A DNA stretch of 32,207 bases from Rhodospirillales bacterium (lineage in GTDB: Bacteria; Pseudomonadota; Alphaproteobacteria; Rhodospirillales; Defluviicoccaceae), in assembly GCA_016793875.1 (NCBI GenBank), contig JAEULG010000226.1, positions 1-32,207 of the forward strand. The letters are read 5' to 3'. How positions within the stretch are numbered: the stretch's first letter is position 1; each line of letters starts with the position of its first letter. This document shows positions 1 through 32,207 of this stretch, in pieces. The notes beneath the pieces are model-generated. The model had not been told where the DNA came from and made no database searches. It saw only the letters and a list, made by a program, of their open reading frames with translations. The position numbers and the translations under genes are program-made.

Positions 1-144
1 GGGAGGGTGGCTGGTCCCTGCCCGTGTCGGCGTCGGATGGCCATGGGCGTCGCGCGCGGCAAGATCGGGATCGCCCTGCCGGATGGCAAGTTCCTCCTGC
101 ATGATTTTCAGCGCTGCTGCATCGAGTTCCGTCGTCGTCACCAT
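1..144 (-). CDS. Unidentified protein, N-terminal 48 codons (cut by window edge)
   Basis: The frame opens with ATG at 144 and stays open to base 1, so only the first 48 codons are visible. A good ribosome-binding site (AGGGAG, about 12 bases upstream) supports the start. The visible protein begins MVTTTELDAAALKIMQEELA and looks helical and acidic at first, then Pro/Thr-rich. No family is recognised. It lies 114 nt downstream of the AsmA-family gene on the same strand. The codons lean to G/C in third position, as in neighbouring genes, which favours a real gene, but the sample is short. Confidence 0.5.
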   Translation of the reverse strand, partial: MVTTTELDAAALKIMQEELAIRQGDPDLAARDAHGHPTPTRAGTSHPP

Positions 145-258
145 GATTTCTGCTCACTCCCTGGCCTTGCTGGCGACAAATCAACGCCAAATCAGCGTGC
201 TAGTTCCGATTCGAGGGCTCTTGTCGCCGACGTTGGGCAGGAGAACGCACGGCGACCA

Positions 259-2247
259 TCAGCGCCGGCGGGAGGGGGAGGGGATGTCGCCGCCCACCCG
301 CTGGCGCGCTTCGTGGACCATCGCGGCGCAAGGCTCGTTCTTCCCCGGCCCTATGTCCACCGGCGGCAGCAGGCCGCCGACGACGGTGATGATGCCGTTC
401 AGCACCTTCTTGCCGATGCCTTCGACGCCAATGTCGACCGGATCGGGAAAGGCGTCCGGTGAGCCCAGGGTGCCCTGGATGGCGATCGGCGTCCGCAAGG
501 TGAGCGGGCTGAAATCCTTGGGAAGGGCCCGCAGGTGCAGATTGAGCTTTTCGTCCCGCATATCGACGCTGCCGTCGCCGACGATGTTGGTGTCGGTCGT
601 ATCGAAGGCCAGGGTCCGCGTATTGAAGACGCCCTGGTCGGCGGTGAAGTCGGCGACGATGCAGCGGATGGGAATGCTGCGGTCGCCCTCGATCAAAAAG
701 CCGAGGGACTCGGCGATATCGAGGCCGGCCAGTTCGATGAGCAGCTGGCTGAAGCGGCCGTTCGTCAGAACGACGGTCACCTCGCCGGTCGAGCTGCCGG
801 CGATCTGCGCGATCGACGTGCCGCTGGAGGCAAGCTTGATATGGCCGTTGAACACGCCCGCCGTCTCCCGCACGAAGTCGCTGCCAGCCAGCAGCCGCTT
901 CAGGTCGACCTGCTGGATCGTCGCCTCGATGTCGCTGCGGACCGGCTTCTCGGCGCCGTAAAGGGACAGGAAGAGGCGCACCGTGCCCTCACCGATGGCG
1001 AATGACACCGGTTGAGCGCGGAACGTGCCATCCTCCAACGTGACGTTGGCGTCGAGGCGGTCGATGGGAACCTGCGGGGTAATGATGCGCGTGGCCTTGA
1101 ACGCGATCTTCGCGTCGACCGCGTTCAGCTTGGCGAGGTCGATCTCCTTGTCGGGCAGGATGCGCCCGCCCGGCCGCTGGATGGGCGTTCGCGCCGCGGT
1201 GCCGCCCTCACTGGCGCCGATGAACGGCCCCAGGTCCTTCAGGTCGAGAAGGTTGGAGACGACGTCGGCTTCGATGCGCGGGCGGGCCCCGCCCAGCGTC
1301 GCCGAAGCTGTACCGCGCATGTCGCTGCCGCCCAGCTTGCCGGCAAACTGTTTGAACACCCAGGCAGGACCCTTGCGCTCGAGGCGTCCGGAAAGGCTGT
1401 AGGGCGGACTCGGCGGGATCGGGATGCCGGTCAGCGGGAACAGGTTGGAGAGGTCCTCGCCGCGGACGTCGAGCTTCAGATCGAGCCCCTCAAGCGTCAG
1501 CGGCTTGGCGATCGTGCCGGCGACGTCGGCGTGGAGATCACCGGCGACGACGGCAAGGTCGAGAGGATACGGCTCTTTCCCTTCCTGCAGGACGCTCAGC
1601 GAGCCCATTTTTGCGCGCAGGCTCGCCGGCCGGCCCTGATAGCTGCCGGTGCCCTCGGCGGTCATCCGGCGGCGCTCCTCGTCCTCGCCGAGGCGCAGGC
1701 GATCGACGGCGAGCTCGGCCTGCTTGTTGAGCGCGCGATCATCGAAATGAACGCGGGTGTCGCTCACTTCCAGCGATTGAACCAGCGGCAGCTTCGCCGG
1801 CCCGCTGCTGGCCGGCTCGGGCTTCGCCGGCTTGCCGGAGCCGAACTGCCAGCTGGCGCGGCCGTCCTTCGTCCGCTCCAGATCGGCATCAACGCCGGCC
1901 AGGCGCAGGGACGGGATGACCACGTCGCCGGTCAGCAGCGGCCATACCGCCACCGAAAGATCGAGCTCGCCGATACGCAGCAGGTAGGGTGTCTTTGCCC
2001 AGTCGGGGTTGGCAACGCTCAGTCCGCGCATCTGGAGGCGCGTGACCCGGCCGACGTCGACATTGAGCGGGCCAGTGATCGCGACCTCACGGCCGAGCGC
2101 GGTGGTGGCCAAGCGGCTGATGTACGGGCGCGCGGCGTCCCAGCGATCGAGCAGCACCAGGACGCCGATGACGAGCAGTGGAACGCCGATAACCAGCGCC
2201 ACCACTCCACCCACGGCGATCCCGGCCCAGCGCAGCCAACGTCCCAT
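259..2247 (-). CDS. AsmA family protein
   Basis: A 662-residue protein with a single N-terminal membrane segment (about residues 8-33, rich in V, L, I and G) followed by a long periplasmic region. The segment after the membrane anchor (motifs RPYISRLATTALGREVAI and GLSVANPDW) matches the start of the AsmA domain, and the C-terminal third (TGEVTVVLTNGRFSQLLIEL, then FNTRTLAFDTTDTNIVGDGS) matches the AsmA_2 region. AsmA-like proteins belong to the bridge-like, repeating beta-groove group linked to lipid movement between inner and outer membrane and to outer-membrane quality; a specific substrate cannot be read here. ATG at 2247 has AGGGGA upstream. It reads the same way as the polysaccharide genes but follows a strong hairpin and a 267-nt gap, so it is probably a separate unit. 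Confidence 0.9.
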   Translation of the reverse strand: MGRWLRWAGIAVGGVVALVIGVPLLVIGVLVLLDRWDAARPYISRLATTALGREVAITGPLNVDVGRVTRLQMRGLSVANPDWAKTPYLLRIGELDLSVAVWPLLTGDVVIPSLRLAGVDADLERTKDGRASWQFGSGKPAKPEPASSGPAKLPLVQSLEVSDTRVHFDDRALNKQAELAVDRLRLGEDEERRRMTAEGTGSYQGRPASLRAKMGSLSVLQEGKEPYPLDLAVVAGDLHADVAGTIAKPLTLEGLDLKLDVRGEDLSNLFPLTGIPIPPSPPYSLSGRLERKGPAWVFKQFAGKLGGSDMRGTASATLGGARPRIEADVVSNLLDLKDLGPFIGASEGGTAARTPIQRPGGRILPDKEIDLAKLNAVDAKIAFKATRIITPQVPIDRLDANVTLEDGTFRAQPVSFAIGEGTVRLFLSLYGAEKPVRSDIEATIQQVDLKRLLAGSDFVRETAGVFNGHIKLASSGTSIAQIAGSSTGEVTVVLTNGRFSQLLIELAGLDIAESLGFLIEGDRSIPIRCIVADFTADQGVFNTRTLAFDTTDTNIVGDGSVDMRDEKLNLHLRALPKDFSPLTLRTPIAIQGTLGSPDAFPDPVDIGVEGIGKKVLNGIITVVGGLLPPVDIGPGKNEPCAAMVHEARQRVGGDIPSPSRRR

Positions 2248-2466
2248 TTGCGTCCATCCCCTGTTGGTTCTAACGACGGCAGGGCAACGCTATGGCGTGA
2301 CTACCGGTTCCTCGCGCCGCGGGATGGCCATGTCGCGATCGCGCGAGGCCGGCCGGAGGGCGGTGAGGACGGAGGTGGGAGGAAAGTCGCCGGCAAAGCG
2401 GGCGAGGGCCTCTGCGATCGAAGCTTTCGCAGAAGCCCGGCGCCCGCGCGGGCTATGGCCGAGGAT

Positions 2467-2495
2467 GCTTCCGGCGCTCGCCCGGCGCCGGAAGC
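2467..2495 (-). terminator. Strong hairpin after the epimerase gene, likely end of the polysaccharide operon
   Basis: Perfect 11-bp inverted repeat (arms GCTTCCGGCGC and GCGCCGGAAGC, 7-nt loop) beginning 20 nt past the stop of the epimerase gene. It lacks a T-run on the minus strand, so it may act with Rho or stabilise the 3' end. The rest of the 267-nt gap to the AsmA gene shows nothing clear. Confidence 0.55.
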
Positions 2496-2514
2496 AACGG
2501 AGGTGCCGCCGGGA

Positions 2515-3624
2515 TCAGCCGACCTCGGGGCGCACCACGTAGTTGCCGTAGCGCGGCTGGCCGTCGTCGTCGGCCCGGTAAAGGCCGCAGCGCACCGCCT
2601 GGATCATTTGCGGGATGACCGAGGGGACGTCGAAACGGCAGCGGAAGCCGAGGCGCTCGCGGATCTTGGAGAACGAGACCCGATAGTTGCGGCGGTCGCC
2701 GCCGGCACCGACGTAGCGCACATCGCCGTCGATATGGCGCAGCACTTCCTCGACGATCTGCTGCTTGGTTAAATTGTTCTGATCGGAGCCGACGTTGAAG
2801 ATCTCGCCGGCGACCGCCTCGCTCGGCGCCTGCAGCACGGCGATGATGGCGCTGGCGATGTCGCGGACGTGGCAGTAGGGCCGCCAGGTGTCCTTGTCGT
2901 ACACCTCCAGCTTCTTCCCGGCGGCCAGCGCGCGGGCAAACTCGTTGACGGTGAGATCGAAGCGCATCCGCGGCGACAGGCCGAAGACGGTTGAAAGGCG
3001 CAGGATGACCGGCTCGACATCGGTCGCTTCCCGCCGCTCCAGCAAAAGCTTCTCGAAGGCCACCTTTGTTTCGGCGTAGATCGACAGCGGCGTCAGCGGG
3101 GCGCTCTCGGTGGCCGGCTCCTCGCCCTCCCACAGGCCGTAGTTGCTGCAGGTGGAGGTGAAGACGAATCGCCGCAGGCCGCGGCCGGCAACCGCGTCGA
3201 ACAGCGCCCGGCTGCCCTGCAGATTGACGCTGCGGGCGAGGTCGGGGTACTTGCGGCTGATGGGATCGCCGACCACCGAGGCCAGCAGTACCACGTCGGT
3301 GACGTCGCCGAGCGCCTGGTCGAGGATGCCGCGATCACGCAGGTCGCCGACCAGCAGCGAGGTGCGTGGGCGGGACACCAGGCCTTCGGCGACGTGGAAA
3401 TGGTCGTAGAGGAAGTTGTCGAGGACGCGCACCCGGTAACCCTGGGCGAGCAGGGCATCGGTGAGGACGCAGCCGACGTATCCGGCGCCGCCGATGACCA
3501 GCACGTGCCGGTCCGGCTCCGGCCGAAGGGCGCCGTCAACCGGGGCTTCCGCCTCGAGAGCGGGCACGAAAGGCAGCTCGGCGTCGGTGGTGGCAAATGC
3601 AAGCGCTTGGGATGTCACTCTCAT
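2515..3624 (-). CDS. NAD-dependent nucleotide-sugar epimerase/dehydratase (extended SDR)
   Basis: A 369-residue extended short-chain dehydrogenase/reductase. The dinucleotide-binding loop GGAGYVG is at residues 45-51, preceded by a 40-residue extension not typical of the core fold. DNFLYD (69-74) follows strand 2, and the active-site pair is visible as STCSNYG (157-163) and YAETK (183-187), with Tyr183 and Lys187 as catalytic residues. Later WRPYCHVRDIA and FNVGSDQNNLTKQQI are typical of the sugar-binding half. The family acts on NDP-hexoses (C4 epimerisation, 4,6-dehydration or reduction); the exact reaction is unclear. ATG at 3624 follows GAGGAG. It is the last gene of the polysaccharide cluster, 278 nt from the beta-helix gene, so it may have its own promoter. 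Confidence 0.9.
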   Translation of the reverse strand: MRVTSQALAFATTDAELPFVPALEAEAPVDGALRPEPDRHVLVIGGAGYVGCVLTDALLAQGYRVRVLDNFLYDHFHVAEGLVSRPRTSLLVGDLRDRGILDQALGDVTDVVLLASVVGDPISRKYPDLARSVNLQGSRALFDAVAGRGLRRFVFTSTCSNYGLWEGEEPATESAPLTPLSIYAETKVAFEKLLLERREATDVEPVILRLSTVFGLSPRMRFDLTVNEFARALAAGKKLEVYDKDTWRPYCHVRDIASAIIAVLQAPSEAVAGEIFNVGSDQNNLTKQQIVEEVLRHIDGDVRYVGAGGDRRNYRVSFSKIRERLGFRCRFDVPSVIPQMIQAVRCGLYRADDDGQPRYGNYVVRPEVG

Positions 3625-3851
3625 TACTCCTCGTCAGTCACGTATGCTGGCGCACGGCGGCAACCGGCGTGGCGGCCTTGCCGCCGGCGCTGTGCTTCCT
3701 TGCTGCGGAGATCGCGGTGCCGCGCCGGTGCACGAGGGGTGCCGGGCATGGGTGTACCCGAGCCCCCCTTCCGGCCGGCGTCGCCGCCCTCCTTCATCCC
3801 TTGAGCGCTGCTGTCGCGTTTTATCAGTTTCGTTCCCGCCGCTGTGCGGCT

Positions 3852-3870
3852 GCCGCCCGTCGCGGGCGGC
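3852..3870 (-). terminator. Hairpin after the beta-helix gene
   Basis: Perfect 8-bp inverted repeat (GCCGCCCG, loop TCG, CGGGCGGC) 33 nt past the stop of the beta-helix gene, in the 278-nt gap before the epimerase gene. There is no T-run on either side, so it may be an attenuator or an mRNA 3'-end structure rather than a full terminator. Nothing else was identified in this gap. Confidence 0.4.
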
Positions 3871-3902
3871 TTCATTGGGCGGCGATGGTTCGCAACAGGG
3901 GC

Positions 3903-5057
3903 TCAGCACGGATTGTTTTCTTCCAGAACGATCCGTGCCCCCCGCTTCATCCCCGAATAGTCGTTGCCGGAGGTGTCGTACAAGAGGTTGTATTTCTTGT
4001 TGAAGGTGGCGATCGCGGCGCGCTGCTGGTCGACGAAGGCGGTGCGCCGGATGGTGGCATTGCGGGTGCCGTCGTCGAGGTAGGCGCCGACACAGCGGGT
4101 CTGGATGAGGCTGTCCTGGATGAGGATGCCATCGCAGCCCGGCCGCGAGTTCCAGGCGGGGTCGGCCCACTCGCATTCGACGCCGATGGTAACGTCCGGG
4201 CCGATGCGGAACCGCTCGAAGACGCTGTCGGTGGTGAAGTGCTCCAGGTAGAGGCCGACGCTGGTGCGTTGCGGACTGCCGATACCGTCGATGTCCACGT
4301 CGCTGAGGCGGAGATTCTTCGCCGCGGTGCCGGTCCAGACGCCCATCCAGGCGCAGTTGCGCACGCGGAAGCGGCGGCCGGTCGCAGTGTTGCCGACCCA
4401 GATGCATGCCTCGGCGGTGCCGTCGGACGATCCGGGAGCCGGCCGGCTGACATTGGCGACATCCAGATCCTCCAGCACCGCCGGCTCCACCACGGCGACG
4501 TCGAACTCGTTGGCGTCGACCTGAACGCCCCAGCTCAGGAAGTTGCGGGCCAGCACCCGCTGGATCTTCAGCCCTTCCGGCTGGCGGGCGATGATCCCGG
4601 CATCGAGGACGCGGTGGCCGTCGATGGTGAGATCGGCCAGCACCGTGCCGCGTCCGCTGCCCCACACCTCGACGGCGGCGCCGCTGGATGCGGTGGCTGC
4701 CTGCTGCAGGTCGAAGGCGATGCCCTGCACCCGGCCGCCGATGGCACAGTCGTCGGATCCCATCGACAGTCCAGCGGCGAGGACGGCGCGGCCGGAGTGC
4801 TCGGCGTAGAGGCGGTGGCCGCAGACCACGGTAAACGGCCCCTCGGAGCGATAGACGCCGTCCCGCAGCACGACATCGAGGGGCGTTGCCGACGCCAGCG
4901 CCTGGCGCAGCTCGGCGCTGGTGCGGACGAAGACCGGCCGCGCCGGCAACGGGTAGGCGCCCGGTGGTACCGGCGCCGCCGGAGCGGCGATCGCAACCGC
5001 CGTGCTCCCGCCGACCAGCAGCAGCGCTGCGATGACCGGCCGAACCATGAAATTCAT
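3903..5057 (-). CDS. Exported right-handed beta-helix protein of the polysaccharide cluster
   Basis: A 384-residue protein. The frame is open further upstream, but ATG at 5057 is chosen because AGGAAGGGAAAG precedes it and it begins a clear signal peptide (MNFMVRPVIAALLLVGGSTAVAIA, cleavage near AAPAAP). The mature part has the spaced short-strand pattern of a parallel beta-helix (pectin-lyase-like fold): GVYRSEGPFTV, GIAFDLQQA, VLADLTIDG, NLRLSDVDIDG, GILIQDSLIQ, NATIRRTAFVD. Cysteines are scattered (for example VVCGH, DDCAIGG, RNCAW, RPGCDG), which suits a disulphide-bonded periplasmic protein. This fold is used by polysaccharide lyases, C5-epimerases (as in AlgG) and some hydrolases, so polymer trimming or epimerisation is likely from context. 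No catalytic set can be assigned. Confidence 0.75.
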   Translation of the reverse strand: MNFMVRPVIAALLLVGGSTAVAIAAPAAPVPPGAYPLPARPVFVRTSAELRQALASATPLDVVLRDGVYRSEGPFTVVCGHRLYAEHSGRAVLAAGLSMGSDDCAIGGRVQGIAFDLQQAATASSGAAVEVWGSGRGTVLADLTIDGHRVLDAGIIARQPEGLKIQRVLARNFLSWGVQVDANEFDVAVVEPAVLEDLDVANVSRPAPGSSDGTAEACIWVGNTATGRRFRVRNCAWMGVWTGTAAKNLRLSDVDIDGIGSPQRTSVGLYLEHFTTDSVFERFRIGPDVTIGVECEWADPAWNSRPGCDGILIQDSLIQTRCVGAYLDDGTRNATIRRTAFVDQQRAAIATFNKKYNLLYDTSGNDYSGMKRGARIVLEENNPC

Positions 5058-5211
5058 CTTTCCCTTCCTATCCTTATCTCTGATGTCCCGGGCAGCGGGG
5101 CAGTGAACCCCCCGGCCACACCGCCGCCGGCAGTTGCCGTTGCGGCGGTCCGATCCGGCCCCTCGCCGAACGCTGCCGGTGGCGGCGTCGATGGCGCGAA
5201 GGGGCATGCGG

Positions 5212-6114
5212 CTACGCGCCGTCGTTTGCGGTACAGCCGGTGTGCTGGCCGGCCGGAGTGGTAGCGAGGCGGAGGACGGCCGCTGGCACGGGCTCCGCGT
5301 CCGCCTCGGAGGACGCCTCGAAGGCGTGCAGGTATCGCAGCTTGAGCCAGTCGAACAGCCAGTGCGGCAGTAGCCAGTGGCACGCGGTCTTGGCAAGTCC
5401 CGCCCAGTCCGCTGCGCAGCGCGGGCGCATGTAGGCCAGCTGCAGGCGCAGCAGCGAGGTGAGCATGCGGCGACGGTGGCGGACGGTAACGCTGCCGCTG
5501 TGCTCGATCTTGCGGGTCAGGAACTCCGGCAGGTTTGCCGCCTTGAAGCGCGACAGCAGGCGAACGAAAAGATCGCGGTCCTCGACGCAGGGGTAGGCGT
5601 CGCGGTAGTTGCCGACGGCGAGAACGGCATCGAGGCGCATCATCACCGCGGGGTGGCAGAGCTGGTCACGGAACAGGATGAGCTTGCGGATCTGCGCGTC
5701 GTCGAGCGAATAGCGGTAGTGGGATTCCCGGCCGTTCTCGAGCAGGTGATAGGCCGACCCGACGATGGCGACGTCGGGATGCTCGTCGAGGAACGCGCGC
5801 TGCAGCCGGAAGCGGTCGGGGAGCGCGAAGTCGCCGGCGTCGAGCCGCGCGACATAGGCGAAGCCCTGCGCAGCAAGGATCGCGCAGCCCCGGCGCAGCG
5901 CGCCGTGGACCTTCCGGTTCACCTTGTTGCGGACGATTTCAAGGGTATGAACGGGATCGCACGGGGGCGGCTGCATCGGCGGCGTGCTGCCGTCGTCCAC
6001 GATCAGGATGTGCAGCGGCTCTTCGGCGGGAAGCTGGCGGACGGTCGCGTTCAGCTCCTCCTGGCAGTTGTAGGCCGGGATAAGCAGGGCGACTTTGGGC
6101 GGGACGATACTCAT
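5212..6114 (-). CDS. Family 2 glycosyltransferase
   Basis: A 300-residue GT-A-fold glycosyltransferase. The N-terminus VALLIPAYNCQEELNATVRQL and LHILIVDDGSTPP form the nucleotide-binding half of GT2 enzymes; YVARLDAGDFALPDRF holds the DxD-like element, here DAGD, in place of the common DADD; and CVEDRDLFVRLLSRF is the expected ED motif of the catalytic base. A C-terminal stretch (WLLPHWLFDWLKLRYLHAF) is amphipathic and may touch the membrane. ATG at 6114 is preferred over an in-frame TTG at 6141 because GGAAG lies about 13 bases upstream and homologues usually begin just before VALLIPAYN. It is the only elongating glycosyltransferase in the cluster, so it should add a sugar to the lipid-linked acceptor made by the priming transferase. 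Donor and acceptor are unknown. Confidence 0.88.
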   Translation of the reverse strand: MSIVPPKVALLIPAYNCQEELNATVRQLPAEEPLHILIVDDGSTPPMQPPPCDPVHTLEIVRNKVNRKVHGALRRGCAILAAQGFAYVARLDAGDFALPDRFRLQRAFLDEHPDVAIVGSAYHLLENGRESHYRYSLDDAQIRKLILFRDQLCHPAVMMRLDAVLAVGNYRDAYPCVEDRDLFVRLLSRFKAANLPEFLTRKIEHSGSVTVRHRRRMLTSLLRLQLAYMRPRCAADWAGLAKTACHWLLPHWLFDWLKLRYLHAFEASSEADAEPVPAAVLRLATTPAGQHTGCTANDGA

Positions 6115-6198
6115 TGGAGGAACTTCCGACAGAGGCGACAACGGGCGCTTCCGGCACTTTTCTTGTCCGGGGCCGGTCCGGGGAAACTCAGGTACCGG

Positions 6199-7557
6199 TC
6201 ATGGCCGGCTGTGCCATTGCGCTGCCTGCCGCTGCTCCTTGGCGAAGTGCAGCAGCAGAACGGTGATGCCGACGATGCCGACGGTGTGACCGACGGCGAC
6301 CGCGGCGGCGGCACCGGCGAGGCCCCAGGCCGGTACGGCGGCGTAGGCGACGCCGAGGGTGACGACGACGATCGCCGCGTAGGGCCAAATCAGCGGGCCA
6401 AACCGGCCGGTGGCGGTCACGATGTGGCAGAGCGCGTACGAGACGTAGGCGATGATCATCGAGGCCATGACGAAGCGGAACGCCGGCTCTGCTTCCATGA
6501 AGGCGGGGCCGTAGAGCGTTCCCAGGATCCACGAGCCGCCGAACAGCGCGGTGCCCAGCCCGGCGAGGGCGATGGCGACGGCGATGGCGACGTAATGCAG
6601 GCTCAGGCGGGCGAAGTTGCTGCGGTCGCCGGCCGACCACAGATCGGCGAGGCGGGGGAACAGCGATTGCCCGACGGCCTGAACCGCCAGCAGGCCGATC
6701 GCGGCGATATTGTCCATGGCGGCGTAGAGGCCGAGGCCTACCGGCCCGAGCGTCGCCTCGATGGCATAGCGCGGGGCGTTGAAGTTGATGTTGATCAGCA
6801 CGACGCTGATGCCGAGGGGGGCGGCGCGGATCAGCAGCCGGCGGCAGGCAACGAGGCTGCGGCGCAGCGTCGCCGGGCGCTGCTGCCACCGCGTCTTGGA
6901 GCGGGCGACGGCGTGATCGTAGGTGCCGAGGACGATCGCCGAGGCAATGGCCATGCCGCCGGCGAGCGCCAGCGTGTCGTGGGTCATGGCAAAGCCGATG
7001 CCGCCCAGCAGCAGCAGCAGCACGCCGCGCAGGCCGAGCGAGACGCCGGCGAGATCGAGGCGCCCAGAGCGCTGCAACAGCGCATGGTAGATATCGCCGA
7101 CGCTGTCCTGCGCCTTGGCGGCGGCGACGAGACCGATCACCAGCAGCGTTGCGCCGCGATAGCCGAGAGCAAAGCCGACGGCGATGATCGCCGCCACGGC
7201 CACCAGCGACAAGGCGAGGCGAAGGCGGCGAAAGTCGTCGAAGCGGGTCGTGCCGCGCGGATCGGTGTTGAGCACCTGACGCAGGCCAAGCTGGGTGGCG
7301 ACGACGATGGGCGCGGCCAGCGCCAGCGCGAAGGTGAAGATGCCGACCGGCTCTGGGCCGCCGAGGCGGGCCAGAGCCAGCACCAGCAGCCAGATGCATC
7401 CGGTAGCGGTGATTTGGCCGATAAAGAAGATGAAGGCATCGCGCCGGATCGCGGGCCCGCTATGGGCCGGTGACAACGGCTCGGCGCCCTCCACTGCGGC
7501 GGTCCGGGCGGCGCCGGCGATGCTGGCAATCGGGATGGCCTTCAGCGTCCCCGTCAC
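6199..7557 (-). CDS. Polysaccharide flippase-like membrane protein (Wzx/MATE-type fold)
   Basis: A 452-residue, very hydrophobic protein with about 12 predicted membrane segments (for example AFIFFIGQITATGCIWLLVL, LALSLVAVAAIIAVGFALGY, GLYAAMDNIAAIGLLAVQAV, IIAYVSYALCHIVTATGRF). Layout and position match oligosaccharide flippases of the polysaccharide transporter family, which move undecaprenyl-diphosphate-linked repeat units across the inner membrane. GTG at 7557 is chosen: it overlaps the stop of the sugar transferase (GTGA), has GGGGAGAG upstream, and implies translational coupling. A GTG at 7605 in the same frame would add 16 residues but lies well inside the upstream gene. The stop is 84 nt before the glycosyltransferase start. 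Confidence 0.85.
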   Translation of the reverse strand: MTGTLKAIPIASIAGAARTAAVEGAEPLSPAHSGPAIRRDAFIFFIGQITATGCIWLLVLALARLGGPEPVGIFTFALALAAPIVVATQLGLRQVLNTDPRGTTRFDDFRRLRLALSLVAVAAIIAVGFALGYRGATLLVIGLVAAAKAQDSVGDIYHALLQRSGRLDLAGVSLGLRGVLLLLLGGIGFAMTHDTLALAGGMAIASAIVLGTYDHAVARSKTRWQQRPATLRRSLVACRRLLIRAAPLGISVVLININFNAPRYAIEATLGPVGLGLYAAMDNIAAIGLLAVQAVGQSLFPRLADLWSAGDRSNFARLSLHYVAIAVAIALAGLGTALFGGSWILGTLYGPAFMEAEPAFRFVMASMIIAYVSYALCHIVTATGRFGPLIWPYAAIVVVTLGVAYAAVPAWGLAGAAAAVAVGHTVGIVGITVLLLHFAKEQRQAAQWHSRP

Positions 7558-8282
7558 GACGGCACTCTCCCCACCTTGGCGCGGGGGCCGTGCCGGCTGA
7601 TCCACTCCTCCGCTGCCTCCAGCACGTTCTCGCTGCGGAAGCCGCTAAACACCGGAACGAAGACGGCGAGGACGCCGCGGAGCAGCCAGGCGGCATCGGT
7701 GAAGACGTTGGCCCGCGGGTAATAGGCGAGATCTAGCCGCGCCTTCGCCGGGAACAGTGTCTGCCGGTAGAACTCCTCGGGATCGCCGCTGGCCGGAAAC
7801 AGGGCGCTTTCGTTCCGAAACAGCACTTGTGCCGGTCCGAACAGTCCGGGGCGGTGCTGCAGTACCGCCCCGTGGCGGTCGCGGAAGCAGTCGGTGAAGC
7901 GTGGCGATTCCGGCCGCGGCCCGACCAGCGACATATCGCCGACCAGCACGTTCCAGAATTGCGGCAGCTCGTCGAGCTTGCTCTCCTGCAGCACCTTGCC
8001 GACGCGGGTCAGCCGGGCATCGCCGTGGACGGTGACCGCCGGCCCCTGGCCCTGGGGGCCGTCCGGAAACTTGCGGAACTTGTACAGACGGAACGGCCGC
8101 CCGTAGCGGCCGAGCCGCTGCTGCGAGAACAGCACCGGGCCCGGTGTCTCCGCCTTGACGGCGATGGCGACCAGCAGCATCACCGGAAGCAGGATCACCA
8201 GGGCCAATGCCGCGACGATGATGTCGGCGCTGCGCTTCAGCGTCGCGTTGGCCGACGCCGTGACCGACGTCTCAGGCTGCAT
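7554..8282 (-). CDS. Priming sugar-phosphate transferase (bacterial sugar transferase family)
   Basis: A 242-residue monotopic phosphoglycosyl transferase. After a short N-terminus comes the hydrophobic re-entrant helix (KRSADIIVAALALVILLPVMLLVAIAVK), then family hallmarks PGPVLFSQQRLGRYGRPFRLYKFR, RLTRVGKVLQESKLDELPQFWNVLVGDMSLVGPRP and a C-terminal RPGLFGPAQ block. The usual catalytic Asp-Glu pair appears as SKLDELPQ. These enzymes transfer a sugar 1-phosphate from UDP-sugar to undecaprenyl phosphate at the inner membrane, the first committed step of polymer assembly. The protein lacks the long N-terminal membrane domain of WbaP and is closer in size to ExoY or PglC-like forms. ATG at 8282 with GGAG upstream overlaps the aminotransferase stop by 11 nt; its own stop overlaps the flippase start. 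Confidence 0.92.
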   Translation of the reverse strand: MQPETSVTASANATLKRSADIIVAALALVILLPVMLLVAIAVKAETPGPVLFSQQRLGRYGRPFRLYKFRKFPDGPQGQGPAVTVHGDARLTRVGKVLQESKLDELPQFWNVLVGDMSLVGPRPESPRFTDCFRDRHGAVLQHRPGLFGPAQVLFRNESALFPASGDPEEFYRQTLFPAKARLDLAYYPRANVFTDAAWLLRGVLAVFVPVFSGFRSENVLEAAEEWISRHGPRAKVGRVPS

Positions 8283-9423
8283 GGCTCGCTCCGATACCGG
8301 CAAGGGCATTCCCGGTCGCCAGCGCGGCGGCCAGCTTATCGATGACGACATCAACGTTGGCATCGCCGAGAGCGGGGTAGAGCGGCAAGGTCAGCTCGCG
8401 GCTGGCAAAAGCCTCGGAGCGCGGCAGCCGCAGGGTTGGATACATCTTGCGGTAGTAGGAAAACTGGTGCGCGCACGGGTAGTGGATGGTGGTTTGTACC
8501 CCTGCGGTGCGCATCGCCTGCATCACCTGGGGCCGGTCGCAGCCGTCCGGCAGTACAACCGGCATCACGTGGTACGCCGAGGTGTCGGCGGCGGCGAACG
8601 GCTGCAGGACCTGCGGGCAGGCGCGGGGCAGGCGCTCGCGATAGCGGGCGGTCAGCCGGCCGCGCGCCGCGTTCCAGCCGGGCAGGCGCTCCAGCTGGAC
8701 GAGACCGACGGCGGCGCGCAGTTCATCCATGCGGTAGTTGAAGCCGAGTTCGGGAACGTCGTAGCTGAAGGCGTGACCCTTGCTGCGCTCCCAGGAAGTC
8801 GTCGTCATGCCGTGGCTGCGCATCCGGCGGATGTGCTCGCGCACCTCGGCGGCAGCGGCGAAGACCATGCCGCCTTCCGCGGTGGTCATGTTCTTGTTGC
8901 CGAAGAAGCTGAAGACGGCGGCATCGCTGTGGCTGCCGATGCCGGGGACGCCGGCGGCGTGCGCGGCATCCTCGATCAGCAGCAGGCCCCGCGACCGGGC
9001 AAAGTCCTGCCACGCGGCAACGTCGACCAGGTAGCCGGCGTAGTGCATGACGATCACCGCCCTGGTCCGCGGCGTGCACTGGCGGGCAGCGTCGTCGAGG
9101 CAGATGTGCGGCCTGTCGAGGGCCTCGATGTCCACGAACACTGGCGTCGCGCCGACGTAGAGGATGCTGTTCACCGTCGCGACGAAGGTCAGCGAGGGGA
9201 CCAGCACCTCGTCGCCGGGACCGATGCCCAGCGCGCGCAGCGCCAGGTGCAATCCGGCGGTGCAGGAGGCGACGGCGACGGCGTCCTCGGCGCCGTGGCG
9301 GGCGGCGAATTCCTGTTCGAACCGGCGTACCCGCTCGCCCTGGGTGATCCAGCCGCTGGCGATGACCTCGGAGAGCGCCGCAGCCTCATCGGCTCCCACG
9401 GCGGCTTCGGCAACCAACAACAT
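8272..9423 (-). CDS. PLP-dependent sugar aminotransferase (DegT/DnrJ/EryC1/StrS family)
   Basis: A 383-residue aminotransferase of the nucleotide-sugar type. GSGW-like SGWITQGERVRRFEQEFA opens the fold, SCTAGLHLALRALGIGPGDEVLVPSLTFVAT is the phosphate-binding region, EDAAHAAG carries the Asp (152) that pairs with the pyridine nitrogen, and FSFFGNKNMTTAEGG contains the Schiff-base Lys177. NYRMDELRAAVGLVQLERL is the family dimer contact. The reaction is transfer of an amino group, usually from glutamate, to a keto-sugar nucleotide, so the polymer probably contains an amino sugar. ATG at 9423 is chosen over longer in-frame starts because GGAGG sits 7-8 bases upstream. It overlaps the priming transferase gene. 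Confidence 0.93.
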   Translation of the reverse strand: MLLVAEAAVGADEAAALSEVIASGWITQGERVRRFEQEFAARHGAEDAVAVASCTAGLHLALRALGIGPGDEVLVPSLTFVATVNSILYVGATPVFVDIEALDRPHICLDDAARQCTPRTRAVIVMHYAGYLVDVAAWQDFARSRGLLLIEDAAHAAGVPGIGSHSDAAVFSFFGNKNMTTAEGGMVFAAAAEVREHIRRMRSHGMTTTSWERSKGHAFSYDVPELGFNYRMDELRAAVGLVQLERLPGWNAARGRLTARYRERLPRACPQVLQPFAAADTSAYHVMPVVLPDGCDRPQVMQAMRTAGVQTTIHYPCAHQFSYYRKMYPTLRLPRSEAFASRELTLPLYPALGDANVDVVIDKLAAALATGNALAGIGASHAA

Positions 9424-9481
9424 CTTTCCTCCTTTGCGGCCGGGAACCCCTGGCCGCGACAAGAGCGGTTCGGGCAAGGCA

Positions 9482-9500
9482 GGGGCGGGGAAACCGCCCC
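9482..9500 (-). terminator. Hairpin between nucleotidyltransferase and aminotransferase genes
   Basis: Perfect 7-bp inverted repeat (GGGGCGG, loop GGAAA, CCGCCCC) directly after the nucleotidyltransferase stop. No T-run follows on the minus strand. It could lower readthrough or protect the upstream message, setting different expression of the two halves of the operon. Confidence 0.35.
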
Positions 9501-9506
9501 CGGACG

Positions 9507-10223
9507 TCAGGCGGCGTTGCGCTTCTGCGCGGGCCAGTAATCGTCCAGTGAGATTTCCTGCGCTTCCTGGAAATCCTCGACCCTGCCAATGTCCAGCCAC
9601 AGGCCGTCATGCAGGTAGCAGTGGACGTCGATGCCCTTTCCCAGCAGGCAGAAAATCAAGTCATCGAAGCCGAAGGCGACGCCGCGCGGGATGTATTGAA
9701 TGATCTCCGGCCGCATGCAGTAGATGCCCATGCTGACCGTGTGGTAGAGCGACGGCTTCTCGCGGAAGCCGGCGACGCGGCCGTTCTGTTCTTCGATGAT
9801 GCCGAAGTCGATACGGATCTTGCGGCGGGCAGTGGCGATCGACAGCAGGCCGCCGTGCTGGCGGTGGAAGGCGCTGAACGCATTGAGGTCGAGGTCGGTG
9901 AGGACGTCGCCGTTGAGCATCAGGAACGGCCCGTCCAGTTCGTCGCGCAGCAGGGTGAGTGCGCCGACGGTGCCGAGCGGGATCGTCTCCCGGGTGTAGC
10001 TGAGCCGCATGTCCCACTGCGAGCCGTCGCCGCAGACCGCGCCGATCAGATGGCCGAGGTAGCCGGTGGTGATGTAGGCATCGATGGTGCCGTTGCGGCG
10101 GAGCCACTTCAGCAGCAGCTCGATGACCGGTTGGTTGCCGATCGGCATCAGCGGCTTGGGCAGAACCATGGTGTAGGGCTTCAGCCGCGTCCCGAGACCC
10201 CCCGCCTGTATGACTGCTTTCAT
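9507..10223 (-). CDS. Sugar-1-phosphate nucleotidyltransferase
   Basis: A 238-residue NTP-transferase of the RmlA/GCD1-like fold. MKAVIQAGGLGTRLKPYT holds the GGxGTR nucleotide loop and LPKPLMPIGNQPVIE the KP motif with the catalytic lysine. FLMLNGDVLTDLD has the metal-binding Asp, and FREKPS and GLWLDIGRVEDFQEA are the C-terminal sugar and metal contacts. It makes an NDP-sugar from a sugar 1-phosphate and an NTP; base and sugar cannot be told from sequence. It has no acyltransferase or isomerase domain. ATG at 10223 is chosen because AGGAGA lies about 8 bases upstream; ATG at 10229 would be too close to it. It lies 54 nt after the autokinase gene and probably supplies the activated sugar for the aminotransferase branch. 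Confidence 0.92.
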   Translation of the reverse strand: MKAVIQAGGLGTRLKPYTMVLPKPLMPIGNQPVIELLLKWLRRNGTIDAYITTGYLGHLIGAVCGDGSQWDMRLSYTRETIPLGTVGALTLLRDELDGPFLMLNGDVLTDLDLNAFSAFHRQHGGLLSIATARRKIRIDFGIIEEQNGRVAGFREKPSLYHTVSMGIYCMRPEIIQYIPRGVAFGFDDLIFCLLGKGIDVHCYLHDGLWLDIGRVEDFQEAQEISLDDYWPAQKRNAA

Positions 10224-10277
10224 ATGCATTCTCCTGAAAGTTGTTTGCTGCACCCGCGCAGCGAGCGGCCGGCCGCC

Positions 10278-12578
10278 TCATGCATGGCGGTAGTAGTTCC
10301 CCATCTTCGCCGAGTAGCGGGCCGAGTCGCCGAAGCCGTAACGGGCGTGGCTCTTGAGATGGACGCGGGTCAGCACCAACCCTTCGAACCGCCGGGTGGC
10401 GGTGGCGAGCTGCATCGCCGCGTACTTGACGACCTCGCGCCGGGTGGCGCCCCAGCGCACGACCATCACCGTCGCTGCGGCCGCGTTGGCCAGGAACAGC
10501 GCGTCGGTCAGCGCCATCAGCGGTGGCGTGTCGATGATGATGATCTCGTACTTGGCTTCGAGGGAGCGCAGCAGCTCGGCGAAGTTCGGCGTGGTCAACA
10601 AGTCGCTGGCGTTGAGCTGCCGCTGTCCGCTGACGATGACGTCGGCCGAGGTTCGCGGATCGCGCTGGATCACCTGGTCGAGCGTGACCGTCTGCGACAG
10701 CAGCTCGGCGAGGCCGGGCCGGACATGGACCTTCAGCGTCTCGGCGATGCGCGAGCGGTGGAGGTCGCCATCGATCAGCAGCACCCGCCGGCCGGTGTTG
10801 GCCAGCATGCGGACGAGCGAGACGCAGGTGGTCGTCTTGCCCTCGCCGGCCTCGGCCGAGGTGAAGACGATGCTGCGCGGCAGCTCGCCGAACGAGGCGA
10901 TCTGCAGCTTGTTGAAGATCGAGCGGATGGCATCGGCGTGCACCGAGGCCGGGGAGTCGAGAACTTCCGCTGCCAGCCGGACCTGCTGGCGGGCGCCGTC
11001 GTTGCCGCGCGACGTCGGGACGTGGGCCAGCACCGGCAGGCCGAGCTCCTGCTCCAGCTGGTGGGCGCTGCGGTAGCCGGCATCCATCGCCTCGGCGGCC
11101 ATGGCGATCGGCAGGCTGGCGATCAAGCCGGCGAGCAGGGCGAGGGTGATGATGAGCGGGGTATTGGGGAAGGAGGGCTCGTCGGGAACGGCCGGACGGG
11201 AGATGATGCGCGCATAGGTCGCCGCCGAGCGGGCATCCTGCTTGGCGCTCGACTCCATGAACGCCGACATGAACTTTTCCAGCAACATCCGGTTGGCTTC
11301 CGCTTCCCGCTCGAGACCGCGCAGGGCGATCGAGGCGGTGTTGGCGGCGGCGTTCTGCTGCTTGAGGCCATTCAGGTCCTTGGTGAAGGCGGCCTCGCGG
11401 ATGCGCGCGGCTTCCGCCTTGCTCTCCAGGCTGCGGAGGACCTTCTTGACCTCGGCATCCAGCGCGTCCTTCAGCCGCAGCTTCTCGGCGGCGAGCTGGA
11501 TCATCGCCGGGTGGCGCGGACCGTATTTTTCGCTCATCTCCGCTTCGCGCCGCTCCAGGCCGAGGAGGTCGCCGCGGAAGCGCTTGATCATGTCCGACTG
11601 CAGGATCTGGTCGAGCGCCTCGATATCATTGTTACGGCCGATGATGCGCCGCGCCTGCGCGGCTTCCGCCTCGGCGGCGACCCGCGCCGCCGAGGCGTCG
11701 ATCAGCTTGAGGTTGAGGTCGGCGACCTGCGCGGACACCAGCGAGGTCTTGTCGCTCTGATAGAGGTCGTGCTGGCGGCGGTAGTTCTCGACGTTCCGCT
11801 CCGCTTGCGTGACCTTGTCGCGCAGCTGCTGGACGTTGGAGGCCATCCACTCGCTGGCGCGGCGGGCGTTGGCGAGCCGGTCCTCGTAGCGGGAGACGAG
11901 ATAGACCTCGCCTACCGTGTCGACGACCCGCGCCGCCAGTACTGGGTCGGTGGCGGTGAACGAGACGTCGAAGACCTTCGAGCGACCGACCATCTTGACG
12001 GTCAGCTGCCGCGAAAAGCGCCGGATGACGGCGTTGCGCTCCTTGACGGCGGCTGCTTCCGGGCTTGGCGGCGTCGAGGCTGCCAACCAGCGCGCCAGCC
12101 ACGGGTTTTCCGCGACGACCGCATCGGGCACCTGCCGGCGCACCCACGACAGCAGGTCGTCGGGAGCCCACCAGGCGGCTGGCGAAAGCCCAGGGTTGAA
12201 CTCCGGTACTTCGTCGAGGGAGAGCTTGTCGATCACCTTCTCGGCCAGCTCGCGCGACTTGAGGATCTCGATCTCGTTGAGAACGCTGTCCATCGCGGCG
12301 AATTCGTCCGGCAGTTGCCGCGCCGGACTGGCGTCGAGCTCGGCGGGGGGCTGGCTGCGCACATCGAAGGCAAGCTTGAGCACTGCCGTATATTGCGGCG
12401 TCAGCATCTGGGTGATCACCGCCGCCAGTGCGACGGTGCCGAAGATCACGGCGAGGATCAGCCCCTTGCGGCGCGCCAGCACCTTCAGCAGGTAACCGCG
12501 CTCGATGCCGGCCGGCTGCGCCGACGAGGGTTCGCGACTGGCCGTGGCGGGGACGCGGATATTCAGATGATCGTCCAT
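10278..12578 (-). CDS. Polysaccharide co-polymerase with tyrosine autokinase domain (GumC/Wzc type)
   Basis: A 766-residue inner-membrane protein with an N-terminal chain-length determinant (Wzz) domain after the first membrane helix (about 39-60: KGLILAVIFGTVALAAVITQM). A long periplasmic coiled coil follows (about 220-450, for example RRASEWMASNVQQLRDKVTQAERNVENYR), then a GNVR-like segment, a second helix (about 468-490, PLIITLALLAGLIASLPIAMA) and a cytoplasmic BY-kinase. The kinase shows Walker A (SAEAGEGKTTT, near 580), Walker A' (VLLIDGDLHRS, near 600) and Walker B (IIIIDTPP, near 682). The C-terminus has a short tyrosine tail (YGFGDSARY then NYYRHA, four Tyr), the usual autophosphorylation site. 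ATG at 12578 begins the family-like start; its ribosome site is weak. No partner phosphatase or Wza-type exporter is in the window. Confidence 0.93.
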   Translation of the reverse strand: MDDHLNIRVPATASREPSSAQPAGIERGYLLKVLARRKGLILAVIFGTVALAAVITQMLTPQYTAVLKLAFDVRSQPPAELDASPARQLPDEFAAMDSVLNEIEILKSRELAEKVIDKLSLDEVPEFNPGLSPAAWWAPDDLLSWVRRQVPDAVVAENPWLARWLAASTPPSPEAAAVKERNAVIRRFSRQLTVKMVGRSKVFDVSFTATDPVLAARVVDTVGEVYLVSRYEDRLANARRASEWMASNVQQLRDKVTQAERNVENYRRQHDLYQSDKTSLVSAQVADLNLKLIDASAARVAAEAEAAQARRIIGRNNDIEALDQILQSDMIKRFRGDLLGLERREAEMSEKYGPRHPAMIQLAAEKLRLKDALDAEVKKVLRSLESKAEAARIREAAFTKDLNGLKQQNAAANTASIALRGLEREAEANRMLLEKFMSAFMESSAKQDARSAATYARIISRPAVPDEPSFPNTPLIITLALLAGLIASLPIAMAAEAMDAGYRSAHQLEQELGLPVLAHVPTSRGNDGARQQVRLAAEVLDSPASVHADAIRSIFNKLQIASFGELPRSIVFTSAEAGEGKTTTCVSLVRMLANTGRRVLLIDGDLHRSRIAETLKVHVRPGLAELLSQTVTLDQVIQRDPRTSADVIVSGQRQLNASDLLTTPNFAELLRSLEAKYEIIIIDTPPLMALTDALFLANAAAATVMVVRWGATRREVVKYAAMQLATATRRFEGLVLTRVHLKSHARYGFGDSARYSAKMGNYYRHA

Positions 12579-12844
12579 CGAAGTCCCGTAGGTTCCGACG
12601 CGCCGTGCGATCCGGTGCCGGCTGCTCGCTGCCGGTTCACCGAGGCGCTGTGCCGGCGGTGCAGGCCAGCCCCAGCGTCGTCGAGTGGAAGAGATGCAAG
12701 CGGGGCAGCGGGGCTGTCCTGCCGCATGCGACCGGAACGCCGGCAGTCGACTTTCCGGATAGGGGGCGAGGGAAAAGCAGCGGCCACTTGCCACATTGTG
12801 CGCGTAGTCATCCTGTCCGCTGCTTGTAAACAAGCTCGGTCCAC
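12563..12844 (-). CDS. Possible 93-codon leader ORF overlapping the autokinase start
   Basis: GTG at 12844 has a strong ribosome site (GGAGG, 7-nt spacing) and opens a 93-codon frame. It ends 15 nt inside the autokinase gene, in a different frame. The product (starting MDRACLQAADRM) resembles no known family, is rich in Arg and His, and uses codons such as TTA, CAA and TGT that neighbouring genes avoid, which argues against a conserved protein. Its value may lie in translation through to the weakly initiated autokinase start (translational coupling). This is an inference; the frame may be chance. Confidence 0.25.
   Translation of the reverse strand: MDRACLQAADRMTTRTMWQVAAAFPSPPIRKVDCRRSGRMRQDSPAAPLASLPLDDAGAGLHRRHSASVNRQRAAGTGSHGASEPTGLRWTII
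12822..12835. repeat. Short inverted repeat in the autokinase leader, possible operator
   Basis: GCTTGT-AA-ACAAGC on the plus strand: perfect 6-bp arms with a 2-nt centre, about 90 nt downstream of the predicted transcription start and just after the GTG of the small leader frame. The size suits a dimeric regulator site, but no regulator gene is in the window. Confidence 0.3.
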
Positions 12845-12928
12845 TGCAAGTCCTCCGAAAATATTCCCCCGACCGCTCAGGTTTCTAAAGTGTAGTTATC
12901 TTAAGTTAAGGGCATTCAATTAGAAGTT

Positions 12929-12957
12929 ATACTATCAATCAGCGTTTCGCCCGTCAA
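12929..12957 (-). promoter_or_regulatory. Sigma70-like promoter for the polysaccharide operon
   Basis: On the minus strand TTGACG (12957-12952) and TAGTAT (12934-12929) are separated by exactly 17 nt inside an AT-rich stretch. The expected transcription start is near 12922, giving a leader of about 345 nt before the autokinase ATG. This is one of the best promoter matches in the window. Confidence 0.6.
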
Positions 12958-13153
12958 ACATATTATTGACATTATTTGTCCATGCTTCAGGCAGCGAACA
13001 TCCGAACCGGCCATGCCGTCAGCCAGGAAACGCTTTGGCGTCCCGATCGCGGATCACCTCGCTGGTATTTCGGCTGTTCTGCGCCTCTCCAGCCGTTGTC
13101 TCGCCGGCACGCATCGCCGAGGTCGCGTCTTGCCGGCATTTGCCCGCGCCGGC

Positions 13154-14392
13154 TCAGGTCATGCGTGCCGTGGCGAGCTGATGCCAGCGGTCGAAGCGCT
13201 GCTGCTGCAGGCAGACGGCGTAGAGCCCCCAGGCCAGGCCGGCCTGGATCCACAATGACCGCCAGTGCAGGGTGTCGACGAAGACGCCGTTGACGAGCGT
13301 CCCCAGCAGCGATGCGGCGATCACTGCGGCGGTGGCGGAGAACGGCGATTGCACCACGGCGGTGCGGATTGCGACCAGTTGCGTCAAGCCGAGGAACAGC
13401 ATCAGCGACAGAAAGCCGCCGACGCCGTTCTCCATCAGCGAGCGGACGTAGAGACTGTGGGCGGAGATGCCGAGGACGCCGACGCGCGCCTCGAACTGGC
13501 CGGGGCCGCCGCCCAGCGGCTGCTCGATCGCCAGTTCCAGTCCCTCCTGCTGCGCGCCGAAGCGATCGGCGTCGTAATCCTGCAGGCCGGAACGCTCGTC
13601 GAGGAAGGTGTCGAAGCCACTCGCCGCAATCACCGCGACGGTGCCGAAGGCGATAGACGCCGAAGCCGCCAGCACGATCGCCCAGAAGCGGAATGCCGGG
13701 CGGCCACGGAGCAGCAGGCCGCGCAGGACGATGTAAACCGCAAGCGACAGCGCGAGGTTCATCCAGGCGGCACGCGATCCGGCAAAGACGATGCCCAGCA
13801 TCAGCAGCAGGGTGGCCGCTACCAGGATCAGCACGTGCAGCGGCCGCTCCGCCAGGCGCTCCAGTAGCGCCAGCAGATAGAGGATCGCAACCACCAGCGA
13901 GGGCCCGTAGACGTTGGGGTCCTTGAAGAAGGCCTGCACCCGGCTGGCGTCGTACATCACCACATCCAGCGGCAGCACACCGGCGACGACGGCGAGGGTG
14001 ATCGCCGTGGAGATGACCAGGGACAGGCAGTAGCCGCCGAGGACGGCATCGCTCGCCTGCGGCCAGGTGGCAACCATGCAGCAGATGAGAGCCCCGACGA
14101 GCACCAGGAAGAAGGTGGTGCCCATGAACATCACCATTTCCGGCACGTCGGTGGCGAACATCGCGGAGAAGACGTTGAACAGTGCATAGACGCCGAGCAT
14201 CACCACCGCCGGCATCATGTCGGGCGCGGCCGGGAGCCGAAGCCGGTGCAGCAGGAACAGCCCCAGAAGCAGGCACGCCAGATCGAAGGGGGCCGGTTCC
14301 ACCAGAACGACGCTGCTGAGCGCGAACACGGCGCCGATGGACAGGCCGAGGGCGCGCGAGTATCCGCCTTGTTGGACAACGGCAATCATCAT
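13154..14392 (-). CDS. O-antigen ligase/polymerase-like membrane protein (Wzy_C type)
   Basis: A 412-residue protein with about 10-12 membrane segments (for example LGLSIGAVFALSSVVLV, GTTFFLVLVGALICCMVATW, LVISTAITLAVVAGVLPL, LHVLILVAATLLLMLGIVF). FAGSRAAWMNLALSL matches the GSR element of O-antigen ligases and related polymerases. A large loop with GLQDYDADRFGAQQEGLELAIEQPLGGGPGQFEA and ISAHSLYVRSLMENGVGGF carries the conserved H-S-x-Y/x-E region of the periplasmic loop. In a cluster with a flippase and a co-polymerase the likely role is polymerisation of undecaprenyl-diphosphate-linked repeats (Wzy role); ligation to lipid A core is less likely. ATG at 14392 has GGAGGTGAG upstream. It is separated from the autokinase by 575 nt and an apparent promoter, so it heads its own unit. 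Confidence 0.88.
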   Translation of the reverse strand: MMIAVVQQGGYSRALGLSIGAVFALSSVVLVEPAPFDLACLLLGLFLLHRLRLPAAPDMMPAVVMLGVYALFNVFSAMFATDVPEMVMFMGTTFFLVLVGALICCMVATWPQASDAVLGGYCLSLVISTAITLAVVAGVLPLDVVMYDASRVQAFFKDPNVYGPSLVVAILYLLALLERLAERPLHVLILVAATLLLMLGIVFAGSRAAWMNLALSLAVYIVLRGLLLRGRPAFRFWAIVLAASASIAFGTVAVIAASGFDTFLDERSGLQDYDADRFGAQQEGLELAIEQPLGGGPGQFEARVGVLGISAHSLYVRSLMENGVGGFLSLMLFLGLTQLVAIRTAVVQSPFSATAAVIAASLLGTLVNGVFVDTLHWRSLWIQAGLAWGLYAVCLQQQRFDRWHQLATARMT

Positions 14393-14525
14393 CTCACCTC
14401 CCGGCCGACATCCACCGTTCGCCCGTCGCAGCCTCGTTGCCAGGCGCTACCGGTAGTGGTGGCGACATCAGCCAAGCCCGACGCCGCGACGGCGCTACTC
14501 GCTATGAATGTCCATATTAGAAACG

Positions 14526-14560
14526 ATCATACCTATACGAGAACATGCCGCAAGTATCAA
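14526..14560 (-). promoter_or_regulatory. Candidate promoter for the polymerase-like gene
   Basis: Two overlapping minus-strand readings: TTGATA (14560-14555) with TATAGG (14537-14532) at 17 nt, or TTGCGG (14553-14548) with TATGAT (14531-14526) at 16 nt. Both would start transcription about 125 nt upstream of the ATG at 14392. Confidence 0.35.
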
Positions 14561-14730
14561 GAGTGTTCATCACACTTCTGCCATCTGTGCGTGTTGACAC
14601 GGCCACACTTCTCCGGTCGGCGGCGCGAGATCCGGGCATCCGTCGAACCGGCAGCGATGCTGGCGCGGGTCTGCCTGCCGAACCAGGCCGCACCGTCTGT
14701 GAGCGCGCCAACAAAACCCCATATGGGTAC

Positions 14731-14759
14731 GATATATCACATAACCCATTGAAATGCAA
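14731..14759 (-). promoter_or_regulatory. Weak second promoter candidate with a flanking inverted repeat
   Basis: Minus-strand TTGCAT (14759-14754) and TATATC (14736-14731) with 17-nt spacing. The stretch also contains ATGGGT (14723-14728) and ACCCAT (14744-14749) as inverted arms around the self-complementary GATATATC, which could be a regulator site over the -10 element. Confidence 0.25.
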
Positions 14760-14850
14760 AAGCCTTGAGGAGAGCTCCGCGGTGGCAGAAAAGGGCCGTA
14801 ATCGGCGCCGGATGCGAGCCGGAGCGCCCGGCCACCCGGAAACGTCTCTA

Positions 14851-14880
14851 CTGGCGCCTCGGCTGCAGCCAAGGCGCCAG
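14851..14880. repeat. 30-bp near-perfect palindrome
   Basis: The two 15-nt halves are reverse complements except for one mismatched pair (positions 10 and 21). The left arm begins CTGGCGCCTCGGCTG. It could form a long loopless DNA cruciform or RNA hairpin, or bind a dimeric protein. It directly adjoins the dispersed repeat that starts at 14894. Confidence 0.7.
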
Positions 14881-14893
14881 CCGGGAGAGACAA

Positions 14894-14940
14894 CCCTCTC
14901 TCTGCCGGGAGAGGGGCGAGCGAATGCGAGTGGGGGTGAG
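14894..14940 (+). repeat. Dispersed intergenic repeat, copy A
   Basis: The unit starts CCCTCTCTCTGCCGGGAGAG and ends GGGGGTGAGTG: a small hairpin of CCCTCTC and GAGAGGG followed by a G-rich tail. Similar units lie at 15011-15063 (opposite strand) and 23978-24017 (same strand). Such CCCTCTCCC...GGGTGAGGG elements are common between genes in GC-rich proteobacteria. Confidence 0.55.
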
Positions 14941-15010
14941 TGTGGCAGGGCGGGGGACACCTGCCGGAAAAACGCCGCTCCGGCGGCCCGCCGTGGCTTC
15001 GGGCGCCGCG

Positions 15011-15063
15011 CCCTCACCCTCCTGCCGCTTGCGGGGGCACTTTCTCCCGAAGAGGGAGAGGGG
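15011..15063 (-). repeat. Dispersed intergenic repeat, copy B (inverted)
   Basis: Read on the minus strand it runs CCCTCTCCCTCTTCGGGAGA and ends GGAGGGTGAGGG, matching copy A at both ends with a different centre. Copies A and B face each other across about 70 nt, so the transcript could fold into a larger hairpin. Confidence 0.55.
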
Positions 15064-15332
15064 CACACCAACCGCCGTGCCCGCCCCAATCTGCCGGCCC
15101 CACACTGACACAGTGCCGTGATGCCCGTCGGTATCGGGTGCGAAAAGGCCGGGCGATCATCGTAAGGTAGCCGCCGGCCACCCCGTCTTCACCTGAGCCT
15201 TCAGGGCTTGCAAGCAACCTTCCCCCGCGCGGGCGTGTTTCTTGTCGTTGATCGCGCCCTGCTGGGCCGCCGACAGGCCGGTCCCGAGACGGGATGCGGC
15301 CTTGGATGGACGCAACAACCGAAAGGTAGGCA

Positions 15333-16298
15333 ATGACATTCCGTCCGCTGTTCATCGCCATCGCGATCCTGCCGCTGGTGCTGGCAGGATGCCAGTCCTC
15401 GCCACCGCCCTACTCCAGCCGCACCGTCAGTGCGCCGATGCCGGGAGAGCGCGGCCGCGTGCGCGTCGCCAACGGAACGATCGTCACCGACGACGGCAAT
15501 ATCCTGCGCGGCGCTTCGATGATGATCCTGGCCAACCCGGGCTATGCCAACGACCCCAACTACTGGCGCTCGGTGCATGCGCTGGGGCTGAACGCCGTCC
15601 GTCTCGACGTCAAGACGGTGCAGATCGGCAAGACGGTCGAGGAGCAGCTGCCCTACCTCGACCGGGCAGTCGATCTTGCGGCCCAGAACCATATGTACAT
15701 CATGTTCAAGACGTCGGTGAAACCGGGCGGCTACGATCTGTCCGCGCTGACGAATTTCTGGCGGGTGGCCGCCCCGCGCTACCGGGACCGCACCCACGTC
15801 ATCTTCGAGATGACCAACGAGCCGGTCAGCGGCCCCAGCCCATGGGGCAGCGCCAACCAGTGGACGGACAAGGTCCTCAGCGACCTGGGAGGGGTCTACC
15901 GCCTGATGCGGGCGGCGGCGCCGGAGACCCACATCGTCCTGTTCTCGACGCCCAACCTCTATCCCGACTGCGAGTCCTGGAAGCGGGTGATTGCCCGGAT
16001 GCCGGGGGTCGACTGGAGCAACGCGTCGGTCGGCTTCCACCACTACGCCGGAACCGAGCAGTTCGGCGAGGCCAACATCCAGTGCCTGCGGCAGAGCTAT
16101 CCGCTGGTGATGACGGAAACCAACTACTGGATCAACGACGGCGCCTCGCGCAGCACGCCGCCGACGACGCTGCGGCTCTACGAGAAGCTCGGCATCAGCT
16201 GGTTCTCCCTCGATGGCAAGGGCAGCTTCAGCCACCTGCAGAACGAGATCCTCCCGGACCTGCGGTCACAGGGTTACAGCTGGAAGGTTCAGCAGTAG
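15333..16298 (+). CDS. Glycoside hydrolase family 5-like lipoprotein
   Basis: A 321-residue protein beginning with a lipoprotein signal peptide (MTFRPLFIAIAILPLVLAGC, lipid-attachment Cys20). The mature region reads as a cellulase-type (beta/alpha)8 barrel: ILRGASMMI, GLNAVRLDV at strand 2, HVIFEMTNEP with probable acid/base Glu163, and PLVMTETNYW with probable nucleophile Glu262; WFSLDG closes the barrel. Family enzymes cleave beta-linked glucans, mannans and related polymers. Attached to the outer or inner membrane next to polysaccharide genes, it probably trims or releases the polymer, as BcsZ does for cellulose (an analogy, not a homology claim). ATG at 15333 follows AAAGGTAGG. It is divergent from the cluster and followed by a strong hairpin. 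Subfamily and substrate are unknown. Confidence 0.87.
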   Translation: MTFRPLFIAIAILPLVLAGCQSSPPPYSSRTVSAPMPGERGRVRVANGTIVTDDGNILRGASMMILANPGYANDPNYWRSVHALGLNAVRLDVKTVQIGKTVEEQLPYLDRAVDLAAQNHMYIMFKTSVKPGGYDLSALTNFWRVAAPRYRDRTHVIFEMTNEPVSGPSPWGSANQWTDKVLSDLGGVYRLMRAAAPETHIVLFSTPNLYPDCESWKRVIARMPGVDWSNASVGFHHYAGTEQFGEANIQCLRQSYPLVMTETNYWINDGASRSTPPTTLRLYEKLGISWFSLDGKGSFSHLQNEILPDLRSQGYSWKVQQ

Positions 16299-16320
16299 GC
16301 CGCCGGTGAGCTCCGGCGGC
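16299..16320 (+). terminator. Hairpin after the hydrolase gene
   Basis: Perfect 8-bp inverted repeat (GCCGCCGG, loop TGAGCT, CCGGCGGC) immediately after the stop. A weaker stem (CGGAC and GTCCG) follows. It lies between convergent genes and may serve both directions; no T-run is present. Confidence 0.5.
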
Positions 16321-16400
16321 GGACAGCTCAGCCGTCCGCTGTCGGGGCGTGGCCGCGGGCCGGCCGGACCGAAACGAAGAAGCGAAGGGGCTGCCGGCCG

Positions 16401-17339
16401 TCAGCCCAGGCGGAGACGCTGGCGGGATTGCGGCCGGAAACGGTCGAGATAGGCCGGAACGACCGCCTCCATCGCCGTCGCCTCGATTCCGAGATCGTGC
16501 AGCGTCAGGGCGCCGGGCGCGACGACGTTGTCGGAGCCCAGCAGCTTGACCTGATCGCGGGTCAGGGGCGGGACCGGCAGCTTCTCCAGAAAGAAGGCTT
16601 CCGCCTCGGCGAGCGCCATCGGCATCGGCAGCAGCAGGCACCGTCGAGCGGTCTCGTGCAGAATGAGCTGCATCAGCTCACGGAAAGTCACCACCTGCGG
16701 TCCGCCCAGCTCGTAGGTCTTGCCAGCCGTTGCCGGGTCATCGACGACGCGAAAGAACGCCTCGGCGACGTCGCCCACCCATACTGGCTGGAAGCGTGTC
16801 GGGAACACCGGCAGCACCGGCATGATCCGTGCCATCATGGCAAAGCGGTTGAGGAAGTCGTCTTCCGGCCCGAACACCACCGACGGCCGGATGATGGTGG
16901 CGCCCGGGAAGGCCTCGGCCGCCGCCTTCTCGCCGGCGGCCTTGGTCCGGGCATACTCGGCCGGCGAATCGAGGTCGGCGCCGAGCGCCGACATCTGCAC
17001 CAGCCGTCCGGCACCGGCGGCGCGCGCCGCCTTGGCGATGGCGGCGGCGGCATCGACATGCAGGCGCTGGAAGGTCCGCCGGCCGCGCTGGTAGAGGATG
17101 CCGACGAGGTTGATGACGGCGTCGGCGCCGGCGACGGCGCGCGCGACCGAGGCGTCGTCGGTGACGTCGGCGGGGAACGGCACCACCTGGCCGGGGTCGC
17201 CCGCCACCTTGAGGAACAGCGCGCTGTCGGTGTCGCGAACGGCGACGCGCACCACCCAGTCGGCAGCGGCCAGCCTCCGCACCACGTAGCGGCCAATGAA
17301 GCCGGACCCGCCGAAGACGGTGACGATGCGACTCTCCAT
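16401..17339 (-). CDS. Complex I NDUFA9-like NAD(P)-binding protein
   Basis: A 312-residue atypical short-chain dehydrogenase. The N-terminus IVTVFGGSGFIGRYVVRRL gives the GGSGFIG dinucleotide loop (residues 10-16), followed by VVRVAVRD, VINLVGILYQRG, LVQMSALGAD and YARTKAAGEKA, in which the YxxxK pattern is kept. ATIIRPSVVFGPEDDFLNRFA and FQPVWVGDVAEAF match the mitochondrial 39-kDa complex I subunit (NDUFA9) and its alphaproteobacterial relatives. In this group the protein is thought to bind NADPH for stability or assembly rather than turnover. Here it stands away from a nuo operon, as is common. ATG at 17339 follows AGGGAGA. A general nucleoside-sugar epimerase role is less likely. Confidence 0.87.
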   Translation of the reverse strand: MESRIVTVFGGSGFIGRYVVRRLAAADWVVRVAVRDTDSALFLKVAGDPGQVVPFPADVTDDASVARAVAGADAVINLVGILYQRGRRTFQRLHVDAAAAIAKAARAAGAGRLVQMSALGADLDSPAEYARTKAAGEKAAAEAFPGATIIRPSVVFGPEDDFLNRFAMMARIMPVLPVFPTRFQPVWVGDVAEAFFRVVDDPATAGKTYELGGPQVVTFRELMQLILHETARRCLLLPMPMALAEAEAFFLEKLPVPPLTRDQVKLLGSDNVVAPGALTLHDLGIEATAMEAVVPAYLDRFRPQSRQRLRLG

Positions 17340-17512
17340 GTCGGTCTCCCTGCGCGGCGGCCTGTTGCAATGCGGCCGTGGACCTTACTGCGCGTATCCC
17401 AGAAGCGAAATCGCGTCAACCACGCCGTCGCCGCGGGCTCATCGGCCCCCCTTGTCGCGGCGCGAGGCAGCGGCTGGGGAGGGCTGTGTTGCAGCGGTTC
17501 CGTCGAACGGAG

Positions 17513-17541
17513 TTGACAGCGGGCCGGACGGTTCGTAATTG
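17513..17541 (+). promoter_or_regulatory. Sigma70-like promoter for tRNA-Leu(CAG)
   Basis: TTGACA (17513-17518) and TAATTG (17536-17541) with 17-nt spacing. The expected start is near 17549, about 23 nt before the mature tRNA. The -35 box is a perfect consensus. The 232-nt gap before the tRNA shows no other feature. Confidence 0.65.
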
Positions 17542-17571
17542 CTGTGGCCGGTGGCGACCACAGCCACCCTT

Positions 17572-17658
17572 GCCCAGGTGGCGGAATTGGCAGACGCGCT
17601 AGCTTCAGGTGCTAGTGGCCGCAAGGCCGTGGAAGTTCGAGTCTTCTCCTGGGCACCA
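17572..17658 (+). tRNA. tRNA-Leu (anticodon CAG)
   Basis: An 87-nt class II tRNA. The acceptor stem GCCCAGG pairs with CCTGGGC, then A and an encoded CCA end. The anticodon stem CTAGC/GCTAG encloses loop TTCAGGT, giving anticodon CAG (reads CUG). The long variable arm (TGGCCGCAAGGCCG) and the T-arm (GAAGTTCGAGTCTTC) are present. The gene ends 41 nt before the RNase D start. Confidence 0.96.
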
Positions 17659-17699
17659 TCCTTCCCGCTGCAACCCGGTGATGAAGGGCCGCTGCACGC

Positions 17700-18344
17700 G
17701 TGAGCCCTGAAGCCGTCTCCATCACCGTCCATGAAGGCGATCTCCCCGCCGGGCTGTGCTTCGGTGACGCCGTTGCGGTCGATACCGAGACCACCGGGCT
17801 GCGGGCCGACCGCGACCGGCTGTGCGTGGTGCAGCTTTTCGCCCCCGAGGCCGGCTGCCATCTCGTGCATTTTCCGCCGGGCTTCCGCACCCGACCGGCC
17901 CCCTTTGCGGCGCCCAACCTGCGGGCACTCCTGGCCGACGAATCGGTCACCAAGCTGTTCCACTACGCCCGCTTCGACGTCGGCATGCTGGAACGCTGGC
18001 TCGGCGTCACCTGCCGGCCGGTCTACTGCACCAAGATCGCCTCGAAGCTGGTGCGCACCTACACCGACCGGCACGGGCTGAAGGAACTCTGCCGCGAGTT
18101 GCTCGGCGTCGAGCTGTCGAAGGAGCAGCAGAGCTCCGACTGGGCGGCGGCGACGCTGACGCCGGAGCAGACCCGCTATGCCGCCAACGACGTGCTGTGG
18201 CTACACCGGCTCCGCGAGCGCCTGGACGCGATGCTGGAGCGCGAGGGGCGCAGCCAACTGGCGCAGGCGTGCTTTGCGTTCATCGAATACCGGGCTCGGC
18301 TCGACCACTCGGGCTGGCCGGAAGAGGACATCTTCGCCCACTGA
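17700..18344 (+). CDS. rnd: RNase D-type 3'-5' exonuclease (short form)
   Basis: A 214-residue DEDD exonuclease. Exo I is VAVDTETTGL (Asp28, Glu30), Exo II is LFHYARFDVGML (Asp93), and Exo III is the YAANDV block, where Tyr and Asp mark the DEDDy subgroup. The usual C-terminal HRDC domains of E. coli RNase D are missing, as in the short alphaproteobacterial form. The enzyme trims 3' tails of tRNA and other structured RNA using two metal ions. It sits between two tRNA-Leu genes on the same strand. GTG at 17700 is the only reasonable start, but its ribosome site is poor (GAAGGG lies about 17 bases upstream), so it may depend on the tRNA transcript. Confidence 0.88.
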   Translation: MSPEAVSITVHEGDLPAGLCFGDAVAVDTETTGLRADRDRLCVVQLFAPEAGCHLVHFPPGFRTRPAPFAAPNLRALLADESVTKLFHYARFDVGMLERWLGVTCRPVYCTKIASKLVRTYTDRHGLKELCRELLGVELSKEQQSSDWAAATLTPEQTRYAANDVLWLHRLRERLDAMLEREGRSQLAQACFAFIEYRARLDHSGWPEEDIFAH

Positions 18345-18439
18345 CCCTCGCCGGCGGGCCGTTGCACCGCAGTGGCGGGCGAAGGGCAAATGAGACTATG
18401 CCGCCTTCGGTCGAGCTTGTATAAGGGGCGCGCCAACGG

Positions 18440-18526
18440 GCGGCCGTGGCGGAACCGGTAGACGCGCAGCGTTGAGGGCGCTGTGGGGGAAACCCCGTGG
18501 AAGTTCGACTCTTCTCGGCCGCACCA
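18440..18526 (+). tRNA. tRNA-Leu (anticodon GAG)
   Basis: An 87-nt class II tRNA. The acceptor stem GCGGCCG pairs with CGGCCGC, followed by A and encoded CCA. The anticodon stem CAGCG/CGCTG encloses loop TTGAGGG, giving anticodon GAG (reads CUC/CUU). The variable arm is TGGGGGAAACCCCG. A TATAAG hexamer at 18420-18425 may be its -10 box, with no good -35. Confidence 0.96.
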
Positions 18527-18856
18527 TCCGGCCCGTCTCCCGCGGGCACTTCAGCCAGCTTTGGCCGTCCGGTCTGCCAGCGTGTTGCTGCGGCCGTTGC
18601 CGCGCGGGAGCGCTTGCAGGCTGTCCATCACCGCTGCTGGCTGGGAGCGTGCTGCAGTTCACCTCGAAGTGATCGCGGTGCACCGCCGGGAGCGACGCCA
18701 ACTGGGACTGTCGCTGCCATCGCGGCGTAACGCCGCACCAGAGGCGTCTGGTTGCATCGATGCTTTGCCGGTGGGGGTAAAGCCGCTATTTTCTTTGGAG
18801 TCGTCGTGGTCGCGCCCCAGCGCGGATCCCGAGCGCATCTCGTCCAGAGGAGTGAC
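18527..18856 (+). other. 330-nt intergenic region upstream of the complex I protein
   Basis: No gene is supported. A 6-bp hairpin (GCGGCG, TAA, CGCCGC) lies at 18722-18736. A weak promoter candidate follows, TTGCCG (18765-18770) and TATTTT (18787-18792) at 16-nt spacing, which would start transcription about 58 nt before the NDUFS4-like gene. Confidence 0.35.
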
Positions 18857-19150
18857 GTGTCCGTGAGTGTCGCCGTCCGTATCTTTCGCCCGAGCAAGAA
18901 CGCCATGCAGTCGGGCCGGGGCCGGACGCATCAGTGGATGGTGCAGTTCGAGCGCGACGCGCCGCAGGTGGCGGATCCGCTGATGGGGTGGATGGGCTCG
19001 CGCGATACCCGCCCGCAGGTGCGGCTGTTGTTCGAGACGCGCGAGGAGGCAATTGCCTACGCCGAGCGCAACGGCTACGCCTATACGCTGCAGGAACCGC
19101 ACGCCGCGGCGGTCCGCCCGAAGAGCTACGCGGAGAATTTCCGTGCCTAG
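18857..19150 (+). CDS. Complex I NDUFS4-like accessory subunit
   Basis: A 97-residue protein of the ETC complex I subunit (NDUFS4/18-kDa) family. The family start VRIFRPSKNAMQSGRG, the middle PLMGWMGSRDTRPQVRLLFETREEAIAYAERNGYAY and the C-terminal RPKSYAENF are all present and co-linear. In Alphaproteobacteria this supernumerary subunit binds the peripheral arm of NADH:quinone oxidoreductase near the NADH dehydrogenase module. GTG at 18857 follows AGAGGAG; GTG at 18863 is an equally possible start, two codons later. An open frame extends upstream to 18752 but does not look like the family. The length fits known bacterial members. It stands away from nuo genes. Confidence 0.9.
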   Translation: MSVSVAVRIFRPSKNAMQSGRGRTHQWMVQFERDAPQVADPLMGWMGSRDTRPQVRLLFETREEAIAYAERNGYAYTLQEPHAAAVRPKSYAENFRA

Positions 19151-19177
19151 CCGGCCAGCTGCCCGCTGCCGCCGCTG

Positions 19178-19405
19178 ATGGCGACCACGATCCTCGACGT
19201 CCAGGGCCTGCAATGCCCGCTGCCGGTCCTGCGCGCCAACCGCGCGCTGCGGCCGCTGGCGCCGGGCGACGAGCTACACATTCTCGCCAGCGACCCGGCG
19301 GCACCGAAGGATTTCGACGCCTTCTGCCGCACCACCGGGAATATCCTAGTGGGCAGCGAGGTCAGCGATGGCGTCTTCAGCATCGTGATCCGCAAGCGGG
19401 GCTGA
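19178..19405 (+). CDS. TusA-like sulfur-carrier family protein
   Basis: A 75-residue protein of the TusA/SirA/YedF family. LDVQGLQCPLPVLRANRAL contains the CPxP motif with the active Cys13, followed by the two-layer fold (GDELHILASDPAAPKDFDAFCRTTGN, then FSIVIRKRG). Family members carry persulfide sulfur for tRNA thiolation, molybdenum cofactor or sulfur oxidation; which applies here is not shown. There is no good ribosome site before ATG 19178, and only 27 nt separate it from the preceding gene, so it is probably co-transcribed with the NDUFS4-like gene. Confidence 0.9.
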   Translation: MATTILDVQGLQCPLPVLRANRALRPLAPGDELHILASDPAAPKDFDAFCRTTGNILVGSEVSDGVFSIVIRKRG

Positions 19406-19552
19406 ACGTGCGTGCGGACAGGAGGCGGGCGGAGGGAGTGCGCAGGGTGCGCATTTCTTGATGGCATTTGCCGCCGCGACCCAGCAGAATGCGCGCAAGG
19501 GAAGCAAGCAAAACATAAATAATCTGTCCTTGAAGCAACGTGCGCGCGGTCG

Positions 19553-20482
19553 ATGACGACACTCCTGTTTACACACCCCGTCTGCCTCAATCACGAAATG
19601 GGCGAATGGCACCCGGAGGCGCCGGCGCGTCTCAAGGCCGTGATGTCCGCGCTGGAGACTGAGGAATTCACCTTTCTGCATCGGCAGGAGGCGCCGAAAG
19701 GGACGCTGCGGCAGATCGAGCGGGTGCACGCGCCGTTCTACGTGGAGGCGGTCTTCGAGAACATCCCGAGCCACGGCCACGTTCAGCTCGATTCCGACAC
19801 GGCGATGAACCCTTTCTCCGGCGAGGCCGCGCTGCGGTCGGTCGGCGGTATCTGCGCCGCCGTCGATGCCGTCGCCAACGGCGAGATCCGCAATGCCTTC
19901 TGCGCCGTCCGGCCGCCCGGCCACCATGCCGAGTGCTCGGCGGCGATGGGCTTTTGCCTGTTCAACAACGTCGCCATCGCGGCCGAGCATGCCCGCGCCG
20001 CCCACGGCATGGAGCGTGTCGCGGTCGTCGATTTCGACGTGCATCACGGCAACGGGACGCAGAATCACATGTTCCGTTACCGCGACCTGTTCTACGCCTC
20101 GAGCCACCAGTGGCCGTGCTATCCGGGCACCGGCATGGAGCATGAGACGGGCGTCTTCAACAACATCGTCAACGTGCCGCTGAAGCCGGGAAGCGGCTCG
20201 GAGGAATTTCGCCGCGCCTACGTCGAGCGGATCCTGCCGGCGCTGCGCGACTTCTACCCGGATATTCTGCTGATTTCCGCCGGCTTCGACGCCCACGTCC
20301 GCGATCCGCTCGCCCAGATTCGCCTGCAGACCGCCGATTTTGCCTGGGTCACCCGCGAGTTGCTGGAGGTGGCGGAAAAGTGCTGCCGCGGGCGGACAGT
20401 CTCGACGCTCGAAGGCGGCTACGATCTGCAGGCGCTCTCCGACAGCGTTGCCGCCCATGTGCGGGCGCTGATGGGCCACTGA
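19553..20482 (+). CDS. Histone deacetylase family zinc hydrolase
   Basis: A 309-residue protein of the arginase/deacetylase fold, class II HDAC-like. HPVCLNHEMGEWHPEAPARL opens the family, RPPGHHAE gives the charge-relay pair His124-His125, VVDFDVHHGNGTQ gives zinc ligands Asp162 and His164, SAGFDAH gives the third ligand Asp246, and EGGYDL near the end carries the transition-state Tyr. Bacterial members deacetylate acetylated polyamines or other small amides, or acetylated lysines; substrate is open here. The ribosome site before ATG 19553 is weak. The 147-nt gap upstream includes an AT-rich stretch (ACATAAATAAT) that might hold a promoter, though no -35 matches well. Confidence 0.92.
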   Translation: MTTLLFTHPVCLNHEMGEWHPEAPARLKAVMSALETEEFTFLHRQEAPKGTLRQIERVHAPFYVEAVFENIPSHGHVQLDSDTAMNPFSGEAALRSVGGICAAVDAVANGEIRNAFCAVRPPGHHAECSAAMGFCLFNNVAIAAEHARAAHGMERVAVVDFDVHHGNGTQNHMFRYRDLFYASSHQWPCYPGTGMEHETGVFNNIVNVPLKPGSGSEEFRRAYVERILPALRDFYPDILLISAGFDAHVRDPLAQIRLQTADFAWVTRELLEVAEKCCRGRTVSTLEGGYDLQALSDSVAAHVRALMGH

Positions 20483-20823
20483 GATCGCGGGCCAGGGGCG
20501 CCGGGATCGGGACGCGGGGTGCCGGCCGTGGACCGTTGGGCGATCAGGACAAGCGGCCGCCTGACCGGGGCCGGGGCCGAATGGCGCTTTGAACGGCGTT
20601 CGTTTGCTCCGGTAGCGAGTCCGGGGGGTTGCCATTTGCGTCGCATTTTCGTGACACATCGCATCGTCTCGGCGCTAACGGCCGGAAACCCCACGGGATT
20701 GCCCTTGCAACCGCCCCCGAATCCCGCGAAAAGGGTCCTGCGGTATTGTCGCCGCGAAGAAGCGGGCGGGGAGTTCCGCCTTTTGGGACAGGCCGCCGGA
20801 CTGCGGCGAGCCAGGGGAACCCG
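20483..20823. other. 341-nt intergenic region before xseB
   Basis: No gene, tRNA or strong hairpin was found. Open frames cross it but lack ribosome sites and family resemblance. It should contain the promoter of the xseB-ispA-dxs unit, but no good -35/-10 pair was seen. Confidence 0.4.
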
Positions 20824-21072
20824 ATGAGCGGAACCGAGGACCGAGACGTTTCGCAACTATGTTTCGAGGATGCGCTGGCGGAACTGGAGAGCATCGTTCG
20901 TCGTCTGGAGGAGGGGTCCGGCGGCCTGGAGGATGCAATCGTCGCCTACGAACGGGGCGTCGCGTTACAGCGGCATTGCGATGCCAAGCTTCAGCAGGCG
21001 CAGGCGCGGGTCGAGCGCATCGTGCTCGGACGCGACGGTGCGGCCACCTCGGAGACGATCAGCTTCGAGTGA
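20824..21072 (+). CDS. xseB: Exodeoxyribonuclease VII small subunit
   Basis: An 82-residue all-helical protein. The core FEDALAELESIVRRLEEGSGGLEDAIVAYERGVALQRHCDAKLQQAQARVERI is the standard XseB hairpin, and the length matches the family. Several small subunits bind one XseA to form the enzyme that degrades single-stranded DNA from both ends in the cytoplasm. ATG at 20824 follows AGGGGAA. It begins the conserved alphaproteobacterial order xseB-ispA-dxs-tlyA and is 8 nt from the next start, so the two are co-transcribed. xseA is not in the window. Confidence 0.95.
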   Translation: MSGTEDRDVSQLCFEDALAELESIVRRLEEGSGGLEDAIVAYERGVALQRHCDAKLQQAQARVERIVLGRDGAATSETISFE

Positions 21073-21080
21073 GGACGCAC

Positions 21081-21968
21081 GTGCTGGATATAAAAGCGGC
21101 GCTTGCACAGAACGCCCGCGACGTAGATGCCGTTCTTGACCGTCTGCTGCCGGTTCGGCCCGATCCTGAATCGCGGCTGATGGAGGCTGTTCGCTATTCC
21201 ACGCTGTCCGGCGGAAAGCGCATCCGGCCGTTCCTGGTGACGGCGAGTTCGGCGCTGTTCGGCGTTTCGCCGTCGTTTTCCCTGCGGGTGGCGGCGGCCA
21301 TCGAGATGGTCCATTGCTACTCGCTCATTCACGATGATCTGCCGGCGATGGACGACGACGACCTGCGCCGCGGCCTGCCCACGTGTCACGTCAAGTTCGA
21401 CGAGGCGACGGCGATCCTCGCCGGCGATGCGCTGCTGGCGCGGGCCTTCGAGGTGATCGCCGATCCGCAGACGCATTCCGATCCGCGGGTGCGCAGCGAC
21501 CTGGTGGTGGAGCTGGCGAAGTCGGCGGGCGGCGACGGCATGGTCGGCGGCCAGATGCTGGATCTGCTGGCCGCGGAGGTGCAGCTGCAGATCGCCGAGA
21601 TCACCCGCATGCAGCGGATGAAGACCGGCGCGCTGATCGCCTTTTCGTGCGAGGCGGGAGCGATCCTCGGCAAGGCTTCGGAGACCGCCCGGCACGCGTT
21701 GCATGCCTATGCCCACGACCTGGGTCTGGCGTTCCAGATCGTCGATGACCTTCTCGATGTGGAAGGCAGCGACGAGGAGGTCGGCAAGCGGACTCACAAG
21801 GACCAGGGTGCCGGCAAGGCGACTTTTGTCTCGGTTCTGGGAGTGGAGCGGTCGCGCGCGCAATCCGACATGCTGGCGGAGCAGGCGGTCGCGCATCTGG
21901 ACATCTTCCCGGAGAGCGCCGAGCCGCTGCGGGCGCTGGCATCGTTCGTCGTCAAACGCCGGCATTAG
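21081..21968 (+). CDS. ispA: Farnesyl diphosphate synthase (geranyltranstransferase)
   Basis: A 295-residue trans-isoprenyl diphosphate synthase. YSTLSGGKRIRPFL binds the allylic/isopentenyl diphosphate; HDDLPAMDDDDLRRG is the first Asp-rich motif (Asp85, Asp86, Asp91) and FQIVDDLLDVEGSDEEVGKRTHKD the second. The residues before the first motif (HCYSLI) and the two-residue insert in the motif are those of bacterial short-chain farnesyl synthases. It condenses IPP with DMAPP and GPP to FPP for undecaprenyl phosphate, quinones and hopanoids. GTG at 21081 follows GAGG. Undecaprenyl carrier made from FPP is what the priming transferase of the polysaccharide cluster uses. Confidence 0.93.
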   Translation: MLDIKAALAQNARDVDAVLDRLLPVRPDPESRLMEAVRYSTLSGGKRIRPFLVTASSALFGVSPSFSLRVAAAIEMVHCYSLIHDDLPAMDDDDLRRGLPTCHVKFDEATAILAGDALLARAFEVIADPQTHSDPRVRSDLVVELAKSAGGDGMVGGQMLDLLAAEVQLQIAEITRMQRMKTGALIAFSCEAGAILGKASETARHALHAYAHDLGLAFQIVDDLLDVEGSDEEVGKRTHKDQGAGKATFVSVLGVERSRAQSDMLAEQAVAHLDIFPESAEPLRALASFVVKRRH

Positions 21969-22031
21969 GATAACAGGATTGACCATCGCCGCCGCGCTGC
22001 CACCGGCGATCGCCAGACGAGGAGAGTACTC

Positions 22032-23954
22032 TTGACCCCAGCCAGTACCGCGCTGCTCGACGGCATCAACGATCCGGGCGATCTTCGCCGGCTTTCCGAA
22101 CCGCAGCTGGTGCAGCTCGCACAGGAACTGCGGCAGGAAACGGTGCGGGTCGTCTCGATCACCGGCGGCCATCTCGGCGCGAGCCTGGGTGTCATCGAGC
22201 TGACGCTTGCCCTGCACTACGTCTTCGATACCCCGCGCGACAAGCTGATTTGGGACGTCGGCCATCAGGCCTACCCCCACAAGATCCTGACCGGGCGGCG
22301 CAGCCGCATGCTGACGCTGCGTCAGGGCGACGGCCTTTCCGGTTTCACCAAGCGCTCGGAGAGCGAGTACGACCCGTTCGGTGCCGCCCATACCTCGACG
22401 TCGATCTCGGCGGCGCTCGGCATGGCTGTCGCCCGCGACTTCCGCGGTGACCAGAACAACGTCATCGCGGTGATCGGCGATGGCGCGATGAGCGCCGGCA
22501 TGGCTTACGAGGCGATGAACAACGCCGGGGCGATGCAGTCGCGGCTGATCGTTATCCTCAACGACAACGACATGTCGATCGCCCCGCCGGTGGGGGCGAT
22601 GAGCGCCTATCTGTCGCGGCTGATCTCGTCGAAGCCCTACCGCTCGCTGCGTCACGTGCTCGGCGACGTCGCCAAGAAGTTTCCGCGCGGGCTCGGCAAG
22701 GCCGCCCACAAGGTCGAGGAGTATGCCCGCGGCCTCGTCACCGGCGGCACGCTGTTCGAGGAACTGGGCTTCTTCTATGTCGGTCCCATCGACGGCCATA
22801 ACTTCGACCACCTGCTGCCGGTGCTGAAGAACCTGCGCGACGATCGCGAGCCGGGGCCGGTGCTGGTGCACGTCGTCACCAAGAAGGGCCATGGCTATCC
22901 GCCGGCCGAACGCTCCGCCGACAAGTATCACGGCGTCGGCCGCTTCGATGTCGTCACCGGCGAGCAGGTCAAGGTCAAGGCCAACGCGCCGAGCTACACC
23001 GAGACCTTCGCCAAGGCGCTGATCCAGGAGGCGGCGAAGGATGAGAAGATCGTCGCCATCACCGCGGCGATGCCGGCCGGCACCGGCCTCGACAAGTTCG
23101 CGGCGAAGTTCCCGGAGCGCTGCTTCGACGTCGGCATCGCCGAGCAGCATGCGGTGACCTTCGCCGCCGGCCTCGCCGCCGAGGGCTTCAAGCCGTTCAC
23201 CGCCATCTACTCCACCTTCCTGCAGCGGGCGTACGACCAGGTGGTGCACGACGTGGCGCTGCAGCGCCTGCCGGTGCGCTTCGCCATGGACCGGGCCGGA
23301 CTGGTCGGTGCCGATGGTGCCACCCATGCTGGCGCCTTCGATCTGCCGTACCTGCTGTGCCTGCCCGACATGGTGGTGATGGCGGCGGCCGACGAGGCCG
23401 ATCTGATGCACATGGTCGCCACCTGCGCCGCCATCGACGACCGCCCGTCGGCGGTACGCTATCCGCGCGGCGAGGGAATGGGCGTCGATATGCCGGAGGC
23501 GGGAAAGGTGCTGCCAATCGGCAAGGGCCGTATCCTCAAGGAAGGCACATCGATCGCTATCCTCAACCTCGGCACCCGGCTGAAGGAGGCGATGAAGGCG
23601 GCGGAGGAACTGGCGGCGCGCGGCCTCTCCACCACCATCGCCGATGCCCGTTTCGCCAAGCCACTGGACACCGACCTCGTCCGTCGCCTGGCGCACGAGC
23701 ATCCGGTGCTGATCACCCTGGAGGAGGGGGCGGCCGGCGGCTTTGCCGCCCACGTCATGCAGTTCATGGCCCTCGACGGCCTGCTCGACAGCGGCGTGAA
23801 GTTCCGGCCGATGACGCTGCCCGACATCTTCATCGACCAGGACAAGCCGGAAGTGCAGTACGATCTCGCCGGCCTCAACGCCAAGCACATCGTCGCTACC
23901 GCGTTGAACGCGCTCGGCCGCAGCAAGGAGGCCTCGGAGGCGGCGCGCGCCTGA
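22032..23954 (+). CDS. dxs: 1-deoxy-D-xylulose-5-phosphate synthase
   Basis: A 640-residue thiamine-diphosphate enzyme of full length. The N-terminal half shows [20 protein letters not shown] and the cofactor/metal motif [16 protein letters not shown] with NDNDMSI. The middle shows [17 protein letters not shown], and the transketolase-like pyrimidine domain shows [18 protein letters not shown] and [15 protein letters not shown]. It condenses pyruvate with glyceraldehyde 3-phosphate, the first step of the MEP route to isoprenoids and a feeder of thiamine and pyridoxal synthesis. The start is TTG at 22032 with GGAGAG upstream; no ATG or GTG in frame would suit better. It lies 63 nt after ispA. 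Confidence 0.96.
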
Positions 23955-23977
23955 CGCGCCGTCCCCGCCGCCGCCCT

Positions 23978-24017
23978 CCCTCTCCCGCTTGCGGGGGAGG
24001 GACGGGGTTGAGGGGGG
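23978..24017 (+). repeat. Dispersed intergenic repeat, copy C, with hairpin
   Basis: CCCTCTCCCGCTTGCGGGGG with a G-rich tail, related to the copies at 14894 and 15011. CCTCTCCCGC and GCGGGGGAGG pair with one G-T wobble around a 2-nt loop, so it may also act as a 3'-end structure for dxs. It lies in the 84-nt gap before tlyA. Confidence 0.55.
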
Positions 24018-24038
24018 ATCGACCCGCTCTGGGCCGCC

Positions 24039-24788
24039 ATGAGCAAGCCGTCGCGCCTTCGCCTCGACCAGCTTCTCGTCGCCCGTGGGCTGGCGGAGAG
24101 CCGGGCGCGGGCGCAGGCGCTGGTGATGGCCGGCGTGGTCTTCTCTGGCGAACGGCGGCTGGATAAGCCCGGTCTCGCCGTCGCCGAGGATGCGCCACTG
24201 GACGTGCGCGGCCGCGACCACCCGTGGGTCTCGCGCGGCGGCGTCAAGCTGGCCGCCGCCCTCGACCATTTCACCATCGATCCTACCGGCCTGATCTGCC
24301 TCGACGTCGGTGCCTCCACCGGCGGCTTTACCGACGTGCTGCTCAGCCGCGGTGCGGCGAAGATTTACGCCGTCGATGTCGGCTCAGGCCAGCTCGCCTG
24401 GAAGCTGCGCTCCGATCCGCGTGTCGTCGTCCTGGAAAAGACCAATATCCGCAACCTCGATCCCGCGCTCCTCCCCGAGCCGCCCGCGCTTGTCGTCTGT
24501 GACGTCAGCTTCATCGGGCTGGCGCTGGCACTGCCGCCGGCGCTGGCGCTGGCCGTCCCCGGCGCCCGGCTGGTCGCGCTGATCAAGCCGCAGTTCGAGG
24601 CCGGACGGGAGCAGGTGGGCAAGGGCGGCATCGTCCGCGATGCGCAGGTTCGCGAAGACGTTTGCAGCCGCACCACCGCATGGCTGGCGGCACAGCCGGG
24701 CTGGCGGGTGCTCGGCCTGATGCAAAGCCCGCTGACCGGCGCCGACGGCAACGTCGAATTCCTGATCGCCGGCGCGAAAGTGGCGTAA
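24039..24788 (+). CDS. tlyA: TlyA-family rRNA 2'-O-methyltransferase
   Basis: A 249-residue protein with an N-terminal S4 RNA-binding domain (LRLDQLLVARGLAESRARAQALVMAGVVF, about 6-65) and a C-terminal FtsJ-like methyltransferase. WVSRGGVKLAAAL carries the catalytic Lys, LDVGASTGGFTDVLLSRGA binds SAM, CDVSFI has the catalytic Asp, and IKPQFE supplies the second Lys and Glu. Family enzymes methylate 2'-hydroxyls of 16S and/or 23S rRNA (known for capreomycin sensitivity in mycobacteria); the haemolysin name is historical. It follows dxs in the conserved order and converges on the next gene with 12 nt between stops. Its ribosome site is weak, so it may rely on the dxs transcript. Confidence 0.93.
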   Translation: MSKPSRLRLDQLLVARGLAESRARAQALVMAGVVFSGERRLDKPGLAVAEDAPLDVRGRDHPWVSRGGVKLAAALDHFTIDPTGLICLDVGASTGGFTDVLLSRGAAKIYAVDVGSGQLAWKLRSDPRVVVLEKTNIRNLDPALLPEPPALVVCDVSFIGLALALPPALALAVPGARLVALIKPQFEAGREQVGKGGIVRDAQVREDVCSRTTAWLAAQPGWRVLGLMQSPLTGADGNVEFLIAGAKVA

Positions 24789-24800
24789 GGCTCCCCTGCC

Positions 24801-25151
24801 TCAGGACGGCGGCGGCGTTTCCTGATCGAGGGTGTTGATCTGGCCGAGCAGGTCGATCAGGGCATCGATGATTGCCAGAGCCCGGTCGGGATCGGAACGG
24901 AAGATGCTGCGCAGTTCGCGGCGGGTGAAGGCGAGCACATCGCTCGGCTGGTCGGCCCGGGCGGTCGCGGCGTAGGGCCGCCCGACCAGCGCTGACAGCC
25001 CGATCAGCGCTCCGGCACCGGCGTGCGCTGCCTTGCCGTGGCGCTCGGTGGCAATGTGGCCTTCCAGGATGTAGAAGGCGACCTCGCCGGGATCACCCTC
25101 CCGATAGAGAACATCCCCCTCGGCCAGCGAAATCCGGTGCATCGCCCTCAT
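24801..25151 (-). CDS. Stand-alone cyclic-nucleotide-binding (Crp-like sensor) domain protein
   Basis: A 116-residue protein made almost only of the double-stranded beta-helix sensor fold: LAEGDVLYREGDPGEVAFYILEGHIATER, then AGALIGLSALVGRPYAATARADQPSDVLAFTRRELRSIF and a C-terminal helix. The family phosphate-binding cassette is weakly kept (GALIGLSALVGRPYAATARA), so cyclic-nucleotide binding is uncertain. There is no helix-turn-helix, kinase or channel part, so it probably works through a partner protein. ATG at 25151 has GGTGGG close upstream; ATG at 25142 is an alternative. Confidence 0.82.
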   Translation of the reverse strand: MRAMHRISLAEGDVLYREGDPGEVAFYILEGHIATERHGKAAHAGAGALIGLSALVGRPYAATARADQPSDVLAFTRRELRSIFRSDPDRALAIIDALIDLLGQINTLDQETPPPS

Positions 25152-25227
25152 CCCACCTGTGCGTTGTCATCCGGGATGATGCAGACGCTGCGCCGGCACT
25201 GCAATCGCGGGGCTCGCCGTCGTGGGC

Positions 25228-27126
<1,899 letters not shown>

Positions 27127-27178
27127 GGACGGCCGTTTAGCACGGGCCGGTGCGGCGCGGAACGGGGGAAAGCCGAGC

Positions 27179-27197
27179 GGCGCGCGCCGGGCGCGCC
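27179..27197 (-). terminator. Hairpin after the phospho-acceptor mini-gene
   Basis: Perfect 7-bp inverted repeat (GGCGCGC, loop GCCGG, GCGCGCC) starting 8 nt past the stop of the mini-gene and before the ABC-F start. No T-run follows, so it may attenuate rather than end transcription. Confidence 0.4.
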
Positions 27198-27204
27198 CCT
27201 CGCC

Positions 27205-27402
27205 TCAGCGGGAAGCCAGCCGCTCGAAGCTGCGGGTCAGCCGGCCATTGCCGTCGATGATCGCATCGAGGAACTGTTGCCGTTCGCCGCGCTGCATTCT
27301 GCGGTTGTCGCGGAGGATCTCGGCTGCTGCCTGGATCACCGCAACACAGGTCCGCCATTCGTGTTCAACCGCGGAATGATGGCTGGCGTCACAGTGGTTC
27401 AT
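27205..27402 (-). CDS. Small HisKA-like (phospho-acceptor helical hairpin) protein without ATPase domain
   Basis: A 65-residue protein beginning MNHCDASHHS. The body EHEWRTCVAVIQAAAEILRD, then RGERQQFLDAIIDGNGRLTRSFERL, resembles the two-helix dimerisation/phospho-acceptor domain of histidine kinases: the H-box HELRT appears as HEWRT with His14 kept, and the second helix matches the usual FLxxIxxNxxRLTRLxxxL pattern. The catalytic HATPase domain is absent and does not follow in any nearby frame. The N-terminus holds several His and Cys (His3, Cys4, His8, His9, Cys19), which could bind metal, though this is speculative. ATG at 27402 is chosen because AGGTGGG lies upstream and the frame before it looks non-coding. 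It is divergent from the metal-efflux operon. Confidence 0.65.
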   Translation of the reverse strand: MNHCDASHHSAVEHEWRTCVAVIQAAAEILRDNRRMQRGERQQFLDAIIDGNGRLTRSFERLASR

Positions 27403-27443
27403 TGATGGTTCCCACCTGGGCAAAGCGAAGAAAGGGAAACTCC

Positions 27444-27464
27444 GCCGGTGCAGCGTGCACCGGC
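27444..27464. repeat. Perfect 9-bp palindrome upstream of the mini-gene
   Basis: GCCGGTGCA, loop GCG, TGCACCGGC: perfect arms 42 nt upstream of the mini-gene ATG. In the transcript from the candidate promoter at 27557-27585 it would be a 5'-leader hairpin; as DNA it could be an operator in the divergent intergenic region. Confidence 0.5.
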
Positions 27465-27556
27465 CACACCATGGAGATGGTAATCTGCGGCAACCCAGGC
27501 AACGGGGGACCTGAAGGAGCCCAAATCCCCCCATTCTCAGCCCCGCCAACAACACG

Positions 27557-27585
27557 ATAATGGCAAGTTTACGTCCGGTATCCAA
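27557..27585 (-). promoter_or_regulatory. Candidate promoter for the phospho-acceptor mini-gene
   Basis: Minus-strand TTGGAT (27585-27580) and CATTAT (27562-27557) with 17-nt spacing. The expected start is near 27550, giving a leader of about 148 nt that includes the palindrome at 27444-27464. Confidence 0.4.
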
Positions 27586-27647
27586 CGGGAATCCGGTGCA
27601 AACTCGCTTTCGATAGCTGCCTTGTGATCGGCGGCGGTCCTCCAGGT

Positions 27648-27676
27648 TTGAGCCTCCCGCCGGGGTCGGCTATTCT
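27648..27676 (+). promoter_or_regulatory. Promoter of the metal-efflux operon, giving a leaderless start
   Basis: TTGAGC (27648-27653) and TATTCT (27671-27676) with 17-nt spacing. The -10 box ends 6 nt before the ATG at 27683, so transcription should begin at or beside the start codon. No ribosome site precedes that ATG, which agrees with a leaderless message. Confidence 0.5.
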
Positions 27677-27682
27677 CCTCCC

Positions 27683-28027
27683 ATGAGCAGGTCCCGGCTG
27701 CGCTTGCTGATCTCTTTGCTGGTCGTCTCGGCGCTCGCCCTCGGCGGGGTGGCGCACGCGCCGATGGCGGTTGCAAGCATCGCTACCGGCGGTGCAGTGG
27801 TGGCGGCAAGCCAGCCGCCATGTCACGAGATGGGCGCGCCGCAGCAGGCGCCGGTGAAGGCCCAACCCACGCTCGACTGCTGCCTGCTGTTTTGCACCAG
27901 CTTGCCGGCGACGACGACGCCGGCCACCCGGCCGCTGCACTATGCCAGTGTCGCCTTCGTGCTGCCGGGGGAACTGCCCCTCGTTCCCCGCACGCTTTCT
28001 CCCGAGCCCGGTCCGCCGCGCGCCTAA
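27683..28027 (+). CDS. Small exported Cys/His protein at the head of the metal-efflux operon (DUF2946/CopL-like)
   Basis: A 114-residue protein with an N-terminal signal segment (RLRLLISLLVVSALALGGVAHA) and a short mature region. Cys47-His48-x-Met50 (PPCHEMG) and Cys66-Cys67...Cys71 (LDCCLLFC) could bind copper; the tail is Pro-rich (LPLVPRTLSPEPGPPRA). Small proteins of this design (DUF2946 or CopL type) often precede copper-efflux genes and are linked to copper-responsive control. The family call rests on layout, the CHxM and CC motifs and position, not on a strong signature. The ATG lies just after a -10 box with no ribosome site. It is followed by a 141-nt gap with a hairpin before the next gene. 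Confidence 0.65.
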   Translation: MSRSRLRLLISLLVVSALALGGVAHAPMAVASIATGGAVVAASQPPCHEMGAPQQAPVKAQPTLDCCLLFCTSLPATTTPATRPLHYASVAFVLPGELPLVPRTLSPEPGPPRA

Positions 28028-28060
28028 GCGTCAGGTTCCCTAGAAGCTGTTGATATGGCC

Positions 28061-28086
28061 TGCGTCCGCCGTTCTGCGCGGACGCA
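28061..28086 (+). terminator. Hairpin inside the metal operon
   Basis: Perfect 9-bp inverted repeat (TGCGTCCGC, 8-nt loop, GCGGACGCA) between the small Cys/His protein gene and the YtkA-like gene. No T-run follows. It may partly stop transcription or set different mRNA levels for the two parts. Confidence 0.4.
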
Positions 28087-28168
28087 ACGAGGCGGCGCGT
28101 TCCGGTCGGGCTTTCCAATCCCCAGCCCACCCCGGTGCGGCGTGCGCAAGCACGGGAGAGGTCTGATT

Positions 28169-28621
28169 GTGTTGAAAGTTCTGAGTTCCGCGGCCCGGGC
28201 GGTCGCGATGGCTGTCGCGTTGTTTGGCGGGGTCTTCGGCCTCGCTCCGCGTCCGGCACTGGCGGTCGGTCCCGCGTTCCGCCTGGAGGCGGTCGGGCCG
28301 GCGGTTCCCGTGGGCCGCGAGGCGGCGGTGGTGGTCCGGCTGGTGGATGCGGCCACCGGTGCGCCGGTGGCGAATGCCGTCGTCTTCCGTGCCCGGCTCG
28401 ACATGGCGCCCGAAGGCATGGGTGACATGGCGGCGGTGCTGAAGCCGGCCACATCGCCCGATTCCGCCGTGTATCGTTTTACAACCACCCTTACCATGCC
28501 TGGGCGCTGGCTGCTGACGGTGCAGGCGAAGGTCCCCGGCGTCACCGAGACGGTCCGTGCCGAGACCATCATCACCGCCGTCGAGCCGGCGGCCGGTGCG
28601 GCGCCGCCGCATCAGCACTGA
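28169..28621 (+). CDS. YtkA/FixH-like exported protein with Met motif
   Basis: A 150-residue protein. GTG at 28169 is chosen for its GGGAGAGG ribosome site and because it opens a signal peptide (MLKVLSSAARAVAMAVALFG...PALA, cleavage near residue 32). The mature part is one immunoglobulin-like beta domain of the YtkA/FixH group (VPVGREAAVVVRLVDAATGAPVANAVVFRARLDM, then YRFTTTLTMPGRWLLTVQAKVPG). Met79, Met84 and Met87 (MAPEGMGDM) match the copper-binding turn often seen in periplasmic proteins of this group, and the C-terminus ends PPHQH. It is probably a periplasmic copper-binding accessory of the efflux system. Its stop overlaps the CusC-like start (TGATG). Confidence 0.8.
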   Translation: MLKVLSSAARAVAMAVALFGGVFGLAPRPALAVGPAFRLEAVGPAVPVGREAAVVVRLVDAATGAPVANAVVFRARLDMAPEGMGDMAAVLKPATSPDSAVYRFTTTLTMPGRWLLTVQAKVPGVTETVRAETIITAVEPAAGAAPPHQH

Positions 28622-29943
28622 TGCGCCCGTCGCATGGCCGGGCGCTGGTCCGGCTGCTGCTGCTGGCGGTGGCGCTGGCGCCGCCGGGCGTAGCTTGGGC
28701 GCAGACCGGGGCGCAGGCCGGAGCGAGCGAATCAGTGGGCGGCGAGCCACCGCTCGGCGCCCGCCTCGACGAGCTGCTGGAGATGGGGCGTCGGCTCAAT
28801 CCCGGCGTTGCCGCGGCGGCGCTGGAGGCCGACGCGGCGCATGCCCGCATCGGCGCCGCCGGCCGCTTCCCTGATCCCGTCTTCACCACCGAAATCGAGG
28901 ACATCCGGGCGAGCGGCAGCACCGCCGCGCCGGAGAGCGTCGGCCGGGTGAAGTACACCCTCGCCCAGACCATCCCGCTGTGGGGCAAGCGCGGGCTGGA
29001 ACGGGACGTGGCGCAGGCCGAGGCGGGCGCCGCCGACCAGCAACGGCGCTCCGCCGAGCAGGAGCTGGCGTGGCGGATCAAGACGGTGTTCGCGCAAGGC
29101 TACGCCGCGGCGGCCACCGTGCGCATCACCCGCGAGCTGCTGGCGACACTGGACAGCATCGCCCGGGTGGCGCAGAGCCGCTACGCCCAGGGCCAGGGCA
29201 ACCAGCAGGACGCGATCAGTGCCGAGGCGGAGAAGGGACGCCTGCAGCTCGACCTGGAACGGGCCGAGGCGCAACGCCTCGCCGCGGCGGCGCGGCTGAA
29301 TGCGCTGCTCGATCGGCCGGCGGGGGCGCTGCTGGCGCCGCCGCAGTCGTTGCCGCCGGTGCCGGGCGCCGACGCGATGCCCCTGGAGGCGGTGCTGGCG
29401 CAGGCGGAGGTCGCCAACCCGCAACTGGCGCAGGCGCGGGCGGAGATCACCGCCTTCGAACGCAGCGCCGAACTGGTCCAACGCTCGTGGTACCCGGACG
29501 TCACTCTCGGCGTCACCGTCTACGACGAGGACGGCGATAACGACCGTCAGTTCGGCGGCTACGAGGCGATGGTCTCGCTCGACGTGCCGCTGCAATGGGG
29601 CCTCCGCCGGGCGCGCGAGCGCGATGCGCACGCAAAGCTGGCAGCCTCGCGGGCGCGGCGCGAGGACGCCGCGGCGAGCCTGCGCGGCGACATTGCCGAG
29701 GCGTGGTGGGCGCTGGAGGCGGCCCGCCGCAGCGAGGGGGTGCTGCGCCGGATCAACATCCCGCAGTCGGCGGTAATGCTGCGCTCGGCGCAGGCCGGCT
29801 ACGAGCTCGGCAGCGCCGACCTGCCGGGCGTGCTGCTGGCGGAGCAGGGAGTGCGGCGAACGGAGCTGGATTTCATCGGCGTGCAGGTCGAGCAGCAGAT
29901 GCGGCTGGCCGACCTGGAACGATTGGTCGGCGGAGATCTTTAG
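28621..29943 (+). CDS. TolC-family outer-membrane channel of the metal efflux system (CusC-like)
   Basis: A 440-residue protein with a cleavable signal peptide (RLLLLAVALAPPGVAWA, about 1-27; no lipid-attachment Cys, unlike E. coli CusC). Two TolC/OEP repeats are visible as long helical hairpins: RLDELLEMGRRLNPGVAAAALEADAAHARIGAAGRFPDPVF with FAQGYAAAATVRITRELLATLDSIARVAQSRYAQGQGNQQDAISAEAEKGRLQLDLERAEAQ, and the second half from ANPQLAQARAEITAFERSAELVQRSWYPDVTLGV to QAGYELGSADLPGVLLAEQGVRRTELDFIGVQVEQQMRLADLERLVG. It forms the trimeric exit duct for the RND pump. Its start overlaps the YtkA-like stop and its own stop abuts the CusB-like start, so the genes are translated together. Confidence 0.9.
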   Translation: MRPSHGRALVRLLLLAVALAPPGVAWAQTGAQAGASESVGGEPPLGARLDELLEMGRRLNPGVAAAALEADAAHARIGAAGRFPDPVFTTEIEDIRASGSTAAPESVGRVKYTLAQTIPLWGKRGLERDVAQAEAGAADQQRRSAEQELAWRIKTVFAQGYAAAATVRITRELLATLDSIARVAQSRYAQGQGNQQDAISAEAEKGRLQLDLERAEAQRLAAAARLNALLDRPAGALLAPPQSLPPVPGADAMPLEAVLAQAEVANPQLAQARAEITAFERSAELVQRSWYPDVTLGVTVYDEDGDNDRQFGGYEAMVSLDVPLQWGLRRARERDAHAKLAASRARREDAAASLRGDIAEAWWALEAARRSEGVLRRINIPQSAVMLRSAQAGYELGSADLPGVLLAEQGVRRTELDFIGVQVEQQMRLADLERLVGGDL

Positions 29944-31395
29944 ATGCGCACCCTTACCCTCACCCTAGCGGCGGTGGCGATAACCGCGGCCGGGATGGCC
30001 GGTGGTTTCCTCGCCGGCCGCTCGGGCCTGTTCGGGGACTCCGCCTCCATGCCCACCGCGGCGCCTGTCCCGGTGGCGGCGCCGGTGGAGCGGCAGGTGC
30101 TCTACTACCGTGATCCGAGCGGGCTGCCGGACTATTCGCCGGTACCGAAGCAGGACGCCGGCGGCCGCGACTACCTGCCGGTCTATGACGACCAGGAAGC
30201 GGAGCTGGCGCCGCCGTCCCCGCCGCCATCAGGCCGCGGCCGCATCCTCTACTACCGCAATCCGATGGGCCTGCCCGACACCTCGCCGACGCCGAAGAAG
30301 GACCAGATGGGGATGGACTATATCCCGGTCTACGAGACCGGGGCGGGCGACGACGCCGGCATCGTCGCGGTGAGCCCGCAGCGGGTGCAGGTGCTCGGCG
30401 TGCGCAGCGAAGCCGTGCAGGAGCGGGCGCTGGTGCGCTCGATCCACGCTGCCGGCACCGTTGCCTACGACGAGAGGCGCACCTTCGTCGTCACCACCAA
30501 GATCGGCGGGTGGATCGAGCGGCTGCTGGTCAACGCGACCGGCGAGACCATCCGCCGCGGCCAGCCGCTGATGCAGATCTACAGCCCCGAACTGTTGCTG
30601 GCGCAGCAGGAATACGTCGCGCTGCGGGAGGCGACGGCCGGAGCGCAAGGCAGCGGCGACGATGTCTCCGCCCGGCTGCTCGATGGCGCCCTGCGCCGCC
30701 TGGGGGCGCTGGATGCTCCGGAGGACGTGGTGCAGGCGCTGCAGCGCGGCGGCGGCCCGCAGCGCACCGTCACTTTGCGCTCGCCTTACGCCGGCACCGT
30801 CATCGACAAGCCGGCGGTCGAGGGGATGCGCTTCACGCCGGGCGACACCCTCTACCGCATCGTCGATCTCGCCACCGTCTGGCTGATCGCCGACGTTTTC
30901 GAGCAGGATCTCGCCGCCGTCGCGCTGGGCGAGCGCGCCGCCGTCACCCTGAAAGCCTACCCCGGCCGCAGCTTCACCGGCCGCGTCGCCTTCATCTATC
31001 CGTCGGTCGGCGGCGATACCCGCACCGCGCGGGTGCGCATCGAGCTGGCCAACCCCGACGGCCTGCTGAAGGAGAACATGTACGCGACCGTCGAGATCGC
31101 CGCACCGGCCCGCCGGCCGGCGCCGGCGGTTCCCCTCTCGGCGATCATCGACAGCGGCGCGCGGCAGGTGGTGCTGATTGATCACGGCGACGGCCGCTTC
31201 GAGCCGCGCGAGGTGCGGCTCGGAACCCGCGGCGACGGCTACGCCGAGGTGGTGGAAGGGGTGCGCGCTGGCGACCGCGTCGTCACCTCCGCCAACTTCC
31301 TGATTGACGCCGAGAGCAACCTGCGGGCGGCGCTGCAGGCGTTCACGGCACCGGCTGCCGCCGGGCCGGCAGCGGGTGTGGAGGGCGGCCGATGA
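29944..31395 (+). CDS. Metal-efflux RND periplasmic adaptor (CusB-like) with two heavy-metal-binding domain repeats
   Basis: A 483-residue membrane-fusion protein. A signal or anchor helix (LTLAAVAITAAGMAGGFLAG) is followed by two tandem copies of the short domain seen at the front of CusB relatives: copy 1 LYYRDPSGLPDYSPVPKQDA and GGRDYLPVY, copy 2 LYYRNPMGLPDTSPTPKKDQ and MGMDYIPVY. Copy 2 keeps three Met; copy 1 has none. The barrel-sandwich and hairpin follow (FVVTTKIGGWIERLLVNATGETIRRGQPLMQIYSPELLLAQQEY), then the beta-barrel (VEGMRFTPGDTLYRIVDLATVWLIADVFEQDLAAVALGERAAVTLKAYPGRSF) and the membrane-proximal part. It links the pump to the outer channel and passes metal ions. The start abuts the CusC-like stop; its stop overlaps the CusA-like start (ATGA). 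Confidence 0.92.
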   Translation: MRTLTLTLAAVAITAAGMAGGFLAGRSGLFGDSASMPTAAPVPVAAPVERQVLYYRDPSGLPDYSPVPKQDAGGRDYLPVYDDQEAELAPPSPPPSGRGRILYYRNPMGLPDTSPTPKKDQMGMDYIPVYETGAGDDAGIVAVSPQRVQVLGVRSEAVQERALVRSIHAAGTVAYDERRTFVVTTKIGGWIERLLVNATGETIRRGQPLMQIYSPELLLAQQEYVALREATAGAQGSGDDVSARLLDGALRRLGALDAPEDVVQALQRGGGPQRTVTLRSPYAGTVIDKPAVEGMRFTPGDTLYRIVDLATVWLIADVFEQDLAAVALGERAAVTLKAYPGRSFTGRVAFIYPSVGGDTRTARVRIELANPDGLLKENMYATVEIAAPARRPAPAVPLSAIIDSGARQVVLIDHGDGRFEPREVRLGTRGDGYAEVVEGVRAGDRVVTSANFLIDAESNLRAALQAFTAPAAAGPAAGVEGGR

Positions 31396-32207
31396 TCGCC
31401 GCGATCATCCGCTGGTCGGCGCGCAACGTCGCGCTGGTGCTGATCGGAACCGCCTTCATCATCGGCGCCGGCCTGTGGTCGGTCTCGCGGATGCCGCTCG
31501 ACGCCATCCCGGACCTCTCCGACGTGCAGGTGATCGTCTACACCGAGTACCCCGGCCAGGCACCACAGGTCGTCGAGGACCAGATCACCTACCCGCTGAG
31601 CACCGCCTTGCTCAGCGTGCCGCGGGCGCGGGTGGTGCGCGGCTTCTCGTTCTTCGGCGCTTCGTTCGTCTATGTCATCTTCGAGGACGGCACCGACGTC
31701 TACTGGGCGCGCTCGCGCGTCCTCGAATACCTGAACACCGTCCAACGGCGGATGCCAGAAGGCGTCGCTCCAACCCTCGGCCCGGACGCCACCGGGGTCG
31801 GCTGGGTGTTCCAGTACGCCATCGTTGCCGCCAACCGGACGCTGGCGGAGCTGCGCTCGCTGCAGGACTGGCAGGTCCGCTATGCGCTGGCGGAGGCGGA
31901 CGGCGTTGCCGAGGTCGCCAGCGTCGGCGGCTTCGTAAAGACCTACAGCGTCATCGTCGATCCGCACCGGCTGCATTCGCTGGGGATCCCGCTCTCCCGC
32001 GTCGTCGAGGCGATCCGGCAGAGCAACCGCGATGTCGGCGGTCGGGTGATCGAGATGGCGGAGACCGAGTTCGTCGTCCGCGGCCGCGGCTACCTGCGCG
32101 GCATCGCCGACATCGAGCAGATCGTGCTGAAGTCGGACGGGCTGACGCCGGTGCGCCTCGGCGATGTCGCCCGCGTCGAATTGGCGCCGGACGAGCGCCG
32201 CGGGCTG
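31392..32207 (+). CDS. Heavy-metal RND efflux pump (CusA-like), N-terminal part cut by window edge
   Basis: The first 272 codons of an RND pump that would be over 1000 residues long. MIAAIIRWSARNVALVLIGT and FIIGAGLWSVSRMPLDAIPDLSDVQVIVYTEYPGQAPQVVEDQITYPLSTALLSVP are the signature N-terminus of the CzcA/CusA heavy-metal branch, with one membrane helix (about 11-32) and the start of the periplasmic porter domain (VRGFSFFGASFVYVIFEDGTDVYWARSRVLEYL). VGWVFQYAIVAANRTLAELRSLQDWQVRYALAEADGVAEVASVGGFVKTY favours the monovalent (Cu/Ag) CusA group. The metal-binding methionines lie beyond the edge, so the ion is inferred. ATG at 31392 overlaps the adaptor stop. Confidence 0.93.
   Translation, partial: MIAAIIRWSARNVALVLIGTAFIIGAGLWSVSRMPLDAIPDLSDVQVIVYTEYPGQAPQVVEDQITYPLSTALLSVPRARVVRGFSFFGASFVYVIFEDGTDVYWARSRVLEYLNTVQRRMPEGVAPTLGPDATGVGWVFQYAIVAANRTLAELRSLQDWQVRYALAEADGVAEVASVGGFVKTYSVIVDPHRLHSLGIPLSRVVEAIRQSNRDVGGRVIEMAETEFVVRGRGYLRGIADIEQIVLKSDGLTPVRLGDVARVELAPDERRGL

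Follow-up and report, generated by a model that had tools for sequence, protein, structure and literature searches.

The 32,207-nucleotide stretch of DNA that was analysed (the window), which is the complete contig C116 of a Rhodospirillales bacterium of the Defluviicoccaceae, carries on its minus strand, from 2515 to 14392, a Wzx/Wzy-type locus that probably provides the inner-membrane half of a split exopolysaccharide pathway together with a dedicated polymer-acting beta-helix enzyme. The locus is an ordinary kind of bacterial exopolysaccharide cluster, and its less ordinary feature is the beta-helix protein. Defluviicoccus species are known as glycogen accumulators in activated sludge, whose floc and granule properties are set by matrix polymers, and our limited literature search found no paper devoted to a Defluviicoccus exopolysaccharide pathway. 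The locus has so few parts that it is a good place in which to solve a complete repeat unit.

Gene content of the locus

The locus encodes Wzy, Wzc, a nucleotidyltransferase, a DegT aminotransferase, a priming transferase, Wzx, one GT2 glycosyltransferase, a short-chain dehydrogenase/reductase (SDR) and the beta-helix protein (Table 1). The genes for the priming transferase, Wzx, Wzy, Wzc, the GT2 and the sugar enzymes form one array, overlapping or closely spaced, and the AsmA gene (259-2247) is the last gene before the contig start. The genes and coordinates given in the earlier note were correct: a codon-usage gene model built in this analysis recovered the same locus genes, and matches above the Pfam cut-offs were obtained for Wzy_C, Wzz, GNVR and AAA_31, NTP_transferase, DegT_DnrJ_EryC1, Bac_transf, Polysacc_synt, Glycos_transf_2 and Epimerase. 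Inspection of the sequences showed that the catalytic motifs of the locus enzymes are intact.

Table 1. Features of the exopolysaccharide locus in the window.
Feature	Coordinates	Strand	Description
SDR	2515..3618	-	extended SDR, nucleotide-sugar 4-oxidase/epimerase-like, without 4,6-dehydratase signature
Secreted right-handed beta-helix protein	3903..5057	-	384 aa, signal peptide, predicted fold
Elongating GT2 glycosyltransferase	5212..6114	-	sole one in the locus, EpsE-like, Glycos_transf_2 match
Wzx flippase	6199..7557	-	452 aa, about 11 hydrophobic segments, PF01943
Priming phosphoglycosyltransferase	7554..8282	-	242 aa, monotopic, PglC-type small form
Sugar-4-aminotransferase	8272..9423	-	383 aa, DegT/ArnB/PseC-type
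Sugar-1-phosphate nucleotidylyltransferase	9507..10223	-	238 aa
Wzc	10278..12578	-	766 aa, polysaccharide co-polymerase fused to BY-kinase domain
Promoter-like site	12929..12957	-	TTGACG-17-TAGTAT in AT-rich gap upstream of Wzc
Wzy-type polymerase	13154..14392	-	412 aa, about 11 hydrophobic segments, PF04932

The priming transferase matched PF02397 with 172.7 bits and, aligned to the PglC structure 8e37, has its catalytic Asp-Glu in the motif LDELPQ, while Wzx matched PF01943 with 33.9 bits (E 2.9e-8, cut-off 28.2). Wzc matched Wzz, GNVR and AAA_31, exceeded the cut-off of TIGR01007, and has a GEGKT Walker A motif and four tyrosines within its last 30 residues. The promoter-like site, recognised by its match to the consensus, was found once against 0.3 expected in shuffles.

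The Wzy gene product matched PF04932 (Wzy_C) with 35.7 bits (cut-off 31.7), a family that also covers O-antigen ligases, and the locus context suggests that it is the polymerase. That PF04932 spans both O-antigen polymerases and ligases, and that a ligase-like gene is present on contig C147, would suit a product that is a lipopolysaccharide O-antigen instead of an exopolysaccharide. We consider this distinctly improbable because the locus encodes, instead of a plain Wzz, a full Wzc with a kinase domain and C-terminal tyrosines, which are typical of capsule and exopolysaccharide systems.

In the pathway that we propose, the nucleotidyltransferase, the SDR and the aminotransferase would make an NDP-amino sugar, the small priming transferase would transfer the first sugar-1-phosphate, plausibly that of the amino sugar, to undecaprenyl phosphate, and the GT2 would add the second sugar. 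Wzx would then flip the repeat unit and Wzy would polymerise the flipped units, a step controlled by the kinase Wzc. The polymer would leave the cell through the Wza-type protein and the outer-membrane barrel of C147, and the secreted beta-helix protein would work on it either in the periplasm or outside the cell, in the manner of AlgG (an epimerase) or RbmB (a lyase) elsewhere.

The single elongating transferase and the repeat unit

A six-frame search of the whole assembly gave 18 PF00535 matches, of which one lies on contig C116, and 20 PF00534 (GT1/GT4-type) matches, all of them on other contigs, and the remaining glycosyltransferase families were checked as Pfam matches of the locus genes. 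The claim that the locus has a single elongating GT2 therefore holds, as these profiles gave neither another GT2 nor any GT1/GT4-type match on the contig. No hidden transferase was recognised within the locus among the open reading frames, the Pfam matches or the six-frame PF00535 and PF00534 profiles.

The earlier note had raised a two-sugar repeat, which is as possible as a contribution of unlinked transferases, and the sequence does not decide between the two. A disaccharide made of the priming sugar and one sugar from the GT2 has, in our estimate, a little less than an even chance. It is favoured by the presence of one GT2 and no further recognised transferase in the locus, and by the Wzx/Wzy polymer of Shigella sonnei, which has, in the available text of the source, a two-sugar repeat including an amino sugar (PMC4368438). 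Two points weigh against the disaccharide, namely that unlinked transferases are plentiful in the genome and that our limited literature search found no polymer structure reported for Defluviicoccus.

A repeat of more than two sugars, finished by glycosyltransferases whose genes lie in other parts of the genome, is a reading that we rate just short of evens. The search for unlinked transferases suggested earlier yielded, on other contigs, 17 further PF00535 (GT2) matches and 20 for PF00534, none of which was tied to the locus. A longer repeat is also favoured by the loci of the sister genomes G070 and G067, which show a scattering of transferases, and by the incomplete Wzy-type cluster uppABCDEF of Agrobacterium. 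The fetched loci of both sisters have a GT4, 84% identical between them, for which the closest match in the present genome was partial (36%, E 4e-15), so that it has no close counterpart here, and G070 has a 51% identical copy of the GT2 adjoining Wzy. The priming transferase of the window had no tblastn match in the fetched stretches of G070 and G067. What speaks against a longer repeat is that a priming transferase, a flippase, a polymerase and sugar enzymes are all encoded in the locus itself, and that such dedicated loci usually keep their specific transferases together. A small number of transferases is in itself not novel, as the two-sugar repeat of S. sonnei and the split upp pathway of Agrobacterium show.

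The presence of an amino sugar in the repeat, as proposed earlier, is a reasonable reading, since the gene for the aminotransferase overlaps that for the priming transferase by 11 bp and the two adjoin each other in three of five other alphaproteobacterial stretches, which were chosen by their priming transferase. The best PDB match of the aminotransferase was ArnB (1mdo, E 1.2e-72), and its PLP-lysine motif is FFGNKN. Naming of the sugar from the nucleotidyltransferase was dropped, as this protein was matched by uridylyl-, guanylyl- and MurU-type enzymes.

No 4,6-dehydratase was found in the locus, where the SDR is the sole PF02719 match, weak (25.5 bits) and without the dehydratase acid. The best PDB match of the SDR was 6vo6, which we take to be Cj1427 (E 2.7e-46, residues 39-342). 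Cj1427 is described, in the accessible part of its source, as a GDP-heptose C4-dehydrogenase (PMC10680097). C4 oxidation of an NDP-sugar with alpha-ketoglutarate is the activity of Cj1427-type enzymes, to which the SDR is likened by its overall sequence. A serine in the SDR motif STCSNYG replaces the glutamate of dehydratases, and the SDR might thus be a C4-oxidase of the Cj1427 kind whose 4-keto product is used by the aminotransferase to give a 4-amino-4-deoxy sugar in which the C6 hydroxyl is retained. We find this rather unlikely, since a full FlaA1-type dehydratase on C158 and RmlB on C230, both unlinked to the locus, could supply the aminotransferase, and four genes separate the SDR from it.

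Export and comparison with known systems

The search for a Wza-type exporter, also called for earlier, found one Poly_export (PF02563) match in the whole genome, which lies on C147 and is unlinked to the locus. This gene adjoins genes for a BBP2_2 outer-membrane barrel, a ligase-like protein (PF04932) and a small membrane protein. Homologues of the last two (39-42% and 35-37% identical, respectively) stand beside Wzc, Wzy and Wzx in G070 and G067, which links the export genes of C147 to loci of this class. We infer that the C147 exporter serves the polymer of the present locus; it may instead serve another polymer, since at least three Wzc-like proteins are encoded in the genome against one Poly_export match.

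The view of the earlier note that this is not a described system is fair as regards gene order, as no characterised locus of the same order was found among the loci examined, but the kind of system is already known. The wbg locus of S. sonnei and Plesiomonas O17 is likewise of the Wzx/Wzy type. Its product is LPS-linked or a group 4 capsule, unlike in our reading, and a beta-helix gene is not mentioned in the available portions of the sources (PMC4368438, PMC3989065). In the FucNAc4N set of Haemophilus parainfluenzae, as far as the accessible text describes it, the aminotransferase adjoins the UndP-FucNAc4N transferase, as aminotransferase and priming transferase are neighbours here, but that set has a UDP-GlcNAc dehydratase, whereas the present locus is without a FlaA1/PglF-type 4,6-dehydratase (PMC3989065).

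The uppABCDEF cluster of Agrobacterium, also an alphaproteobacterium, represents a split Wzy-type pathway and is called incomplete in the available part of its source, Wzx and Wzy being unidentified there (PMC4018554); its transferases differ from those of the present locus. A compact locus on pSymB of Sinorhizobium meliloti has a remote Wzy relative (26.6%) with Wzc-type, Wza-type, priming-transferase and two GT4 genes, and differs from the present one in having, within the stretch examined, neither an aminotransferase nor a beta-helix protein. The promonan (prm) locus of Sphingomonas sp. LM7 is, in the text available, a Wzx/Wzy exopolysaccharide locus that also encodes an outer-membrane porin and a secreted glycosidase, and differs in its five transferases and in its hydrolase, which belongs to GH16 (PMC11340318).

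The beta-helix protein and the Wzy polymerase

The secreted 384-residue protein, which the earlier note had left out, is probably a polysaccharide-acting enzyme, an epimerase or a lyase, to judge from its predicted fold and its neighbours. It matched no PDB chain by phmmer at E values up to 1, so that it shares with the AlgG/AlgE epimerases and the RbmB lyase the right-handed beta-helix and no recognisable sequence. It also lacks the DPHD motif, the catalytic motif of AlgG and AlgE. Structural ranking of two homologues, on models of medium confidence (pLDDT 67, pTM 0.75-0.76), placed AlgE4 (Z 26.4, rmsd 3.1, 283 aligned) and AlgE6 (Z 26.1, rmsd 3.0, 276 aligned) first, at Z of about 26, with a lead of only about 1-2 Z units over other beta-helix families. 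The structural lists also contained the RbmB chains 9ozd and 9ozl. RbmB is encoded in a biofilm gene cluster and cuts VPS, according to the accessible text of the source (PMC11637428).

Clear relatives of the protein (38-40% identity) were found in Wzy loci of Actinobacteria. All three actinobacterial genomes found through Wzy have a beta-helix homologue, in one case (G697) with the two genes on separate contigs and linked by synteny, and in both additional genomes that the beta-helix profile detected at E below 1e-10 the beta-helix gene is surrounded by genes for Wzy, Wzx and a Wzz-kinase. Marginal profile matches in G511 (1.7e-4, with a stop) and G857 (3.6e-4, 69 positions) were excluded, and neither of the two sister genomes tested yielded a relative. 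Our limited literature search found no published pairing of a beta-helix protein with Wzy.

Instead of an enzyme, the protein might be a structural or adhesive component that accompanies the polymer, or an unrelated neighbour, since the fold, which is also that of NosD and of adhesins such as PfbA, shows no function by itself. This alternative appears unlikely: E216, E272, E296 and D328 together with H273, W220 and W297 are invariant across six homologues, one of them only 28% identical, and the recurrence of the gene beside Wzy in a distant phylum speaks against a chance neighbour. If the protein is an enzyme, as we prefer, it would be a candidate tool with specificity for a polymer not yet characterised, and polymer-tailoring enzymes would travel with particular Wzy polymerases.

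Wzy itself was matched in three of 317 genomes of the order, its own included, and has distant relatives in Actinobacteria and Bacillota. Its identity to actinobacterial Wzy was 37-38% (L152, L154) and 35% (L162) over the local match and at most 33% over the tree columns, compared with 33-34% to the sisters. In a tree of 21 rows it stood on a long branch without support for its placement, and neither a grouping with Actinobacteria (p-AU 0.216) nor one with the sister Defluviicoccus (p-AU 0.307) was rejected. Horizontal transfer of Wzy was thus set aside as a proven event, as neither the tree nor the pairwise identities demonstrate it.

We put forward, as a speculative and somewhat doubtful proposal, that the beta-helix protein is the founding member of a new family of secreted enzymes that modify exopolysaccharides, coupled to one Wzy branch, the pair being exchanged between soil Actinobacteria and Defluviicoccus, and that it acts by epimerising or trimming an amino-sugar polymer of short repeat during its exit from the cell. 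A phage or plasmid origin of the protein was discarded: none of 55 pattern stretches in viral contigs was confirmed, and there was no plasmid match. Beyond the locus, a divergent gene for a GH5-type lipoprotein-like protein (15333-16298) was also left out of the earlier note.

Gene order and transferase number

The locus comprises nine genes at 2515-14392, every one on the minus strand, with overlaps of 11 bp between the aminotransferase and priming transferase genes and of 4 bp between the latter and wzx. The 575 bp between Wzy and Wzc include AT-rich sequence and a single promoter-like site.

Genes of the locus and its neighbour in the window
Gene	Position	Strand	Remark
Wzy	14392-13154	-	
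Wzc	12578-10278	-	
Nucleotidyltransferase	10223-9507	-	
Aminotransferase	9423-8272	-	
Priming transferase	8282-7554	-	
Wzx	7557-6199	-	
GT2	6114-5212	-	
Beta-helix protein	5057-3903	-	No Pfam/NCBIfam match at E 0.001
SDR	3618-2515	-	
AsmA	259-2247		Next after SDR; contig end beyond

The assembly (3.43 Mb in 301 contigs, 99.3% complete, 1.9% contaminated) was searched in six frames with profiles: one of 18 PF00535 matches and none of 20 PF00534 matches fell on the window contig. As these are domain hits, gene numbers are somewhat lower. The earlier note was right in counting a single elongating transferase. The puzzle that it saw in this is real but ordinary, and either of its explanations, a two-sugar repeat or further transferases encoded elsewhere, may hold.

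Bac_transf gave four matches in the genome and Poly_export one, on another contig (C147), where its neighbours are an outer-membrane barrel (BBP2_2, 312.7 bits) and genes for a small membrane protein and for a ligase-like PF04932 protein. At 211 aa the Poly_export protein (L078:11028-11663) is short, and it opens with a twin-arginine-like MSRREALRS, which is unusual in a Wza lipoprotein.

The Wzy matched three of the 317 genomes of its order, its own included. The sister Defluviicoccus genome G070 has a row of Wzc, ligase-like, small membrane protein, GT4, Wzy, GT2 (51%) and Wzx, and G067 has the same row without the GT2; low transferase counts therefore recur in the genus and vary between species. 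Adjoining Wza on C147 are counterparts of two genes of the sister loci, the ligase-like one (39-42%) and the one for the small membrane protein (35-37%).

Sugar genes

The nearest types of the aminotransferase are ArnB and PseC. Its relatives adjoin the priming transferase in three (L146, L147, L148) of five alphaproteobacterial stretches chosen for their priming-transferase match, and this adjacency supports, without proving, the view that the first sugar is an amino sugar. The SDR carries the motifs GGAGYVG, YAETK and STCSNYG, and the 4,6-dehydratase acid is absent from its sequence; its top match among solved structures is 6vo6, which we take to be Cj1427.

Dehydratases are encoded elsewhere in the genome: C158 has a FlaA1-type protein (PF02719, 361.8 bits), and C230 closes with a putative RmlA-RmlC-RmlB row, named from its sequences. 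A PglC-PglD-PglE-like row on C183 probably belongs to a separate bacillosamine-type glycan system. In this stretch (C183:1-9000, L186) the row is followed by genes that, to judge from their sequences, are acyl-carrier-, AMP-ligase- and asparagine-synthase-like.

The secreted beta-helix protein

The part of the locus most worth following, and one that the earlier note passed over, is the 384-aa product of 5057-3903. It starts with a typical Sec signal and had no match among PDB sequences at E up to 1. AlphaFold2 models, both built from three sequences, reached pTM 0.76 and mean pLDDT 67.6 for the window protein and 0.75 and 66.7 for its homologue from the actinobacterial locus L154. Foldseek matched beta-helix carbohydrate enzymes with weak TM-scores. 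Of the two VIA-align rankings, one was led by AlgE6 (Z 26.1, rmsd 3.0, 276 aligned) and the other by AlgE4 (Z 26.4, rmsd 3.1, 283 aligned); phage proteins, tailspikes, polygalacturonases, AlgG, NosD and RbmB trailed by about 1 to 4 units. These model-based matches support the beta-helix fold, not a chemistry. Against the Pfam Beta_helix cut-off of 25.9 bits, the L154 homologue scored 37.9 and the window protein 12.6.

An alignment of six homologues, one incomplete, left 42 window residues invariant, including E216, W220, E272, H273, E296, W297 and D328. E272, E296 and D328 occupy like places in VGLYLEHF, IGVECEWAD and VGAYLDDG, and their spacing of 24 and 32 residues fits a stack on neighbouring coils, where they would share one face.

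Scanning genome contigs with the Wzy alignment gave 19 loci, two of which, both from actinobacterial metagenome genomes, also encode a relative of the protein (L154, 39.8% over 357 residues; L162, 37.8% over 368 residues). A profile built from the window protein and these two relatives matched two of 385 genomes in the window's class (its own and the marginal G511). Of the 17 genomes that supplied the Wzy loci, three matched, each of them actinobacterial; the remaining 14, both sisters included, gave no match. In the class of G698 the profile matched six of 349 genomes: the same three (G697, G698, G699), G845, G910, which is distant, and G857, which is marginal. The gene shares one stretch with Wzy, Wzx and Wzz-kinase in G698, G845, G699 and G910, and lies on a separate contig in G697 with the same neighbours as in G698. 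Only G845 and G910 give independent support, because G697, G698 and G699 came through Wzy.

Every trait has a precedent singly: the Wzx/Wzy polymer of S. sonnei has a two-sugar repeat (PMC4368438), Agrobacterium has a split pathway (PMC4018554), RbmB is a polymer-cutting enzyme encoded in a matrix gene cluster (PMC11637428), and the prm locus has a secreted glycosidase (PMC11340318). Solved structures of RbmB also appear in the fold rankings above. The literature searched showed no case of these traits combined with this beta-helix family.

The actinobacterial Wzy loci L154, L178 and L180 each have genes for a polysaccharide deacetylase and for a GNAT protein; an ATP-grasp-like protein adjoins the beta-helix gene in L154 and L178 and has no match in L180.

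Other genes in the window and genome

Divergent from wzy, 940 bp away, 15333-16298 (+) encodes a protein of GH5 type (PF00150) whose signal, LVLAGC, is lipoprotein-like. A 54% identical copy lies on C49, where a further priming transferase and a GT4 are close by, and the GH5-type protein may therefore serve polymer turnover.

A second polysaccharide-type cluster (C288:25000-60000, L079/L080) has Wzc-like, GT2, SDR, nucleotidyltransferase, flippase-like and GT4 genes; its SDR carries SSCSNYG and is 38% identical to that of the window. At 28208-32207 (+), ORFs predict efflux-type genes, for outer-membrane factor and membrane-fusion-like proteins, and the ORF after them runs off the contig end.

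Follow-up and report, generated by a model that had tools for sequence, protein, structure and literature searches.

A stand-alone 65-residue homolog of the sensor-kinase dimerization hairpin, from a small Defluviicoccus-group family in which the phospho-acceptor histidine is generally lost

In sensor histidine kinases, the dimerization domain (HisKA/DHp) has a hydrophobic hairpin that builds the four-helix bundle and is the docking site for the response regulator. The HOS domain of RpBphP1 is a DHp homolog that dimerizes and binds a repressor (PMC6899989). RocA acts on CovS without its histidine, and overexpressed RocA can complement when its CA domain is missing (PMC7028121). Sda (46 aa) and KipI inhibit kinases by binding to their DHp (PMC8534201). 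A literature search for stand-alone HisKA proteins, with subscription journals mostly outside its coverage, found no direct precedent.

The window analyzed here is a 32,207-nucleotide stretch from a Rhodospirillales bacterium of the Defluviicoccaceae; the Defluviicoccus group matters for wastewater phosphorus removal. A short ORF on its minus strand (27402..27205) translates as MNHCDASHHSAVEHEWRTCVAVIQAAAEILRDNRRMQRGERQQFLDAIIDGNGRLTRSFERLASR, followed by the stop codon, with a Shine-Dalgarno-like AGGTGG located 9 bases 5' of the ATG (Table 1). A longer TTG start, which would give 126 aa, was set aside because the frame of the ortholog is closed 12 codons before its Met. The sole Pfam match of the 65-aa protein is HisKA (PF00512), with an E-value of 1.1e-5 over profile positions 8-57 of 66 and a score of 25.8 bits, about 1 bit under the curated cut-off of 26.9. 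Its NCBIfam matches are all histidine-kinase models, the best being CreC (8e-5), over the HisKA part of that model. Scored with an HMM derived from 30 HisKA domains of kinases in its own genus, the protein reached 20.0 bits, a value attained by 0 of 5000 shuffles (shuffle maximum 13.2). The protein is homologous to HisKA, a lone copy of the sensor-kinase dimerization hairpin. The sequence-only reading had called it HisKA-like and proposed a profile search as the check; the Pfam match falls just short of its cut-off, and the shuffles and the predicted hairpin described below support the homology.

The protein stops after the second helix, and the start codon of the same-strand ABC-F gene lies 78 bases downstream, which leaves no room for a HATPase domain in the gene. 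The protein itself lacks the HATPase of a sensor histidine kinase; the other window genes tested are unrelated, and neither a HATPase nor a sensor or receiver was detected in them. The earlier description of a stand-alone form, with none of these domains in the protein or nearby, is thus upheld, as is its placement beside a divergent metal-efflux operon (28055-32207: YtkA, OEP, HlyD_D23 and the start of an RND gene). The first gene of that operon (27683-28024, plus strand) encodes a 113-aa Cys-containing protein with no Pfam match, and the divergent intergenic region contains one sigma-70-like promoter match on the efflux-operon strand (27534-27561, plus strand; 0.1 expected). Across the whole genome, a PF00512 search recovered 17 HisKA domains in long frames plus the 65-aa short one; a second short gene, on contig C275, was found by protein and alignment queries only and not by the PF00512 search.

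Table 1. Features of the window discussed in the text.
Feature	Coordinates	Strand	Basis
Stand-alone HisKA/DHp hairpin protein, 65 aa	27205..27402	-	Stop codon within coordinates; Pfam HisKA, AF2, shuffles, syntenic ortholog
H-box remnant H-E-W-R-T-C	27346..27363	-	Alignment of eight short genes; His kept in window copy only, canonical Pro replaced by Cys
ABC-F type ATPase gene, 632 aa	25228..27126	-	Pfam ABC_tran twice, ABC_tran_Xtn, ABC_tran_CTD; next gene downstream
Cyclic-nucleotide-binding domain protein, 116 aa	24801..25151	-	Pfam cNMP_binding E 3.7e-14; third gene of the conserved block

The AF2 model of the protein (six sequences) consists of two helices, residues 3-32 and 38-64, with a mean pLDDT of 87.2, the two-helix arrangement of a DHp hairpin. 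A DHp-type hairpin is predicted by AF2 for two members of the short family, the syntenic ortholog described below not among them. Foldseek ranks histidine-kinase DHp structures first (HK853, SrrB and others; probability 0.98-1.00, TM ~0.8), with E-values of 0.03 or worse, weak values being expected of a short hairpin. The predicted hairpin superimposes on HK853 with an rmsd of 1.5-1.7 over 65 residues, and VIA-align likewise ranks the HK853 DHp at the top (Z 9.7). Helical hairpins score widely in structural comparison, so that a fold match alone proves little; because unrelated hairpins come next at Z 8-9, the DHp assignment rests on sequence and fold jointly.

A counterpart is found within the same genus, in Defluviicoccus sp. 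SSA4 (G003). This gene, L038 (6737-6973, minus strand), is 48% identical to the 65-aa protein over the core, and the order short gene, ABC-F gene, cNMP-binding gene is common to both loci. The adjoining ABC-F gene is 68% identical to that of the window, and the counterpart of the 116-aa protein matches cNMP_binding at E 3.2e-6. L038 is the ortholog of the 65-aa gene by position; other members of the genus that have the ABC-F gene carry no short gene at that place. The 116-aa protein, part of the block kept in G003, consists of a cNMP-binding domain alone, again a signaling domain that lacks an effector. The N-terminus of L038 (MNDAHSGLSPF) has no His/Cys-rich start, and no efflux operon is present beside it in G003, where the conserved neighbors are the ABC-F and cNMP-binding genes. 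Metal sensing, suggested for the window copy from these two features, is left unsupported, both being missing at L038.

Aligning eight short genes on the AEIL motif located the acceptor site. It holds His in the window copy (1/8), Gln in L038, L039, L040, L042 and L075, and Glu in L037 and L041. Because L038, the positional ortholog, has Gln where the 65-aa protein has His14, even the nearest counterpart has lost the site. The Pro of the H-box (HELRTP) is kept in 0/8 short genes, with Cys, Arg or Ser instead, and the invariant core comprises E28, I29, D32, F44, R54 and L55. The H-box His read earlier in the window copy (HEWRT) is confirmed there and is absent from the seven other complete short genes. 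Since the conserved acceptor His of HisKA is missing at the family level, the 65-aa protein is, judging by the alignment, not a full HisKA member as a phospho-acceptor domain. Nor does the family conserve the phosphorylatable His of a stand-alone phosphotransfer protein. Conservation of His14 among homologs had been chosen beforehand as the point on which that role would turn, and its loss counts against phosphotransfer as the family function.

Short HisKA-only genes occur in G003 (L038, L039), G000 (L037), G001 (L040), G002 (L041, L042) and G004 (L075), and G007, from a neighboring genus, has an incomplete one where a contig ends. The short frames are intact in five genomes, and the named records of these loci are Defluviicoccus and Rhodospirillales MAGs. 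HisKA profile matches of the other short genes are weak (E 1.6e-5 to 0.025, L075 lying outside the scan). In a search of 120 relatives, short genes were present, among the matches listed, in genus g1 and G007 only. A single-protein scan of a genome-contig collection returned no relative, and the type B alignment returned from it five Defluviicoccus or Rhodospirillales MAG loci. Plasmids and viral contigs gave no match, and among 385 genomes sampled across the class there was none outside the window's genome at E 1e-12, a strict threshold that distant short relatives could escape.

No kinase or response regulator was recognized beside the short genes examined. The type B copies showed no conserved neighbor beyond CoA ligases (27% identical, differently placed) and a small membrane protein encoded close to L037 and L040. 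Because contexts differ between copies, genomic linkage gives no clue. The small membrane proteins (L037:9192-9413 and L040:5448-5756) are similar, at 73% over 55 aa, and lie ~1-3 kb from the two type B short genes, which may be chance.

In a core-alignment tree, a branch with support 89/85 separates the nine short sequences from 30 kinase HisKA domains of two genomes, and one with support 98/96 separates them when only the ~930-aa kinases are used for comparison; with ~50 informative columns and gappy rows the tree cannot settle a single origin, and the grouping of the short sequences against the kinase domains is suggestive. The kinase nearest to them by sequence is a conserved protein of ~930 aa (L044/L077/L078). 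Its assignment to the CbrA/CrbS type was dropped, as its N-terminal part has no transporter domain according to Pfam. Elsewhere, L124 (G000:C126:3021-3227) belongs to a 965-codon frame with a kinase-type HisKA and the H-box SKELKTP, Lys replacing His, and is a possible pseudokinase.

Substitution patterns show that the short genes are under purifying selection and behave as working protein genes. The closest pair, L040/L042, has a dN of 0.041 and a dS of 0.306 (dN/dS 0.13), the window/L038 pair a dN of 0.33 and a dS of 1.36 (dN/dS about 0.25), and type B pairs give roughly 0.1-0.3 where dS is unsaturated; all are estimates from 47-69 codons, with dS near saturation for distant pairs. Ratios of about 0.13-0.25 indicate that these genes are not dead fragments.

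Our preferred reading, which we hold with roughly even confidence, is that the 65-aa gene encodes a stand-alone DHp hairpin from a small lineage-restricted family, in which His and Pro have generally been lost and the hydrophobic core kept, and that it acts by protein-protein contact. To the homology, predicted fold, family, His loss, purifying selection and missing ATP-binding domain, this adds that the hairpin would work without phosphate. The simplest inference would be that it contacts a kinase DHp or a receiver in trans, because there is no ATP-binding domain and mostly no acceptor His and the hydrophobic hairpin is kept. The hairpin may pair with the DHp of a full-length kinase through a four-helix bundle, or alternatively homodimerize and occupy a response regulator, and would thereby lower or tune that two-component pathway. 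As the most similar full-length kinase, the ~930-aa protein would be the first candidate partner, a choice made by sequence similarity alone. The earlier suggestion of a phosphotransfer or dimer-competing protein survives in its second half, which fits all data, and is weakened in its first. A more ambitious form, put forward tentatively, is that the genus possesses a family of His-less free DHp hairpins, encoded by dispersed single genes, which may serve as dominant-negative half-kinases regulating kinases in trans via mixed four-helix bundles.

A rather unlikely alternative is exaptation, with the DHp fold kept just as a dimerization or binding module whose target lies outside two-component signaling, as with the HOS domain and its repressor (PMC6899989). 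The loss of His and Pro, the lack of recognized two-component genes beside the copies, the conserved linkage of the window-type gene to the ABC-F and cNMP genes and the HOS precedent itself all speak for it. However, the core is still close to kinase DHp, the A1 model matching the ~930-aa kinases at ~60 bits, as expected if the partner remains a DHp or receiver. Phosphotransfer, in which a kinase would phosphorylate the window copy on His14 in trans and the phosphate would pass to a response regulator, is improbable: the window copy retains H-E-x-R-T, but its H-box Pro is Cys, and the site is Gln in the syntenic ortholog and Gln or Glu in all other readable copies. A functionless, decaying remnant of a kinase gene would account for the small size, the lack of any other kinase domain and the lineage restriction, but this reading is already disfavored, and very improbable, given the dN/dS values of the closest pair (0.13) and of window/L038 (about 0.25), the intact short frames in five genomes and the one orthologous position kept.

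Trans pairing with kinases, if it occurs, would make these hairpins an example of a DHp domain that was set free, lost its phosphate site and was retained by selection in the role of a small regulator. At only 65-100 aa, the short proteins make both a partner search and a structure simple to attempt.

Compared with the HisKA domain of sensor histidine kinases, the 65-aa protein shares profile positions 8-57 and a predicted hairpin that superposes on HK853, but it has no HATPase or sensor, scores under the Pfam cut-off, has lost the H-box Pro and belongs to a family without a conserved His. The HOS domain is, by description, alike in being a kinase-less DHp homolog that serves dimerization and protein binding (PMC6899989), although HOS is fused to a photosensor and the hairpin stands alone. 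RocA offers a functional analogy as a kinase-like protein with a His-independent action on a real kinase (PMC7028121); unlike the hairpin, it is a full-length membrane protein with a DHp and a degenerate CA domain. Sda and KipI are analogous in function only, as trans-acting modulators of a kinase via its DHp (PMC8534201); that source does not describe either of them as a HisKA homolog, whereas the 65-aa protein is itself a DHp relative. By inference, the 65-aa protein may operate in the mode of a DHp-based binding protein.
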